A stretch of DNA of 64,000 nt from Rubellimicrobium sp. GTDB taxonomy: Bacteria; Pseudomonadota; Alphaproteobacteria; Rhodobacterales; Rhodobacteraceae. The stretch lies in contig JACFNP010000005.1 in NCBI GenBank assembly GCA_019454835.1, forward strand, positions 1 through 64,000, written 5' to 3'. Below are positions 1-64,000 of the stretch, piece after piece (the first letter of the stretch is position 1; each line of letters starts with the position of its first letter). Under the pieces are notes generated by a model that saw nothing but the letters and a program-made list of their open reading frames with translations, was not told the origin of the DNA and ran no database searches. Position numbers and translations under genes: made by a program.

Positions 1-556
<556 letters not shown>

Positions 557-627
557 GGTCAGGATCCCCGAAGGTCTGGTCTGGCGCCTGTTACGGTCAC
601 TGACGATCCCGCCGCAAGGCCGTCGCG

Positions 628-656
628 GCTATAATCCGCACCCGTGCAGGGGGCAA
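628..656 (-). promoter_or_regulatory. Likely sigma-70 promoter of exbB
   Basis: On the minus strand a -35 TTGCCC (plus 651-656) is followed by a 17-bp spacer and a -10 TATAGC (plus 628-633), about 70 bp upstream of the exbB start. This is a pattern match only. Confidence 0.45.
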
Positions 657-669
657 GGCAAATCCTGAC

Positions 670-698
670 TTGATCTGTCGTGAATTGCCGACTAGGAG
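670..698 (+). promoter_or_regulatory. Possible hmuT promoter
   Basis: TTGATC (670-675), a 17-bp spacer and TAGGAG (693-698) stand back to back with the exbB promoter. The -10 is weak. I could not recognise an Irr, RirA or Fur box with confidence. Confidence 0.25.
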
Positions 699-750
699 CC
701 GGGTGCATCCCGGTCCGGTCCGATGGCTGCCGGGGCAACCGGTGCCAGCC
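699..750 (+). other. Structured leader of hmuT (two stem-loops)
   Basis: The untranslated stretch before hmuT holds a perfect 5-bp hairpin (CCGGG, loop TGCAT, CCCGG, 699-713). A longer two-part hairpin follows at 725-750: GGCTG pairs with CAGCC and CCGG with CCGG around a GGCAA loop. It does not match the cobalamin, TPP or SAM riboswitch cores I know. It may be a regulatory leader or simply GC-rich structure. Confidence 0.35.
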
Positions 751-796
751 GCCCGCCACGCACAGCTTTCCGACTCCAGCCGACAAGGATACCGCC

Positions 797-1678
797 GTGG
801 CCGCCGCACGTTCCCTCCGCCACCTTGCCGCCGCGCTTCTGGCCCTGATCCTGCCTGCGGGTGCGCAGGCCGATGCGCCGCCGCGCACCGTCGTTCTTGG
901 CGGCACCCTGGCGGAAATCATCGCGGCGCTGGGCGCCGAAGACCAGCTTGTCGGCCGTGACGCCACCTCGAGCTGGCCCGAATCGCTGCTGGCGCTGCCC
1001 GATGTCGGCTATCTGCGCGCGGTGTCTGCGGAAGGCGTGCTGTCGCTCGAACCCGAACTCATCATCGCCGATCCCGGCGCCGGGCCCGAAGCGGCGGTCG
1101 ATGTGCTGCGCGCGTCGGGCGTGCCCTATGTGACCGTGCCCTACGAGCGCAGCGCCGAAGGAGTCATCGACAAGATCACCGCCACCGCCGCCGCCCTTCA
1201 CCGCGAGGCCGAGGGCGCCGCGCTGGCCGCCCGCGTCCGCAGCCAGATCGACGAGGCTGCCGCCCGCGCCGCCGCCATTCCCGAGGACGCGCGGCGCGGT
1301 GTCCTGTTCGTGATGTCGCTGCAGGGCGGCGCGGTCATGGTCGGCGGGGGCGGGACGACGCCCGACAGTCTCATCACCATGGCGGGGGCGCGGAATGTCG
1401 CTGCCGCAATCGACGGCTACAAGGTGATGACCGACGAGGCGATCATCGCCGCCGCGCCGGACGTGATCCTGATGACCGACGGCGGCATGGACGCCGCGAT
1501 GAGCGCGGCGGCCATCCGCGCGCATCCCGCGCTGGGCCATACGCCTGCGGCCGAACGGGGCGACATCGTCATGATCGACGGGCTGATGGTGCTGGGCTTC
1601 GGCCCGCGCGTCGGCGATGCGGTGCTGTTTCTCAACGACGCCTTCTATCCGGCGGCGGATCGCGGGCCGCAGCCGTGA
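797..1678 (+). CDS. hmuT: HmuT, periplasmic haem-binding protein of the haem ABC importer
   Basis: A 293-residue class III periplasmic binding protein. It binds haem in the periplasm and hands it to HmuUV. The GTG at 797 is preceded by AAGGAT and begins a clear signal peptide (hydrophobic LAAALLALILPAG, cleavage after AQA). The frame stays open upstream to 680, but that part overlaps the structured leader and lacks a good ribosome site. Family features are the EPELIIAD stretch after the N-lobe and the C-terminal VLGFGPR motif typical of HmuT. The stop overlaps the hmuU start by 4 bases, so hmuTUV is translationally coupled. Confidence 0.9.
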   Translation: MAAARSLRHLAAALLALILPAGAQADAPPRTVVLGGTLAEIIAALGAEDQLVGRDATSSWPESLLALPDVGYLRAVSAEGVLSLEPELIIADPGAGPEAAVDVLRASGVPYVTVPYERSAEGVIDKITATAAALHREAEGAALAARVRSQIDEAAARAAAIPEDARRGVLFVMSLQGGAVMVGGGGTTPDSLITMAGARNVAAAIDGYKVMTDEAIIAAAPDVILMTDGGMDAAMSAAAIRAHPALGHTPAAERGDIVMIDGLMVLGFGPRVGDAVLFLNDAFYPAADRGPQP

Positions 1679-2718
1679 CACCGGCGGGCGTCCCGACCGG
1701 CCGGGCGCTGGCCGTTCTGGCGGGGCTGGCGCTGCTCGTGGCGCTGGCGGCGCTGGGGATCGGGGCGACGCGCCTCGGACCCTGGCGGTTGCTGGCGGCG
1801 ATCTGGGGCGACGGGCTGAGTGCGCAGGAACGGCTGGTGCTGTTCAACCTGCGCCTGCCGCGTCTGGTGCTGGGGATGCTGGCGGGCGGTGCGCTGGCGG
1901 TATCGGGGGCGCTGATGCAGGCGCTGTTTCGCAACCCGCTGGCCGATCCGGGCATCATCGGCGTCTCGCCCGGCGCGGCGCTGGGGGCGGTCATCGCCAT
2001 CGTGCTGGGTGGCGCGGTGGCGCCGTTCCTGCCGTTCGCGCTCAGCATCCCGGCGCTGACGATCCTGTTCGCCTTCGCGGGCGGCTGGCTGGCGGTGGCG
2101 CTGCTGTCGCGGGTGGCGTTCCGGGCCGGGCGCACCGACATCGCCTCGATGTTGCTGGCGGGCATCGCGCTTGCGGCGCTGACCGGGGCGGCGACCGGGT
2201 TGCTGATTACCGTGGCCGACGACCAGCAGTTGCGCGACATGAACTACTGGGCGATGGGGTCGCTGGCGGGGGCGACCTGGGCGCGGGTCGGCATGGCGGC
2301 GGCGGTGATCGTGCCTGTGATGGCGCTGGCGCCGCTGCTGGCGCGCGGCATGAACGCGCTGGCCCTGGGCGAGGCCGCCGCGCATCACATGGGCTTTCGG
2401 GTCGAGGCGCTGAAGCGCCGGGCGATCCTGCTGACCGCCGCCGCCACCGGCGCGGCGGTGGCGCTGACCGGCGGCATCGGCTTCGTCGGCATCATCGTGC
2501 CGCATCTGCTGCGGCAGGCGCTGGGGCCGGATCACCGGCTGATCCTGCCCGGCGCGGCGCTGGCCGGCGGGGTGCTGCTGGTGGCGGCGGACGTGGCCGC
2601 GCGCAGCCTGATGGCGCCCGCCGAGATCCCCATCGGCATCCTGACCGCGCTGATCGGCGCGCCGGTGTTCCTGCATATCCTGCTGCGGCGCATGGCGGCG
2701 GGTGGAGGCATCGCATGA
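1675..2718 (+). CDS. hmuU: HmuU, haem ABC transporter permease (FecCD family)
   Basis: 347 residues with about ten hydrophobic segments, the normal size for a FecCD/BtuC-type permease. Recognisable family blocks are LRLPRLVLGMLAGGALAVSG near residue 60, GALMQALFRNPLADPGIIG, the mid-protein MNYWAMGSL, and the C-terminal GIGFVGIIVPHLLRQALGPDH that forms the coupling region for the ATPase. It forms the haem channel in the inner membrane with HmuV. The GTG start overlaps the hmuT stop, and the stop overlaps the hmuV start. Confidence 0.93.
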   Translation: MTPAGVPTGRALAVLAGLALLVALAALGIGATRLGPWRLLAAIWGDGLSAQERLVLFNLRLPRLVLGMLAGGALAVSGALMQALFRNPLADPGIIGVSPGAALGAVIAIVLGGAVAPFLPFALSIPALTILFAFAGGWLAVALLSRVAFRAGRTDIASMLLAGIALAALTGAATGLLITVADDQQLRDMNYWAMGSLAGATWARVGMAAAVIVPVMALAPLLARGMNALALGEAAAHHMGFRVEALKRRAILLTAAATGAAVALTGGIGFVGIIVPHLLRQALGPDHRLILPGAALAGGVLLVAADVAARSLMAPAEIPIGILTALIGAPVFLHILLRRMAAGGGIA

Positions 2719-3506
2719 TTCGGCTTGACGGCGTGAGCCTGCATCGCGGCAGCCGCTGCATCCTGTGCGGGCTGAGCCTCGACATCCGCGCGGGCGAGGT
2801 GACGGTGATTCTGGGGCCGAACGGGTCCGGCAAGTCGACGCTGCTGGCGGCGCTGGCGGGCACCATGCCCTATCGGGGTGCGGTGCGGCTGAACGGGCAT
2901 GACGTTTCGCGCTGCGGCCCGGCGCGGATGGCCGAGGAACGCGCGGTGCTGCCGCAGCACAGCGAACTGGCCTTTCCGTTCCGCGTCGCCGAAGTGGTGG
3001 CGCTGGGGGCGCGCGGCGGGCTGGCGGGCGATCCGGCGGCGCTGGCGGCGCGGGTCGAGGCGCTGCTGGCGCGGCTGGGCCTTGAGGGGTTCGGGCCGCG
3101 CAATGCCGCGTCGCTGTCGGGCGGCGAGGCGCAGCGGATGCATCTGGCCCGCGTGCTGCTGCAGGCCGAGACCGGCAGCGGCGCGCCGCCCTGGCTGTTT
3201 CTGGACGAACCCGTCAACGGCCTTGATCTGGCGCACCAGCTTGCGGTGATGGACGAGGCCCGCGCCTTTGCCCGGCAGGGCGGCGGGGTGCTGGCGGTGC
3301 TGCACGACCTGAACCTTGCCGTGCGCGCCGCCGACCGGCTGCTGGTGTTGCACGAGGGCGGGCTGTGCGCCGACGGGCCGCCGGGCAGGGTGCTGAACGA
3401 TGCCCTGCTGGAAACGGTTTTCGGCTGCGAGGCGCTGATGAACCGTATTCCGCTGGACCGGCCGTTCCTGCTGGTCCAGGCGCAGGCGAATATCACAAGA
3501 CAATGA
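2715..3506 (+). CDS. hmuV: HmuV, haem ABC transporter ATPase
   Basis: 263 residues. Walker A GPNGSGKST at residues 34-42, signature SLSGGEAQRMHLAR, Walker B LFLDEP, and the H-loop in VLHDLNLAV show a complete ABC ATPase of the HmuV/FhuC class. It powers HmuTU haem import from the cytoplasmic face. The ATG at 2715 overlaps the hmuU stop (ATGA). A longer open frame through 1617 runs across hmuU in another phase and is not coding upstream of 2715. Confidence 0.93.
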   Translation: MIRLDGVSLHRGSRCILCGLSLDIRAGEVTVILGPNGSGKSTLLAALAGTMPYRGAVRLNGHDVSRCGPARMAEERAVLPQHSELAFPFRVAEVVALGARGGLAGDPAALAARVEALLARLGLEGFGPRNAASLSGGEAQRMHLARVLLQAETGSGAPPWLFLDEPVNGLDLAHQLAVMDEARAFARQGGGVLAVLHDLNLAVRAADRLLVLHEGGLCADGPPGRVLNDALLETVFGCEALMNRIPLDRPFLLVQAQANITRQ

Positions 3507-3549
3507 TGTATAATGAAGATTCAAAGGCACGCCGTGCGACGAAATGCCC

Positions 3550-3578
3550 TTGCCATGCCCGGATTAATACCTTACCAA
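3550..3578 (+). promoter_or_regulatory. Possible second promoter ahead of the haem receptor
   Basis: The 140-bp gap between hmuV and hmuR is clearly more AT-rich than its surroundings. It contains TTGCCA (3550-3555), a 17-bp spacer and TACCAA (3573-3578), and a separate TATAAT at 3509-3514 with no good -35. The receptor may therefore have its own start in addition to read-through. Confidence 0.25.
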
Positions 3579-3647
3579 ATCACTCAAGAATCAGGCACCC
3601 AACATCCGCCAGGTGGCCACCATGACACTCTCGCCCAGGGGAACACC

Positions 3648-5744
3648 ATGTCCATGATCCGCCGGAGCGGCGCGGCTGCGCTTGGTCTCATGCTGTCGCT
3701 GACCACCGCGATGCCGCTGTTCGCGCAGAATGCCGCGCCGATCTACCTCGACACGATCACCCTGACCGCGACCGGGCTGCCGACCGAAATCCTGCGCAAT
3801 CCGGCCTCGGTCACGGTCGTCGAAGGCGACGACATCGCAGGCAACGCGCCGGTGTCGGTCGCCACCTTGCTGCGCGACGTGCCCGGCGTGCAGGTCGTCG
3901 AGGAGGGGATCGAGCGCATCTCGATCCGGGGCGAAAGCTCGCGCCGGGTGGCGGTGCTGATCGACGGCCAGCGGCTGACCGACCACACCAACTACGGCCA
4001 GCCGATCCTCATCGACCCCTCGCTGATCGAGCGGATCGAGGTCGTGCGGGGGTCGTCCTCGGTCATCTCGGGCAGTCAGGCCATCGGCGGCGTGGTGAAC
4101 ATCATCACCCGCCAGGGCGCGGCGCAGCCGTTGCAGTTCACGCTGTCGGGCGGGGTGATCGGTGCGACAAACGGCTGGCGCGGCGCCGCGACGGCGGCGG
4201 GGACGCTGGATGTCGGCGCGGGCGAGCTGGAATACCGGCTGAGCCTGGGCGGGATGGAGCAGGGCAACCGCCGCACGCCGAACGGCATTCTTGAACAGTC
4301 CGACACCAGCGACCGCACCCGTTCGGCGATGGTCGCATGGCGGCAGGGCAACCACCGCACCGGGCTGGAGTATCTGGCCTATGATCTGTCGGCCAACGTG
4401 CCGACCGAAATCTCCGAATTCTTCATCTACCTGCCGCGCCGCGATCTGGAGAAGGTGGCCCTGTTCCACGAGATCACCAACGCGACCCCGTGGCTGGAAC
4501 GGCTGCGCTTTGACGTGCACCGGCAGACGATCGACCGGGAGTTTCTGAATGATCTGACCACCCGCGATCCGGACGATTGGGCGAGTTACACAACAGACCC
4601 TGGAGTCGTGAGTATGCGTGTTGCTTCGGCCTCGACCGACGCGCAACTGACCTACGGGGCGAGCATCAGCGCCGAGATGAGTTTCTCCGACCGTAGCCGC
4701 ACCTTTGCGGGACTGGAATACGAAGATGACCGGTTGGTTTCTGACAAGGATACGGACATTTCGACCGATCCAATATTGTACCGGACCGGCGCCAGTATCC
4801 CCCTGATCCCCTCGCCGATCCGCCGCCATGACGAGGCGTCGATCCGCACGGTCTCGCTCTATGGCCAGCACGAGATCGACCTGTCCGACACGCTGACCCT
4901 GACCTTTGGCGGGCGCTGGTATGATGTGAGCGCCAGCCACGATGTCGCGCGCCGCTCGATGATGAACGGGCCGTTCACGGACCAGCCCCGTTCGGCCAAC
5001 AGCGACAGCCGTGCGCTGTTCGCCGCCGGGCTGGTCTGGCAGCCGGACGAGGATACCGCGATCCGGGCCAATGTCTCGCAAGGCTATGTCTATCCGTCGC
5101 TGAGCCAGTTGTTCCTGTCCACCACGGCGGGCGGCACGACCATCAACGGCAATCCCGACCTGCGCCCGGAACGGGCGACCACCTTTGAACTGGGCGCGCG
5201 CCGCGACCGGGACGGCTGGCTACTGGATGCGACGCTCTATCACAGCCGGGCCGAGGACTATATCGCCGCCGTTCCGGCAGGCGCGGCCAGCCAATACCGG
5301 AACATCGACGCGGCCCGCACCTGGGGTCTCGAACTGGCCGCCGAATACGACACCGGGTTCCACGGCCTCACGCCCTATGTCTCGGCGGCGCTGATGCAGC
5401 GTGAATTCGCCTATGCCAACGGCTACACGACCACCGACAGCGGGACGGCGGCGCTGGCCGGGCGGGTCGGGCTGCGGGCGGCCTGGGATTTCGGCGCGGT
5501 CCACGGCGAAAGCGACCTGTTCCTGCGCGGCGAAAGCGGCGTCACCATGCGCGACGACAGCGGCGTCATCACCGACCGCGCGGCAGGCTATGCCACCCTG
5601 AACCTGCACACCTCGGTCAGCCTCGGCGACAATACCACCGCCGTTGTCGAGGTGAACAACATCACCGACCGCCTCTATCAGCCCTGGGAACAGGCCACCG
5701 GCGCCGGGCGGTCGGTCAACCTGTTCGTCACCCGCACCTTCTGA
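3648..5744 (+). CDS. hmuR: HmuR, TonB-dependent haem/haemoglobin receptor
   Basis: 698 residues from the ATG at 3648 (AGGGGA upstream; signal peptide ending LFAQN). A plug domain follows (YLDTITLTATG, DVPGVQVVEEGIERISIRG, IERIEVVRGSSS), then a beta-barrel ending in the aromatic residue of VTRTF. The NPDL motif near residue 510 (GNPDLRPE) is the conserved extracellular signature of haem receptors, preceded by a loose FRAP-like YVYPSL. It brings haem across the outer membrane using TonB-ExbBD, passing it to HmuT. The stretch around 4590-4790 has noticeably less C/G-ending codon use than the rest. The frame extends upstream to 3513, but the leader only makes sense from 3648. Confidence 0.92.
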   Translation: MSMIRRSGAAALGLMLSLTTAMPLFAQNAAPIYLDTITLTATGLPTEILRNPASVTVVEGDDIAGNAPVSVATLLRDVPGVQVVEEGIERISIRGESSRRVAVLIDGQRLTDHTNYGQPILIDPSLIERIEVVRGSSSVISGSQAIGGVVNIITRQGAAQPLQFTLSGGVIGATNGWRGAATAAGTLDVGAGELEYRLSLGGMEQGNRRTPNGILEQSDTSDRTRSAMVAWRQGNHRTGLEYLAYDLSANVPTEISEFFIYLPRRDLEKVALFHEITNATPWLERLRFDVHRQTIDREFLNDLTTRDPDDWASYTTDPGVVSMRVASASTDAQLTYGASISAEMSFSDRSRTFAGLEYEDDRLVSDKDTDISTDPILYRTGASIPLIPSPIRRHDEASIRTVSLYGQHEIDLSDTLTLTFGGRWYDVSASHDVARRSMMNGPFTDQPRSANSDSRALFAAGLVWQPDEDTAIRANVSQGYVYPSLSQLFLSTTAGGTTINGNPDLRPERATTFELGARRDRDGWLLDATLYHSRAEDYIAAVPAGAASQYRNIDAARTWGLELAAEYDTGFHGLTPYVSAALMQREFAYANGYTTTDSGTAALAGRVGLRAAWDFGAVHGESDLFLRGESGVTMRDDSGVITDRAAGYATLNLHTSVSLGDNTTAVVEVNNITDRLYQPWEQATGAGRSVNLFVTRTF

Positions 5745-5787
5745 CGCCGGAGGAGTCCTTGGCCGATACCTCACCGGAGACCTTCGC

Positions 5788-6291
5788 ATGACCGCTGACG
5801 CCATCCGCGCCGCCATCGCCGATAATCCTACCGGCGCGCTCGAGGATATCGCCGCAAAGGCGGGCGTGACCCCGCTGGCCGTGCTCGAGGCGCTGCCCGA
5901 GGGCGAGGTCGTCACCGTCCCCGGCAGCCTGTTCGAGGAAGTGATGGCCGACATCACCGGCTGGGGCGAGATCACCTTCATCGTCAACACGCCCAACATC
6001 ATCTTCGAGGTCCGCGCGCCGCTGGGGGCGGGCAAGGTCGGGCACGGCATGTTCAACCTGCACGACAAGGGCATCGGCGGGCATATCCACTACCGGAAAT
6101 GCGCCCGCATCGCCTTCGTGCGGCGCAAGCTCTTCAACACCGACACCGCCTCGGTGCAGTTCTATGCGCAGGACGGAAGCTGCATGTTCAAGGTCTATCT
6201 GGGGCGGACCGAGGACCGGGCGCTGAAGCCCGAGCAGATCGCCGCCATGGATGCCCTGCAGGCGCGGCTCTGTGAAGGGGCGGCTGCATGA
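5788..6291 (+). CDS. hutX: HutX/HugX-type cytosolic haem carrier protein
   Basis: 167 residues of the ChuX/HutX family: GALEDIAAKAGVTPLAVLEALPEGE, then the central HDKGIGGHIHYRKCARIAFVRR block. The family binds haem as a dimer in the cytoplasm and passes it to haem-degrading enzymes. No full-length HmuS/ChuS is in the window, so this short protein probably takes the intracellular carrier role here. It starts 43 bases after hmuR with a GGAG site further up. The stop overlaps the next start (ATGA), tying it to the SDR gene. Confidence 0.88.
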   Translation: MTADAIRAAIADNPTGALEDIAAKAGVTPLAVLEALPEGEVVTVPGSLFEEVMADITGWGEITFIVNTPNIIFEVRAPLGAGKVGHGMFNLHDKGIGGHIHYRKCARIAFVRRKLFNTDTASVQFYAQDGSCMFKVYLGRTEDRALKPEQIAAMDALQARLCEGAAA

Positions 6292-7181
6292 GAGCAGACA
6301 CGACAGGCCCGCTCGCGGGCCGTCACCTTGCCATTCTGGGCCTCGGCTATACCGCGCAGGAGGTCGCGCGGCAGGCGATGGCCCAGGGCGCGCGCGTCTC
6401 CGGCACGACAGGCGATGCAGCAAAGGCCGCGCGGCTGGTGGCGGATGGCGTGACGATCCTTGCGACGCAGGACGGCGAACTCTATCCCGACGCGCTGGCC
6501 GACGTGACCGACCTGCTGGTGTCGATCCCGCCCACGCCGGCGGGCTGTCCCGGCGTGCCGATGATCGCGCCGGAACTGCCGGGGGCGCGCAGCCTGCGCT
6601 GGATCGGCTATCTGTCGTCGAGCGCCATCTACGGCGACTGCGGCGGCGACTGGATCGACGAGACCCGCGAACCTGCGCCGCGCAGCCGCCACGCGCTGGC
6701 GCGGCTCGACGCCGAACAGGACTGGCGCGAGATCGCCCGCTTTCGCAGCACCGCGCTCGACATCCTGCGCATCGCGGGCATCTACGGCCCCGGCCGCGAC
6801 CGGATCGCGTCCCTGCGCGACGGCACGGCGCGGGTGATCGACAAGTCGGGGCAGGTCTTCAACCGCATCCACCGCGACGACATCGCCGGGGCGGTGCTGG
6901 CCGCGATGATGTCGCCCGCAGGCACGCGGGTGACCAATCTGGCCGACGGGGCACCCTGTTCCCCGGTGGAACTGATGCGCGGCGTGGCCGGGATGCTGGG
7001 CCTGGAGCCGCCTGCGGTGGTGCCCTGGGATCCGGCCACCCTGCCGCCCGGCATGGCGCGCTTCTACGCCGAGAGCCGCCGCCTGAAGAACGACCGCCTG
7101 CGCGCGCTGCCGGGCTTTGTGCTGCGCTATCCCGACTGGCGCGCGGGTTACCGCGCCATCATCGCCGCCGCCGCGGCCTGA
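6288..7181 (+). CDS. SDR-family NAD(P)-dependent oxidoreductase (YeeZ-like)
   Basis: 297 residues. An N-terminal Rossmann fold with GLGYTA (near residue 18) and the extended-SDR segments IGYLSSSAIYGDCGGDWIDE and ILRIAGIYGPGRDR. The protein resembles the YeeZ/atypical SDR group. It overlaps hutX by 4 bases and is 27 bases from the haem-monooxygenase-like gene, so it is built into the haem operon. Its reaction cannot be read from sequence. A role as a reductase for a haem breakdown product is inference from position only. Confidence 0.8.
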   Translation: MRADTTGPLAGRHLAILGLGYTAQEVARQAMAQGARVSGTTGDAAKAARLVADGVTILATQDGELYPDALADVTDLLVSIPPTPAGCPGVPMIAPELPGARSLRWIGYLSSSAIYGDCGGDWIDETREPAPRSRHALARLDAEQDWREIARFRSTALDILRIAGIYGPGRDRIASLRDGTARVIDKSGQVFNRIHRDDIAGAVLAAMMSPAGTRVTNLADGAPCSPVELMRGVAGMLGLEPPAVVPWDPATLPPGMARFYAESRRLKNDRLRALPGFVLRYPDWRAGYRAIIAAAAA

Positions 7182-7208
7182 CATCCACGACGACAGGGAA
7201 CATTTGTC

Positions 7209-7523
7209 ATGTATATCGCCATGAACCGCTTCAAGGTCCGCCCCGGTGCCGAGACCGCGTTCGAGAACATCTGGAAGGCCCGCGAAAGCTGGCTGCCGGG
7301 GATGGACGGCTTTCGCAGCTTTCAACTGCTGCGCGGCCCTGAAAACGCGGCCGAGGGCTACACGCTGTTCGCCACCCACACCACCTGGGACAGCGAGGCC
7401 GCCTTCACCGCCTGGACGCAGTCCGAAGCCTTCCTCGCCAGCCACCGCAAGTCCGGCTCGGGTCCGCTGCTGACCGACCGCCACCCGCAATTCGAGGGCT
7501 TCGCGGTGGTCGCGGGCGCCTGA
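7209..7523 (+). CDS. Antibiotic-biosynthesis-monooxygenase fold protein, probable IsdG/HutZ-like haem oxygenase
   Basis: 104 residues, a single ferredoxin-like ABM domain. It carries Asn6, Trp69 and His79. IsdG haem monooxygenase uses Asn7, Trp67 and His77, so the order and the ten-residue Trp-His spacing agree. In a locus with HmuTUV, HmuR and HutX this supports cytosolic haem degradation that releases iron. The start ATG at 7209 follows GGGAAC. A GC-rich hairpin follows the stop. The catalytic assignment rests on the three residues and the context, not on measured activity. Confidence 0.8.
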   Translation: MYIAMNRFKVRPGAETAFENIWKARESWLPGMDGFRSFQLLRGPENAAEGYTLFATHTTWDSEAAFTAWTQSEAFLASHRKSGSGPLLTDRHPQFEGFAVVAGA

Positions 7524-7533
7524 CCGGCGGGCG

Positions 7534-7563
7534 GGCGGGGGGTGCAGCGTTCCGCGCCCCGCC
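7534..7563 (+). terminator. Possible terminator of the haem operon
   Basis: GGCGGGG (7534-7540) pairs with CCCCGCC (7557-7563) just after the last haem gene. There is no U-rich tail, so this is a hairpin of uncertain strength. The rest of the 7524-7861 gap holds the promoter and operator described next and no gene that I can support. Confidence 0.35.
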
Positions 7564-7680
7564 ATCGACATTGCCCATGGCGACAGTGCCGACGCTGACG
7601 TTGTCGACACTCTCCCCGCCGCCCCGGACCCTGCCGGGGCGGGCTTCGCAGCGTCAGATATCCTGGATACGACTTTTCCG

Positions 7681-7711
7681 TTGACAGGCCCGGACTGCGG
7701 AAACGTATAAA
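7681..7711 (+). promoter_or_regulatory. Promoter of the HAAT-type ABC transporter operon
   Basis: A perfect -35 TTGACA (7681-7686) and a -10 TATAAA (7706-7711), separated by 19 bp, which is longer than the usual 17. The long spacer often goes with a regulated promoter. Confidence 0.5.
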
Positions 7712-7717
7712 CGTTTC
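7700..7717 (+). promoter_or_regulatory. Palindromic operator GAAACGTATAAACGTTTC over the -10
   Basis: Two 7-bp perfect arms (GAAACGT and ACGTTTC) flank ATAA, so the -10 box sits inside the palindrome. This is the layout of a repressor operator. No regulator gene is next to it. Confidence 0.5.
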
Positions 7718-7861
7718 GTGTTCGGTTGCCTGCGGGACGGAGTCTGTTCCGGTCGCAGCAAACCGGGGCGCCGCCCGGCGCAAACCGCAGGACAAGCGGG
7801 CCGGGTGGTGGTGCGGCGAACGCGCCTGGACGGCAAAGAGTCCGATAGGGAGTAAAGACTG

Positions 7862-9219
7862 ATGACGACGAAGAAAACGCTCGGCGAAGGGCGGGGCCTC
7901 GGCCGCCGTGGTGTCCTCAAACTTGGTGCGGGGACCGCTGCGGCCGCGCTCATCCCCGGCCTTGGCAGCACCGGCTGGGCCTGGGCACAGGAACAGCCGC
8001 CGCTGGGGACCTGGCCCGCCGGGGTCGCGGGCGACACGGTCTATATCGGCGCCGCCTGCCGCTGACCGGCACCTATGCCGTGCAGGGCGAGGACGAGCGC
8101 AAGGGCATGGAGCTTGCGGTCGAGCATATCAACACCAGCCACCCGCTGATGAAGGAACTCGCCCCCGGCGTCGACAACGGCCTCCTCGGCAAGAAGCTCG
8201 AGATTCTGGTTGCCGATTCGGCGGCGAACCCCAATCAGGCGGTGCAGGCCGAGCAGAGCTTCATCAACCAGAACAACGTGATGATGATGACCGGTTCGAC
8301 CTCGTCCTCGGTGGCGGTGGCGCTGAACAAGCTCGCCGACCGCGAGAAGATCATCTACCTGCCGGGCATTTCGGGATCGAACGACACCACCGGCAAGGAC
8401 TGCGCGCGCTACGGCTTCCGTCAGGGCTTCTTCGGCGAGATGGCGGCCAATGCCATCGGCCCGACGCTGGTGAAGAACTTCGGCGAGAACCGCAAGGCCG
8501 CCTACATGACGCCCGACTACACCTACGGCCACACCGTGACCGAATCGGTCAGCACCTATCTGCGCGATCATGCCGGCTGGGAGGTGGTGACGAACCAGGT
8601 CTCGCCGCTGGGCACGCAGGACTTCAGCCAGTATCTGACCAACATCGCCAATTCGGGCGCCGACTTCCTCATCAACGTGAACTGGGGCCGCGACGCGGTG
8701 CTGTCCACGCAGCAGGCGGCGCAGTTCGGCATCATCCCGGCGATGACGCTGGTGGTGCCCTACCAGATCCCGTTCCTCGCCCCCGAGGCCGGGCCCGAGC
8801 TGACCGAGGGCGTCTTTGCCTGCACCGAATTCTGGTGGACGCTCGAGGACGAGTATCCGCTGGTCAAGCAGTTCGTCGAGGCGTTCCAGGAGAAATACGG
8901 CTACCGGCCGGAATGGGGCGCCGAGAACGGCTATGTCGCCTTTGCGCACTGGGCGCGCATGATTACCGAGGCGAACAGCTTCTACCCCGCCGACGTGATC
9001 GCCCAGTACGAGAAGGGCGAGACCATCCCCTCGCTGATGGGTGACGTGTTCTATCGCCCCGAGGACCACCAGTGCGTTCGTCCGGTCTGCATCGTGCGCG
9101 GCAAGGCGCGTTCCGAGATGCAGAACGACGAGGACTTCTGGGAAGTGGTCGAAGTGCTCTCCGGGCCGGACGTGATCCAGCCGGTCGATTACCTCGGCTG
9201 CGAACTCGGCGAAATCTGA
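7862..9219 (+). pseudogene. Branched-chain-amino-acid-type ABC substrate-binding protein, frameshifted near 8057
   Basis: The first frame (7862-8065) gives a Tat-like leader (GRRGVLKLG) and the mature start up to VYIGAA, then meets a TGA at 8063. The other frame from about 8059 continues as PLTGTYA and then a complete type I periplasmic binding protein to 9219. Restoring one base before TG at 8057 would give the family segment IGAAVPLTGTYA, so a single base is missing. The whole protein would be about 452 residues. The rest is intact and shows no other damage, so this is either a recent mutation or a sequencing or assembly error. An internal GTG at 8080 would lack the export signal. Substrate is unknown: amino acid, amide or aromatic acid are all possible. 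Confidence 0.8.
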
Positions 9220-9227
9220 ACCTGTCA

Positions 9228-9253
9228 GGCCCCGCCCCCGCCGGGGCGGGGCC
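9228..9253 (+). terminator. Strong intercistronic hairpin after the binding-protein gene
   Basis: An 11-bp perfect GC stem (GGCCCCGCCCC with GGGGCGGGGCC, 4-base loop) directly after the binding-protein stop and before the permease genes. Hairpins here commonly stabilise the 5' message or reduce read-through, giving more binding protein than permease. Confidence 0.6.
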
Positions 9254-9381
9254 GTCACATCACCGGGCAGACCGCAGCGGTGCGGCCTGCCTGCGGGTCT
9301 GCCCGGACCGCGCCCCCGCCGACAGGGGTGCGGGACCCCGGCAGGGCCGCTGCGAAGGACCGCGACGGGAGAGGGCCAAAC

Positions 9382-10257
9382 GTGCTGAGCTGGGGCAATT
9401 TCATCTCGCAGATGTTCAACGGCCTCGTGTCGGGGGCGCTTCTCGCGCTCATCGCCTCGGGGCTGACCATCATCTACGGCACGCTCGGCGTGCTGAACCT
9501 CGCGCATGGCGCCATGTTCATGCTGGGGGGCTATGGCGGCTGGATCGCCTATACCTATACCGGCTCGTATACGGTGGCGGTGGCCGCAGGCACGATCTTC
9601 GTGCTGCTGGTCGGCGTGGCGATGGAGCGCGGCATCATCCGCCATTTCTACAACCGCCCGCCCGAGGATCAGTTGCTCGTCACCTTCGGTCTGGGCATCG
9701 TCTTCGTGGAAGGGGTCCGCCTCGTCTTCGGCAGCCTCATAAAGATGACGCCGCCGCCGGAAATCTTTCGCGGCATCACCAATCTCGGCTTCATGGTCTA
9801 TCCGACCTACCGCATTGCGGCGCTGGTGATCGTCGTGGTCGCGCTGGGGGCGCTCTATCTCATCCTCTACCGCACGCGCATCGGCATGATCGTGCGCGCC
9901 GGGATCGAGGATTCCACCATGGTCGGCTCGCTCGGGATCAACGTGTTCAAGGTCTTCATGCTGGTGTTCGGCATCGGCGCCGCGGCCGCAGGCTTTGCGG
10001 GGATCGTGAACGCGCCCATCGTCTCGATCGCGCCGGATGTGGGCGACCGCTATCTGGTGCTGACCTTCGTCGTCGTCATCATCGGCGGCGTCGGCAGCTT
10101 TCCCGGCGCGGTCCTCGGCGGGCTGATCGCCGGGCAGTTGCTGTCGCTCACCTCGATGATCGACCCCGCCTATTCCGAGATCGTCCTCTTCGTGGCGATG
10201 ACCCTGGTGCTGATGTTCCGCCCGCGCGGGCTGCTCGGCACCGCAGGCCGCGAATAG
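9382..10257 (+). CDS. LivH-type ABC permease
   Basis: 291 residues from the GTG at 9382, which has GGGAGAGGG just upstream. The frame is open back to 9280 but that part is arginine/proline-rich and follows the hairpin. Membrane segments and LivH blocks are clear: LALIASGLTIIYGTLGVLNLAHGA near residue 25, the GLGIVFVEGVRL segment, and the C-terminal VVVIIGGVGSFPGAVLGGLIAG. It forms half of the membrane channel with the LivM domain encoded next, 12 bases downstream. Confidence 0.9.
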   Translation: MLSWGNFISQMFNGLVSGALLALIASGLTIIYGTLGVLNLAHGAMFMLGGYGGWIAYTYTGSYTVAVAAGTIFVLLVGVAMERGIIRHFYNRPPEDQLLVTFGLGIVFVEGVRLVFGSLIKMTPPPEIFRGITNLGFMVYPTYRIAALVIVVVALGALYLILYRTRIGMIVRAGIEDSTMVGSLGINVFKVFMLVFGIGAAAAGFAGIVNAPIVSIAPDVGDRYLVLTFVVVIIGGVGSFPGAVLGGLIAGQLLSLTSMIDPAYSEIVLFVAMTLVLMFRPRGLLGTAGRE

Positions 10258-10269
10258 GGGGACGGCAGA

Positions 10270-12132
10270 ATGAACAGACGCCATCGCCCCTTCGTCGCCG
10301 AAATCCTCACGGCAATCGGCCTTCTCGTCGCGCCCTTCGTGCTGCGCTGGCTGGGCGTGCCGCCCAACACGATCAACCCGATCCTGATCTTCGGCCTGCT
10401 CGGCATCGGCTTCGACCTGCTGTTCGGCTTTACCGGGCTGCTGTCGTTCGGCCAGTCGGCATTCTTCGGCTCGGGCGGCATGGTCGCGGCCTACGTGCTG
10501 ACCCGGACCAGCATGGACAACACCCTCGTCGCGCTGCTGGTCGCCGCCGTGGCCTCGGGGGTGATCGGCTATCTTGTCGGCCTAGTCGCGCTGCGCCGCA
10601 CCGGCATCTATTTCGCCATGATCACCGTCGCCATCGCCGAGGTGTTCTTCTTCGCCGAGTTCAACCCGCTGGCGCACTGGACCGGCGGCGAGAACGGCCT
10701 GCCCGGCGTGCCGACCCCGAACCTGAGGCTGGGCTTCACCACCATCGAGTTCACCACCAACGAACAGATGTACTGGTTCTTCGGCGCCTGCTACTTCATC
10801 GGCATCGTGCTGGCCCTGCGCATCGTGCGCTCGCCGGTCGGGCTGATCCTGCGGGCGATCCGCGACAATCCGCTGCGCGCCTCGGCGCTGGGGCACAATA
10901 TCCACGGCTACAAGCTGGCGGTGTTCATCGTCGCCGCGATCTATACCGGCATCGCCGGGGGGCTGCTTGGCATGATGCAGGGCTTCATGCCGCCGGATGC
11001 CTTCAAGTTCGAGACCTCGGGCGAGATCGTGATGCAGACCGCCATCGGCGGCGCGGGCACCCTGTTCGGCCCGCTGCTGGGTGCGGCGGTGTGGATCTAT
11101 CTCAGCGACCTGTTCAAGATCACGCTGAACCTCGGTGCGATGTGGAAGCTGATCCTCGGCATCGTCTTCGTGCTGCTGGTCATGTTCCTGCGGCGCGGCA
11201 TCGCCGGCGGGCTGGTCGATCTCTGGGGGCTGGCCGCCGCGCGGCTGCTGCCGCCGCGCCCCGCGCGCAGCGGCGTCGAGGATGCCGCCGCCCCGCCGCC
11301 CGCCGTGCTGCTGCCGCGCGCGCGCCGGGGCAGCGGTGTCGGCGGCCCCGCCGACGAGGCGCCGCGCACCGGCACCATCCTGCGCGCCAGCGACCTGAGC
11401 AAGCGCTACGGCGGCATCATCGCCAACCGCAACATCGACTTCGAGGTCGATTACGGCGAGATTCGCGGCATCATCGGCCCCAACGGCGCGGGCAAGAGCA
11501 CCTTCTTCAAGATGCTCACCTGCGAGGTCGCGCCGTCCTCGGGCACGATCACCTTCGAGGGCAACGACATCACCGGCCGCGACGTGTCGGATGTCTGCCA
11601 GTTGGGCCTGACGAAAAGCTACCAGATCAACCAGTTGTTCGAGCGGCTGACCGTGCGCCAGAACCTCGAGATCGCCGCGCTCGGCGTGCTGCGCGGCACG
11701 TTCCGGCTTGACCTGCTTGGTTCGATGTCGGGGGTCGAGGGGCTGGACGGCCATGTCGCGGGCACGGCGGCGCTGGTGAACCTGACGCCGCGGCTGGATA
11801 CCGCCGTGTCGGAACTGGCCTATGGCGAGAAGCGCCGTCTCGAGATCGGCCTGGCGCTGGCCACCGCGCCCAGCCTGCTGCTGCTGGACGAACCGCTCGC
11901 CGGGATGAGCCCCGGCGAGCGCGTGGACACGGTCGCGCTGCTGAAGTCGATCGCGAAGGGGCGCACCATGATCATCATCGACCACGACATGGATTCGCTG
12001 TTCGAGCTGGTGAACCGGGTGACGGTGCTGCAGGAGGGATCGATCCTCGTCGAGGGCACCCCCGACGAGATCCGCGCCGACCGCCGCGTGCAGGAGGCCT
12101 ATCTGGGCGGAATCGAGGGAGAAAGCGCATGA
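10270..12132 (+). CDS. Fused LivM permease and LivG ATPase
   Basis: 620 residues in one frame. Residues 1 to about 325 are a LivM-type permease (GIGFDLLFGFTGLLSFGQSA, GLVALRRTGIYFAMITVAI, the AIGGAGTLFGPLLGA motif). About 326-370 is a proline/alanine/arginine-rich linker. Residues from about 370 are a complete LivG ATPase with Walker A GPNGAGKST, signature LAYGEKRRLEIG, Walker B LLLLDEP and the H-loop IIDHDMDSLFELV. Separate LivM and LivG proteins are usual, so this is a permease-ATPase fusion, a form known in some alphaproteobacteria. It overlaps livF by 4 bases. Confidence 0.9.
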   Translation: MNRRHRPFVAEILTAIGLLVAPFVLRWLGVPPNTINPILIFGLLGIGFDLLFGFTGLLSFGQSAFFGSGGMVAAYVLTRTSMDNTLVALLVAAVASGVIGYLVGLVALRRTGIYFAMITVAIAEVFFFAEFNPLAHWTGGENGLPGVPTPNLRLGFTTIEFTTNEQMYWFFGACYFIGIVLALRIVRSPVGLILRAIRDNPLRASALGHNIHGYKLAVFIVAAIYTGIAGGLLGMMQGFMPPDAFKFETSGEIVMQTAIGGAGTLFGPLLGAAVWIYLSDLFKITLNLGAMWKLILGIVFVLLVMFLRRGIAGGLVDLWGLAAARLLPPRPARSGVEDAAAPPPAVLLPRARRGSGVGGPADEAPRTGTILRASDLSKRYGGIIANRNIDFEVDYGEIRGIIGPNGAGKSTFFKMLTCEVAPSSGTITFEGNDITGRDVSDVCQLGLTKSYQINQLFERLTVRQNLEIAALGVLRGTFRLDLLGSMSGVEGLDGHVAGTAALVNLTPRLDTAVSELAYGEKRRLEIGLALATAPSLLLLDEPLAGMSPGERVDTVALLKSIAKGRTMIIIDHDMDSLFELVNRVTVLQEGSILVEGTPDEIRADRRVQEAYLGGIEGESA

Positions 12133-12827
12133 GCCTGCTCGAGGTCAGCGGCCTGAACAGCTTCTACGGCGACAGCCATGTGCTTTTCGATGTCGACCTG
12201 CATGTCGGCAGGAACGAGGTGGTGGCGCTTCTCGGTCGCAACGGCGCCGGGAAATCGACGACGCTGAAAAGCCTGATGGGTGTGGTGCGGCCCCGGAGCG
12301 GCCATGTGCGTCTTGACGGCGCCGAGATCGCCGGGCAGCCCGCGCACGAGATCGCGCGGCTGGGGATGCAGCTTGTCCATGAGGAGCGGCGCATCTTCGG
12401 GTCGCTGAACGTCGAGGAGAACATCATCCTCGCCGGGCTGACCGCGCCGAACCGCTGGCCGCTCGAACGCATCTACACGATGTTCCCGCGCCTGAAGGAA
12501 CGCCGCGAGAGCCGCGGCACCGATCTTTCGGGCGGCGAGCAGCAGATGCTCGCCGTGGCCCGCGCGCTGGTGCGCGACCCGAAGATCGTCCTGCTGGACG
12601 AACCGTTCGAGGGGCTGGCTCCGGTGATCGTGCAGGACCTGATGCGCACCTGCCGCGAACTGGCGCAGGCCGGACAGACCATCGTGCTGGTCGAACAGAA
12701 CATCGCTGCGGCGCTGTCGCTGTCGGACCGGGTCTATATCATCAACAACGGCCACATCGCCCACGAGGCGACCCCGGCCGAACTGCGCGAGGCTCCCGAG
12801 ATCCTGCAACGCTATCTGGGCGTGTAG
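12129..12827 (+). CDS. LivF-type ABC ATPase
   Basis: 232 residues, the normal LivF length. Walker A GRNGAGKST near residue 38, signature LSGGEQQMLAVARAL, Walker B IVLLDEPFEGLAP and the terminal RYLGV typical of LivF. It pairs with the fused LivG domain to power the transporter. The ATGA overlap with the preceding gene shows coupling. A 7-bp hairpin follows the stop. Confidence 0.92.
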   Translation: MSLLEVSGLNSFYGDSHVLFDVDLHVGRNEVVALLGRNGAGKSTTLKSLMGVVRPRSGHVRLDGAEIAGQPAHEIARLGMQLVHEERRIFGSLNVEENIILAGLTAPNRWPLERIYTMFPRLKERRESRGTDLSGGEQQMLAVARALVRDPKIVLLDEPFEGLAPVIVQDLMRTCRELAQAGQTIVLVEQNIAAALSLSDRVYIINNGHIAHEATPAELREAPEILQRYLGV

Positions 12828-12843
12828 GACGCGCGGCGCGCGG

Positions 12844-12860
12844 CGGACCGGGACGGTCCG
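12844..12860 (+). terminator. Possible terminator of the HAAT-type ABC operon
   Basis: CGGACCG, loop GGA, CGGTCCG, 17 bases after the livF stop, with no U tract. The gap 12828-13306 further holds one copy of the dispersed palindromic repeat and the SOS promoter of imuB. No protein gene is evident. Confidence 0.4.
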
Positions 12861-12968
12861 GCCGGAGCAGGGGCGCAGCCCGCGCGGGGGGGCGCAGGCC
12901 GGGGTCATCGGGTGTGCCGGGGGCACGCCGTGACGGAGGGGTGCGCCGCGATGCAGGGGCTCAGGTTC

Positions 12969-13059
12969 CGTCATTGCGAGGAGGCGAAGCCGACGAAGCA
13001 ACCCGAAGGCATTGCGCGAGCGGTCGGGGTTGCTTCGGCTTGCGCCTCGCGGGTGACGG
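12969..13059. repeat. Dispersed palindromic repeat, copy 1
   Basis: About 91 bp beginning CGTCATTGCGAGGAGGCGAA and ending GTGACGG. It contains the internal GAAGCAACCC and GGGGTTGCTTC arms that pair with each other. Seven further whole copies and one half copy occur in the window. Confidence 0.85.
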
Positions 13060-13145
13060 GATGTGCGACGGGATCGCAAGCCGCACCCTCGCGCCAACCC
13101 GCGCAGCGCCGTTCGCCCGGCACCCCGATCCTGCCCGATATGCGG

Positions 13146-13178
13146 TTGACTCGGACAGCGCCGGAACGAATAGTGAAC
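13146..13178 (+). promoter_or_regulatory. SOS promoter of imuB-dnaE2 with LexA box
   Basis: TTGACT (13146-13151), 17 bp, AATAGT (13169-13174). Over the -10 lies GAAC-GAATAGT-GAAC (13164-13178), the reverse reading of the alphaproteobacterial LexA site GTTC-N7-GTTC. The operon is therefore very probably induced by DNA damage. Confidence 0.8.
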
Positions 13179-13306
13179 ATCCATCGGAATCATGCGGCCT
13201 GCCCATGCCTCGCCACGCGACCTCTGCCTTGCGGCCCGGTGCGCCCGTATCGTGCGGCGGGCGGCGCGGGCCGGGGGATGGTCCGGTCCGGAACCGGAGG
13301 CCTGCG

Positions 13307-14875
13307 ATGGCACGGGTCATCTCGCTTTACCTGCCGCTGTGGCCGACGGAAAGGCTGCGGCGGCAGGGGGGCGAGGCGCCACCGGCCGGGGTGCCGCTGG
13401 TCGTGGCCGCGCGCGAGGGCGGGCGGCGGGTGGTGGCAGCGGCGGATGCGGCGGCGCGGGCGCTGGGGCTGCGGGCGGGCATGACCGTGGCCCAGGCACA
13501 GGCGCAGGTGCCGGGGCTGGCGGTCCTTCCCGTCACGCCCGAGGCCGACCGGGCCGGCCTGACGCGGCTGGCGCTGTGGCTGCGGCAGCGCGTGGCCCCG
13601 GTGGTGGCGGTGGACGGGGCCTGCGGCATCATCCTCGACGTGACGGGGGCGGCGCATCTGCACGGTGGCGAGGCGGCGCTGCTGGACGGGCTGGTCGGGC
13701 GGCTGGCCCTGTCGGGGGTCACCGCGCGGGCGGCCCTGGCCGACACGCGGGGCGCGGCCCATGCGCTGGCGCGGTTCGTGGCCGATCCGGTGTTCATCGT
13801 GCCGCCGGGCGAGGTGATGGCGCATCTTGCCCCCCTGCCGCTGGCGGCGCTGCGGCTGGGGGTCGATCCGGCCGCCGGGCTCGATGCGCTCGGGGTTGCG
13901 ACCGTTGGCGACCTTGCCGCCCTGCCGCGCGCGCCGCTGACCCGGCGGTTCGGGCCGGAACCCTGCTTGCGGCTCGATCAGGCGCTGGGGCTGGCGGCGG
14001 ACCCCGTCGATCCGCTCCGCCCCGAGGACCAGGTCGCCGCCCGCCGTCTTTTCGCCGAGCCGATTGCCGCGCCCGAGACCATCGCGCGCCATATGGGCAA
14101 GCTGGCGGCGGTCCTGTGCGAGGCGCTGGCGGCGCGCGGGCTGGGCGCACGGCGGCTTGATCTTGTCTGCACCCGCAGCGACGGGCAGGCGCAGGCCCTG
14201 CGCATCGGGCTGGCCCGGCCCTCGCGCGACGCGGCGCATCTGACGCGGCTGCTGGGCGCAAGGATCGAGCGGATCGACCCCGGTTTCGGCATCGAGAGCA
14301 TGGCGCTGGCCGCCAGCCGGGCCGAACCGCTGGCGGCAGGGCAGGTGGCCGATGCCCTTGCCGGGGCGCAGGCGCCTGATCTTGCGGGGCTGGTCGACAC
14401 GCTGGCGAACCGCGTCGGTCCTGCCGGGGTCTACCGCATGGCTGCCGTCGCCTCGGACGTGCCCGAACGATCGGTGCGGCGCATCCCGGCGCTGGCTGAC
14501 GGGGGCGGCGTCCCCCGGCCCGCGCACCGGCCCGTCCCCCGCCCCGCCCCGTGGCCCGCCTCCTGGCCCGCGCACTGGCCGCGCCCGGCCCGCCTGCTGC
14601 CGCATCCCGAACGGATCGAGACGCTGGCGCTGCTGCCCGACCATCCGCCCGCCTGGTTCATCTGGCGCGGGCGGCGCCACCCCGTCACCCGCGCCGACGG
14701 CCCCGAGCGCATCTTCGGCGAATGGTGGAAGCGCGATGCCGAACTGGCGGCGGTGCGGGACTATTTCCGCGTCGAGGATGACAGCGGTGCGCGGTTCTGG
14801 ATCTTTCGCGCGGGCGACGGCGAGGATGCCGCCACCGGCCCGCAAGGCTGGTTCCTGCACGGGCTGTTCGGGTGA
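13307..14875 (+). CDS. imuB: ImuB, Y-family polymerase-like mutasome protein
   Basis: 522 residues from the ATG at 13307 (GGAGG upstream). It has the Y-family fold, but the first active-site Asp is replaced ([16 protein letters not shown]). The SIDE-like motif reads [10 protein letters not shown], without the catalytic Glu. This fits ImuB, an inactive Y-family member that ties DnaE2 to the sliding clamp during mutagenic repair. The C-terminal part has a proline/tryptophan-rich stretch near residues 405-425, then the conserved ImuB tail ([37 protein letters not shown]). Its stop overlaps dnaE2. The usual partner imuA is not upstream: only the SOS promoter, a short leader and a repeat are there. 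Confidence 0.92.
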
Positions 14876-17800
14876 TGCGCGGGTCACGCGCCGCGCCGCG
14901 TTATGCCGAACTGCAGGTGACAAGCCGGTTCTCCTTTCTGCGCGGGGCATCTTCGGCCGGGGAGTTGTTCGCCGCCGCCGCCGCGCTGGGGATCGAGGCG
15001 CTGGCGGTGACCGACCGGGGCACGCTGGCGGGTATGGTGCGCGCGCATCAGGCGGCGCGCGCGGCGGGGGTGCGGCTGGTGGTCGGCTGCCGGCTTGACC
15101 TCGCCTGCGGCATGTCGGTGCTGGTCTATCCGACCGACCGCGCCGCCTACGCGCGGCTCTGCCATCTGCTGAGCATCGGCAAGGCGCGGGCGGGCAAGGG
15201 GCGCTGTCATCTGGACTGGGATGATCTTGCCGCCCATGCCGGGGGTCTGATCGCGGTGCTGGTCCCGGACATGGCCGATGCCGCCTGTGCCGCCCGCCTG
15301 CGCCGCCTGCGGGCGGTGTTCGGCGACCGTGGCTATCTGGCGCTGACCCTGCGGCGGCGCCCGAATGACCTGCTGCGGCTGTGGCAACTGGTGCAGATGG
15401 CGCAGGAGGCGGGAATCCCGACCGTTGCCACCAATGACGTGCTGTTCCATGCGCCGGGACGGCGCATCCTGCAGGATGTCGTCACCGCGATCCGCCTGAA
15501 CACCACGGTCGATGCGCTGGGCACCGGACGCGAGCGCCATGCCGACCGCTACCTGAAGCCGCCCGCCGAGATGGCACGGCTGTTCCGTCTCTGGCCCGAG
15601 GCGGTGGCGCGGACGGTCGGGATCGTGGAGCGGTGCCGTTTCTCGCTGGACGAGCTGCGCTACCAGTATCCCGAGGAACGCGACGACCCGACGCAAAGCC
15701 CGCAAGAGGTGCTGGAACGCCTGACCTGGCAGGGCGCGGCGACCCGCTACCCCGAGGGCGTGCCGGATGACGTGCAGGCCACCCTGCGCCACGAGCTGCG
15801 CCTGATCGGCAGGCTGGATTACGCGCCCTATTTCCTGACCGTGAACAACATCACCCGCTTTGCCCGTTCGCGGGGCATCCTGTGCCAGGGGCGCGGCTCG
15901 GCGGCCAATTCCGCCGTCTGCTACGTGCTGGGCATCACCGCCATCGACCCCGCGCGCAACGACCTGCTGTTCGAGCGGTTCATCAGCGAGGAACGGCGCG
16001 AGCCGCCCGACATCGATGTCGATTTCGAGCATGAGCGGCGCGAGGAGGTGATCCGGTGGATCTACGACCATTACGGGCGCGACCATGCCGCGCTGACCGC
16101 GACGGTGATTCGCTATCGTTCGCGCGGTGCCTTGCGCGATGTGGGCAAGGCGATGGGCCTGCCCGAGGACCTGATCGCCACATTGTCCGGCCAGTCCGGT
16201 CGCTGGTCGCGCGGCGGGCTGTCGGGTGACGACCTGCGCGCCGCCGGGCTGAACCCCGGTGATCGCCGGTTGCGGCTGGTGCTGGAACTGGCGGCGCAAC
16301 TGCGCGGCGCGCCCAGGCACCTGTCGCAGCATCCCGGCGGGTTCGTGCTGACGCATGACCGGCTTGATTCGCTGGTGCCGGTCGAGCCTGCGGCGATGGC
16401 GGGGCGGCAGATCATCGAATGGGACAAGGACGACATCGACGCGCTGGGGTTCATGAAGGTCGACATCCTGGCGCTGGGGATGCTGTCCTGCCTGCGTCGG
16501 GCGCTGGACCTGCTGGCGGCGCACAAGGGAATCACCCTTGGCCTGGCCACGATCCCGGCCGAGGATCCGGCGACCTATGCGATGATTCGCCGCGCCGACA
16601 CATTGGGCACGTTCCAGATCGAGAGCCGGGCGCAGATGTCGATGCTGCCGCGCCTGCGGCCGCACACGTTTCACGACCTTGTGGTGCAGGTCGCCATCGT
16701 GCGGCCGGGGCCGATCCAGGGCGACATGGTGCACCCATATCTGCGCCGCCGTCAGGGCCTGGAGCCAGTGGAGTATCCGACGCCAGAACTGGAGCGCGTG
16801 CTGGGCAAGACGCTGGGCGTGCCGCTGTTTCAGGAACAGGCGATGCGCGTCGCCATCACCTGCGCCGGGTTCACCCCCGGCGAGGCCGATCTGTTGCGCA
16901 AGAGCATGGCGACGTTCAAACATACCGGCGGTGTAGCGCGCTTTCGTGAACAATTAGTGAACGGAATGGCGGCGCGCGGCTATGGCGAAGAATTTTCCCT
17001 GAAGCTGATTCATCAACTGGAAGGATTCGGCGCGTATGGTTTCCCCGAAAGCCACGCGGCCAGCTTTGCCCTGCTCGCCTATGCGTCGTCGTGGCTGAAG
17101 TGCCATCATCCGGAGGTGTATTGTGCCGCATTGTTGAACAGCCAGCCGATGGGCTTCTATGCGCCCGCGCAGATCGTGCGCGATGCCCGCGCGCACGGGG
17201 TCAGGGTGCGGCCCGTCTGCGTGAATGCCAGCCACTGGGACTGTACGCTCGAACCCGACGCCGGGGGATTCGCCGTGCGGCTGGGGATGCGCATGGTCAA
17301 GGGCCTCGCCAACGCCCATGCCGCGCGCATCATCGCCGCGCGCGAGGGGCCGTTCGCCTCGGTCGAGGAGGTCCGGGCCCGTGCCCGCGTGCCGGTGGCG
17401 GCGCTGGCCATGCTTGCGCGCGCGGATGCGTTCCGCGAGGGCTTGGGCCTGTCGCGGCGTGCGGCGCTCTGGGCGGTGAAGGGGCTGGGTGACGCCGACC
17501 TGCCGCTGTTCGCCGCCGCGCGGGAAGCTGCCGCCCGCGAGGCCGCTGCCCACGAGGCCGCTGCCCACGAGACTGCCGCCTGCGAGACCGCTGCCCGCGA
17601 GACTGCCGCGCGGGAAACGCGGGCGCGGGCGGGCAAGGCGGCTGGCGCGGGCAATGTCGGCGCGGGCGCGGCCACGCCTGTCGTCTCCGAACCCGCCGTC
17701 ACCCTGCCGCCGCTGTCCGACGGCGGCGAGGTGGTCGAGGATTACGCCCGTACCGGCCTGACGCTGCGCCGCCACCCGGTCGCCTTTCTGCGCGGCACGC

Positions 17801-18171
17801 TGGCGCAGCGGCATATCCTGACCTGCGCCGAGGCCGCCGCCACGCCGAACAACCATGTCGTCACCGCTGCCGGTCTCATCCTCGTGCGCCAGCGGCCCGG
17901 TTCGGCGCACGGGGTGGTGTTCCTGACGCTCGAGGACGAAACCGGCATCGCCAATGTCGTGATCTGGCAGCGGGTGTTCGAGCGCTTTCGCCGCGTGATC
18001 CTCGCCGCGCGCATGATCGCGGTGCGCGGCCTGATCCAGCGCGAGGGCGAGGTCGTCCATCTGATCGCGCGCGGCGTCACCGACCTGTCGGCGGACCTGG
18101 CGGGCCTGGGCGCGGCGGACGGATCGGGGCAGGCGGCGCCGCTCAGGGTCAGGACGCGGGATTTCCACTGA
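14872..18171 (+). CDS. dnaE2: DnaE2, error-prone DNA polymerase
   Basis: 1099 residues, the usual DnaE2 size. An N-terminal PHP domain ([23 protein letters not shown]) leads into the C-family polymerase core. The catalytic aspartates sit in [13 protein letters not shown] near residue 380. An OB-fold near residues 975-1060 ([19 protein letters not shown]) completes it. Residues about 881-923 are an alanine/glutamate linker made of near-identical five-residue units ([15 protein letters not shown]). It performs damage-induced translesion synthesis with ImuB. The start is GTG 14872 or ATG 14875, both overlapping the imuB stop. The stretch around 16910-17140 is lower in GC than its surroundings. 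Confidence 0.94.
17520..17625 (+). repeat. In-frame 15-bp tandem repeats inside dnaE2
   Basis: About seven units of a 15-bp sequence like GCCGCTGCCCACGAG run in frame. They encode the Ala-rich linker between the polymerase core and the OB-fold. Length variation here would not break the frame. Confidence 0.8.
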
Positions 18172-18179
18172 GGCGGGCC

Positions 18180-18208
18180 GCGTTTTCATGGACCCGGCGG
18201 CCCGCTCT
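18180..18208 (+). terminator. Hairpin after dnaE2
   Basis: A 9-bp stem pairs about GCGGGCCGC with GCGGCCCGC around a loop that contains GTTTTCATGGAC. A near-copy of the same stretch lies at 35712-35739 downstream of the IalB gene, so it may be part of a repeated element rather than a plain terminator. Confidence 0.45.
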
Positions 18209-18273
18209 GACTTGTTGTTCTTGCGCATTGTCGCGGGCGTCGGACGCAGGGCAATCGGGGCGGGCGGCATATT

Positions 18274-18364
18274 CCGTCACCCGCGAGGCGAAGCCGAAGC
18301 AACCCCGACCGCTTGCACGCAACATCGGGGTTGCTTCGTCGGCTTTGCCTCCTCGCAATGACGG
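18274..18364. repeat. Dispersed palindromic repeat, copy 2
   Basis: The left end is the CCGTCACCCGCGAGGCGAAG variant and the right end is CCTCCTCGCAATGACGG. The internal arms are GAAGCAACCCCGA and TCGGGGTTGCTTC. Confidence 0.85.
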
Positions 18365-18473
18365 ATTTCGCGGGCGGCGGCGCCCTGCCAACCTGCGCAG
18401 AGCGGTTCGTCCGATTGTCGCGGGCGTCGGACGTTTCCATCCGGCTGCAGGGCAATCGGGCGAAGTGCAAACC

Positions 18474-18565
18474 CCGTCACCCGCGAGGCGAAGCCGAAGC
18501 AACCTCGACCGCTCGCGCGATGCCTTCGGGGTTGCTTCGTCGGCTGCGCCTCCTCGCAATGACGG
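18474..18565. repeat. Dispersed palindromic repeat, copy 3
   Basis: Same two ends as copy 2. The centre reads CTCGCGCGATGCCTTC instead of CTTGCACGCAACAT. Confidence 0.85.
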
Positions 18566-18675
18566 AAATTTTCGGGCAGCGACACCGCGCCAACCCGTGC
18601 AGAGCGGTTCGCCAGATTGTCGCGGGCGTCGGACGTTTCCATCCGACTGCAGGGCAATCGGGCGAAGTGCAAATC

Positions 18676-18766
18676 CCGTCATTGCGAGGCGAAAGCCGAA
18701 GCAACCCCGACCGCTTGCACTCAACATCGGGGTTGCTTCGTCGGCTTTGCCTCCTCGCAATGACGG
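18676..18766. repeat. Dispersed palindromic repeat, copy 4
   Basis: The left end is the CCGTCATTGCGAGG form. The centre (CTTGCACTCAACAT) is nearly that of copy 2. Confidence 0.85.
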
Positions 18767-18891
18767 AAGATGCCGTTCGCCCGATTGCCCTCCATCCGGA
18801 CTGCGAAACGCCCTGCGCGAGACCGGCAAATGCCCGTCCGGGGCGTTGCCGTCCGGTGCCGGGGCGGGGCATTTCCGGCGGCCAATCGTTC

Positions 18892-18920
18892 TTGACCATT
18901 TTGCTCGACTTCTCTAGCTC
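18892..18920 (+). promoter_or_regulatory. Promoter of the ABC-nnrS operon
   Basis: TTGACC (18892-18897), 17-bp spacer, TAGCTC (18915-18920). No FNR (TTGAT-N4-ATCAA) or NsrR box is visible in this region. Confidence 0.4.
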
Positions 18921-18961
18921 CCCCGGTGACAGCATCTGTCCCAGCCATGAGGAAATCCGCC

Positions 18962-19939
18962 ATGACCATCACGCGCCGTTCGTTCATCGCAGGCTCTGCC
19001 GGTCTGGGGGTCGCGTTGTCGGCGCCGGGGGTGCTGCGTGCCGCCGCCTCGCGGCTGGCGCTCTACGGGCCGCCCGCCGCGCCGACGGTGACGCTGGCCC
19101 ATGCGGTGGAAAGCGGGATGCTGGCCTCGTTTGCCAGCGACATCTCGCTGACCGTCTGGCGCACGCCGGACGAGTTGCGCGCCGGGCTGACCTCGGGCGA
19201 CATCGACCTGTCCATCGTGCCCTCGCAGGTCGCGGCCAACATGTACAATCGCGGCATGGGGATGCGGCTGGTCAACGTGATGACCGACGGGCTGCTCTAC
19301 ATCATGGCGCGCGAGGGCGAGGTGAACGCGCTGGCCGATCTGGCGGGCCGGACGCTGGCGGTGCCCTTTCCCAACGACACCCCCGATTTCATCGCCCGCG
19401 CGCTGCTGGACCACCACGGGCTGGCCGGTCAGGTCACGCTCGCCGCGCCCGGCACACCGATGGAGGCCGCGCAGATGCTGCTTGCGGGCCGCATCGACGC
19501 GGCGCTGCTGACCGAACCCGTGGCCACCGTCGTCACCATCCGCGCCGCCGCCGCCGGTGACAGCATCATCCGTGCCATCGACGTGCAGGAGGAATGGGGC
19601 GCCGTCACCGGCCTTGGCCCGGTGGTGCCGCAGGCCGGGCTGGCCGTCACCGACCGCTTCGCCGAGGCGGGCGGCGACCTGATCGCCGATCTGCAGGCGG
19701 TGATGGAGGACGCCACCGCCGCCGTCATCGCCGATCCCGAGGCCGCCGCCGCCCATGCCTCGCCCTATATGGAGCAGCCCGCGCCGATGCTGGCCGCCTC
19801 GATCCCGCACGCGAAACTGGTGGCGACGCCCGCCTCGACCGCGAGGCCGCAGCTCGAGGCGATGTTCGCCCTGATGGCCGGGGGCGATGCCGCGATCCTT
19901 GGCGGCGGGTTGCCGGACGACGGCTTCTATGCGCTGTAA
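18962..19939 (+). CDS. NitT/TauT-type (NMT1/THI5-like) substrate-binding protein, Tat-exported
   Basis: 325 residues from the ATG at 18962 with GAGGAA upstream. A twin-arginine leader (TRRSFIAGSAGLGVALS) leads to an SsuA/NMT1-type fold (AAPTVTLAHAVESGMLA, GDIDLSIVPSQVAANMYNRG, LLAGRIDAALLTEPVAT). It captures a small solute in the periplasm for the permease and ATPase that follow. The solute is unknown: the class covers nitrate, sulfonates, thiamin precursors and others. The fixed neighbour is nnrS, a gene otherwise tied to nitric oxide stress. Confidence 0.85.
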   Translation: MTITRRSFIAGSAGLGVALSAPGVLRAAASRLALYGPPAAPTVTLAHAVESGMLASFASDISLTVWRTPDELRAGLTSGDIDLSIVPSQVAANMYNRGMGMRLVNVMTDGLLYIMAREGEVNALADLAGRTLAVPFPNDTPDFIARALLDHHGLAGQVTLAAPGTPMEAAQMLLAGRIDAALLTEPVATVVTIRAAAAGDSIIRAIDVQEEWGAVTGLGPVVPQAGLAVTDRFAEAGGDLIADLQAVMEDATAAVIADPEAAAAHASPYMEQPAPMLAASIPHAKLVATPASTARPQLEAMFALMAGGDAAILGGGLPDDGFYAL

Positions 19940-19942
19940 TCC

Positions 19943-20758
19943 GTGACCGCCGCCTTCCTGAAGGACCGCGCCGACCGGCTGCTGCATTTCCTGTGGTCGG
20001 GCTGGGCGGGGGTGGCGGCGCTGGCGCTGCTGGCCGCCGCCTGGCAGGCCGGGCATGAACGCTGGGGCGGCTTCATCCTGCCCGACCCGCTGGAAACCCT
20101 GCGCACCGCCTGGGCGCTGGCGCTGTCGCCGGATGCGCAGGCGGTGCTGTGGCTGACCGGGGGCAGGGCGCTGTCGGGCTTTGCGCTGGCCTCGGCGGCG
20201 GGCGTGCTGATCGGCATCGCGGCGGGTTACGCGCCTGCGGTGATGCGGCTCGCGCGGCCCTTGCTGACGGTGATCCTCGGGGTGCCGCCCATCGCCTGGA
20301 TCGTGCTGGCGATGATGTGGTTCGGCACCAACGGCACCACGGTCGCGGTGGTGATCCTGATCTCGGCGACGCCGGTGGTGTTCGTGTCCGCCGCCGAGGC
20401 CATCGCCACCCGCGACCGCGGCCTTGACGACATGGCCGAGGTGTTCGGCCACGGCCTGTTCGCCCGCTTCTGGCATGTCGATTTGCGGCAGGCGGCGGCG
20501 CCCTTGTTCCCGGCGCTGGCGCTGGCGCTGGGCACCGCGTTCAAGGTCGCGGTGATGGCGGAAATGCTGGCCAATGCGGGCGGCATCGGCGGGGCGCTGG
20601 CGCGGGCGCGGGCGATGCTCGATGTCCCCGAGGCCCTCGCCTGGGTGCTGCTGGCGGTGGTGGCGCTGCTGGTGGTCGAATACGGGCTGATCCGCCCCTT
20701 CCAGGGCGAGGTCGAACGCTGGCGCCGCGCCGCGCAGCCCTGGGGGGTCAAGCGATGA
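19943..20758 (+). CDS. NitT/TauT-type ABC permease
   Basis: 271 residues with about six hydrophobic stretches in the SsuC/TauC pattern: SGFALASAAGVLIGIAAGY near residue 75, VPPIAWIVLAMMWFGTN (the gating segment), and the EAA-like loop around GTAFKVAVMAEMLANAGGIG. The GTG start is 3 bases after the binding-protein stop, and the stop overlaps the ATPase start. Confidence 0.87.
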   Translation: MTAAFLKDRADRLLHFLWSGWAGVAALALLAAAWQAGHERWGGFILPDPLETLRTAWALALSPDAQAVLWLTGGRALSGFALASAAGVLIGIAAGYAPAVMRLARPLLTVILGVPPIAWIVLAMMWFGTNGTTVAVVILISATPVVFVSAAEAIATRDRGLDDMAEVFGHGLFARFWHVDLRQAAAPLFPALALALGTAFKVAVMAEMLANAGGIGGALARARAMLDVPEALAWVLLAVVALLVVEYGLIRPFQGEVERWRRAAQPWGVKR

Positions 20759-21507
20759 CTGTCGCGCTGGACCTGCGCCGCGTCGGCCATGCCTATTTCG
20801 GGCAGTCGGTGCTCAAGGGCATCGACCTGAGCATCGCCCCCGGCGAGGTGGTCGCCCTTGTCGGCCCCTCGGGCAGCGGCAAGTCGACCGTGGCCCAGAT
20901 CGCCGCCGGGCTGACCGATGCGCGCGAGGGGCGCGTCGCGCGCAACTACGCCCGTCACGCGATGGTCTTTCAGGAACCGCGCCTGCTGCCCTGGGCCACC
21001 GCGCGGCAGAACATCCGCTTTGCCCTGCGCCGCAGCGGGCTGCCGCGCCGCGAATGGGCGGCCCGCGTCGCCCGCGCGGCGGCGCTGGCCGAATTCGACG
21101 CCGCCGACCTGGGCAAGTATCCGGTCGAACTGTCGGGCGGGATGCGCCAGCGGGTCGCCATCGCCCGCGCGCTGGTGGTGGAACCCGACTTCGTGTTCTT
21201 CGACGAACCCTTCACCGCGCTGGATGTGGCGCTGAAGCGGCGGATGCAGGATCTGGTGATCGCCGCCAGCCGCGAGGCCCGCTTCGCGGCGCTGTTCATC
21301 ACCCATGACGTGACCGAGGCGATCCGCATCGCCCATCGCATCGCGGTCCTTGATCTGCGCGGGCGGGGGATCGCGGGCACGCGCACGCTGCCCGGCGAAC
21401 CCGGCACCCGCGAGGAGAACTTCTGCTTCATCCTGCGCCAGCGCTATCTCGCCGAAGACCCGCTGTTTCGCCATATCCACGATGTCGACGAGAGGCGCCG
21501 CCCGTGA
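20755..21507 (+). CDS. NitT/TauT-type ABC ATPase
   Basis: 250 residues. Walker A GPSGSGKST near residue 38, Q-loop FQEPRLLPW, signature LSGGMRQRVAIARAL, Walker B FVFFDEPFTALD, and the H-loop FITHDVTEA. It matches the SsuB/TauB class. It overlaps both neighbours by 4 bases, so nnrS is part of the same coupled unit. Confidence 0.9.
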   Translation: MTVALDLRRVGHAYFGQSVLKGIDLSIAPGEVVALVGPSGSGKSTVAQIAAGLTDAREGRVARNYARHAMVFQEPRLLPWATARQNIRFALRRSGLPRREWAARVARAAALAEFDAADLGKYPVELSGGMRQRVAIARALVVEPDFVFFDEPFTALDVALKRRMQDLVIAASREARFAALFITHDVTEAIRIAHRIAVLDLRGRGIAGTRTLPGEPGTREENFCFILRQRYLAEDPLFRHIHDVDERRRP

Positions 21508-22709
21508 CCACGCAGGATATCGCCCCGGCAGGCGGCACATGGCGCCGCGTCATCGTGGACGAGGGCTTTCGCCTGTTCTTCCCGCTGGGCGCGCTTTACG
21601 CCGCCTTCGCGCCGTTCCTGTGGCTGGCGGTCTGGCACATGCAACTGCCCTTCGCCGCCGGTCTGCCGCCCGCGCTGTGGCACGGGTCGGAAATGATTCT
21701 CGGCGCCTGGGGCGCGGTGCTGATCGGGTTCCTGACCACCGCCGCCCCCGAATGGACCGACACGCAGCGTCCGCAGGGGGCGCAGCTCTGGCGGCTGGCG
21801 GGGTTCTGGGCCGTGGCGCGGGTGCTGGGCCTCTTGGGGGCCGAGCCGCTGCTCTGGCTGTCCTTTGTCGCCGATCTGGGCTGGATGCTGCTGCTGATCC
21901 TCTATCTCGTGCGCACCAGCATCACCCGGCGCACCGACCGGCTGCTGCCCTTCATCGGCTGGGCCACGGCGCTGACCGTCGCCGCAGGCGTCACCCGCTG
22001 GGGCATGGCGACGGGAAACATCGAGCTGGCCTGGCGCGCGATGGTTCTGGCCGGGCTGATCTTTACCGGCATCCTCGGGCTTGCGCTTGGCCGTATCGCC
22101 GCCCCGGTGGCGAGCCATGTTCTCGACCCGAGCGAGGAAACCGTGCCCTTCCGCCCGCATCCGGGGCGCATGAACCTGGCGCCCGGTCTGGTGGCGGTCG
22201 CGGTCGCCGGTGAGGTTGCGGGGTTCAGCCTTGCGGTGACCGGCTGGCTGTGGGTTGCCGCCGGGGCCGCCTTCATGGACCGCATGGCCGAGGGCTTCCT
22301 TGGCCGCGAGAGTTTCCGCATGGAGGTGATGGCGGTGATGACCAGCGCGGGCTTTGCCGGGCTTGGCCTCATGGCCTATGGCGCCGCGCGGCTGGGCGCG
22401 CCCTGGGGCGAGGTGCCCGCGTTTCACATGGCGGTCATGGGCGGGATCGGCTTTGGCGTGCTGTCGGTCTTTGCCATCGCGGGCAAGTTCCACACCGGGC
22501 AGAAGCTGGGCCAGTCCTGGCTGACCGTGGCCGCCGCCTGGGCGCTGGCGGCGGCGATCATCCTGCGCACCTTGCCCGAAATGGGCCTGATCCCCTGGCC
22601 GCCCGGCCCGCCGCATCTGCTGGCAAGCCTGCTCTGGGCGGCGGCGTTCCTGCTGTGGCTGGCCGATTACCGCAAGGCGCTGGTCGATCCCGCGACCACC
22701 GCGCATTGA
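21504..22709 (+). CDS. nnrS: NnrS family membrane protein
   Basis: 401 residues with about twelve membrane segments. NnrS features include FRLFFPLGALYAAFAPFLWL at the start, WHGSEMILGAWGAVLIGFLTTAAPEW near residue 65, and HPGRMNLAP in the middle. Family members are haem/copper membrane proteins that protect cells from nitric oxide damage to metabolism. The exact reaction is not settled. Here the gene is translationally coupled to an ABC importer rather than to nor or nir genes, which suggests a shared substrate or cofactor task. Confidence 0.88.
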   Translation: MTTQDIAPAGGTWRRVIVDEGFRLFFPLGALYAAFAPFLWLAVWHMQLPFAAGLPPALWHGSEMILGAWGAVLIGFLTTAAPEWTDTQRPQGAQLWRLAGFWAVARVLGLLGAEPLLWLSFVADLGWMLLLILYLVRTSITRRTDRLLPFIGWATALTVAAGVTRWGMATGNIELAWRAMVLAGLIFTGILGLALGRIAAPVASHVLDPSEETVPFRPHPGRMNLAPGLVAVAVAGEVAGFSLAVTGWLWVAAGAAFMDRMAEGFLGRESFRMEVMAVMTSAGFAGLGLMAYGAARLGAPWGEVPAFHMAVMGGIGFGVLSVFAIAGKFHTGQKLGQSWLTVAAAWALAAAIILRTLPEMGLIPWPPGPPHLLASLLWAAAFLLWLADYRKALVDPATTAH

Positions 22710-22713
22710 AACA

Positions 22714-22731
22714 CCCGGCACCCGCGCCGGG
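22714..22731 (+). terminator. Hairpin after nnrS
   Basis: CCCGGC pairs with GCCGGG around a 6-base loop, a few bases after the stop. There is no clear U tract. Confidence 0.4.
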
Positions 22732-22785
22732 CGGCTGAGCCGGGCCGGATTCAGCCTGCCGGTCCCGTGGCGCCGCGTTTTCCTG

Positions 22786-22814
22786 TTGCCATCGTCGATC
22801 CGAGCGCGTAACGA
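22786..22814 (+). promoter_or_regulatory. Promoter of the autotransporter operon
   Basis: TTGCCA (22786-22791), 17-bp spacer, TAACGA (22809-22814), giving a leader of roughly 70 bases. Confidence 0.4.
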
Positions 22815-22832
22815 GGCCTGCGTCAAAAGGAC

Positions 22833-22885
22833 GCACTCTGCCCTGAAGGGCAAGAGAGTGCCGTCATGCCTCGGGGAGGGGGCAT
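22833..22885 (+). other. Structured 5' leader of the autotransporter mRNA
   Basis: GCACTCT (22833-22839) pairs with AGAGTGC (22855-22861), with an inner GCCCT/AGGGC stem. Next, ATGCC (22866-22870) pairs with GGCAT (22881-22885) and holds the ribosome site GGGGAGGG in its loop. The arrangement could control translation of the giant protein. Confidence 0.45.
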
Positions 22886-22888
22886 CGG

Positions 22889-25800
22889 ATGCGTGGCTGC
22901 GCCCGCCATGACCTGAGACGGAATCTCCGGTCCACGATTTCCCTGTTTGCGGTCCTGCTCTGGCTGGGTGCGCCTGCCTATGCGGACGACCCGCCACCAC
23001 CGCCTGCCCCGTCCGCAACGTCGACCATGGGGCAGGAGGTCACCAATCCGGCCACAGGTGATCCGACCACGGTTTCGGGATTCCTCTACGACCCCGCAGG
23101 CACACCTACAGCCGGGAATGTCGCCTTCGTCAGGACGGCGGACGGCTACACCTTCCTGGTCAAGACCGCCAATCAGACCTTCTACAACAACGACACGCCG
23201 CCCGTCGCGTATCACATCGATTCCATCAGCAGCAGCGGCGTGGCGACGGTCACGGTCACCAGCGCGGTGGAGGGTCAGGACACCCTGCCTACCTTTACCA
23301 TGGCGACGGTGATGAATGCCGAAACCTACACGGCGTATTTCGTCAGCACCGGCAGCCCCGGCGAAGTGACGCCCGCAGTCAATGTCACCGGCCCGGACGG
23401 TGTGCAGCAGGTGGTCACCGGCAATGGCGGCTCCAACGGCCATGCCGGTGCGCTGGTCGTGCCGCCCGGCTCGGGCGGTCGGGGACAGGACGGCCCCGGC
23501 CAGACGGTAACTCTGAACGCCGACGTGAACGCCACGACGCGGCACGGCTGGGAGGTCGGCAGCGTCGGCGGCAAGGGCGGTAACGGCGGCAATTCCTATC
23601 TGAACGTCTGGAGCGGCCGTCCGGGTGGTGACGGCGGCGCCGGGGGCACCGTGAATGCGACGCAGGGCGCATCGAGCGACATCGTCACCAGCGGCGCCAA
23701 TCACTACGGCATCTTCGCCTACAGCCGCAGCGGGCGGGCCGGTAACGGCGGTTCGGGCTATGGGGCACCGGGCGGCGGTCAGGGCGGCCATTCGTCGGAC
23801 GGCGGGTCGGTCACGGTCAATCAATACGGACATATCCAGACCTCGGGGGACGCGAGCCACGGCATCTTTGCCCTGAGCGTCAGCAACAATGGCGGCGACA
23901 GCGGCTCGCAATGGGGTCTGGGCGGCAGTTCCAGCGCCGGCGGCACCGGCGGCAACGGCGGCGCGGTCAATGTCATCACCCATGGCGGGGCGACGATCCT
24001 GACCACCGGCGATTTTGCGGTGGGCATCCTGGGCCAGTCCGTCGGCGGCACCGGCGGCTCGGCGGGGTCGAGCAACAACCTCATCGTCTCGCTGCCCGGC
24101 TCGGGGGCCATGGGCGGCACCGGCGGCACGGTGTCGATCACGAACGGCGGCACGATCGAGACGCAGGGCCTCGGCTCGCACGGGATTCTGGCGCAGTCGC
24201 TGGGCGGCTCGGGTGGTTCGGGCGGCGGCGCCTGGGGCCTCGTCGCGCTGGGCGGGCAGGGCGATGCGGGCGGCTCGGGCAGCGCGGTCACGGTGACCAA
24301 TGGTGCGACCGGCTCGATCCTCACGGGGGGCGCGGGGGCCTACGGCATCCTCGCGCAATCCATCGGCGGCTCGGGCGGCTCGGGCAGCAATGCGGGCGGG
24401 CTGGTCGCCATCGGCGGCAACGGCGCCGGGGCCGGCAACGGCGCGGCAGTCACGGTGTCGAACCTTGGCCGGATCGAGACCACGGGCGAGCGGGCGCGCG
24501 GCATCGTCGCGCAGAGCATCGGCGGCGGTGGCGGTGACGGCGGCAATACGGGCGGCATGGTGTCGGTCGGCGGCCGCGGCGGCGCGGGCGGCGCGGGCGG
24601 CGCGGTGTCGGTGACCAATGACGGCGTCATCGTCACGGCAGGGGACGACGCGACCGGGATCCTCGCGCAATCGGTCGGCGGCGGTGGCGGCAACGGCGGT
24701 TCGGCGGGCGCGGTCGGGGCCTTCGTCGGGGTTGCGGTCGGCGGCACCGGCGGCAGCGGCGGCAATGGCGGTGAGGTCACGGTCGCGCTGACCGATACGG
24801 ACGCGACGCAGCCCTCGTCGATCCGCACCGAAGGCGACCGCGCCTATGGCGTGATCGCGCAGTCGGTCGGCGGCGGCGGCGGCAACGGCGGCGGCGCGGT
24901 CAGCGTGGCGGTGGGCTACATAGGTGCGGCGGCGGTCGCGGTGGGCGGCTCGGGCGGCAGCGGCGGCGCGGGCGGCAAGGTCACGCTGACCGGCGGCGGT
25001 GCGACAAGCATCCAGACCGGTGGCGCGGATTCCATCGGCGTGCTTGCGCAGTCGGTGGGCGGTGGCGGCGGCAACGGCGGCTATGCGGTGTCCGTGGCCC
25101 TTGCGGGCGGCGAGACGGTGGCAGCCGGTCTTGCGGTCAGCGTCGGCGGCTCGGGCGGCAGCGGCGGCGCGGGCGGCAATGTGCTGGCGGGCACGTTGAC
25201 GGGCACGGCGCTGACCGGCGCCGGTCTGGAGGGATCGGTCCTGACCACCGGCGAGCGTTCGGCGGGGGTCGTGCTGCAATCGGTCGGCGGCGGCGGCGGC
25301 AACGGCGGGCTGTCGGTCGCGGTCTCGGGCGCGGCGGCGGGGGCCGTTGCGGGCAATGTCTCGGTCGCGGTCGGTGGTGCCGGTTCGGTCGGCGGCGCGG
25401 GTGGCGAGGTGCGCGGCCGGATCGACGCCGATGTGACGACGAAAGCCGGTTATTCGACCGGCATCCTCGCCCAGTCGGTCGGCGGCGGCGGCGGCAACGG
25501 CGGCGGCAGCATTGCCGCAGGGATCAGCGGCGCGGGCGCGGGCGCAGGCGCGATTTCGGTCGGCGTCGGCGGCGCGGGCGCCAGCGCATCGAGCGGCGGG
25601 CTGGTCGAACTGATCGCCGGGGGCGACACCATCCGCACCGAAGGCGCCTTCTCGACCGGCATCATCGCCCAGAGCATCGGCGGCGGTGGCGGCAACGGTG
25701 GCTATTCCGTCGCGGCTTCGGCTGCGGGCGCGGGCACGGGGGCCGGGGCGATCAATGTCGGCCTTGGCGGCGCGGGCGGCGGCGGCGGTGCGGGCGGCAA

Positions 25801-28800
25801 TGTCACCGCCACGGTTTCGGCGAATGTAACGACGCTGGGTGCCAATTCCGGTGCCATCCTTGCACAATCGGTCGGCGGCGGCGGCGGCAACGGCGGTTTC
25901 AACGTCACGGCAGGCATCGCCGGGGCGGGCACCGGCGCGGGCGCGATCAGCGTCGGGCTGGGTGGCGCGGGCGGTGCGGGCGGCCATGCGGGCACTGTCA
26001 CGGCCACGGTGACCGGCAATGTCGAGACCACGGGCGCGCGCTCGGCGGGTGTCGTCGCGCAGAGCATCGGCGGCGGCGGCGGTAACGGCGGCTTCAGCGT
26101 CAGCGCGGCGGGGGCCGGAGCGGGCACCGGGGCCGGGGCGGTCGCGGTCGGCCTTGGCGGCGGCGGCGGCACGGGCGGCAATGCCGCGAGCGTCACCGCC
26201 GATGTATCCGGCACCATCCTGACGCGGGGCTTCGCCTCGGGCGGGCTGGTCGCGCAGAGCATCGGCGGCGGCGGCGGCAACGGCGGCTTCAGCGTCGATG
26301 CCGCGCTTTCGGGCGCGGGCACCGGCGCGGGCGCGGTCGGCGTGGGGCTGGGCGGCTCGGGCGCGGGCGGCGGCGCGGGGGGCAGCGTCACGGCCACGGC
26401 GCGTGACGCCATCGAGACGCAGGGTGCTTCATCCGCCGGGTTCCTGGCGCAATCCGTCGGCGGCGGCGGCGGTGCGGGCGGGTTCAACGTCACCGCAGGC
26501 GCTGCCGGGGCAGGCACCGGCGCGGGTGCCATCGGCGTGGGCCTTGGCGGTTCGGGCGCGGGCGGCGGCGCGGGGGGCAAAGTGACCGCCACGGCGAATG
26601 GCACGATCCTGACCGACGGTTTCGCCTCGGCGGGCTTCATCGCGCAGAGCATCGGCGGCGGCGGCGGCTCGGGCGGCTTCAACGTCAGCGCGGCCATTGC
26701 GGGCGCGGGCGAGGGCGCCGGGGCGATCAGTGTCGGACTTGGCGGCTCGGGCGGCGGCGGCGGCAACGGCGGCACGGTCACTGCGACGACGACTAGCGGC
26801 GTCGAGACGCATGGCGCGGCCTCGGTCGGCATCCTCGCGCAGAGCGTGGGTGGCGGCGGCGGTTCGGGCGGGTTCGATGTCTCGGCGGGCGTCGCCGGAG
26901 CGGGCGAGAGTGCCGGAGCGATCAGCGTCGGGCTGGGCGGCTCGGGCGCGGGCGGCGGCAGCGGCGGCAGCGTCACGCTGGACGTGACCAACGATGTGCG
27001 CACGCAGGGCGCCTATTCCGGCGCGGTCATCGCCCAGAGCATCGGCGGCGGCGGCGGCAGCGGCGGCTTCAACGTCAGCGGCGCGGGTGCGGGCGCGGGT
27101 ACGGGCGCGGCTGCGCTGGGGGTCGGCATCGGCGGCGGCGGCGGCGCGGGCAGTTCGGGCGGCGCGGTGACAAGCCATGTGACCGGCACCCTTGTCACCG
27201 CAGGTGCCCATTCCGGCGGCCTGCTGGTGCAATCGGTCGGCGGCGGCGGCGGTAGCGGCGGGATGAACATTTCCGGCGCGCTCAGCTTTGCGGGCACGGG
27301 GTCGGGCGCGGTCGCGGTCGGGATCGGCGGCTGGGGCGGCGCGGGCGGCACCGGCGGGGTGGTCGGTTCGACCTATGCGGGCGAGACCTCGACCACCGGC
27401 GCCTGGGCACCCGGTCTGGTCGCGCAGAGCATCGGCGGCGGCGGCGGCAACGGCGGGATGAACATTGCGAGTTCGATCTCGGTCGCGCCCGATGTGTCGG
27501 TCGGCGTCAGTATCGGCGTCGGCGGCTTCGGCGGCTCCGGCGGCGCGGCGGGCAATGTCACCCATGATGCCACCGGCCATGTCCGGACGGCGGGCGCCGA
27601 TTCCACCGGCGTCCTGACGCAGAGCCTTGGCGGCGGCGGCGGCAACGGCGGGATGAACGTCTCGGGCAGCGTGACGCTGGCCAAGGACGCGGGCGCGGCC
27701 ATCGGCATCGGCATCGGCGGATTTGGCGGCGGCGGTGCGGATGCAGGGGCATCGACGCAGGCCAGCTTTACCGGCGGCGTCCGGACCGCCGGTGCCCGCA
27801 GCAGCGCGATCATCACCCAGAGCATCGGCGGCGGTGGCGGCAACGGCGGTATCGACATTGCAGGTGCGGTGAACCTGTCCAAGGGGTCGGGCGGCGCCGC
27901 GACCTTCGGTCTGGGCGGCTTTGGCGGCGGCGCGGGCAATGGCGGCGCGGTCACCAGCAGGGTGACGGCGGGCACGACGGCGGGTGACGCCTTCGTCACG
28001 CTGGGCGACCACAGCACCGCGATCCTGGCGCAAAGCCTGGGCGGCGGCGGGGGTGTCGGCGGGCTGAACGTGTCGGGCGCGGTGAATGTCACCGGCCAAT
28101 CCGGCGCTGCGGTCGCGCTGGGTGTGGGCGGCTTTGGCGGCGGCGGCGGCAATTCCGCAGCCGTGACGCTGGATGTCACCGGCGATGTCGCCACCTTCGG
28201 CAACCGCTCGGACGGGGTGGTGGCGCAAAGCCTTGGCGGCGGCGGCGGCAACGGCGGGGTGAACATCTCGGGTGCGGTCGACCTCTCCAAGCCCGGCGGC
28301 GGCAGCAATGCGTTCTCGGTCGCCATCGGGGTCGGCGGCTTCGGCGGCGACGGCGGCGACGCGGGCAACGTGCATCTGGGCTATACCGGCACGCTGGTGG
28401 CGCAGCCGCGCACACTGGACTCCAACGGGAACGTCACCGGCGTGGTCAATGCCGGGCAGGCCAGCGGCCTGATCGCGCAATCCGTCGGCGGCGGCGGCGG
28501 CAACGGCGGCATCAATGTCAGCGCCGGGGTCACGATCAACAACAAGCCAGGTTCGGGCCAGTCCTCGGGGCAGTCCTATGCGGTTCTTGTCGGGCTGGGC
28601 GGCTTTGGCGGCGGCGGCGGTGATGCGGGTAATGTCGATGTCGCGGTCGGCGCGGGCAGCACGATCGTCGCGCATGGCATCGGCGCCTCGGGCATCTTCG
28701 CGCAAAGCGTCGGCGGCGGCGGCGGCAATGGCGGGCTGAATGTCTCGGGCGGGATCGTGTCGGATTCCTCGTTCATCGCCGGGGTCGGCGGCTTCGGCGG

Positions 28801-31800
28801 CGACGGCGGCACGGCGGGCGACGTTTCCGTCACCGCGCGTGCCGACATCACCGTCAGCACCGATCCGGCGGCCATCGTGGACCCGGACGCCATCGACGAC
28901 TTTGAACGCAAGCTGCGCGGCCTGTTCGGCGACGGGGTGATGAACGAGCTTGTGAACAGCGCGGTTGACGGGATCGACTCGCTGGTCGCCAGCAAGGGCC
29001 TGCGCGGCCTGTTCGTCGATCTCGGCCTGTTGCGCGGCGACGCGCCGCCCGAGACCGAAGGTTCCGCCGGGCTGCTGGCGCAGAGCATCGGCGGCGGCGG
29101 CGGCAACGGCGGGCTGAACGTCTCGGGCGGCATCGCGCTGAGCCGTGACGGCGACATTCCCTCGATCACCTTCGGCATCGGCGGCTTTGGTGGCGCGGGG
29201 AACACCTCGGGCGATGTGACCGTGGTGCAGGAGGGCACCATCACCGTTGCGGGCAACTGGAAGCACGGCATCCTTGCGCAAAGCATCGGCGGCGGCGGCG
29301 GCAACGGCGGGCTGAACGTCAGCGGGCAACTGAACTGGGAAGGTTCGGGCAAGTCGAACGGCGCCACCGACCTGAGCATCGTCGCCGGTCTGGGCGGCTG
29401 GGGCGGCGGCGGGGCGCGCGCGGGCGACGTGTCGGTGACCTCGACCGGCGCGATCACGACCAACGGCTACCACGCGCGCGGCATCTTCGCCCAAAGCATC
29501 GGCGGCGGCGGCGGCACCGGCGGCATCAATGTCACGGCGGTCGGCGCCAAGGACAGCTCGCCCGTCGCCATCGGGGTCGGCGGCTTTGGCGGCAGCGGCG
29601 ACGATGCGGGCAATGTCATCGTGCTGCGCGGCACGGCGGATGCGGCGGCGGGGCGGATCCTGACCAACGGCAACGGCAGCCACGGGATCGAGGCGTCCAG
29701 CATCGGCGGCGGCGGCGGCGATGCGGGCGTGAACGCGGTGATCGGCGTCAGCAAGACCAGCGGAAGCAGCAGCGGTGGCGGCGGTGGCGGTTCGGGCGAA
29801 CGCAACGTGCCCACGAACACCGGCGTCGATGACAGCGTCATCAGCAATTACAACGCGGTGCTCGACCAGCTTGAAGGCCGCACCGGCACCGCGCCCTCGG
29901 GCGGTGGCAGCAGCAATTCGACCAATTCGGCGGTGATCGCGGTGGGCGGCTCGGCGGGCAATGCCGGGAACGGCGGCACGGTCGAGGTGACGGAGTTCGG
30001 CGACATCGAGACGCTGGGCGAGCGCAGCCACGGCATCATCGCCCAGAGCATCGGCGGCGGCGGCGGCAACGCGGCGATGAACCTTGGCCTGATCTTCGAG
30101 CTTGGCGAAAAAGGCGGGAACCGGGGCTTCGGCCTGGCCGTCGGCGGCGCGGGCGGCGAGGGCGGCACCGGCGGGGCGGTGACGGTCAGCCACACCGGCG
30201 ACATCCTTACCCACGGACAGGAATCCTGGGGCATCTTCGCCCAGTCGGTCGGCGGCGGCGGCGGCAATGCAAGCTGGGATTCGCTGACCCAGGGCGGTGA
30301 GGGTGGCAATATCGGCATCGTCATCGGCCGCGAGGGCGGCACGGGCGGCGCGGCGGGCGATGTCTCGGTCACCTCGAACGGGCAGGTCGTGACCATCGGC
30401 GACCGCAGCCACGGCATCTTTGCCCAGAGCATCGGCAACGGCGGCGGCAATTCCGGCACGGTCGGCGTGACCGTGGGCCGCGCCGGGACCGAGGACCGGA
30501 CCGGCAACACGCTGGGCATGAAGGTCGGGCTTCAGGGCGGCACGGGCGGCAGCGCCGGGGCGGTCAGCGTGACGGCGGACGGTCTGGTCTTCACGCATGG
30601 CGACGATGCGCGCGGCATCTTCGCGCAATCGGTCGGCGGCGGCGGCGGCACCGGCGGCGCGGCGGGTGGCGGCGCGGCGGGGGCCAATGCCAATTCCTAT
30701 TCGATCAGCGTCGGCGGCACGGGCGGCAGCGGCGGCCTGTCCGGTCCGGTCACGGTCACGAGCCTGGCAAATATCGGCACCCTCGGCGCCCGCTCCGAAG
30801 GCATCTTCGCCCAGTCGGTCGGCGGCGGCGGCGGCACCGGCGGCGCGGTGTCCAGCGGCCTGACGGTGACCAGCGAGATCGTGACCAACGTGAAGGGATC
30901 GGCCACCGGCACCACGGTCTCGGTGAACATCGGCGGCAGCGGCGGCAGCGGCATGCACGGCGGCGCGGTCACCGTCAGCAGCGCCGGGCGGATCGGCACG
31001 GCGGGCGAGGGATCGCACGGCATCCGCGCGCAATCGGTCGGCGGCGGCGGCGGCGACAGCGGTCTGGTCGAGAACCGGATCGTCAACCTGCGCTCGGAAA
31101 TCGACACCACGGTGAACTTCTCGATCGGCGGCGCGGCGGGTTCCGGCGCGGCGGGTGGTGCGGTCGGCGTGACGAACACCGGCGGCATCCTTACCGCAGG
31201 CGACCGCGCCGCCGGGATCGTCGCGCAGAGCGTCGGCGGCGGCGGCGGCAATGCCGGGCATGTGCAGAACATCATCGTCGGGGCCGAGGCCGCGAACAGC
31301 ACCCGCAACGCCTTTCTCATCGGCGGCGCGGGCGGCACCGGCGGCACCGGCGGCGCGGTCACGGTGACGAATGAGGCCGCTGCGTCGATCTGGACCCTTG
31401 GCGCGGAAAGCTACGGCATCTTCGCACAATCGGTCGGCGGTGGCGGCGGCAGCGGCTCGGACGTGCAGAACTTCTCGGTGGTCACCAAGGGCAGCGGCGA
31501 CACCGCGCAATCGCTGAACCTCGCCATCGGCGGCTCGGGCGGCACCGGCGGCGCGGGCGGTCTGGTCGCGGTCACCAACGCCGGGCTGATCCATACCGAA
31601 GGCGCCCGTGCGCATGGCATCCTTGCGCAATCGGTCGGCGGCGGCGGCGGCAACGGCGGCACCACGATCACCGGCACCGTGCGGCTGAAGCCGGGGACCG
31701 AGGCCGATCCGTCGCTCGCGCTGGCGCTGGGCGGCTCGGGCGGCACCGGCGGCGTGGGCGGCACGGTGAATGTTGCCAACAGCGGCACCATCGAGGTGCT

Positions 31801-34800
31801 GGGCGACGGCGCCTTCGGCATCCTCGCGCAGAGCGTGGGCGGCGGCGGCGGCAATGGCGGCATGGCGGTGAACCTGACCCTGTCGGGTCTGGCCTCGCTG
31901 AAAGACCCGGTCTCGCAGCTTAGCCGCGTGGCGCTGGGCGGTTCGGGCGGCACCGGCGCGGACGGCGGCGACGTGACGGTGACGAACAGCGGCAGCATCT
32001 ATGTCGGCGGCGACAACGGCTATGGCATCCTTGCCCAGTCGGTCGGCGGCGGCGGCGGCAATGCCGGGCTGTCGGTCTCGACCTCGCTGCTCTCGGTCGC
32101 GGACAGCATCTTCAACACCGCCCTTGGCGCCCGCGACGGCACCAGCGGCACCGCCGGAAAAGTCACGGTCCACAGTACCGGCGACATCATCATGGAGGGT
32201 GCGGGCGGGCAGGCGATCCTGGCGCAGTCGGTGAACGGCGGCGGCGGCAATGTGGACGTGTTCCTCGACTTCGCCCCGGTGGGCGAGGAGCCGGAACCTG
32301 GGTCGGACGTGACCGACATTCTCTACAACCTTGCCATGGGCGCGGTCGGCCTGAAGGCCGGTGCGGCGGGCAGCGATGTGTCGCAGACGCATACTGGCAA
32401 CATCACCTCCACAGGCGCGGGGTCTGCCGGGTCACAGATCCAGAGCATTGGCGGCGGTGGCGGCAATGCCCGGCTGACGGTTCTGGGCACCGGCGACAAC
32501 GGCTTCGACTTCAGCGCGGTGCTGGGCGCGGTGGAAACCGACAATGCGGGCGGCGGCAATCTGGGCGGCAGCCATACCGGCAACATTTTCACCACGGGCG
32601 GACAGTCGACCGGCGCGCTTGGCCAGAGCATCGGCGGCGGCGGCGGCAGCCTGCTGCTGGCTGCATCGGGCGGCACCGGCAAGGTGACGCTGGGGGCCGA
32701 TCCGTCCTATTTCAACGCGGGCGGCGCGATAGACCGCAGCTTTGACGGCAATGTCACGACATCGGACGTGCGGTCCATCGCGCATCTGGTGCAGTCCATC
32801 GGCGCGGGCGGCGGACTCGTCCTCTCGACCGGGCTGGATCATCTCTACACCACCATCGGCGCCACCGACGGCTCGACCGGCGACGGCGGTGCGGTCACCT
32901 ATGCGATCACCGGCGACGTGCTGACCTTTGGCGAGCGTTCGCACGGCGTCGTGCTGCAAAGCATCGGCGGCGGCGGCGGCATGGTGCTGAGCGATCTTGC
33001 GCCCGGCGCGGTGACCGTCACCCCGAGCAGCAACAACGGCGGCAGCGGCGGCGCGATCACGCTGACCAGCAGGGGTCATGTCGCGGTCGAAGGCGCCGAT
33101 GCGGTCGGCATCCTTGCACAAAGCCTTGGCGGCGGCGGCGGCAGCGTCGATGCGGTGTTCCGCGGCAGCGCGGGCGGCGCGGGGTCCGGCGGCGCGATCA
33201 GCCTGACGCAGGCCGGCAACGTCATGGCGACCGGCGAAGGCGGCATCGCGGTGATGGCGCAATCGGCCGGAGCGGACGGGGCGGGGGGCAACATCAGCGT
33301 TGCGCTGGACGGCGTGGTGATCGGCGGCAGCGGTGACGGCGAACCGGGTGCGGCTGGCGCGGCATCGGGCGGCACGGCGGCCATCGTCATCGACGGCGGC
33401 GCGACCAATACCGTCACGCTGGGCGCGGACAGCTTCCTCATGGCGCTGAACGACCGCATCCTGAGCGGTGGCGCAGGCGACGAGGCCGTGACGCTGCAGG
33501 GTGGCGGGGTCGGCAATGTCGATCTGGGCGGCGGCGTGAACAACTTCACCATCGCCAAAGACGCCAGCTTCACCGCGCTCGACCGGGTGCTGCTGGGCGA
33601 CGACGGGCTGTGGCAGGTGAACGGCAACCTGTTCCTGGGAGGCGCGGCGTATCTGACGGAGGAACCGCTGTCCTACAACATCGGGTCGGAAGCCTTCGGC
33701 GTCACCACACTGGTCAGCCAGACCACCACGGTCACCGGCGAGCTGAAATTCACCAGCACCGCCACCTATTCGCCCGATGTCTATTTCCTGCAAAGCGGCG
33801 CCTACGGCGGCCTGAGCGACCTCATCAACGTCTCGGGCGATGCCACCATCGCCGGGACGGTGAAGCCGCAACTGCGCCTGCTGGAACGCACCCTGCCGCT
33901 GGTCATCATCGACACCGACGGCACCAGCGACGACACCGGCACCACCGTCATCGGCACCCCGGTCCTGACCTACACCATCGGCCTGAACGGCCCGACCGGC
34001 GACGGCAGCACCATCGATCTGCTGGTGTCGGCCGATTTCACCATGGACGGCATGACGAACAACCAGCGCCGCACCGCGCTCCAGTTCAACCATATCCTCG
34101 AGGGGCAGGGCTCGCAGGCGATGGGGCCGATGTTCACCCTGATCGCGCTGATGGAGGACGAGGCCGACATCATCGACGCCATCGACCGGCTCGGCTCCGA
34201 GGACTATGCCGCCACGCTGGTCGAAGCGCGCGGGGCGCTCTTGCAGTTCTCGGACGAGATGCTGACCTGCGAGCGCGAATTGCCCGAGGGCGGCTGCTCG
34301 TGGCTGCGGTTCCAGGGGCATGAGCTGACCTACGGCGCCAATGACGAATGGCGTGCGCTGGGGTCGCATTCGCGCGGGCTGTCGGGCGGGGTGCGGGTGC
34401 CGCTGCGCGATGATCTGGCCATCGGCCTCGGCGCGCGGATCGAGGAATTCACCATGACCAGCGGCGAGCGTTTTCGTGCCGAAGGCGCGCGGCTGTCGCT
34501 GGGGGTCTCGCTGATGCGGACGGTCGGGCCATGGACGATCTACGGCATGGCGACCGGCTCGAGCGGCAGCTACAAGACCGAGCGCGTCATCGGCATCAGC
34601 GGTGCGCTGATCGACGGCATCCCGGTCGAGGCGGGCACCGTCACCGCGCGGCAGGAGGTAACCTCGCTGAACCTGCGCGCGGGCGTGACCTATGACGCCG
34701 ATCTCGGGCGCGGCTTCTACCTGCAACCCGGCGTGCGGCTTGACGCGACGCATCTTCATTCCGCCGCCACGACCGAGGCGGGCAGCGACTTTGGCCTCGT

Positions 34801-35146
34801 GCTGGCCGGGACCGGCGAATGGGTGACGACGCTGACTCCGTCGGTCGAGTTCGGCTTCGGGCAGGCCACGGCGTCGGGCGGCAACCTGCGGGCCTACGGG
34901 CGGCTCGAGGTCAGCCTTGCCGACCGCGACAGCCTGTTCATCAACGCGACCTTCCCCGGCGCCAGCATGGCGGACGGGCTGTTCACGAACGACAGCCAGT
35001 TCGGCCGCGAGACATGGCGCGCCGAGGCGGGCGTGACCTACACCAGCGGCGACGGCAGCCGGTTCGTGAATGCCGCCGTCCGCCACGAATGGGGCGACCG
35101 GGGTTCGGCGGATTCGCTGAGCATCAGCGCCGGGTTCAGATTCTGA
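22889..35146 (+). CDS. Giant glycine-rich autotransporter adhesin (4085 residues)
   Basis: One unbroken frame of 4085 codons. Residues 1-32 are a signal peptide (cleavage after AYA). A proline-rich segment and a small non-repeat domain run to about residue 150. The passenger then carries about 47 recognisable repeats of roughly 55-80 residues, each marked by GI(L/F)AQS(V/I)GGGGGNGG and a preceding ETxG turn, the pattern of a long beta-helix. Two inserts break the rhythm: a charged helical one at 28856-29065 (DDFERKLRGLFGDGVMNEL) and a Ser/Gly/Asn one at 29760-29940. The last 300 or so residues are the translocator barrel, ending in GFRF, with two cysteines before it (LTCERELPEGGCSWLRF). It should be secreted by the type V route and displayed at the cell surface. 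Substrate or partner is unknown. The very repetitive DNA could be misassembled in copy number. Confidence 0.9.
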   Translation: MRGCARHDLRRNLRSTISLFAVLLWLGAPAYADDPPPPPAPSATSTMGQEVTNPATGDPTTVSGFLYDPAGTPTAGNVAFVRTADGYTFLVKTANQTFYNNDTPPVAYHIDSISSSGVATVTVTSAVEGQDTLPTFTMATVMNAETYTAYFVSTGSPGEVTPAVNVTGPDGVQQVVTGNGGSNGHAGALVVPPGSGGRGQDGPGQTVTLNADVNATTRHGWEVGSVGGKGGNGGNSYLNVWSGRPGGDGGAGGTVNATQGASSDIVTSGANHYGIFAYSRSGRAGNGGSGYGAPGGGQGGHSSDGGSVTVNQYGHIQTSGDASHGIFALSVSNNGGDSGSQWGLGGSSSAGGTGGNGGAVNVITHGGATILTTGDFAVGILGQSVGGTGGSAGSSNNLIVSLPGSGAMGGTGGTVSITNGGTIETQGLGSHGILAQSLGGSGGSGGGAWGLVALGGQGDAGGSGSAVTVTNGATGSILTGGAGAYGILAQSIGGSGGSGSNAGGLVAIGGNGAGAGNGAAVTVSNLGRIETTGERARGIVAQSIGGGGGDGGNTGGMVSVGGRGGAGGAGGAVSVTNDGVIVTAGDDATGILAQSVGGGGGNGGSAGAVGAFVGVAVGGTGGSGGNGGEVTVALTDTDATQPSSIRTEGDRAYGVIAQSVGGGGGNGGGAVSVAVGYIGAAAVAVGGSGGSGGAGGKVTLTGGGATSIQTGGADSIGVLAQSVGGGGGNGGYAVSVALAGGETVAAGLAVSVGGSGGSGGAGGNVLAGTLTGTALTGAGLEGSVLTTGERSAGVVLQSVGGGGGNGGLSVAVSGAAAGAVAGNVSVAVGGAGSVGGAGGEVRGRIDADVTTKAGYSTGILAQSVGGGGGNGGGSIAAGISGAGAGAGAISVGVGGAGASASSGGLVELIAGGDTIRTEGAFSTGIIAQSIGGGGGNGGYSVAASAAGAGTGAGAINVGLGGAGGGGGAGGNVTATVSANVTTLGANSGAILAQSVGGGGGNGGFNVTAGIAGAGTGAGAISVGLGGAGGAGGHAGTVTATVTGNVETTGARSAGVVAQSIGGGGGNGGFSVSAAGAGAGTGAGAVAVGLGGGGGTGGNAASVTADVSGTILTRGFASGGLVAQSIGGGGGNGGFSVDAALSGAGTGAGAVGVGLGGSGAGGGAGGSVTATARDAIETQGASSAGFLAQSVGGGGGAGGFNVTAGAAGAGTGAGAIGVGLGGSGAGGGAGGKVTATANGTILTDGFASAGFIAQSIGGGGGSGGFNVSAAIAGAGEGAGAISVGLGGSGGGGGNGGTVTATTTSGVETHGAASVGILAQSVGGGGGSGGFDVSAGVAGAGESAGAISVGLGGSGAGGGSGGSVTLDVTNDVRTQGAYSGAVIAQSIGGGGGSGGFNVSGAGAGAGTGAAALGVGIGGGGGAGSSGGAVTSHVTGTLVTAGAHSGGLLVQSVGGGGGSGGMNISGALSFAGTGSGAVAVGIGGWGGAGGTGGVVGSTYAGETSTTGAWAPGLVAQSIGGGGGNGGMNIASSISVAPDVSVGVSIGVGGFGGSGGAAGNVTHDATGHVRTAGADSTGVLTQSLGGGGGNGGMNVSGSVTLAKDAGAAIGIGIGGFGGGGADAGASTQASFTGGVRTAGARSSAIITQSIGGGGGNGGIDIAGAVNLSKGSGGAATFGLGGFGGGAGNGGAVTSRVTAGTTAGDAFVTLGDHSTAILAQSLGGGGGVGGLNVSGAVNVTGQSGAAVALGVGGFGGGGGNSAAVTLDVTGDVATFGNRSDGVVAQSLGGGGGNGGVNISGAVDLSKPGGGSNAFSVAIGVGGFGGDGGDAGNVHLGYTGTLVAQPRTLDSNGNVTGVVNAGQASGLIAQSVGGGGGNGGINVSAGVTINNKPGSGQSSGQSYAVLVGLGGFGGGGGDAGNVDVAVGAGSTIVAHGIGASGIFAQSVGGGGGNGGLNVSGGIVSDSSFIAGVGGFGGDGGTAGDVSVTARADITVSTDPAAIVDPDAIDDFERKLRGLFGDGVMNELVNSAVDGIDSLVASKGLRGLFVDLGLLRGDAPPETEGSAGLLAQSIGGGGGNGGLNVSGGIALSRDGDIPSITFGIGGFGGAGNTSGDVTVVQEGTITVAGNWKHGILAQSIGGGGGNGGLNVSGQLNWEGSGKSNGATDLSIVAGLGGWGGGGARAGDVSVTSTGAITTNGYHARGIFAQSIGGGGGTGGINVTAVGAKDSSPVAIGVGGFGGSGDDAGNVIVLRGTADAAAGRILTNGNGSHGIEASSIGGGGGDAGVNAVIGVSKTSGSSSGGGGGGSGERNVPTNTGVDDSVISNYNAVLDQLEGRTGTAPSGGGSSNSTNSAVIAVGGSAGNAGNGGTVEVTEFGDIETLGERSHGIIAQSIGGGGGNAAMNLGLIFELGEKGGNRGFGLAVGGAGGEGGTGGAVTVSHTGDILTHGQESWGIFAQSVGGGGGNASWDSLTQGGEGGNIGIVIGREGGTGGAAGDVSVTSNGQVVTIGDRSHGIFAQSIGNGGGNSGTVGVTVGRAGTEDRTGNTLGMKVGLQGGTGGSAGAVSVTADGLVFTHGDDARGIFAQSVGGGGGTGGAAGGGAAGANANSYSISVGGTGGSGGLSGPVTVTSLANIGTLGARSEGIFAQSVGGGGGTGGAVSSGLTVTSEIVTNVKGSATGTTVSVNIGGSGGSGMHGGAVTVSSAGRIGTAGEGSHGIRAQSVGGGGGDSGLVENRIVNLRSEIDTTVNFSIGGAAGSGAAGGAVGVTNTGGILTAGDRAAGIVAQSVGGGGGNAGHVQNIIVGAEAANSTRNAFLIGGAGGTGGTGGAVTVTNEAAASIWTLGAESYGIFAQSVGGGGGSGSDVQNFSVVTKGSGDTAQSLNLAIGGSGGTGGAGGLVAVTNAGLIHTEGARAHGILAQSVGGGGGNGGTTITGTVRLKPGTEADPSLALALGGSGGTGGVGGTVNVANSGTIEVLGDGAFGILAQSVGGGGGNGGMAVNLTLSGLASLKDPVSQLSRVALGGSGGTGADGGDVTVTNSGSIYVGGDNGYGILAQSVGGGGGNAGLSVSTSLLSVADSIFNTALGARDGTSGTAGKVTVHSTGDIIMEGAGGQAILAQSVNGGGGNVDVFLDFAPVGEEPEPGSDVTDILYNLAMGAVGLKAGAAGSDVSQTHTGNITSTGAGSAGSQIQSIGGGGGNARLTVLGTGDNGFDFSAVLGAVETDNAGGGNLGGSHTGNIFTTGGQSTGALGQSIGGGGGSLLLAASGGTGKVTLGADPSYFNAGGAIDRSFDGNVTTSDVRSIAHLVQSIGAGGGLVLSTGLDHLYTTIGATDGSTGDGGAVTYAITGDVLTFGERSHGVVLQSIGGGGGMVLSDLAPGAVTVTPSSNNGGSGGAITLTSRGHVAVEGADAVGILAQSLGGGGGSVDAVFRGSAGGAGSGGAISLTQAGNVMATGEGGIAVMAQSAGADGAGGNISVALDGVVIGGSGDGEPGAAGAASGGTAAIVIDGGATNTVTLGADSFLMALNDRILSGGAGDEAVTLQGGGVGNVDLGGGVNNFTIAKDASFTALDRVLLGDDGLWQVNGNLFLGGAAYLTEEPLSYNIGSEAFGVTTLVSQTTTVTGELKFTSTATYSPDVYFLQSGAYGGLSDLINVSGDATIAGTVKPQLRLLERTLPLVIIDTDGTSDDTGTTVIGTPVLTYTIGLNGPTGDGSTIDLLVSADFTMDGMTNNQRRTALQFNHILEGQGSQAMGPMFTLIALMEDEADIIDAIDRLGSEDYAATLVEARGALLQFSDEMLTCERELPEGGCSWLRFQGHELTYGANDEWRALGSHSRGLSGGVRVPLRDDLAIGLGARIEEFTMTSGERFRAEGARLSLGVSLMRTVGPWTIYGMATGSSGSYKTERVIGISGALIDGIPVEAGTVTARQEVTSLNLRAGVTYDADLGRGFYLQPGVRLDATHLHSAATTEAGSDFGLVLAGTGEWVTTLTPSVEFGFGQATASGGNLRAYGRLEVSLADRDSLFINATFPGASMADGLFTNDSQFGRETWRAEAGVTYTSGDGSRFVNAAVRHEWGDRGSADSLSISAGFRF

Positions 35147-35159
35147 AGGAAGGAACGAC

Positions 35160-35684
35160 ATGCGACTGGTCAGGACGGGCGCTCTGGCGCTGACGCTGGT
35201 GATGGCGGCGGGCACGGCAATGGCGCAGGAGGCGCCCGAGGCGGCGGACCCGCCGCAGGCACCGGCGGCGCCGATGTGGCTGGTGTCGTGCTCGAACCAG
35301 ATGCAGCCCGACACGCTGGTCTGCGAGGTGTCGCAGAGCATCGTTCTCACCGATGATGCCGGTCGCAGCCAGCGCATCGCCACCGCCGCCTTCCTGCGCG
35401 CCGCCGGGAGCACCGAGACGACGGCGGTCTTCACCTTTCCCTACGAGATCGACCTGACGCGCGCGCCGGTCCTGTCGGTGGACGGCGCCGATCTGGGCAG
35501 CCTTGCCTGGCAAAGCTGCGACGCGCAGGGCTGCTATGCCAGCGGCCCGGTCGCGGAGGACTGGCTGGATGTGCTGCGCAGCGGCGAGGCACTGGTGGCC
35601 CATCTGCGCGCGCGCAACGGGCAGGACTACGACTTCAACTTCCAGCTTCAGGATCTGGCCCCGGCAATGACCGTGCTGCCCTGA
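35160..35684 (+). CDS. Invasion-associated locus B (IalB) family periplasmic protein
   Basis: 174 residues starting 13 bases after the autotransporter with AAGGAAGGAA as ribosome site. Signal peptide to AMAQ. The mature protein has the IalB pattern of two cysteine pairs, SCSNQMQPDTLVCEV and WQSCDAQGCYAS. The family is periplasmic or surface-linked in alphaproteobacteria, and its name comes from Bartonella. Its molecular role is unknown. Being in one operon with the adhesin suggests help in surface display or folding, which is inference. Confidence 0.88.
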   Translation: MRLVRTGALALTLVMAAGTAMAQEAPEAADPPQAPAAPMWLVSCSNQMQPDTLVCEVSQSIVLTDDAGRSQRIATAAFLRAAGSTETTAVFTFPYEIDLTRAPVLSVDGADLGSLAWQSCDAQGCYASGPVAEDWLDVLRSGEALVAHLRARNGQDYDFNFQLQDLAPAMTVLP

Positions 35685-35711
35685 CCGCCGGGGCAGGCGG
35701 GGGCTTCAGAG

Positions 35712-35787
35712 CGGGTCGCGTTTTCATGGACTCGGCGGACGCGGTCGCGTGGATTGCTGCGTTGCCTGCGGCGCCTCGCAATGACGG
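35712..35787. repeat. Half copy of the palindromic repeat with a second shared motif
   Basis: 35749-35787 matches the right half of the repeat (GTGGATTGC, then GCGCCTCGCAATGACGG) and lacks the left half. 35712-35739 repeats the GCGTTTTCATGGAC stretch found after dnaE2 at 18180. No other feature is seen in the 35685-35838 gap. Confidence 0.65.
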
Positions 35788-35838
35788 AATCGCCCGGTTG
35801 CCCTGGCATCAAACGTTCCCGTTTGCCTGCGAAATGCT

Positions 35839-36534
35839 TCAGTCCAGCCGCCCGGCGGCGCGCTTCATGCGGATGAAGCTCATCGAGATGTGGCTGCGGT
35901 GGATCAGCGTCGCCGACCGGATGTCGCCGATGGCAAGCGGGCGCAGCACCTCGCCGACCTCGTGCTGGAATATCCGCGCCTCGGTGGCAACATCGACCTC
36001 GCCCGCCGCCATGGTTTTCAGCCACAGCCGCGAGGTCTGGAAGAACAGCCTCTCGCTGAAGACGCGCAGCGGCGCGTTGGTGGTGATCTGGTGGAACGCC
36101 CGGAAGAAGGCGAGGTTCAGTTCCCCGAAGCGGCGGCCTTCCGGGGCGGGGCTGTCGGCCAGTTCGCCCAGAAGGTCGCCGATCTCCTGCATCCGCGCCC
36201 AGAGTCCGGCATCGGGCTGCTGCGGCCCGAGGCGGCCCAGAAGGTCGGCCAGTTCGAGCCGCAGCTCGTAGACCGGCACGAGTTCCTCGAGGCTGACCTC
36301 GGTGACGAAGGTGCCGACGCCCTGTACCGACTGAAGCAGCCCCTCGCCCTCAAGCCGCACCAGCACCCGGCGCAGGGGCGTGCGGCTGACGCCGAATTCC
36401 TCGGCCAGCGCCTGTTCCGACAGCCGCGCGCCGGGCGGATAGTCGAGCAGGCAGATACGGGTCTGCAGGTCGGTGTGAATCCGCTCGAAGCGGTCGCGGG
36501 CGGTCTCGGGCTGCGGGGGGGAATCCAGGTCCAT
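35839..36534 (-). CDS. GntR-family regulator (FadR/FCD type)
   Basis: 231 residues from the ATG at 36534. N-terminal winged helix (GARLSEQALAEEFGVSRTPLRRVLVRLEGEGLL), then an all-helical FCD-type ligand domain (VYELRLELADLLGRL, FHQITTNAPLRVFSERLFF). It is the last gene of the left-going ectoine operon, four bases after the transporter gene. The usual ectoine regulator EnuR is a MocR-type fusion, so this is a different class. The palindromes TTGTGCACAA in the divergent promoter region fit the FadR-type operator shape TnGT...ACnA and are the likely targets. A longer reading from 36597 overlaps the previous gene. Confidence 0.86.
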   Translation of the reverse strand: MDLDSPPQPETARDRFERIHTDLQTRICLLDYPPGARLSEQALAEEFGVSRTPLRRVLVRLEGEGLLQSVQGVGTFVTEVSLEELVPVYELRLELADLLGRLGPQQPDAGLWARMQEIGDLLGELADSPAPEGRRFGELNLAFFRAFHQITTNAPLRVFSERLFFQTSRLWLKTMAAGEVDVATEARIFQHEVGEVLRPLAIGDIRSATLIHRSHISMSFIRMKRAAGRLD

Positions 36535-36538
36535 GCCG

Positions 36539-37450
36539 CTACCCGGTCGCCCGCGCGACGAGTTGCACGCCGCCGACCGACAGGGCCAGACCTGCAAAGG
36601 CCAGCAGGCCCATCGGCTCGCCGAGGATCAGCCAGGACATCGCCATCGCGAGCGGCGGCACCAGATACATGAGCGACGACAGCCGCGTGGCGTCGCCCCG
36701 CTGGATCAGGGCGATGAACAGGCCGATGGCGATGACGGAATTGGCGAAGGTCAGATAGGCCAGCGACAGGACGAGTTCGGGCTGCCAGTCGGCCACCATC
36801 GTTTCGGACAGCCATGCCACGGGCAGCAGGATTGCAAAGCCGACCGCATATTGCACGATCCCGCCGACGACCGGGTCGGTCTTCATGCCGTGCCATTTCT
36901 CGAACAATGTCGCCCCGGAAATCCCCGCCAGCGCCCCGAGCGCCAGCAGGATCGCCACCGACGGGCTGGGGCCGAGCGCGCCTTGCGAGGCGACGACCAG
37001 CACCACGCCCGCAAAGCCGATGCCGATGCCCGTCCACAGCAGCCAGCCGCTGTGGCCCTGTCCCAGAAGCGGCAGCACGGCGGCGACGACGGCGGGTTGC
37101 AGCGCCATGATGATCGCGGTGGTGCCCGCGTTCATGCCCTGCTTCATGGCGAAATAGGCAAGGCCGAAATAGACGCACTGGATCAGAAAGCCCGTCACCG
37201 CGATGGCGCCCCAGTGGCGGGCGGATTTCGGCCAGACCGGGCGATGCAGGAACAGGAACGGCACCAGCGCCAGCACCGCCAGCGCATAGCGCCAGACCAG
37301 AAGGGTCAGAGGTTCGATATAGTCAAGACTGAGCTTGCCTATCGGGTAGCCGCCCGACCAGAAGATCAGGAAAATGAAAGGCGCGGCCCGCCAGAACAGC
37401 GCCGTGAGGGGCGGTTCCGTGACGGGTGCCGGGATCGCCCCCTGCGTCAC
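36539..37450 (-). CDS. EamA/DMT family transporter
   Basis: 303 residues with ten hydrophobic segments in two EamA halves (FIFLIFWSGGYPIGKLSLDY at the start, GATLFEKWHGMKTDPVVGG opening the second half). It starts at a GTG that overlaps the deacetylase stop, so it is cotranscribed with the ectoine hydrolase. Drug/metabolite transporters often export amino acids or metabolites. Here export of a pathway intermediate or extra uptake is possible, but nothing in the sequence names the solute. Confidence 0.87.
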   Translation of the reverse strand: MTQGAIPAPVTEPPLTALFWRAAPFIFLIFWSGGYPIGKLSLDYIEPLTLLVWRYALAVLALVPFLFLHRPVWPKSARHWGAIAVTGFLIQCVYFGLAYFAMKQGMNAGTTAIIMALQPAVVAAVLPLLGQGHSGWLLWTGIGIGFAGVVLVVASQGALGPSPSVAILLALGALAGISGATLFEKWHGMKTDPVVGGIVQYAVGFAILLPVAWLSETMVADWQPELVLSLAYLTFANSVIAIGLFIALIQRGDATRLSSLMYLVPPLAMAMSWLILGEPMGLLAFAGLALSVGGVQLVARATG

Positions 37451-38604
37451 CCCAGCCTCTGCGTCAGATGCCCGAGCATGTCCAGACAGCGCCCCAACTG
37501 GTCGAGCGACAGATATTCGTCGGGCTTGTGCGCCTGCGCGATCGAGCCGGGGCCGCAGATCACCGCATCCATGCCAAGGGCCTGGAAGATGCCAGCCTCG
37601 GTGCCGAAGGGGACGGTGCCTGCCTCGTCCGCGCCGGTCAGCGCCAGCATCAGGTCGCGGGCCGCGTTGGTGTCCATCGGGATCAGGCCGTCGACCTCGC
37701 CCACCACTTCGGTGACGATGTCGGCGGCGGGGCTGGTGGCGCGCATCGCGGGCAGCAGGTCATGCGCGCACAGCTCGCGCAGGCTGTCCTTGACGAAATC
37801 GGCGTCGCCCGCCTGCACCGGCCGCATCTCCCAGTCGATCCGGGCGCGGCCGGGGATGACGTTGTGTGCGACGCCGCCCTGCAGCGCGCCGGTGTTGATC
37901 GTGGTCCAGGGCGGATCGAAGCGGTTCGAGGCCGGGGCGCGGGCCTTCAGCGCCTCGCGCAGCTCCAGCAGCCGCGCGACGTAACGCACCGCATATTCGA
38001 CCGCATTCACGCCGCGATCGGGGGCCGAGCCGTGGCCCTCCAGCCCGGTGAAATGCACCGAATATTCGTAGCAGCCCTTGTGCCCCTCGATCACCTGCAT
38101 GAGCGTGGGTTCACCGATGATGGCGACCGAGGGCAGCGCCTCGCGCCCGCGCAACAGCGGCGCCAGCGCCTGCGCGCCAAGGCAGCCCACTTCCTCGTCA
38201 TGGGTGAAGGCGAAATGCACCGGGCGCCGGGTCGCCGCCTGCGCAAAATCGGGCGCCATCGCCACGGCGGCGGCGATGAAGCCCTTCATGTCGCAGGTGC
38301 CGCGCCCGAACAGCCGCCCGTCGCGTTCCACCATGGCGAAAGGGTCGGTGGTCCATGCCTGATCGGTGACCGGGACCACGTCCGAATGACCCGACAGCAG
38401 GATGCCGCCCGGCGCATCAGGGCCGATGGTGGCCCAGAGATTGGCCTTGGTGCCGCTGGCGTCCTGCTGCATCTCGACCCGCGCCCCTGCCGATGACAGG
38501 GCATCGGCAAGGAACACGATCATCTCGAGGTTGCTGTCCGAGGATACCGTCGGAAAGGCGACCAGCCTGCCCAGCAGATCGACGGTCTCGCGCAAACGGT
38601 CCAA
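37447..38604 (-). CDS. argE: M20 family deacetylase, ArgE-like, in the position of N-acetyl-diaminobutyrate deacetylase
   Basis: 385 residues starting at a TTG three bases after eutD. The M20 metal ligands are all visible: GHSDVVP, GRGTCDMKGF, THDEEVGC, GEPT and the C-terminal HKPDEY. Close to ArgE (N-acetylornithine deacetylase) by size and motifs. In known ectoine operons the step after EutD is done by EutE/DoeB, an aspartoacylase-type enzyme, which is missing in this window. N-acetyl-diaminobutyrate is one carbon shorter than N-acetylornithine, so this enzyme is a plausible replacement. That is inference. The alternative is a true ArgE placed here by chance. Confidence 0.87.
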   Translation of the reverse strand: MDRLRETVDLLGRLVAFPTVSSDSNLEMIVFLADALSSAGARVEMQQDASGTKANLWATIGPDAPGGILLSGHSDVVPVTDQAWTTDPFAMVERDGRLFGRGTCDMKGFIAAAVAMAPDFAQAATRRPVHFAFTHDEEVGCLGAQALAPLLRGREALPSVAIIGEPTLMQVIEGHKGCYEYSVHFTGLEGHGSAPDRGVNAVEYAVRYVARLLELREALKARAPASNRFDPPWTTINTGALQGGVAHNVIPGRARIDWEMRPVQAGDADFVKDSLRELCAHDLLPAMRATSPAADIVTEVVGEVDGLIPMDTNAARDLMLALTGADEAGTVPFGTEAGIFQALGMDAVICGPGSIAQAHKPDEYLSLDQLGRCLDMLGHLTQRLG

Positions 38605-38607
38605 GGG

Positions 38608-39792
38608 TCAATCCTTCACGAAGAGCTTGCGCTCCACATCGCCCAGCACCTCGGCGGCGCCGCTGTCACGGATGAGAATCGTTTCTGTGTTCTCGATCCC
38701 CCAGTCATCCATCCACAATGCGGGCATGAAATGGAAGGTCATGCCCGGTTGCAGGACGGTGGTGTCCTCGGCCCGGATCGAGGCGGTCCGCTCGCCCCAG
38801 TCGGGCGGATAGGAGATGCCGACCGGATAGCCCATGCGCCCCTGCCGGGGGATGCGGTATTTCTCCATCACCGCCATGAAGGCGTTCGAGATGTCGCAGG
38901 TCCGGTTGCCCGCGCGCGCGGCGTCAAGCCCGGCTTCGATCCCTTCAAGCTGGGCCTTCTCGACCTCGCGCACCCGCGCGGGCGGCTTGCCCAGATAGAC
39001 CGTGCGGCACAGCGGCGCATGGTAGCGGCGATAGCAGCCGGAGAGTTCAAAGAACGTGGCCTCGCCCGATTTCATCGGCGCGCCGTTCCAGGTGAGATGC
39101 GCGGCGGTCGCGTCCACGCCCGAAGGCGTCAGCGGCACGATGGCGGCGTAATCGCCCCAGTCGTCGCCGACGCCGGTGATGGCGGCATGGAAGATGTCGG
39201 CCACCAGATCGTTCTTGCGCACGCCGGGGGCGGCGCGGTCGATGGCGGTGCGGACGATCTTCGAGGAAATCTTCGCCGCCTTGCGGATGAAGGCGATTTC
39301 CTCGTCCGATTTCAGCAGCCGCTGCCAGTTCACCAGCCCCGTGGCGTCGGGAAAGCTGGCGTTCGGCAGTTCGGCCTGCAGGACGGCATGGGCCTTGGCC
39401 GAGTAGTAATAATTGTCCATCTCGACGCCGATGCGCGCCCGATCCAGCCCCAGATCGCGCAGCACGCGGGCCAGGTCCTGCATCGGGTGGCGCACGGTCG
39501 ATTGCACGTAGTCGTCGTGGTAACCGTGGATCGAATTGCGCCCGATCCAGCAGGTCCGCCCGGCGCCGATGGCATCCATGTTGCGCCCCCACCAGTGCGG
39601 CTCACCGGCGCCGGTCAGGATCACCCCCTGATGGACGTAGAACGACCAGCCGTCATAGCCGGTCAGCCAGGCCTGATTCGACGGGTCGGTGACGAAGACC
39701 GCATCAAGCCCGGCCTCCTCCATCGCGGCGCGCGCGCGGGCCAGCCTGCGGGCATATTCGGCGGGGCTGAAGGGGATGTCAGGCACGCTCAT
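38608..39792 (-). CDS. eutD: EutD/DoeA, ectoine hydrolase (M24 family)
   Basis: 394 residues from the ATG at 39792. It follows Halomonas DoeA closely as I remember it, with DPSNQAWLTGYDGWSFYVHQ near residue 37, GVEMDNYYYSAKAH, VNWQRLLKSDEEI and YPVGISYPPDWGERT. The enzyme opens the ectoine ring to N-acetyl-L-2,4-diaminobutyrate in the cytoplasm. It leads the left-going operon eutD-argE-eamA-gntR and is divergent from ehuB. A palindromic operator lies about 20 bases upstream of its start. Confidence 0.94.
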   Translation of the reverse strand: MSVPDIPFSPAEYARRLARARAAMEEAGLDAVFVTDPSNQAWLTGYDGWSFYVHQGVILTGAGEPHWWGRNMDAIGAGRTCWIGRNSIHGYHDDYVQSTVRHPMQDLARVLRDLGLDRARIGVEMDNYYYSAKAHAVLQAELPNASFPDATGLVNWQRLLKSDEEIAFIRKAAKISSKIVRTAIDRAAPGVRKNDLVADIFHAAITGVGDDWGDYAAIVPLTPSGVDATAAHLTWNGAPMKSGEATFFELSGCYRRYHAPLCRTVYLGKPPARVREVEKAQLEGIEAGLDAARAGNRTCDISNAFMAVMEKYRIPRQGRMGYPVGISYPPDWGERTASIRAEDTTVLQPGMTFHFMPALWMDDWGIENTETILIRDSGAAEVLGDVERKLFVKD

Positions 39793-39813
39793 GGTGCGCT
39801 CCGTTCGCTGATG

Positions 39814-39823
39814 TTGTGCACAA
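39814..39823. promoter_or_regulatory. Operator TTGTGCACAA, eutD side
   Basis: A perfect palindrome (12 bp with flanking G and C) immediately downstream of the -10 TATAGC (plus 39826-39831) of the eutD promoter, so it would cover the start of transcription. It is identical to the ehuB-side site. Confidence 0.7.
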
Positions 39824-39825
39824 CC

Positions 39826-39831
39826 GCTATA
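39826..39831 (-). promoter_or_regulatory. -10 element of the eutD operon
   Basis: TATAGC on the minus strand. The best -35 is weak (TTCTTG at 18 bp), as expected for a regulated promoter. Confidence 0.35.
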
Positions 39832-39889
39832 TCGAAACCTGCAACCCGGCAAGAATTTCCCTTGCTGCATGTGCGAAAGAGAATTTTTC

Positions 39890-39928
39890 TTGACGCATTG
39901 GGTCTGAGATGTGACTTCTTGTGCACAA
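39890..39928 (+). promoter_or_regulatory. ehuB promoter region with second operator TTGTGCACAA
   Basis: TTGACG (39890-39895) is a good -35, but no convincing -10 follows at 16-18 bp. The operator (39919-39928, 12-bp palindrome with flanks C and G) lies where transcription would start. Its centre is exactly 105 bp from that of the other operator. Confidence 0.6.
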
Positions 39929-39975
39929 GGACGAGGGATTCCCTACCGGAGTCCAGCAACACGGGAGAGAGAAAC

Positions 39976-40818
39976 ATGACCTCGACGGTCAAGACCCTGA
40001 TCACAGCCGGTTTTGCCCTGGGCGTGTCCGCAGCCGCAGTCATGGCCGGGCCGCTCATGGACCGGATCGACGCGGGCGATTCGATTCGCATCGGCTTCGC
40101 CAACGAGATTCCCTTCGCCTATGCCGACGAGGCGGGCAATGCGGCGGGCTTCGTCAACGCGATGACGCTCGATATCCTGCAGAACATGGGCTACACGAAC
40201 ATCGAGGCGGTGCAGACCGAATGGGGCGGCCTCATTCCCGGCCTCAATGCCGGGCGGTTCGACATCGTCACCGGCGGCATGAACATCCTCGCCTCGCGCT
40301 GCGAGAACATGGCGTTTTCCGAACCGATCGCCACCATCGGCGACGGTTTCATCGTCGCGCCGGGCAACCCCAAGGGTCTTGAGACCTACGAGGGCATCCA
40401 CGAGGCGGGCGCCACGCTGGTGACCGGCGCGGGCTATTCCAACATCGAGGCCGCCAAGGCCGCGGGCATGACCGACGCCGACATCATGATCGTGCCCGGC
40501 CCGACCGAAATCCTTGCGGCCGTGGTCGCGGGCCGCGCCGATGCGGGCACCGGCACCTATTTCACCATGGCCCAGCTTGCCGCCAGTTCCGACGGCAAGG
40601 TCGAGGTGACCGACCCCAACGCGCTGCCCGAGGAAACCTTCAACTGGGCGGGCATCGGCTTCCGCTTCGAGGACCAGGACTTCCTCGATGCGTTCAACGC
40701 CGCGCTGGCCGACTATATCGGCTCTGACCAGATGATGGCCTCGGTGGCACAATACGGCTACACCGAAGACACGCTGCCCGGCGACCGCGAGACCGCCTGG
40801 GTCTGCGAGAACCGCTGA
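39976..40818 (+). CDS. ehuB: EhuB, ectoine/hydroxyectoine-binding protein
   Basis: 280 residues from the ATG at 39976 (GGGAGAGAGAA upstream). Signal peptide, then a polar-amino-acid-type binding protein: IRIGFANEIPFAYADEAG, WGGLIPGLNAGRFDIVTGGM, and a cysteine near the C-terminus (WVCENR). Together with EhuC, EhuD and EhuA it imports ectoines, as in Sinorhizobium. Its place opposite eutD and ahead of eutBC secures the assignment. Two tandem hairpins after the stop probably set it above the permease genes in expression. Confidence 0.92.
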   Translation: MTSTVKTLITAGFALGVSAAAVMAGPLMDRIDAGDSIRIGFANEIPFAYADEAGNAAGFVNAMTLDILQNMGYTNIEAVQTEWGGLIPGLNAGRFDIVTGGMNILASRCENMAFSEPIATIGDGFIVAPGNPKGLETYEGIHEAGATLVTGAGYSNIEAAKAAGMTDADIMIVPGPTEILAAVVAGRADAGTGTYFTMAQLAASSDGKVEVTDPNALPEETFNWAGIGFRFEDQDFLDAFNAALADYIGSDQMMASVAQYGYTEDTLPGDRETAWVCENR

Positions 40819-40828
40819 TCGTCACGCT

Positions 40829-40893
40829 GACCGGCGCCGGACCCGCGCCGGTCGACTGATCGCCACCCCGGAGGACCGGCGCCGCCGGTCCTC
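40829..40893 (+). terminator. Two tandem intercistronic hairpins between ehuB and ehuC
   Basis: First stem GACCGGCGC/GCGCCGGTC (40829-40853), second stem GAGGACCGGC/GCCGGTCCTC (40871-40893). Neither is followed by a U tract. They most likely protect the ehuB message or partly stop read-through. Confidence 0.55.
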
Positions 40894-40914
40894 TGCGCCC
40901 CGAACGGGAATGCG

Positions 40915-41580
40915 ATGTCGATCTGGGACTTTCTGCTGCAATTCGGCGGGCGCCTGACCAGCGGGACGCTCTACACCGTGGCGCAGTTCCTGCTTGCCTC
41001 GGTCGTGGCCATCGTCTTCGCGCTGCTGTCCGGTCTGGGCAAGCTGTCGCGGAACCGCGCGATCCGCTGGGCCTCGATCATCTATATCGAGATCTTTCGC
41101 GGCACCTCGCTGCTGGTGCAGCTTTACTGGATCTACTTCGTCCTGCCGCTGTTCGGCCTGACCCTGCCGAAATTCGTCGCGGGCTTCCTGTCGGTGGGGC
41201 TGAATATCGGCTCCTACGGGGCCGAACTGGTGCGCGGCGCGATCCAGTCCGTGCCGCGCGGCCAGTGGGAGGCCGCCTATGCGCTGTCGATGTCGCCCGC
41301 GAAACGCATGATCCGGGTGATCCTGCCGCAGGCCTTCGTCATCATGCTGCCGCCCTGGGGCAACCTGCTGATCGAGCTGCTGAAAGGCACGGCGTTGGTG
41401 GCGCTGATCTCGGTCACCGACCTGATGTTCGAGGCCAAGCAGATCAACGGCTCCACCTTCCTGTCGGTGCAGGCCTTCGGCTCGGCGCTGGTGATCTATT
41501 ACATCCTTGCCCGGTTCCTCATCACGCCCTTCATGCGCTGGTGCGAACGCGCCATGGCCCGAAAGCTGAGCCGGACATGA
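40915..41580 (+). CDS. ehuC: EhuC, ectoine ABC permease
   Basis: 221 residues, a HisM/ArtM-type permease with about five membrane segments. The signature loop is GAELVRGAIQSVPRGQWEAAYALSMS, split by the EAA motif, and IEIFRGTSLLVQLYWIYFVLP near residue 57 is typical. It pairs with EhuD. The stop overlaps the ehuD start. Confidence 0.92.
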   Translation: MSIWDFLLQFGGRLTSGTLYTVAQFLLASVVAIVFALLSGLGKLSRNRAIRWASIIYIEIFRGTSLLVQLYWIYFVLPLFGLTLPKFVAGFLSVGLNIGSYGAELVRGAIQSVPRGQWEAAYALSMSPAKRMIRVILPQAFVIMLPPWGNLLIELLKGTALVALISVTDLMFEAKQINGSTFLSVQAFGSALVIYYILARFLITPFMRWCERAMARKLSRT

Positions 41581-42245
41581 GCTTTCAGTGGAAATGGGAG
41601 TTCACCTGGGCAATCCTGCCGCGCCTGATGTGGGCGACGGTGAATACGCTGCTGGCGTCCGGCATCGGCTATGCCATCGCCATGGTGCTGGGGCTGGTGT
41701 TCGCGCTGCTGCTGCGCACCGGCTGGAAGCCGCTGACCCTGCCGCTGCGCGAGGCGATCGAGTTCATCCGCTCGACCCCGCTGGTCCTGCAAATCTTCTT
41801 CGTCTTCTACGTCGGCCCGCAGTTCGGCGTGCGGCTGTCGCCATGGGTCTCGGGCATGATCGCCATCGGCCTGCATTATTCGTGCTACCTGTCCGAGGTC
41901 TACCGCGCCGGGATCGAAGCCGTTCCCCGCGGCCAGTGGGAGGCCGCCCGCGCGCTGAACATGTCGACCCGCGACACCTACATGCGCATCGTCATTCCGC
42001 AGGCGCTGCCGCCGTCGATTGCCGGGATGGGCAATTACCTCGTCGGCATCTTCAAGGATACGCCGATGCTGTCGGTGATCGGGGTGGCCGAGCTGATGCA
42101 GACCGCCAATGCCATCGGCTCGGAAACCTACCGCTTCCTTGAACCCTACACCCTTGTCGGGGTGATCTTCCTGCTGCTCTCTCTGCCCACGGCGGCGTTC
42201 ATGCGCCAGTTCGAGGCCTGGGTGCGGCGCAAGCTGGGAATGTGA
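41577..42245 (+). CDS. ehuD: EhuD, ectoine ABC permease
   Basis: 222 residues, the second HisM-type permease. Recognisable blocks are EFIRSTPLVLQIFFVFYVGP and the coupling loop SEVYRAGIEAVPRGQWEAARALNM. ATGA overlap with ehuC. The stop overlaps or nearly touches the ATPase start. Confidence 0.92.
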   Translation: MSFQWKWEFTWAILPRLMWATVNTLLASGIGYAIAMVLGLVFALLLRTGWKPLTLPLREAIEFIRSTPLVLQIFFVFYVGPQFGVRLSPWVSGMIAIGLHYSCYLSEVYRAGIEAVPRGQWEAARALNMSTRDTYMRIVIPQALPPSIAGMGNYLVGIFKDTPMLSVIGVAELMQTANAIGSETYRFLEPYTLVGVIFLLLSLPTAAFMRQFEAWVRRKLGM

Positions 42246-42247
42246 CC

Positions 42248-43060
42248 ATGGAGATGTCCGCCTATCCGCTGGAACTGCCGGAAGATGACCGCCCGATGGT
42301 CCGCTTCATGAACGTGACCAAAAGCTACGGCGCATTGACCGTGCTCGACCAGTTGAACCTCGACATCACGCGCGGCGAGATGGTGACCGTGATCGGCCCG
42401 TCGGGGTCGGGCAAGACCACCGTGCTGCGGATGCTGATGACGCTGGAGACCATCAACGGCGGCGTGATCTATGTGGACGGCAAGCCGCTGACCCATATGC
42501 CGAAGAACGGCGTGCTGGTGCCTGCGAACGAACGCTACCTGCGCAAGGCGCGTTCGATGATCGGCATGTGTTTCCAGCATTTCAACCTGTTCCCGCACAT
42601 GACCGCGCTGCAGAACTGCATGGAGGGGCCGGTGCAGGTGCTGGGCCTGCCGAAGGCCGAGGCCCGCGCACGGTCCGAGGAACTGCTGGAAATGGTCGGC
42701 ATGATCGACAAGAAGGACCAGTATCCCTCGCGCCTGTCGGGCGGCCAGCAGCAGCGGGTGGCGATTGCCCGCGCGCTGGCGATGCGGCCGAAGATCATGC
42801 TGTTCGACGAGGTGACATCCGCGCTTGACCCCGAGGTGATCGGCGAAGTCACCAACGTCATTCGCAAGCTGGTGAACGAACACGACCTGACCATGTTGAT
42901 GGTCACGCACCAGATGGGATTCGCGCGCGACATTTCCGACCGCGTGTGTTTCTTCTACCAGGGAAGGATCGAGGAACAGGGCGAGGCCGAAGCCTTCTTC
43001 ACCAACCCGCAGCGCGAGCGCACCAAGCAGTTTCTCTCGGCGGTAAAGGCGGCGGACTGA
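42248..43060 (+). CDS. ehuA: EhuA, ectoine ABC ATPase
   Basis: 270 residues from the ATG at 42248 (a GTG at 42242 overlapping ehuD is the alternative). Walker A GPSGSGKTT, signature LSGGQQQRVAIARAL, Walker B IMLFDEVTSALD and the H-loop MVTHQMGFA place it in the GlnQ/HisP class. It energises EhuCD. It overlaps eutB (TGATG). Confidence 0.92.
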   Translation: MEMSAYPLELPEDDRPMVRFMNVTKSYGALTVLDQLNLDITRGEMVTVIGPSGSGKTTVLRMLMTLETINGGVIYVDGKPLTHMPKNGVLVPANERYLRKARSMIGMCFQHFNLFPHMTALQNCMEGPVQVLGLPKAEARARSEELLEMVGMIDKKDQYPSRLSGGQQQRVAIARALAMRPKIMLFDEVTSALDPEVIGEVTNVIRKLVNEHDLTMLMVTHQMGFARDISDRVCFFYQGRIEEQGEAEAFFTNPQRERTKQFLSAVKAAD

Positions 43061-44064
43061 TGCGCCCTTCCTTGGCCGATGTGTTCGCCGCAAGGCAGGT
43101 GATCGCCGGGGTGGCGGACCGCACGCCGCTGGTGCCTTCACCCTTCATGTCGGCGCGCAGCGGGCACGACTTCCTGCTGAAGCTGGAAATCTGTCAGCCG
43201 ATGGGCGCGTTCAAGCTGCGCGGCGCGCTGAACGCCATGGCGGCGCTGCCTGCGGACACGCGCGGCGTCACCTGCTGCTCGACCGGCAACCACGGCCGCG
43301 CGGTGGCCTTTGCGGCGGCGCGGCGGGGGCTGCGGGCGGTGGTCTGCATGTCGCAACTGGTGCCCGAGGCCAAGGTCGCGGGCATCCGCGCGCTGGGCGC
43401 CGAGGTGCGCATCTCGGGCCGCACGCAAGACGACGCGGCGGTTGAGGCCGCGCGGCTGGCGCGCGACGAGAGGCTGGCCGAAATCCCGCCCTTCGACGAC
43501 CCGCATGTGATCGCGGGGCAGGGGACCATCGGGCTGGAGGTGATGGAGGCCCGCCCCGACCTGACCGCGCTGCTGGTGCCTCTGTCGGGCGGTGGCCTCA
43601 TGTCCGGGGTGGCGCTGGCGGCGCGCGCGATCCGGCCCGGCATCCGCATCATCGGCGTGACGATGGAACGCGGCGCGGCGATGGCGCAGGCGCTGCAGGC
43701 CGGACATCCGGTCGAGGTCGGCGAATATCCCTCGCTCGCCGACAGCCTTGGCGGCGGCCTGGGCGATGACAACCGCCTGACCTTTGCCATGTGCCGCGAT
43801 CTGGTCGACGAGGTGGTGCTGGTCTCGGAGGAGGAAATCCGCGACGCCATGCAGGCGCTGTTCCACGAGGACCGGATCGTGGCCGAAGGCGGCTCGGTGA
43901 CGGGGCTGGCGGCGGTGCTGGCGGGCAAGGTGCGGCTGGACGGCCCGGCGGCGACGATCATCACCGGGCGCAACCTCGACATGCGGATGTTCGCGGCGAT
44001 GATGGCCGGGCAGGACGTGACCATCGGCGACATGGTGCTGAAGGGGCGCGTCTATGGCGCATGA
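43060..44064 (+). CDS. eutB: EutB, hydroxyectoine utilisation dehydratase-like PLP enzyme
   Basis: 334 residues of the serine/threonine dehydratase fold. The PLP lysine is in MGAFKLRGALNAM, the phosphate loop in SGGGLMSGVALAA, and STGNHGRA is the Asn-Gly loop. In ectoine loci EutA, EutB and EutC act together to turn 5-hydroxyectoine into ectoine. EutA is not found here. Position right after ehuA and overlapping eutC makes the call firm, though the sequence alone would say only threonine-dehydratase-like. Confidence 0.88.
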   Translation: MRPSLADVFAARQVIAGVADRTPLVPSPFMSARSGHDFLLKLEICQPMGAFKLRGALNAMAALPADTRGVTCCSTGNHGRAVAFAAARRGLRAVVCMSQLVPEAKVAGIRALGAEVRISGRTQDDAAVEAARLARDERLAEIPPFDDPHVIAGQGTIGLEVMEARPDLTALLVPLSGGGLMSGVALAARAIRPGIRIIGVTMERGAAMAQALQAGHPVEVGEYPSLADSLGGGLGDDNRLTFAMCRDLVDEVVLVSEEEIRDAMQALFHEDRIVAEGGSVTGLAAVLAGKVRLDGPAATIITGRNLDMRMFAAMMAGQDVTIGDMVLKGRVYGA

Positions 44065-45040
44065 CATCCAGATCGTCACCGAGGCCGAACTGCGCGCGCT
44101 GGTCCCGCTGGACCTGCGGCTTGTCGACGTGATCGAGGCGGCCTTCGCGGCGCTGGCCGGTGACGGCGTGGTGATGCCGCCGATCCTGTCGATGGACCTG
44201 CCCGGCGCCAATGCCGAGGTCGATGTGAAAACCGCGTATCTGCCGGGCTTCGACGGTTTCGCGATCAAGGTCAGCCCCGGCTTCTTCGACAATCCGGCGC
44301 TGGGCCTGCCCAGTCTCAACGGGCTGATGATCCTGTTTTCGGCGAAAACCGGGCTGGTCGAGGCGCTCTATCTCGACAACGGCTATCTCACCGACCTGCG
44401 CACCGCCGCCGCCGGGGCGGTGGCCGCGCGGCATCTGGCGCCCGCGCAGGTGGAAACCGCAGGCATCATCGGCACGGGCGTGCAGGCACGTTTGCAGGCC
44501 CGCGCGGCGCATCTGGTGCGGCCCTTCGCGCTGGTGCTGGTCCATGGCCGCGACATGGACAAGGCCCGCGCCTGCGCCGCCGATCTGGCACAGGCGCTGG
44601 GGGTGCGGGCCGAGGCGGTGGGCGACGTGCAGGCGCTGGTGCGCGACAGCCAGTTGGTCGTCACCACCACCGCGGCGCGCGCGCCGCTGATCCGCGCCGA
44701 CTGGCTGCATCCCGGCCTGCACATCACCGCCATGGGCGCCGACCAACCCGGCAAGAACGAGATCGACCCGCGCGCGCTGCTGGCCGCCGATCTTTATGTC
44801 TGCGACCGGGCGCAACAGGCCGAAGCCTCGGGCGAACTTGAATCCGCGCTGGCCGCAGGGCTGTGGGACCGGGGCCGTCCGGTGGAACTGGGCGAGATCG
44901 TGACCGGCCGGCACCCCGGCCGCCCCGGCGCCGATGCGGTGACGATCTGCGACCTGACCGGCACCGGCGCGCAGGACACCGCGATTGCCAGCCATGTGCG
45001 GGCGCTGTTCCCCGACGCCGGGGCGGTGATCCATGCCTGA
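44054..45040 (+). CDS. eutC: EutC, ornithine cyclodeaminase-like ectoine utilisation protein
   Basis: 328 residues of the ornithine cyclodeaminase/mu-crystallin family: NAEVDVKTAYLPGF near residue 55, NGYLTDLRTAAAGAVAARHLA, the Rossmann GIIGTGVQA, and ITAMGADQPGKNEIDP. It overlaps eutB by 11 bases. In this pathway it works with EutB in hydroxyectoine conversion. It could also be read as a plain cyclodeaminase without the context. Confidence 0.9.
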   Translation: MAHDIQIVTEAELRALVPLDLRLVDVIEAAFAALAGDGVVMPPILSMDLPGANAEVDVKTAYLPGFDGFAIKVSPGFFDNPALGLPSLNGLMILFSAKTGLVEALYLDNGYLTDLRTAAAGAVAARHLAPAQVETAGIIGTGVQARLQARAAHLVRPFALVLVHGRDMDKARACAADLAQALGVRAEAVGDVQALVRDSQLVVTTTAARAPLIRADWLHPGLHITAMGADQPGKNEIDPRALLAADLYVCDRAQQAEASGELESALAAGLWDRGRPVELGEIVTGRHPGRPGADAVTICDLTGTGAQDTAIASHVRALFPDAGAVIHA

Positions 45041-45082
45041 GCGGGGGGCAGAGGGCGGCAAGGCGCGCCCTTGGCGGCGGCC

Positions 45083-45559
45083 ATGAAGCTCGACGACCGC
45101 GACATCGCCATCCTGCGCGTGCTGTCACGCGAGGGCCGTATCACCAAGACCGCGCTGGCCGAACGGGTCGGCCTGTCGCCGACGCCCTGCTGGGAGCGGC
45201 TGCACAAGCTGGAACGCGCCGGGCTGATCGAGGGCTACCGCGCCGAGATTTCCCTGCGCAGGCTGGGGCCGCATGTGACGGTGTTCGTCGCCTGCGAGAT
45301 CGCCGACCACACCGCCGCCAGCTTCCGCGCCTTTGAATCCGCCGTGGCCCGCCATGACGAGATCACCGCCTGCTGGGCCTTGGGTGGCGGGTTCGACTAT
45401 CTGCTCCAGATCGTCACCCGCGACATCGACGCCTATCAGCGCCTGATCGACGCGCTGCTCGATGCCCGCATCGGGCTGGCGCGCTATTTCACCTATATCG
45501 TCACCAAGCCGGTGAAGGCCCCCGGCACGATTCCCTTCGACGCCCTGCTGGGCGAGTGA
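45083..45559 (+). CDS. Lrp/AsnC-family regulator (DoeX-like)
   Basis: 158 residues from the ATG at 45083. N-terminal helix-turn-helix (LDDRDIAILRVLSREGRITKTALAERVGLS) and the AsnC ligand domain (GGGFDYLLQIVTRDIDAYQRLID). In ectoine operons such a regulator (AsnC/DoeX) sits between the ring-opening genes and ssd, exactly as here. A 15-bp palindrome 24-38 bases after its stop may be its own binding site. Confidence 0.9.
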   Translation: MKLDDRDIAILRVLSREGRITKTALAERVGLSPTPCWERLHKLERAGLIEGYRAEISLRRLGPHVTVFVACEIADHTAASFRAFESAVARHDEITACWALGGGFDYLLQIVTRDIDAYQRLIDALLDARIGLARYFTYIVTKPVKAPGTIPFDALLGE

Positions 45560-45582
45560 TCCTCGCCCCACGCGCGTCCGGA

Positions 45583-45597
45583 CAGAGGAATCCTCTG
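45583..45597. promoter_or_regulatory. Candidate AsnC/Lrp site CAGAGGAATCCTCTG
   Basis: A 15-bp perfect inverted repeat, 77 bases upstream of ssd. Length and ends (CAG...CTG) fit the Lrp consensus YAG-N9-CTR, while the centre is GC-richer than usual. It could also form an mRNA hairpin. Confidence 0.45.
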
Positions 45598-45673
45598 CCT
45601 GTGGCGCCGGTTTCAGCCTCGGTCTCTGCGCGCTCGCGCGACAATGCGCCTGCCGCAGCAGACGAGGACCGCC

Positions 45674-47149
45674 ATGCTCGACAGTGCCATTTCCGCCCGC
45701 CCCGAGATCGCCGACAAGCGCCTCGTGCGCAGCTTTGCCTATGTCGGCGGGCGCTGGGTCGCTGCCGCTTCGGGCGCGACCTTCCGCGTCACCGATCCGG
45801 CGACCGGGCAGGAACTGGGGCAGGTGGCAAGCCTGTCTGCGGGCGAATCCGGCGCTGCAGTCGATGCCGCGCAGGCCGCATTCCCGGACTGGGCGCATCG
45901 CCTGCCGCAGGACCGCGCGGCGCTGCTGCGGCGCTGGTTCGAGCTGATCGTCGCGCATCGTGACGATCTGGCCCGGATCATGGTGCTGGAACAGGGCAAG
46001 CCGCTGTCCGAAGCTTTGGGCGAGATCGACTACGGCGCAGGCTTCGTCGAATTCTACGCCGAAGAGGCCCGCCGCCCCAATATCGAGGGCGTCACCAGTC
46101 ATCTTCCCGATGCCGAGGTCGAGGTCTGGCGCGAACCCGTGGGCGTGGCCGCGCTGATTACCCCGTGGAACTTTCCCATGGCGATGCTGACCCGCAAGGC
46201 CGGTGCCGCGCTGGCCGCCGGTTGCACCGTGGTCTGCCACCCGTCCGCCGAGACGCCGTTTTCGGCGCTGGCGCTGGCCGAGCTGGCCGAACGCGCCGGG
46301 CTGCCTGCGGGCGTATTCAACGTGGTGACAGGCAAGGCCGCCACCGTGGTCGAACCCTGGACCGCCGATCCGCGCGTGCGGGCGCTGTCCTTCACCGGGT
46401 CAACCGAAGTCGGACGGCTGCTTTACCGCCAGTCCGCCGCCACGGTGAAGCGGCTGGTGATGGAACTGGGCGGCCATGCGCCAGTGCTGGTCTTTGCCGA
46501 TGCCGACATGGGCAACGCCGTCGCCGAAACCATGAAGGCCAAATGGGCCACCACCGGACAGGATTGTCTGGGTGCGAACCGCATCTATGTCGAACGCCCG
46601 GTCTATGCCGACTTCTGCCGCCGGTTCGTGCAGGCCACCGCCGCGCTGACCCTTGGCCCCGGCATGGAGGACCCCGATCTTGGCCCGCTGATGAACGAGC
46701 GCGCGGTGGCCAAGCAGGAAGAACATGTCGCCGACGCGCTGGCGCGCGGCGCACGGCTGGCCTGCGGCGGCAGGCGCAGCCCGCTCGGGCCGTTGTTCTA
46801 CGAACCGACCGTGCTGACCGACGTGCCCGAGGATGCGCTGATCCTGCACGAGGAAACCTTCGGCCCGGTTGCCGCGATCCTGCCCTTCGACACCGAGGAC
46901 GAGGTGACCGCCCGCGCCAATGCCACCGAATACGGGCTGGTCGCCTATCTGCACACGCAGGACCCCCGCCGCATCTACCGGCTGAGCCGCGCGCTGCAAT
47001 TCGGCATGGTGGCCGTGAACCGCACCAAGGTCACCGGCGCGCCGGTCCCGTTCGGGGGCATGAAGCAGTCCGGGCTGGGCCGCGAAGGGTCGCGGCACGG
47101 TTTGGAAGAGTTTACCGAAATCAAGTACATCTGCCGCGACTGGGCATGA
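45674..47149 (+). CDS. Ssd/DoeC-like NAD-dependent aldehyde dehydrogenase
   Basis: 491 residues from the ATG at 45674 (GAGGA upstream). PWNFPMAM near residue 165, catalytic Glu in MELGGHAP and catalytic Cys in GQDCLGANRI, and the C-terminal PFGGMKQSGLGREGS are those of succinate-semialdehyde dehydrogenases. In ectoine loci this enzyme oxidises aspartate semialdehyde to aspartate, the last step. It is followed 16 bases later by the transaminase gene. Confidence 0.9.
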   Translation: MLDSAISARPEIADKRLVRSFAYVGGRWVAAASGATFRVTDPATGQELGQVASLSAGESGAAVDAAQAAFPDWAHRLPQDRAALLRRWFELIVAHRDDLARIMVLEQGKPLSEALGEIDYGAGFVEFYAEEARRPNIEGVTSHLPDAEVEVWREPVGVAALITPWNFPMAMLTRKAGAALAAGCTVVCHPSAETPFSALALAELAERAGLPAGVFNVVTGKAATVVEPWTADPRVRALSFTGSTEVGRLLYRQSAATVKRLVMELGGHAPVLVFADADMGNAVAETMKAKWATTGQDCLGANRIYVERPVYADFCRRFVQATAALTLGPGMEDPDLGPLMNERAVAKQEEHVADALARGARLACGGRRSPLGPLFYEPTVLTDVPEDALILHEETFGPVAAILPFDTEDEVTARANATEYGLVAYLHTQDPRRIYRLSRALQFGMVAVNRTKVTGAPVPFGGMKQSGLGREGSRHGLEEFTEIKYICRDWA

Positions 47150-47165
47150 ACAAGAGGGAAAGAAC

Positions 47166-48539
47166 ATGTTGACGAACGACCAGCTTGGCCAGTGGGACCG
47201 CGAGAATTTCTTCCACCCCTCGACCCATCTTGCCCAGCACGCCCGCGGCGAGACCCCGAGCCGGGTGATCCGCACCGCCTCGGGCTGCCATATCGAGGAC
47301 CGCGACGGGGAACGGTTCCTCGATGCCTTTGCCGGACTTTACTGCGTGAACGTGGGCTACGGCAGGCAGGAGATCGCCGATGCCATTTCCGCGCAGGCGC
47401 ATGAGCTGGCCTATTACCATTCCTATGTCGGCCACGGCACCGAAGCCTCGATCACGCTGGCGAAGATGATCCTCGACCGCGCGCCGAAGCACATGTCCAA
47501 GGTGTTCTTCGGTCTCGGCGGCTCGGACGCCAACGAGACCAACATCAAGATGATCTGGTATTACAACAACGTGCTCGGCCGCCCCGAGAAGAAGAAGATC
47601 ATCTCGCGCTGGCGCGGCTATCACGGCGGCGGGCTGATGACCGGCTCGATGACCGGGCTGGAAGGCTATCACAAGCTGTTCGACCTGCCGCTGCCGCAGG
47701 TGAAGCACACCGTCGCGCCCTATTACTTCCGCCGCGACGATCTGGATCAGACCGAGGAACAGTTCGTCGCCCATTGCGTCGCCGATCTCGAGGCGCTGAT
47801 CGAACGCGAAGGCCCCGACACCATCGCCGCCTTCATCGGCGAGCCGGTGCTGGGAACGGGGGGCATCGTGCCGCCGCCGAAAGGGTACTGGGACGCGATC
47901 CAGCCGGTCCTGAAGAAGCATGACATCCTGATCATCGCCGACGAGGTGGTGACGGGCTTCGGGCGGCTCGGCTCGATGTTCGGCTCGGACCACTACGGGA
48001 TCGAACCCGACATCATCACCATCGCCAAGGGGCTGACCTCGGCCTATGCGCCGCTTTCGGGGTCCATCGTCTCGGAAAAGGTCTGGAAGGTGCTGATGCA
48101 GGGCAATGACGAATACGGCCCGATCGGCCACGGCTGGACCTATTCGGGCCACCCGATCGGCGTGGCGGCGGGGGTGGCGAACCTGAAGCTGCTGGACGAG
48201 CTGAAGCTGATCGACAACGCCCGCGAGGTCGGCGCCTATCTCAACAAGACCATGCACGAGGCGCTGGACGATCACCCCCATGTCGGCGACATCCGCGGCG
48301 AGGGGATGCTCTGTGCGGTCGAACTCGTCGAGGATCGCGATTCGCGCCGGTTCTTCGACCAGTCCCGCAAGATCGGCCCGCAGGTGTCGGCGGCGATGCT
48401 GAACGGCGACCATGTGATCGCGCGGGCCATGCCGCAGGGCGATATCCTCGGCTATTCGCCGCCCTTCTGCCTGACGAAGGCCGAGGCCGACACTGTAGTG
48501 GCCGCGACGGTGCGTGCCATCGGGGCCGTGCTGGGCTGA
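47166..48539 (+). CDS. Atf/DoeD-like class III aminotransferase (diaminobutyrate to aspartate semialdehyde)
   Basis: 457 residues, PLP class III. GLGGSDANETNIKM, the PLP-phosphate region WRGYHGG, IADEVVTGFGRLG, and the Schiff-base lysine in TIAKGLTSAYAP are all present. In this operon it is the expected transaminase that converts L-2,4-diaminobutyrate to aspartate semialdehyde for the dehydrogenase upstream. Related beta-alanine:pyruvate transaminases look alike, so the call leans on context. A strong hairpin follows the stop. Confidence 0.9.
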   Translation: MLTNDQLGQWDRENFFHPSTHLAQHARGETPSRVIRTASGCHIEDRDGERFLDAFAGLYCVNVGYGRQEIADAISAQAHELAYYHSYVGHGTEASITLAKMILDRAPKHMSKVFFGLGGSDANETNIKMIWYYNNVLGRPEKKKIISRWRGYHGGGLMTGSMTGLEGYHKLFDLPLPQVKHTVAPYYFRRDDLDQTEEQFVAHCVADLEALIEREGPDTIAAFIGEPVLGTGGIVPPPKGYWDAIQPVLKKHDILIIADEVVTGFGRLGSMFGSDHYGIEPDIITIAKGLTSAYAPLSGSIVSEKVWKVLMQGNDEYGPIGHGWTYSGHPIGVAAGVANLKLLDELKLIDNAREVGAYLNKTMHEALDDHPHVGDIRGEGMLCAVELVEDRDSRRFFDQSRKIGPQVSAAMLNGDHVIARAMPQGDILGYSPPFCLTKAEADTVVAATVRAIGAVLG

Positions 48540-48549
48540 CCCGGTGACC

Positions 48550-48572
48550 GGCGCGGGGTCGCATCCCGCGCC
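48550..48572. terminator. Bidirectional terminator between convergent operons
   Basis: GGCGCGGG (48550-48557) pairs with CCCGCGCC (48565-48572) in the 42-bp gap between the transaminase gene and the SDR gene on the other strand. The flanks (GTGACC/CCGGTC) may add to the stem. Confidence 0.6.
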
Positions 48573-48581
48573 GCCGCCCGG

Positions 48582-49349
48582 TCAGAGCGTGACCGTCAGC
48601 CCGCCGTCCACATAAAGCGTGTGGCCGTTCACGAAGCTCGCGCCGTCCGAGGCCAGAAAGACGGCGGCGCCCTTCAATTCGTCCAGATCGCCCCAGCGCC
48701 GGGCCGGGGTGCGCGCTTCCAGCCAGCGGGTGAAATCCGCGTCCTCGGTCAGCGCGCGGTTCAGCGGCGTTCGGAAATAGCCCGGCGCGATGGCGTTGAC
48801 CTGCAACCCGTGGCGCGCCCAGTCGGCGGCCATGCCGCGCGTGAGATTGCGCACCGCGCCCTTGCTGGCCACATAGGGCGCCACGGTCTGCCGGGCCAGC
48901 TCCGAGGTAGCCGAGGCGATGTTGATGATCCGCCCGCGCCCGCGCCCGATCATCGCCCGCGCCGCGACCTGCGAGACGTAGAACACCGCCGTGACGTTCA
49001 CGCGCAGGATGTCGTCCCATTTGTCATGCGGAAATTCGTCAAGCGGCGCGCGATGCTGCATTCCGGCGTTGTTCACGAGGATGTCGAGCGGGCCGGTATC
49101 CGCCTCGATCCGCGCCATGGCGGCCTCGACGGCGGCGGCATCGGTCACGTCGAAGGCGGCGGCCCCGGCGTCCAGCCCCTTCGCGCGCAGGGCGGCGGCG
49201 GCGGCCTCGGTGCGGGCGGGGTCGCGGCCGTTCACGATGACCCGCGCGCCATGTTCCGCCAGCCCCTCGGCCAGCGCGTGACCGATGCCCTGGGTCGAGC
49301 CGGTGACAAGCGCCAGCCGCCCCGTCAGATCGAAAAGCGTCCCGGCCAT
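48582..49349 (-). CDS. SDR oxidoreductase, gluconate 5-dehydrogenase-like
   Basis: 255 residues. Cofactor motif TGSTQGIGHALAEGL, NNAG, and the catalytic Ser, Tyr and Lys in ASATSELARQTVAPYVASKGA. The segment GMQHRAPLDEFPHDKWDDILRVN is typical of gluconate 5-dehydrogenase (IdnO/Gno). It is the last gene after a TRAP transporter, so the imported acid is probably a sugar acid that this enzyme oxidises or reduces. GGGAGAAG precedes the start. Confidence 0.86.
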   Translation of the reverse strand: MAGTLFDLTGRLALVTGSTQGIGHALAEGLAEHGARVIVNGRDPARTEAAAAALRAKGLDAGAAAFDVTDAAAVEAAMARIEADTGPLDILVNNAGMQHRAPLDEFPHDKWDDILRVNVTAVFYVSQVAARAMIGRGRGRIINIASATSELARQTVAPYVASKGAVRNLTRGMAADWARHGLQVNAIAPGYFRTPLNRALTEDADFTRWLEARTPARRWGDLDELKGAAVFLASDGASFVNGHTLYVDGGLTVTL

Positions 49350-49395
49350 TGCTGCTTCTCCCGCATCAGGGGGCGCGCAGGCCCCGGAAATGATC

Positions 49396-49421
49396 GGGGG
49401 GCGGCGTTGCAGCCGCCCCCC
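49396..49421 (-). terminator. Strong hairpin between dctP and the SDR gene
   Basis: A 10-bp perfect stem (GGGGGGCGGC with GCCGCCCCCC, 6-base loop) about 20 bases after the dctP stop. It probably protects the dctP message or lowers expression of the SDR gene. Confidence 0.55.
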
Positions 49422-49444
49422 GGTGCTGTCGGTCAGATGATGGT

Positions 49445-50455
49445 TCAGTCGCGCAGTTCGGCAAGTGCCGCCTGCATCCGGTCGACGACTTCCTGGCCGA
49501 TCTCGTCGGCATGGCGTTCGTAGACGCCCTGCACGGCGTCGCGGATTTCCTGCATGTTTTCCGCCGAAATGTCGTTGATGGCGACGCCGTTGCCCTCGAT
49601 CCGGGCCAGCGAATCCGCCGACAGCGCCCGGCTGGCGGCGCGCTGCGCGTCACGGCCGATGACCGCGCAATCGACGAGGATGTCGTGCTCTTCGGGGGAA
49701 TAGGTGTCCCAGATCGGCTTGGAGAACAGCACCATGAACGGGGTGTAGGCATGGTGGGTGTTGGTGAGATACTTCTGCACCTCGTCGAAATGCGAGGTGT
49801 CGATTGTCACATAGGGGTTTTCCTGCGCGTCGATGGTGCCGGTCTCGAGCGCGGTGAACACCTCGCCGAAGGCCATCGGGATCGCGTTGGCGCCCAGCGT
49901 CTGGAACGTGTCGAGGAAGATGTCGTTCTGCATGACGCGCACGCGCATCCCGCTGAAATCGGCAAGGCTTTCCACCGGACGCAGCGAGTTGGTCAGGTCG
50001 CGGAAGCCGTTCTCCCAGTAGGCGAGGTTCACGAGACCCGAATCCGGCATCATCGACGAGACGTAGTCGCCGAACTCGCCGTCGAGGACCGCGTCGGCCT
50101 CGGCGGCATCGGCGAACAGGAACGGCAGGTCGAACACCCCGAGCGCGGGGTTGATGCCGACCAGCGGCGAGGTCGAGGTGATGACCATTTCCAGCGTGCC
50201 GGACCGCAGCATCTGCGTGGCCTGCAGGTCGTCGCCGAGCGCCGAACTCCAGAAGGCGTTGAAGGTCCAGGCGCCGCCGGTGCGTTCGTCGAAACAGGCG
50301 CGCATCGCATCGACGCCGTTGGCGACCGGGTGGTCGGCGGCGATGCCGTTCGAGACGCGGATGGTGCGGGTCGAGACATCGGCACTGGCGGGCAGCGCAA
50401 GGCCCGCGATCATCGTCGTCGAGAGCGCCGCTGCGGCGAGGGTCTTGAAGGTCAT
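49445..50455 (-). CDS. TRAP transporter substrate-binding protein (DctP family)
   Basis: 336 residues with a signal peptide ending LPASA. DctP-family blocks: IRVSNGIAADHPVANGVDAM, DLPFLFADAAEADAV, SGMRVRVMQNDIFLDTFQTLGANAIPM and ETGTIDAQENPYVTI. It binds an organic acid in the periplasm for the DctQM permease. Genes run dctQ, dctM, dctP, SDR on the minus strand. Confidence 0.92.
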   Translation of the reverse strand: MTFKTLAAAALSTTMIAGLALPASADVSTRTIRVSNGIAADHPVANGVDAMRACFDERTGGAWTFNAFWSSALGDDLQATQMLRSGTLEMVITSTSPLVGINPALGVFDLPFLFADAAEADAVLDGEFGDYVSSMMPDSGLVNLAYWENGFRDLTNSLRPVESLADFSGMRVRVMQNDIFLDTFQTLGANAIPMAFGEVFTALETGTIDAQENPYVTIDTSHFDEVQKYLTNTHHAYTPFMVLFSKPIWDTYSPEEHDILVDCAVIGRDAQRAASRALSADSLARIEGNGVAINDISAENMQEIRDAVQGVYERHADEIGQEVVDRMQAALAELRD

Positions 50456-50493
50456 GTCGGGTCTCCTTGGGGTGGGGGTGAAAGGGCGACGGG

Positions 50494-51771
50494 TCAGCGC
50501 AGCCAGTGAAGCGGAACCAGAACCAGCGAGGGGAACATTACCAGCAGGAACAGCACGATGATATGCGCGAGAAGGAAAGGCCAGACTCCGGTGATGACGC
50601 GGCCCATCGGCACCCGTGCGACGCCGCTGACCACGTTGAGGACCACGCCCACGGGGGGCGTCAGCAGGCCGATGCAGGTGTTCATCACGAACAGCACCCC
50701 GAAATAGACCGGGTCGATCCCCGCCTGGCGGATGATCGGCATGAGAACCGGGGTCAGGATCAGGATGGTCGGCGTCAGGTCCAGCGAGGTGCTGACGATG
50801 AGGATCAGCACCATGATCATCATCAGCAGCAGCGTCGGGTGATCCATCACCGGCGCCAGCATCCGGATGATCTCGTTGGGGATATTGGCCGAGGTGATGA
50901 GCCAGGCCGACACCAGCGCGCCCGACACCAGGAACATGATCGCCGCCGTGGTCTTGGCCGCGCTCAGCACCACGCGGTAGAGGTCGCGCGGTTTCAGTTC
51001 GCGGTAGACGAACAGGCCCACCAGCAGCGCATAGACCGCCGCGACGGCCCCGGCCTCGGTGGGCGTGAAGAAGCCGAAGCGGATGCCGCCGAGGATGATG
51101 ACCGGCATCATCAGCGCCCAGCCCGCGCGCACGGTCTCGCGGCCGCGCATCCGCCAGTTCTGCTTCGGCAGCACCTCGACCTTGTCGCGCCGCGCCACGA
51201 TCATCCAGGCCGCGACCAGCCCCAGCCCCATGAGCAGGCCGGGCACCAGCCCGCCGATGAAGAGCTGGGTAATCGACACGTTGGCGGCGACGCCGAAGAT
51301 GATGAAGGCGATCGACGGCGGAATGACCGGCGCCACCACGCCGCCCGCCGCGACCAGCCCCGCCGAGCGCGGCACGTCATAGCCCGCGTCGCGCATCATC
51401 GGGATCAGGATTGCCGCCAGCGCCGCCGAATCCGCCGCCGCCGACCCCGAGAGCGAGGCCATGATGACCGCCGCGATGATCGCGACGATGCCGAGGCCCC
51501 CCTTCACATGGCCGGTGAAGGCGATGGCGAAGTTGATGATCCGCTTCGACAGCCCGCCGGTGTTCATCAGCTCGCCCGCGAGGATGAAGAACGGGATCGC
51601 CAGCAGGATGAAGCTGTTGGCGCCGTCGATCATGTTCTGGGCGACGATCTGGGGGTTGAAGATCCCCATGTAGGTCATCAGGACCACGCCGCAGAACATC
51701 AGCGCGAACGCCACCGGCACGCCGATGGCCATGGAGCCGAGCAGGGCGGCGAGAAAGACGAAGATGGTCAT
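50494..51771 (-). CDS. TRAP transporter large permease (DctM family)
   Basis: 425 residues, the standard DctM length, with about twelve membrane segments. Diagnostic stretches are LLAIPFFILAGELMNTGGLSKR, SLSGSAAADSAALAAILIP and the C-terminal GLLTPPVGVVLNVVSGVA. It is a sodium- or proton-coupled carrier for organic acids, and it overlaps dctQ by 4 bases. Confidence 0.93.
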   Translation of the reverse strand: MTIFVFLAALLGSMAIGVPVAFALMFCGVVLMTYMGIFNPQIVAQNMIDGANSFILLAIPFFILAGELMNTGGLSKRIINFAIAFTGHVKGGLGIVAIIAAVIMASLSGSAAADSAALAAILIPMMRDAGYDVPRSAGLVAAGGVVAPVIPPSIAFIIFGVAANVSITQLFIGGLVPGLLMGLGLVAAWMIVARRDKVEVLPKQNWRMRGRETVRAGWALMMPVIILGGIRFGFFTPTEAGAVAAVYALLVGLFVYRELKPRDLYRVVLSAAKTTAAIMFLVSGALVSAWLITSANIPNEIIRMLAPVMDHPTLLLMMIMVLILIVSTSLDLTPTILILTPVLMPIIRQAGIDPVYFGVLFVMNTCIGLLTPPVGVVLNVVSGVARVPMGRVITGVWPFLLAHIIVLFLLVMFPSLVLVPLHWLR

Positions 51772-52316
51772 TCGCCATGCCCCGCGACGCCTTCGGCGGC
51801 TTCGTAATCACCCACGAAGATGGCGATTTCCCGCTCGGTCACCCGACCGGCAAGGATGCGGGCCAGCCGCACCGCCGCGATGATCGCGATGCAGCCCGCC
51901 GTGAAGAACGAGATGCCGTAGACGAGGATCATCGGCATCCCGCTGACCGGCGCCTTCACCGAGGCGTTGATCGGCGCCTGCAGCCAGGCGCCCCAGAACA
52001 GGATGACGACGCAGCCGAGGATGAGCGCGTTGCTCAGCCCCATGCAGATCACCCGCCCGCGCCGCCCGAACATCTTGACCAGCGTCTCGACGCCCATGTG
52101 GCCGTGTTCCTTGAAGGCGATGACCGCGCCGATGAAGGTCAGCCAGACGAAGAAGAACCGGCTCATTTCCTCGGAAATGACGATGCCCGAATTGAACCCG
52201 TAGCGTAGCACGACATTCACGAACACCATGACCGACATGCCGGTGAGCAGCAGGACGAGGACGACCTCGACGATCTTGGTGCCGGCTTCGAGAAGCTGCG
52301 TCACGCGCCGCATCAT
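51768..52316 (-). CDS. TRAP transporter small permease (DctQ family)
   Basis: 182 residues, four membrane segments, with the DctQ motif EEMSRFFFVWLTFIGAVIAFKEHGHMGVE. It is a helper subunit to DctM. First gene of its operon: a TTGACA (plus 52463-52468) on the minus strand lies about 150 bases upstream, with a weak -10. Confidence 0.9.
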   Translation of the reverse strand: MMRRVTQLLEAGTKIVEVVLVLLLTGMSVMVFVNVVLRYGFNSGIVISEEMSRFFFVWLTFIGAVIAFKEHGHMGVETLVKMFGRRGRVICMGLSNALILGCVVILFWGAWLQAPINASVKAPVSGMPMILVYGISFFTAGCIAIIAAVRLARILAGRVTEREIAIFVGDYEAAEGVAGHGE

Positions 52317-52538
52317 CGGCGCGCCCTGCGCGGCCCGGCCCGGTTGTCAGCGCGCATCACGGTCATGTCGCCCCCTGTGAGAGCGGCTGCCCATGCGGCC
52401 GCTCCGGTTCCTGTGTGGCATCCCGTGCCGATTTGCCGATATGGGACCAGAGCGGGGGCCGCTGTCAACGCCGCTGCCGCAGATTCTTCTTGCGGCCCGC
52501 CCCGCCGGACGGGCCGCACCACCCCGCCGGGGGCGATG
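52317..52538 (-). other. Gap between btuB and dctQ: hairpin and promoter elements
   Basis: GCGGCCCG/CGGGCCGC around 52491-52516 can form a stem just after the btuB stop. On the minus strand TTGACA is followed 19 bp later by CATATC, a possible dctQ promoter. A 106-codon open frame across this gap overlaps btuB and looks non-coding. Confidence 0.35.
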
Positions 52539-54488
52539 TCAGAACGAGGTGCGGATACCGACGAACACCTGCCGCCCCGGCTGGTTGTAGCCCGCAGCGG
52601 TCTGGTAGTCGGTGTCGAACAGGTTCTCGACACGGAAGGTGGCCTCGGTGGCGTGGTCGAGCGCGTAGCTGAGGCTGGTGTTCACGATGGTGTAGTCGGC
52701 GAGGGGGCCGTTCGGATCGACGCTGTCCGCCGCATGGCGCAGGGTCAGCGCGGTGGAAAGGCGTTCGGTCAGATCACCCTCGACGCCGAGGGTGAGGGCA
52801 TGGCGGGGAACGCGGGAGGCCGGGTTTGCGCCCCACTCGCTATGATCGGCAGCGTCCGTATAAGTGTAATTGCCGGACAGGCTCCAGCGCTGGCCGATAG
52901 GAGCGTGGCCGGAAAGTTCGACACCGCGGGAAGTCGTATAATCGCTGACCTGGACATAACAGTTGCAGCCTGTTCCCCACGGGGGGCCGCTCTCAAAGCC
53001 GATCCGGTCTTGAATGCGCATGTCGAAGACGGTCAGTTGAAGCGTGGCACCCGAGTCAAACTCGCGCTCTACCCCGAATTCCAAGCTGCGACTCGTCTCG
53101 GGCATCAGGTCTGCATTCCCATAGGGGCCGCTATACAATTCATACAGCGACGGTGCCCGGAAGCCGGTGCTCGCCACGCCGCGCAGGGTCCAGCCTTCGA
53201 CCGGGCGCCACGCGGCTGCGATGCGGCCGGTGGCCTTGCCGCCGAACGTCTCGTGATCGTCGTGGCGCAGGGCGAAGGAGAGATCGAGCGCGTCTGTTGG
53301 CGACCAGAGCGCCTCGGCATGAACGGCGCGGGTGGTCACCTGACCGCTGTTTGGCGGAATCCCGAAAGGTGAGCGGGTGTGGAACGTCTCGCGGATATCC
53401 TCGTAACCCCAATTCATGGAAAGTGTATTGATCGCCTGCCAGCGGCCAAAGTAGGTCAGGCTGTCACGAGCGCCATCGAACCCGTATTGCTCGAAGGGGC
53501 TGGACACTTCCACGCGCTCGTTGGTCAGTCGCGCAAGCGCGAGTTCGTGGTGAACCGCGCCTGTTTCCAGTTCCGCGAACGCCCGCAAACCGCGCTGGTA
53601 GGAATGGGAATAAACGCCTGGTTCAGTTGGAGGAACAGTCACCCAAACACCGGTGCCCTCGCCATCGGCGTCCGTCTCTTCGTAACGGTACCCGCCAATA
53701 TCATACTCCCCGTAACTCTCCCGCCACAGGAAATTCGCCCCGACCCGCAGGGCATCCGTCACCTGCACCGCCCCATAGGCTGCCGCCGTGGTGATGTCGT
53801 AGCCGTCGTCCTCGAGGCCGCCCATCGTCACCCCGCCGAGATCCTGCGGCGCCATCGACGAAAACCCCCCGTCGCTCACCGTCCGGCTGGCCGAAAATGC
53901 CAGTTCCGCCCGCTCGTCCATAAACCCGGCGCCGATCTCGGCGGTGTGGGTGCTGGCGGTCCCGGTCTCGACCCGTGCCATCCCCGAGAACCCGTCGGAA
54001 GCAGGGCGCCAGGTGGTCACGTCGATGACGCCTGCAATCGCCTCGGAGCCGTAGAGCGCCGATTGCGAGCCGCGCAGCACCTCCACCCGCGACAGGCCGC
54101 CGGTGCCCAATGTGTTGAAGTTGAACGAAAGCTGCGTGTTGGCGGTATCGGTCACGTCGAACCCGTCCAGCCGCGCGCCGACATAGGCGCCCGACAGCCC
54201 CCGGATGCGCACCGTCGCGGTGGTGCCCGGCCCGCCGTTCGCGTCGAACGACACGCCCGGCTGCAGCGCCACGAGATTGCCGAAGGACAGCGCCCCCGAA
54301 CGGCGGATGTCCGCGTCGGTCAGCACGCTCACCGAGGCGCCGGTGCGCGAGACCGCCACGGGTTCGCCGCTGGCGGTCAGGGTGATCGTGTCGAGCAGGA
54401 TGACATCGTCCGGCGCCTGCGCGATGGCCGCGCCGCACAGTCCGCCCGCAAATGTGGTGCCCAGAAGAAGGCGCAGGGTCATGCGCAT
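52539..54488 (-). CDS. btuB: BtuB-like TonB-dependent cobalamin receptor
   Basis: 649 residues from the ATG at 54488 (GGAGGG upstream). Signal peptide to AIAQ, TonB-box region ILLDTITLTASGE, plug domain (LQPGVSFDANGG, TATVRIRGLSG, VEVLRGSQSALYG) and a barrel ending VGIRTSF. The cobalamin riboswitch in its leader is strong evidence for vitamin B12 uptake. A frame extension to 54599 runs through the riboswitch leader and is not coding. Codon use is patchy in the middle (about 52830-53720), where extracellular loops are expected. No btuFCD is nearby. Confidence 0.92.
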   Translation of the reverse strand: MRMTLRLLLGTTFAGGLCGAAIAQAPDDVILLDTITLTASGEPVAVSRTGASVSVLTDADIRRSGALSFGNLVALQPGVSFDANGGPGTTATVRIRGLSGAYVGARLDGFDVTDTANTQLSFNFNTLGTGGLSRVEVLRGSQSALYGSEAIAGVIDVTTWRPASDGFSGMARVETGTASTHTAEIGAGFMDERAELAFSASRTVSDGGFSSMAPQDLGGVTMGGLEDDGYDITTAAAYGAVQVTDALRVGANFLWRESYGEYDIGGYRYEETDADGEGTGVWVTVPPTEPGVYSHSYQRGLRAFAELETGAVHHELALARLTNERVEVSSPFEQYGFDGARDSLTYFGRWQAINTLSMNWGYEDIRETFHTRSPFGIPPNSGQVTTRAVHAEALWSPTDALDLSFALRHDDHETFGGKATGRIAAAWRPVEGWTLRGVASTGFRAPSLYELYSGPYGNADLMPETSRSLEFGVEREFDSGATLQLTVFDMRIQDRIGFESGPPWGTGCNCYVQVSDYTTSRGVELSGHAPIGQRWSLSGNYTYTDAADHSEWGANPASRVPRHALTLGVEGDLTERLSTALTLRHAADSVDPNGPLADYTIVNTSLSYALDHATEATFRVENLFDTDYQTAAGYNQPGRQVFVGIRTSF

Positions 54489-54629
54489 GGTCGTACCCTC
54501 CGGTCGGGCGGCCCTGCCGCCCTGATGCGATCTGTTCCGGGGGTCCGACCCGCCAGAACGGTGATGCGTCACCGCTGGCGGATACCCGCCCTCCGCCACG
54601 CCCCGCGCGCGGCAGAAAGGGTGATCGCT

Positions 54630-54800
54630 CCGGCAGGTCTCCTGGCTTCGCGGGTCGGGGCCTGGACGGGCCTTCCCAGGGGTGATCCCCAGTGGCGTGT
54701 TCCGTCCATGCTCGCCGCTTACAGTTGCGGGGGCAGCCGCGGATTTGCACCGCGTTCCCTCTTTCCTCCGCCACCCCGAGGGGGGACGGAACCGAAGGCC
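54630..54800 (-). promoter_or_regulatory. Cobalamin riboswitch of btuB
   Basis: On the minus strand the conserved parts come in order: GGTTCC, GAGGAAAGAGGGAA, CGGTGCAAATCCG, the B12 core GGCTGCCCCCGCAACTGTAA, GCCACTGGG, and GAAGCCAGGAGACCTGCC. When the vitamin binds, btuB expression is turned down. The expression platform between 54489 and 54629 has a GGCGGC/GCCGCC stem just before the ribosome site, suggesting control of translation. Confidence 0.95.
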
Positions 54801-54805
54801 CGCCT

Positions 54806-54833
54806 ACGCTAGCGGTCCGGGTGGCGCTGTCAA
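54806..54833 (-). promoter_or_regulatory. Promoter of the btuB riboswitch transcript
   Basis: Minus-strand TTGACA (plus 54828-54833), 16-bp spacer, TAGCGT (plus 54806-54811), placed so that transcription starts at the riboswitch edge. Confidence 0.6.
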
Positions 54834-54877
54834 TGGTGCGGTTGCGCGTTAAGGGGGAATCGGGCGCGCGGCCTGAT

Positions 54878-54967
54878 CCGTCATTGCGAGGAGCCGCAGG
54901 CGACGCGGCAACCCCGATGTTATGCGAGAGCGGTCGGGGTTGCTTCGGTTGCGCCTCGCAATGACGG
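54878..54967. repeat. Dispersed palindromic repeat, copy 5
   Basis: CCGTCATTGCGAGGAGC on the left, CGCCTCGCAATGACGG on the right, centre GATGTTATGCGAGAGC. The following CCGACCCGTGCAGGGCAGTTTGC resembles the spacer beside copies 3 and 4. Confidence 0.85.
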
Positions 54968-55038
54968 GGTTTGCGGGGGGGCGGTGCTGCGCCGACCCGT
55001 GCAGGGCAGTTTGCTCGATTGCCCCGTTGTGCTGCCCG

Positions 55039-56013
55039 TCACTCGACGAAATGACACCGCACCGCGCGCCCGCAGGCGAGGTTGCGCAGCTCCGGTGCCT
55101 CGGTCCGGCAGCGGGGCTGTTCCATGAAGCAGCGACCGGCCAGACGGCAGCGCGACGGGGGCGGGTCGACCGGGCCTTGCGGTTCGCCCTCCAGCGTGAC
55201 CGGGGGGGCGCCGTCGCCGGGCAGTCGCGGCACCGCCGAGAGCAGCGCGCGCGTGTAGGGATGCTTCGGGTTCTCCCAGATGTCGGCGGCGGGGCCGGTC
55301 TCGACGATCTGGCCCAGGTACATGACCGCGATGCGCTGGCAGAGCAGCCGCACCACGTTCAGGTCGTGGCTGACGAACAGCAGCGCGACGCCCTGTTCGC
55401 GCCGCAGCCGGTCGAGCAGCCGCAGCACGCTCGCCTGCACCGACACATCCAGCGCCGACGCGGGTTCGTCGAGCACCAGCAGCCGCGGCCCGACCACCAG
55501 CGCGCGGGCGATGCCGACCCGTGCCCGCTGGCCCTCGGACAACTGGTGCGGCAGGCGGGCAAGCAGGTCGGCGGCCAGGCCGGCGGCCCCGGCGGCATCC
55601 TCGACGCGCCCGCGCAGGGCTGTGCGCGGCATCGGCCCGGACAGCAGCCGCGCCGGTTCGGCGATCAGCTCGAAGGCGGTCATCAGCGGATCGAGGCTTT
55701 CGGCCGGGTCCTGAAACACCATCTGGATCGCGCGGCGCTGCGCCGTGCGCGCGAACCGGGCCGCGCTGTCGCGGGTGATGTCGCGGCCGTCAAGGAACAC
55801 CTGCCCCCAGGTCGGATCAAGCAGCCGCGCCAGCAGCCGCGCCAGCGTGGACTTGCCGCAGCCGGATTCGCCGACCAGCCCCAGCGCCTCGCCCGGTGCG
55901 ATGGCCAGATCGACGCCGTCCACCGCATGAAGCACCGGCCTCGGGCCGAACAGGCCGTCGCGGGCAAGGCGGAAATGCCGGGTCAGGTTGCGGGCCTCGA
56001 GCAGCGCGGTCAT
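55039..56013 (-). CDS. Dpp/Opp-type ABC ATPase (DppF/OppF)
   Basis: 324 residues from the ATG at 56013, overlapping the DppD-like gene. Walker [10 protein letters not shown], signature [15 protein letters not shown], Walker [13 protein letters not shown]. The C-terminal extension carries the OppF cysteine pattern ([14 protein letters not shown] ... [11 protein letters not shown]), seen as a [4Fe-4S] site in mycobacterial Opp/Dpp. It is the last gene of a minus-strand operon for a peptide- or metal-type substrate. Confidence 0.9.
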
Positions 56014-56978
56014 GGCGGGTTCCGGCAGGCGAGCAGGTGGCGGGGGGCGGCCTCGTGCAGCCCGAGCGGCCCTGGCGCGTCGCAGCGCGCGATCCGGCGC
56101 GGGCAGCGTTCGGCAAAGCGGCAGGGCGGCAGATCGGCGCGCCGCAGGTCGGGCAGGCGGCCGGGGATCGGCTGCAACTCGTTGATGCTCCCGGCCAGCG
56201 CGGGGGCCGATGCCAGAAGCGCCCGCGTGTAGGGGTGGCGCGGCGCGGCGAGGATGGTGGGGGCGGGGGCGGTCTCGACCACATGGCCCGCGTGCATGAT
56301 CGCCAGCCGGTCGCAGGTCGCGGCCGCCAGCGCGAGGTCGTGGGTAATCAGCGCCACCGCCGTGCCGTTCTCGCGCGCAAGCGCGCGGATCAGCGCGATG
56401 ATGGCCGCCTGTGTCGTCACATCGAGGCCGGTCGTGGGTTCGTCGGCGATCAGCAGCCCCGGACGGCAGGCCAGCGCCATGGCGATGCTGATGCGCTGGC
56501 ACTGGCCGCCCGACAGCTCGAACGGCCAGGCGCGGGCACGCCGCGCCGGGTCGGGGATGCCCACCCGGCGCAGGGCGTCCTCGACGCGCCCGCGCAGCGC
56601 GTGCGCGGGCGGGCGGTCGTGGCGGGCGATGACATCGCCGATCTGGTCGCCGACCCGGCGGATCGGGTTCAGTGCCGCGCGCGGGTTCTGGAAGATGATC
56701 GCCGCCTCGCGGCCCCGCCAGCCGTCGCGGCGGCGCGGGTCCATGGCCAGCAGGCTTTCCCCCCGGAACAGGATGTCGCCGCCGGTGATCCGCGCCGCCG
56801 GATCGAGGATGCCCATGACGGCAAACGCCATCACCGACTTGCCCGAGCCGGATTCGCCGATGATGCCGGTGATCTCGCCCGGCGCGATGTCGAGCGAGAC
56901 GTTTTCAAGCACGTGCACGGGGCCGTCCCCGGTCTCGAAATCGACGCCGAGGCCGCGAACCGACAGGAGCGCGTTCAT
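56010..56978 (-). CDS. Dpp/Opp-type ABC ATPase (DppD/OppD)
   Basis: 322 residues. Walker A GESGSGKSV, signature LSGGQCQRISIAMAL, Walker B LLIADEPTTGLD. C-terminal cysteines (PCRFAERCPRRIARC ... LLACRNPP) match the family extension. Overlaps both neighbours by 4 bases. It forms the heterodimeric motor with the DppF-like protein. Confidence 0.9.
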   Translation of the reverse strand: MNALLSVRGLGVDFETGDGPVHVLENVSLDIAPGEITGIIGESGSGKSVMAFAVMGILDPAARITGGDILFRGESLLAMDPRRRDGWRGREAAIIFQNPRAALNPIRRVGDQIGDVIARHDRPPAHALRGRVEDALRRVGIPDPARRARAWPFELSGGQCQRISIAMALACRPGLLIADEPTTGLDVTTQAAIIALIRALARENGTAVALITHDLALAAATCDRLAIMHAGHVVETAPAPTILAAPRHPYTRALLASAPALAGSINELQPIPGRLPDLRRADLPPCRFAERCPRRIARCDAPGPLGLHEAAPRHLLACRNPP

Positions 56979-57811
56979 GTCCGCAGCCTCGGGTCGAGCA
57001 GGTCGCGCAGCGCGTCGCCCAGCAGGTTGAAGGCCAGCACGGCCAGCATCAGCGCAAGGCCCGGAAAGGTGGCGATCCACCACTGGCCCGAGGCGATGAA
57101 CCGCACGCCCTCGGCCACCATGATGCCCCATTCGGCGGCGGGCGGGCGCACGCCGAGGCCCAGAAACGACAGCCCCGCCGCGTTCAGCACCGCCCAGCCG
57201 AGGTTCACCGACCCCTGGATCACCAGCGGCGCGGCGATGTTCGGGACCAGATGGCGCATGAGGATGCGCCCGTCGCCCGCGCCGCCGACCCGCGCGGCCT
57301 CGACATAGCCCAGATCGCGGCGGAGCCGCACCTCGGCGCGGGCGAGGCGGATGTAGAAGGGCAGGTTCACGATGGCGGTGGCATAGACGACATTGGCGAC
57401 GCTGTTGCCCAGCGCCGCCACCAGCGCCATCGCCAGCACGAAAAGCGGGAAGGCCATCATCACGTCGACCAGCCGCGACACCACCACATCCGCCCATCCG
57501 CCGCGATAGCCGATGAACGCCCCCATGATCGACCCCGCCACCATCGACAGCCCGACCGCGCCCGCCGCGATCAGCAGGTCCAGCCGTGCGGCCACCACCA
57601 CGCGCGCAAGGATGTCGCGGCCGATCTGGTCGGTGCCGAACCAGTGCCGCGCCGACGGCGGCTGCAACATGGCCGCCGCGTCGGTGGCCAGCGGGTCGTG
57701 CGCGACCAGCAGCGGCCCGAAGGCGGCCGTCAGGCAGAGCAGCCCGAACAGCGCGAAACCTGCAAGATCAAGCGGGTTGCCCCGCGCGAGGTGCCGCGCG
57801 ATCCGGGTCAA
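56975..57811 (-). CDS. Dpp/Opp-type ABC permease (DppC)
   Basis: 278 residues. The start appears to be a TTG whose last bases overlap the dppB stop (TTGA), since no ATG or GTG precedes the first domain. DppC features: HWFGTDQIGRDILARVV, GYRGGWADVVVSRLVDVMMAFP, and the EAA loop YVEAARVGGAGDGRIL followed by HLVPNIAAPLV. It is the second membrane half of the transporter. Confidence 0.88.
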   Translation of the reverse strand: MTRIARHLARGNPLDLAGFALFGLLCLTAAFGPLLVAHDPLATDAAAMLQPPSARHWFGTDQIGRDILARVVVAARLDLLIAAGAVGLSMVAGSIMGAFIGYRGGWADVVVSRLVDVMMAFPLFVLAMALVAALGNSVANVVYATAIVNLPFYIRLARAEVRLRRDLGYVEAARVGGAGDGRILMRHLVPNIAAPLVIQGSVNLGWAVLNAAGLSFLGLGVRPPAAEWGIMVAEGVRFIASGQWWIATFPGLALMLAVLAFNLLGDALRDLLDPRLRT

Positions 57812-58815
57812 CGCGCCGCCCTCGGGTCGATGAGGGCGGTGACGAGATCGGTGGCGAGGTTCACGGTGATGAACACCGCCGCCATGACCAGCATGAACGC
57901 CTGCAACGGCGCGTAGTCGAGGTTGATGAGGCTGTCGATGGCGAAGGCGCCGATGCCGGGCCATGAAAACACCCGCTCGATCAGGACATTGGCGCCGAGC
58001 ATGTAGGAAAAGGTCATCCCCATCGTGGTGGCGACCGGCACCATGGCGTTGCGCAGGGCATAGGTGACGATGATCGTCCTCCGCGACAGGCCCGCCGCGC
58101 GCGCCGTGCGGATGAAGTCGGCGCCCAGCGTGGCGATCATCGCGGCGCGGGTCATCCGGGTCAGCGGCGCCAGCGCGAACAGCGCCATCGCCGCCGCAGG
58201 CAGCGCCAGTTGGCGCAGCGCGGCGGCGAATGTCGCGCGCTCGCCCGCAAGCAGTGCATCGAGGGTCAGGAAGCCGGTGACCCGCTCGGGTTCGACCATG
58301 AACGGGGCGAGCCTGCCTGCGGGTTCGGGTGCTATTCCGGCAAAGACGTAGAAGGCGAAGATCAGCAGCAGCCCGGTCACGAAGCTGGGCAGCGACGCGC
58401 CCAGCGTCGCGATCAGCCGCGCCGCGTGATCGACCGGCGATCCGGGCCGCAGCGCCGCCGCGACCCCCAGTGGCAGCGCGATGGCTACCGCAAGGGCGAA
58501 GGCCGCCACTGTCAGTTCCGCCGAGGCGGGCAGCCTGCGCGCGAATTCCGCCGCGACGCTCTGCCCCGTGGCGACCGAGCGGCCGAGGTCGCCGTGCATC
58601 AGGTTGCCCAGATAGACGAGGAACTGGTCGCGCAGCGGCAGGTCGAGCCCGAGATGTTCGCGCACCGCCGCGATGTCGGCGGCGCTCATCGACGGGTTCG
58701 AGGCGAAGAACACCGCCGGATCGCCGGGCAGCACGCGGGTCAGCAGGAACGTCACCACCACGACGCCGAACAGCGTCGGGATGGCCGTCAGAAGCCGCCG
58801 CAGCACCATGCTCAT
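57808..58815 (-). CDS. Dpp/Opp-type ABC permease (DppB)
   Basis: 335 residues. N-terminal RRLLTAIPTLFGVVVVTFLL and LPGDPA, then the EAA loop DFIRTARAAGLSRRTIIVTYALRNAM, all of the DppB type. Its ATG overlaps the stop of a 21-codon upstream ORF (ATGA). No binding-protein gene lies upstream or anywhere in the operon, which is unusual because such operons nearly always begin with one. Confidence 0.9.
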   Translation of the reverse strand: MSMVLRRLLTAIPTLFGVVVVTFLLTRVLPGDPAVFFASNPSMSAADIAAVREHLGLDLPLRDQFLVYLGNLMHGDLGRSVATGQSVAAEFARRLPASAELTVAAFALAVAIALPLGVAAALRPGSPVDHAARLIATLGASLPSFVTGLLLIFAFYVFAGIAPEPAGRLAPFMVEPERVTGFLTLDALLAGERATFAAALRQLALPAAAMALFALAPLTRMTRAAMIATLGADFIRTARAAGLSRRTIIVTYALRNAMVPVATTMGMTFSYMLGANVLIERVFSWPGIGAFAIDSLINLDYAPLQAFMLVMAAVFITVNLATDLVTALIDPRAAR

Positions 58816-58877
58816 GCCGCGCCGGGGCGGCGCCGCGACCGCGCATCGCGGCAGGGCATGGCCGGGGGCGACAGCAT
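58812..58877 (-). CDS. 21-codon leader ORF coupled to dppB
   Basis: The ATG at 58877 is preceded by a perfect AGGAGG five bases away, the best ribosome site of this operon. The short frame (MLSPPAMPCRDARSRRR and four more residues) stops in an ATGA overlap with dppB. The peptide resembles nothing I know. It may be a leader that feeds ribosomes into dppB, or the remainder left when an upstream gene was lost. The weak part is that GC-rich DNA gives open frames by chance; the ribosome site and overlap are what support it. Confidence 0.45.
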   Translation of the reverse strand: MLSPPAMPCRDARSRRRPGAA

Positions 58878-59002
58878 CGCATCCTCCTCTCGCGCGCCCG
58901 TGCGGGGGCGGCGGGTTCTCTCATACCGTGGCCGGGCAGGCGGGCAAAGCCCGCGTCGCCGAGGGGCAGGGGCGGAGTCGCGGGAGGTGACGGGGGGGAC
59001 GG

Positions 59003-59093
59003 CGTCATTGCGAGGCGCAAGCCGAAGCAACCCCGACCTCTCGCCCGATGCCGTCGAGGTTGCCGCGTCGGCTGCGCCTCCTCGCAATGACGG
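59003..59093. repeat. Dispersed palindromic repeat, copy 6
   Basis: First of three copies placed about 99 bp apart. CGTCATTGCGAGGCGCAAGC on the left and CCTCCTCGCAATGACGG on the right. The 58878-59388 gap (511 bp) consists mainly of these three copies plus the tetR promoter. I see no gene in it. Confidence 0.85.
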
Positions 59094-59101
59094 TGGTTTG
59101 T

Positions 59102-59193
59102 CGTCATTGCGAACGAAGTGAAGCAATCCATGCCGGGCGCAACCCCCGGCCCCGTGGATTGCCACGTCGGCTTGCGCCTCCTCGCAATGACGG
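59102..59193. repeat. Dispersed palindromic repeat, copy 7 (diverged form)
   Basis: Same ends, but the arms read AAGCAATCCATG and CGTGGATTGC instead of GCAACCCCGA/GGGGTTGC. This variant is also the source type of the half copy at 35749. Confidence 0.8.
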
Positions 59194-59201
59194 GGAGTGA
59201 T

Positions 59202-59290
59202 CGTCATTGCGAGGCGCAAGCCGAAGCAACCCCGACCGCTCTCGCAATGCCGTCGGGGTTGCTTCGTCGCCTTCGGCTCCTCGCAATGAC
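59202..59290. repeat. Dispersed palindromic repeat, copy 8
   Basis: GAAGCAACCCCGACC and GTCGGGGTTGCTTC arms, ending CTCCTCGCAATGACG, 35 bp before the tetR promoter. Confidence 0.85.
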
Positions 59291-59324
59291 GAGGTGTTCG
59301 CCCGCCCGCCGCGCGCGATACATA

Positions 59325-59353
59325 TTGACGCCTCTGTCATTATGACATACCAG
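59325..59353 (+). promoter_or_regulatory. tetR-RND promoter with operator TGTCATTATGACA in the spacer
   Basis: TTGACG (59325-59330), 17 bp, TACCAG (59348-59353). The 13-bp perfect palindrome TGTCAT-T-ATGACA fills 59335-59347, between the two boxes. This is the classic place for a TetR-type self-regulating site. Confidence 0.65.
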
Positions 59354-59388
59354 TCACCAGAGCCCCACACCCCGACCGGACCCGGCCC

Positions 59389-60093
59389 ATGCCTTCCCCA
59401 GACGATCATCGCAGCCGCACGGCGGCGCGCAGGCGCGGGCAGACGCGGGGGCGGTTGATCGAGGCGGCGGTCGTCGTCTTTGCCCGCGACGGCGCCGATT
59501 CCGCGCTGATCGAGCGGGTCGTGCAGCATGCCGGGCTGGCGCGAGGCAGTTTCTACAATCATTTCCGCTCGACGCAGGAACTGCTGGCGGCGGCGCGGCA
59601 GGTGTTGCTTGCCGATGTGGTGGCGCTGATCCTTGATCGCACCGCGCATCTTGCCGACCCGGCGGAACGCGCGGCGGCGGGGCTGGGGCTGTTCCTGCAT
59701 CTTCTGTCCGACTACCCGGTGCTGGCGCGGTTCACGCGCAACCTCGGTCTCGATGCCGATGGCCCGGCGCAGGTGGTCGAGGCGCTCCTGACCCCGGCGC
59801 TGGCGCAGGGCGTGGCGAGCGGACGGTTCGCCGATGCGCCGCCCCGCGTGCTGGCCGGGCTGCTGTCGGGGGCGGTGCTTGCGCATGTGCTGTGCACCAC
59901 CGGCGACGCGGCGGCGGCGGGCGCCCGGCCCCATCTTGTCGCGGCGCTCCTGCGCGCCTTCGGCATCGCGGCGCCCGAGGCGGCGGCGCTGGCCGCGCGC
60001 GATCACGGCGCGCTCGTCGCCCCCGAGGGCAGCCTTCTGGCGCGCACCCGCACCACCGACTCCACCGACACGGCAGAGGACACCGCCCCATGA
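59389..60093 (+). CDS. TetR-family regulator of the RND pump
   Basis: 234 residues. N-terminal helix-turn-helix (GRLIEAAVVVFARDGADSALIERVVQHAGLARGSFYNHFRSTQELL) is clear. The C-terminal helical domain would bind the inducer. It is the first gene of a four-gene chain with ATGA overlaps throughout, and it likely represses its own operon through the palindrome in the promoter. Confidence 0.9.
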   Translation: MPSPDDHRSRTAARRRGQTRGRLIEAAVVVFARDGADSALIERVVQHAGLARGSFYNHFRSTQELLAAARQVLLADVVALILDRTAHLADPAERAAAGLGLFLHLLSDYPVLARFTRNLGLDADGPAQVVEALLTPALAQGVASGRFADAPPRVLAGLLSGAVLAHVLCTTGDAAAAGARPHLVAALLRAFGIAAPEAAALAARDHGALVAPEGSLLARTRTTDSTDTAEDTAP

Positions 60094-61151
60094 CCCTGCA
60101 TCCCAAGGCGGCGGCGCTGGTCGCGCTGCTTCTCGCGGCCACCCCGGCGCCCGCCGACGTGCCGCTGGCCGTGCGCGTGGTGCGCGCCGAACCGGCGCCG
60201 GTGGCCGAGGGCTACGAACTGACCGGCACCGTCGAGGCGCGCAGCCCGGTGCCGCTTGCCTTCCGGGGCGGCGGGCGGGTGACCGAGGTTCTGGTGCAGG
60301 TCGGCGATTCCGTCCCGGCGGGCGCCGTGGTGGCGCGCGTCGACGATACCCAGGCGCGGGCCGCCGTCGATGCGGGCGAGGCGCAGCTTGCGGCGACCGA
60401 GGCCGGGCTGACGCAGGCGCGGCTGGCCCACGAACGGGCCGCCGACCTGCTGGCGCGCGGCGCGGGGACGCGGGCCGATCTCGACCGCGCCGAAGAGGCG
60501 CTGCTGGCTGCCGCCTCGGCCCATGACCAGGCCGCCGCACAGGTCGAGAAGGCGCATCAGGCCGAGGCCGACACCGAGATCACCGCCCCCGTGGCGGGCA
60601 TCATCACCGAGCGCAGCGCCGAGCCGGGCCAGATCGCCGGTCCCGCCCAGCCGGTGCTGACCCTCGCCCCGGACGGCGAACGCGAGGTGGTCTTTCACGG
60701 CCCCGGCGTGGCGCAGGTCGATGGCCTGCTGGGCCGGGTGATCCGCGTCAGCCTGCTCGATGCGCCCGAGGTCTTCATGGCGGCGACGATCTCGGAAATC
60801 TCGCCGCTGGCCGATGCGCGCACCGGCACGGTTCTCGTCCGCGCGCGTCTGGGTGCCGACGGCGCCGGGGCGGCGCTGGGCGAGCCGGTCGTGGCCTCGG
60901 TGACGCTGGATGAAACCGTCACCGTCAGCCTGCCCGCTGCCGCGCTGGCGACCGTGGACGGCCGGCCCGCCGTCTGGGTCGTGGACCCCGACAGCCATGC
61001 GGTCGCGCTGCGGATGATCGAGGTCGGCGCCTACACGAGCGACATGATCGAGGTGGCCTCGGGCCTGCCCGACGGCGCGCTGGTCGTCACCGACGGCGCG
61101 CATCTGCTGTATCCCGGTCGCATCGTCCGGCCCGTGGACGGGGAGGAATGA
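60090..61151 (+). CDS. RND efflux periplasmic adaptor subunit (first)
   Basis: 353 residues: signal peptide to APADV, lipoyl-like half (GGGRVTEVLVQVGDSVPAGAVVARVDDTQAR), a coiled-coil hairpin rich in Ala/Glu (about residues 100-165), and the second half ITAPVAGIITERSAEPGQIAG. It bridges the inner-membrane pump and an outer-membrane channel. It overlaps tetR and the second adaptor gene by 4 bases each. Confidence 0.9.
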   Translation: MTLHPKAAALVALLLAATPAPADVPLAVRVVRAEPAPVAEGYELTGTVEARSPVPLAFRGGGRVTEVLVQVGDSVPAGAVVARVDDTQARAAVDAGEAQLAATEAGLTQARLAHERAADLLARGAGTRADLDRAEEALLAAASAHDQAAAQVEKAHQAEADTEITAPVAGIITERSAEPGQIAGPAQPVLTLAPDGEREVVFHGPGVAQVDGLLGRVIRVSLLDAPEVFMAATISEISPLADARTGTVLVRARLGADGAGAALGEPVVASVTLDETVTVSLPAAALATVDGRPAVWVVDPDSHAVALRMIEVGAYTSDMIEVASGLPDGALVVTDGAHLLYPGRIVRPVDGEE

Positions 61152-62191
61152 CCATGCCCGGACGCCTGCTTGCCGCCGCCTGCCTTGTCCTGCTGCCCGC
61201 CGTCGCGCTGGCCGATACGCCGCGCCCGGTCGTCACCGAGATCGTCACCAGCGAAAGCCAGCGGCTGCGCGACTTTCCCGGCGTGATCGGCGCCGAAGTC
61301 GAGACCGCCATCGGCTTTGCCCTTGCCGGACGCATCGAGACCCGCCCCGTCGATCCCGGCGACACGGTCGCGGCGGGCGACGTGCTGGCGACGCTGGACC
61401 GGGTGACGCTGATGCAGGATGTCGCTGCCGCCGAGGCCGCCGTCCGCGCGGCGCAGGCGCGGGCCGGTCTTGCGGCGCAGACGCTGAGCCGGGTCGAGGA
61501 ACTCGCCCGCCGCAACGTCGCCCCCGCCGCGCAGGTCGAGGCGGCCACCGCCAACCGCGATTCCACCGCCGCCGCCCTTGTCGCCGCGAATGCCGATCTG
61601 GACCGCGCCCGCGACGCCGCCGGAAACGGCATCCTCACCGCGCCCGCCGACGGCGTGGTGCTGGCCGTCAGCGCCGAGCCGGGCAGCATCGTCAGCGCCG
61701 GGGCCAGCGTCGTGACGCTGGCCACCGATGCCGGGCGCGAGGCGGTGATCGACGTGCCCTCGGACATGCTGGCGATCATCGGCACCGACGCCCGCTTCAC
61801 CATCCGCCGCCGGGGCGAGGATGCGGGCGCGGGCACCCCCGGCACGCTGCGGCTGATCGAGCCGGTGATCGGTCGCGCCACCCGCAGCCACCGGCTGCAT
61901 ATCTCGCTGGCCGACCCGGACGGGCTGCGGCTGGGGTCGCTGGTGACGGTCAGCCTTGATGTGCCCGAAGACCCGGTGCTCACGCTGCCCGTCGCCGCGA
62001 TCCTGCCCGATGATGCCGTCTGGCGGGTCGGGGACGGGCGCAGGCTGGAACGGGTGGCCGTGACCACCGGCGCCGTGATCGGCGAGCGTGTCGTCATCAC
62101 CAGCGGCATCGAGGCCGGAGACGAAATCCTGCTGCGCGGCATCCACAGCGTCGGCGAGGGGCAACAGGTGGGCGAAAGGGTCACGCCATGA
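61148..62191 (+). CDS. RND efflux periplasmic adaptor subunit (second)
   Basis: 347 residues with the same architecture: signal peptide ending VALAD, AGRIETRPVDPGDTVAAGDVLATLD, a coiled-coil of about 80 residues, then LTAPADGVVLAVSAEPGSIVSAG. It is clearly different in sequence from the first adaptor. Two adaptors with one pump suggests a hetero-oligomeric adaptor ring, as in MdtABC-like or TriABC-like systems. A starting ATG at 61148 overlaps the previous stop. Confidence 0.9.
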   Translation: MTMPGRLLAAACLVLLPAVALADTPRPVVTEIVTSESQRLRDFPGVIGAEVETAIGFALAGRIETRPVDPGDTVAAGDVLATLDRVTLMQDVAAAEAAVRAAQARAGLAAQTLSRVEELARRNVAPAAQVEAATANRDSTAAALVAANADLDRARDAAGNGILTAPADGVVLAVSAEPGSIVSAGASVVTLATDAGREAVIDVPSDMLAIIGTDARFTIRRRGEDAGAGTPGTLRLIEPVIGRATRSHRLHISLADPDGLRLGSLVTVSLDVPEDPVLTLPVAAILPDDAVWRVGDGRRLERVAVTTGAVIGERVVITSGIEAGDEILLRGIHSVGEGQQVGERVTP

Positions 62192-64000
62192 AGGGGTTCA
62201 ACCTGTCCGACTGGGCGCTGCATCATCGGTCGTTCGTGTGGTTTCTCATCATCGTCTCGACCATCGCCGGGACCATGGCCTATCTGAACCTCGGCCGCGA
62301 GGAAGACCCCTCGTTCCAGATCAAGCAGATGGTCATTGCCGCCGCCATGCCCGGCGCCACCGCCGAACAGATGCTCGACCAGGTGACGCGGCGCATCGAG
62401 GACAAGCTGCTCGAAATCGACACGCTGAAAAGCACCCGTTCGGAAACCTTCCCCGGCCGTGCGGTCGTCTATGTCGAGCTGGAACCCGTCGTGCGCGGCC
62501 GCGCGGTGCGCGACACCTGGGCGCGTATCCGCACCATGATGGACGACCTGCGCCCCGAGTTTCCGGCGGAATTCGCGGGCTTCGCCTTCAACGACAATTT
62601 CGGCGACGTGTTCGGCAGCATCTATGCCTTCACCTCGGACGGCTACACCCCGCAGGAGGTCCGGGACGAAGCCGACCGGGTGCGCGATCTGGTCCTGACC
62701 CTGCGCGATGCGGGCAAGGTGGAGCTGATCGGCACGCAGGACCGGCAGATTCATGTCGAGTTCTCGCAGCGCCGCCTTGCCGCGCTGGGCCTTGACCGCC
62801 AGCAGGTCATCGCCACGCTGGCGGCGCAGAATGCCATCGTGCCCTCGGGCGTGATCCGCACGGCGACCGAACAGATCGCCGTGCGCGTCACCGGGCGTTT
62901 CGCCACCGCCCAGGACCTTGCCGCCGCGCCGCTGCGGGTGGGCGACACCTCCTTCACGCTGGCCGATGTCGCCACGGTCAGCGACGGCTACGCCGACCCG
63001 CCCGACAACCATTTCCGCTATAATGGGCAGGATGCGGTCGCTCTCATCATCGGGATGCGCGAGGGGGCGAATATCATCGACTACGGCGCCGAGCTCGATG
63101 CGCTGATGGCGCAGGTCGAGGCCGGGCTGCCGGTCGGGCTGGACCTGCACCGCGTCGCCGACCAGCCGCAAGTGGTCAAGGATTCGGTCAACCATTTCGT
63201 GCAGGCGCTGGTCGAGGCGGTGGCCATCGTGCTGCTGGTGTCCTTCGTCTCGCTGGGCCTGCGCGCCGGGCTGGTGGTGACGATGAGCATTCCGCTGGTG
63301 CTGGCCCTGACCTTCGTGATTCTCGACTACATGGGGATCACCCTGCAGCGGGTGTCGCTGGGTGCGCTCATCATCGCGCTGGGGCTGCTGGTCGATGATG
63401 CGATGATCGCCATCGAGACGATGATCTCGCGGCTGGAAGTGGGCGAATCGCTGTCGAAGGCGGCATCCTACGCCTGGACCTCGATCGCCTTTCCGATGCT
63501 GACCGGCACGCTGGTCACGGTGGCCGGGTTCATCCCCATCGGCATGAACAATTCCATGGCCGGCGAATTCACCCAGTCGCTGTTCTACGTCATCGCCATC
63601 TCGCTGCTGCTGTCCTGGGTCGTCGCGGTGCTGTTCGCGCCGATCCTCGGCGTGGCCTTCCTGCCCGCAAAGCTCGCCCATGCCCACAAGGGGCCGGGGC
63701 GGTTCAGACGGGGCTTTCACATCGTCCTGCGCGCGGCGATGCGGTTTCGCTGGGTGACCGTTTTGGTCACCGTTGCGTTGTTCGGCGCCTCGGTCTGGGG
63801 GATGCAGTTCGTCGAGCAGCAGTTCTTTCCGTCGTCCGACCGGCCCGAGATCCTCATTGATGTGACCCTGCCGCATTCCGCCACCATTGCCGCGACCGAT
63901 GCCGCGCTGGCCGATCTGGACGACTGGCTCGCGGGGCGTGAGGAAGTATCCTTCTGGTCCACCTATGTCGGTCGTGCCGCGCCGCGGTTCCTGCTGTCGC
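62188..64000 (+). CDS. RND efflux pump, inner-membrane transporter (C-terminus beyond window)
   Basis: 604 codons are visible of an expected thousand or so. N-terminal segment (SFVWFLIIVSTIAGTMAYLN), porter-domain GREEDPSFQIKQMVI, and the proton-relay aspartates in membrane segment 4 (LGLLVDDAMIAIE, near residue 400). It belongs to the HAE-type RND family, which exports hydrophobic compounds. The gene overlaps the second adaptor by 4 bases. No outer-membrane channel gene is seen inside the window. Confidence 0.92.
   Translation, partial: MKGFNLSDWALHHRSFVWFLIIVSTIAGTMAYLNLGREEDPSFQIKQMVIAAAMPGATAEQMLDQVTRRIEDKLLEIDTLKSTRSETFPGRAVVYVELEPVVRGRAVRDTWARIRTMMDDLRPEFPAEFAGFAFNDNFGDVFGSIYAFTSDGYTPQEVRDEADRVRDLVLTLRDAGKVELIGTQDRQIHVEFSQRRLAALGLDRQQVIATLAAQNAIVPSGVIRTATEQIAVRVTGRFATAQDLAAAPLRVGDTSFTLADVATVSDGYADPPDNHFRYNGQDAVALIIGMREGANIIDYGAELDALMAQVEAGLPVGLDLHRVADQPQVVKDSVNHFVQALVEAVAIVLLVSFVSLGLRAGLVVTMSIPLVLALTFVILDYMGITLQRVSLGALIIALGLLVDDAMIAIETMISRLEVGESLSKAASYAWTSIAFPMLTGTLVTVAGFIPIGMNNSMAGEFTQSLFYVIAISLLLSWVVAVLFAPILGVAFLPAKLAHAHKGPGRFRRGFHIVLRAAMRFRWVTVLVTVALFGASVWGMQFVEQQFFPSSDRPEILIDVTLPHSATIAATDAALADLDDWLAGREEVSFWSTYVGRAAPRFLLS

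Follow-up and report, generated by a model that had tools for sequence, protein, structure and literature searches.

Whole-turn spacing of paired palindromes between divergent ectoine operons suggests co-operative repression by an FCD-type GntR regulator

In Rubellimicrobium sp., two sets of ectoine genes diverge from an intergenic gap in which the same palindromic word occurs twice, and the question is whether the two copies act together across the DNA between them. The window analyzed here comprises 64,000 nucleotides (contig JACFNP010000005.1, assembly GCA_019454835.1). Re-reading the sequence places both copies of TTGTGCACAA where an earlier note, made from the sequence alone, had put them, and agrees with it that each site is a 12-bp perfect palindrome if one flanking base pair is included, and that the centers of the two sites are 105 bp, or ten turns, apart (Table 1). 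The description of the two sites as identical needs qualification: the 10-bp cores are the same, but the 12-mers differ (GTTGTGCACAAC and CTTGTGCACAAG).

The flanking genes are also as had been stated, with eutD and eutE to the left on the minus strand, and ehuB and further ectoine genes to the right. The left operon has the order eutD, eutE, EamA transporter gene and, as last gene, gntR; on the right, ehuBCDA is followed by eutBC, asnC/doeX, ssd and atf. The assignments of eutD and ehuB are based on NCBIfam models. Outside the ectoine genes, the plus strand carries a 4085-aa open frame (22889-35146) with many GGGGGNGG-like repeats and a beta-barrel-like C-terminal end, which looks like a giant autotransporter; a Pfam scan of this frame gave no match at E 0.001. 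It is directly followed by a gene for an IalB-domain protein (PF06776; 35160-35684, plus strand).

Table 1. Features of the divergent ectoine operons and of the DNA between them (positions in the window)
Feature	Position	Strand	Basis or remark
FCD/VanR-type GntR regulator, presumed operator reader	35839-36534	-	PF00392, PF07729; upstream TTG start at 36597 possible
EamA/DMT-type transporter	36539-37450	-	
eutE/doeB, M20 deacetylase	37447-38604	-	
eutD/doeA, ectoine hydrolase	38608-39792	-	TIGR02993 568.7 bits, under cut-off 613
Operator 1 (TTGTGCACAA)	39814-39823	.	adjoins eutD; same promoter-relative place in relatives
Predicted eutD promoter -10, TAGCGG	39824-39829	-	sequence and profile of 77 relatives
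Predicted eutD promoter -35, TTGCCG	39847-39852	-	sequence and profile of 77 relatives
95-bp spacer holding both predicted divergent promoters	39824-39918	.	
Predicted ehuB promoter -35, TTGACG	39890-39895	+	sequence and profile of 81 relatives
Predicted ehuB promoter -10, weak	near 39913-39918	+	sequence and profile of 81 relatives
Operator 2 (TTGTGCACAA)	39919-39928	.	adjoins ehuB; conserved in relatives
ehuB, ectoine-binding protein of ABC importer	39976-40818	+	TIGR02995 over cut-off
ehuC	40915-41580	+	ORF; ehuC and ehuD sit between ehuB and ehuA
ehuA, importer ATPase	42242-43060	+	TIGR03005
eutB	43060-44064	+	
eutC	44054-45040	+	
asnC/doeX, Lrp-type regulator	45071-45559	+	
ssd/doeC	45644-47149	+	
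atf/doeD	47166-48539	+	

Within the window, the chance test of the 10-mer is weak, as two occurrences with at most one mismatch were also found in 18 of 100 shuffles, and we therefore used the whole genome instead. The two copies between eutD and ehuB are the only exact ones in the 2.87-Mb genome, against an expectation of 0.74 genome-wide and of 4.5e-5 in the eutD-ehuB intergenic gap, and the backwards control does not occur at all. The looser word WTGTRYACAW is found in five places in the genome, two of which are these sites.

The note had assigned one site to the likely start of eutD and the other to that of ehuB, and profiles of relatives aligned on the sites speak for this placement. On the eutD side they show TTGCC near -28 and TA..GT just before the operator, and on the partner side CTTGACA at about -26 to -21. 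Judging by the position of these -35 and -10 profiles relative to the sites, each of the two divergent promoters has an operator lying over its predicted -10/start region.

Which protein reads the sites? The note had named the FadR-type GntR regulator encoded at the end of the eutD operon. This protein is indeed an FCD-type GntR protein, with PF00392 (66.7 bits) and PF07729 (28.2 bits) both over their cut-offs in a Pfam scan, but the structures nearest to its model (pLDDT 95, six C-terminal helices) are VanR-type and not FadR itself: McbR (Z 21.7), AlkR (19.5), PmiR (19.0) and Atu1419 (15.6). Many FCD proteins, though not all, have a metal site of Asp or Asn and three His; at the metal-site positions of PmiR, a profile alignment shows Phe in place of one His, no His in the EHH segment, and the last His retained. 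An identity as EnuR (MocR/GabR-type) was considered and rejected, since the Pfam scan shows no PLP aminotransferase-like domain.

Relatives of the FCD-GntR protein were found in 29 of 295 genomes of the family, in 34 of 390 in the search of the order, and in 12 of 385 in the search of the class. The named set comprises 80 loci with such relatives, of which 79 were used for counts of neighbors and sites. The sites travel with the regulator gene: ectoine genes lie at most 6 kb away in 77 of the 79 loci, a full WTGTRYACAW site occurs at least once within 8 kb in 72, and in 54 there are two such sites with a spacing of 60-150 bp; altogether, 138 strong sites were observed where 5.3 were expected. 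This sequence evidence makes the FCD-GntR protein the likely reader of both operators. In four loci (L068, L072, L150 and L159, on G439 C22 and G561 C9), a MocR-type gene with about 38% identity to the MocR protein of a Leisingera ectoine cluster directly adjoins the FCD-GntR gene, so that two ectoine regulators are possibly placed side by side.

The ten-turn distance had been taken by the note as a hint of a DNA loop, and the relatives bear out the phasing, which is conserved in about 80 loci from 7 to 13 turns. We took the two best sites within 380 bp upstream of eutD, chosen blind to their mutual distance, and dereplicated at 85% identity of the site-to-site stretch, which left 81 loci from Rhodobacterales and several other alphaproteobacteria, 64 of them with two full sites. 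Spacings among the 81 cluster near whole turns, from 8 to 13. For the 64 loci with both sites full, phasing at 10.5 bp gives R = 0.73 with a phase offset of 0.01 bp, and the best-fitting period is 10.9 (10.8 for all 81). Their spacings fall into 82-86 bp (16 loci), 93-97 bp (6), 103-108 bp (32), 115 and 118 bp (2), 124-125 bp (4) and 138-140 bp (4), and none of the 64 has a spacing of 87-92, 98-102, 109-114, 119-123 or 126-137 bp. If four further pairs are included (L172 with 73 bp, L102 with 84 bp, L107 with 104 bp and L119 with 118 bp), 66 of 68 strict pairs are at most a quarter turn from a whole number. As controls, intergenic lengths and site-to-gene distances (the latter ending at the first aligned residue, not at mapped start codons) show no periodicity, with R between 0.05 and 0.11 for 10.5 bp, and spacing and intergenic length are uncorrelated in the ten-turn class (r = 0.03).

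We placed the changes in spacing on a tree of eutD, eutE and gntR, which was built by a quick method and has some weakly supported forks. Of the independent large changes inferred on it, 11 of 13 (both sites full) or 15 of 17 (all loci) keep to the 10.5-bp phase (binomial p 0.011 and 0.001, respectively); the other changes are mostly of 1 or 2 bp. When changes of at least 3 bp were redrawn along the tree from non-periodic distributions, no more than 2 of 4000 runs reached the observed R (p <= 0.0005). Computation thus shows that the spacing is evolutionarily locked to whole helical turns. The two operators lie on one face of the helix, at a whole-turn spacing, as is expected of a pair that acts through a loop.

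Among the loci L033-L179, the divergent partner of eutD varies with lineage (ehuB, atf, eutB, asnC or eutC), and the operator pair persists. In L102, a pair 84 bp apart precedes eutB with no diverging gene, which argues for two sites acting at one promoter, as a single case in which the second site is possibly a relic. It is the one strong case of a pair before a single promoter; eutB of L119 had one site only. Elsewhere in L119 (9598-9915), eutD is apparently reduced to a short 5' fragment before gntR, and both operators are kept, 118 bp apart. In the distant relative L172 (12800-13819), the pair lies seven turns (73 bp) apart in a different divergon, in which a succinylglutamate-desuccinylase-like gene, possibly a doeB substitute, diverges from eutB.

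Locked spacing could have causes other than contact between bound repressors. The main and still live rival, which we consider doubtful, holds that each operator acts singly on its own promoter. The phasing would then stem from upstream DNA with a helical phase of its own, either UP elements or curved A/T tracts, which the back-to-back promoters share or which abut between them, and which has to face RNA polymerase on both sides. Across the 81 loci, the A/T content of the spacer has a period of 10-11 bp (z about 11 versus shuffles), and in the ten-turn class its peaks lie at distances of about 33, 43, 53 and 63 bp from the site. In the 104-106 bp class, the A/T peaks located some 33 and 43 bp upstream of either operator match UP-element positions if the start site lies within the operator, and the -35 is at a nearly fixed distance from each operator. 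The phased A/T would fit a curvature that favors looping and, equally, UP elements of both promoters, and as UP regions take up most of a long spacer, the A/T profile there does not separate the two. Against this explanation, UP regions no longer overlap at ten turns or more, and yet the ten-turn class keeps within about 1 bp of whole turns; the in-phase pair of L102, which has no divergent partner, also speaks against it, unless its second site is a relic.

Alternatively, DoeX/AsnC, as an architectural or feast/famine protein, might wrap the spacer and so need both promoters in phase, which we regard as improbable. Lrp-type proteins are able to wrap DNA, and asnC lies within the ectoine cluster of the window. 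AsnC also activates the ectoine operon in Ruegeria (PMC5924519). However, 13 of 31 genomes with the FCD regulator have no DoeX match at E <= 1e-40, and as most of these are about 99% complete and many have phased pairs, DoeX is unlikely to be the general cause. We find it slightly more improbable still that a different regulator, for instance EnuR, reads the sites, or that the spacing pattern merely reflects shared ancestry. Elsewhere, EnuR has been described as the repressor of these genes (PMC8739950), but the operator predicted for it, ATTGTn6ACAAT, differs in its gap and does not occur in the DNA between the operons; near the promoters, no match was found even with 2 mismatches allowed. 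Probing the genome with the MocR gene that adjoins the ectoine cluster of Leisingera (L184) gave a nearest MocR protein with only 34% identity, and the Leisingera cluster, which is EnuR-type, is without any WTGTRYACAW site. In the Sinorhizobium terangae locus L180, no EnuR gene was found. As for ancestry, the tree simulations take it into account.

The proposed in-phase co-operative repression by the FCD-GntR protein can be compared with several known systems. AraR of Bacillus subtilis shares the GntR DNA-binding domain, and differs in its effector domain and pathway. Its control involves DNA looping (Mota 2001, as cited in the available text of PMC4494728). The same text describes double-site divergons of the FadR subfamily in which the inter-site distance between divergent operons is constant and read as co-operative; in that part of the source, there is no mention of ectoine and no report of helical periodicity. 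Closest is Atu1419 of Agrobacterium fabrum, a VanR-type FCD-GntR repressor with two intergenic operators, for which the authors propose looping by a tetramer (PMC7797058). Its 10-bp palindrome, ATGTATACAT, has the same TGT-2 bp-ACA core and 2-bp gap, but its spacing is 190 bp, and pathway and effector are others; its zinc site consists of Asn and three His, two of which are not His in the alignment with the protein studied here, and it is a tetramer, whereas the latter is known from a monomer model. EnuR/EhuR/EutR likewise represses ectoine uptake and catabolism from two closely spaced operators, but has an aminotransferase-like PLP domain in place of FCD (PMC8739950, PMC5320631). The regulator of the window is thus different from EnuR, the described ectoine repressor, and no close relative of EnuR/EhuR/EutR was found in this genome. 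BusR of Streptococcus agalactiae, the tetrameric GntR protein of an osmolyte transporter, binds two motifs on one DNA face, and insertion of 5 bp abolishes binding; its motifs, however, are only 22 bp apart and read by one rigid ruler, and no loop was seen (PMC8517857).

Together, our data point to a model that we somewhat favor, in which the palindromes are operators of the FCD-GntR repressor, and the dimers bound to them, being on one side of the double helix, touch each other; the simplest form would be a single tetramer that closes a 105-bp loop. Co-operative in-phase action of the two operators has good comparative support, and the spacing supports same-face repression. We infer the remainder, namely binding by the FCD-GntR protein, the tetramer, the loop, repression (rather than activation) and an inducer. 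The repressor, made from the last gene of the eutD-eutE-eamA-gntR operon, would bind both operators, and since they overlap the predicted -10/start regions of the back-to-back promoters, one each, a bound dimer would block RNA polymerase. Contact between the two dimers would be the reason why the operators lie on the same helix face. The loop would shut import and catabolism together, and an ectoine-derived metabolite in the FCD domain would release both operons; acetyl-diaminobutyrate, which the note suggested as such an inducer, is an idea borrowed from EnuR, whose sensor domain is of an unrelated kind. Tetramer looping, the mechanism put forward for Atu1419, explains the data best, and the loop itself is probable, but several points count against it. 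Each operator already covers its own promoter, which would make a loop unnecessary for repression; phased A/T tracts at UP-element distances could alone force the phasing; BusR, although tetrameric, formed no loops when tested (PMC8517857); spacings of the 13-turn class (138-140 bp) miss a whole number of turns by about 2.5 bp; and some loci of the FCD-GntR set retain one clear site only.

We give an even chance to the wider proposal that an undescribed FCD-type repressor has replaced EnuR in many Rhodobacterales, and in some alphaproteobacteria outside that order, and controls ectoine import and catabolism via a loop, whose spacer carries phased, bend-favoring A/T tracts, changes almost only by whole turns, and persists through exchange of the partner gene. 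The literature searched, which covered few subscription journals, yielded no FCD regulator of ectoine catabolism and no matching report of cross-genome helical phasing in operator pairs. Repressor DNA looping in bacteria is known mostly from a few model operons and from engineered spacings. The approximately 80 natural loci are an evolutionary record of a helical-phase rule, with seven directly testable spacing classes. They also name a likely regulator of ectoine use for bacteria that have no close EnuR, which bears on the marine turnover of ectoine.
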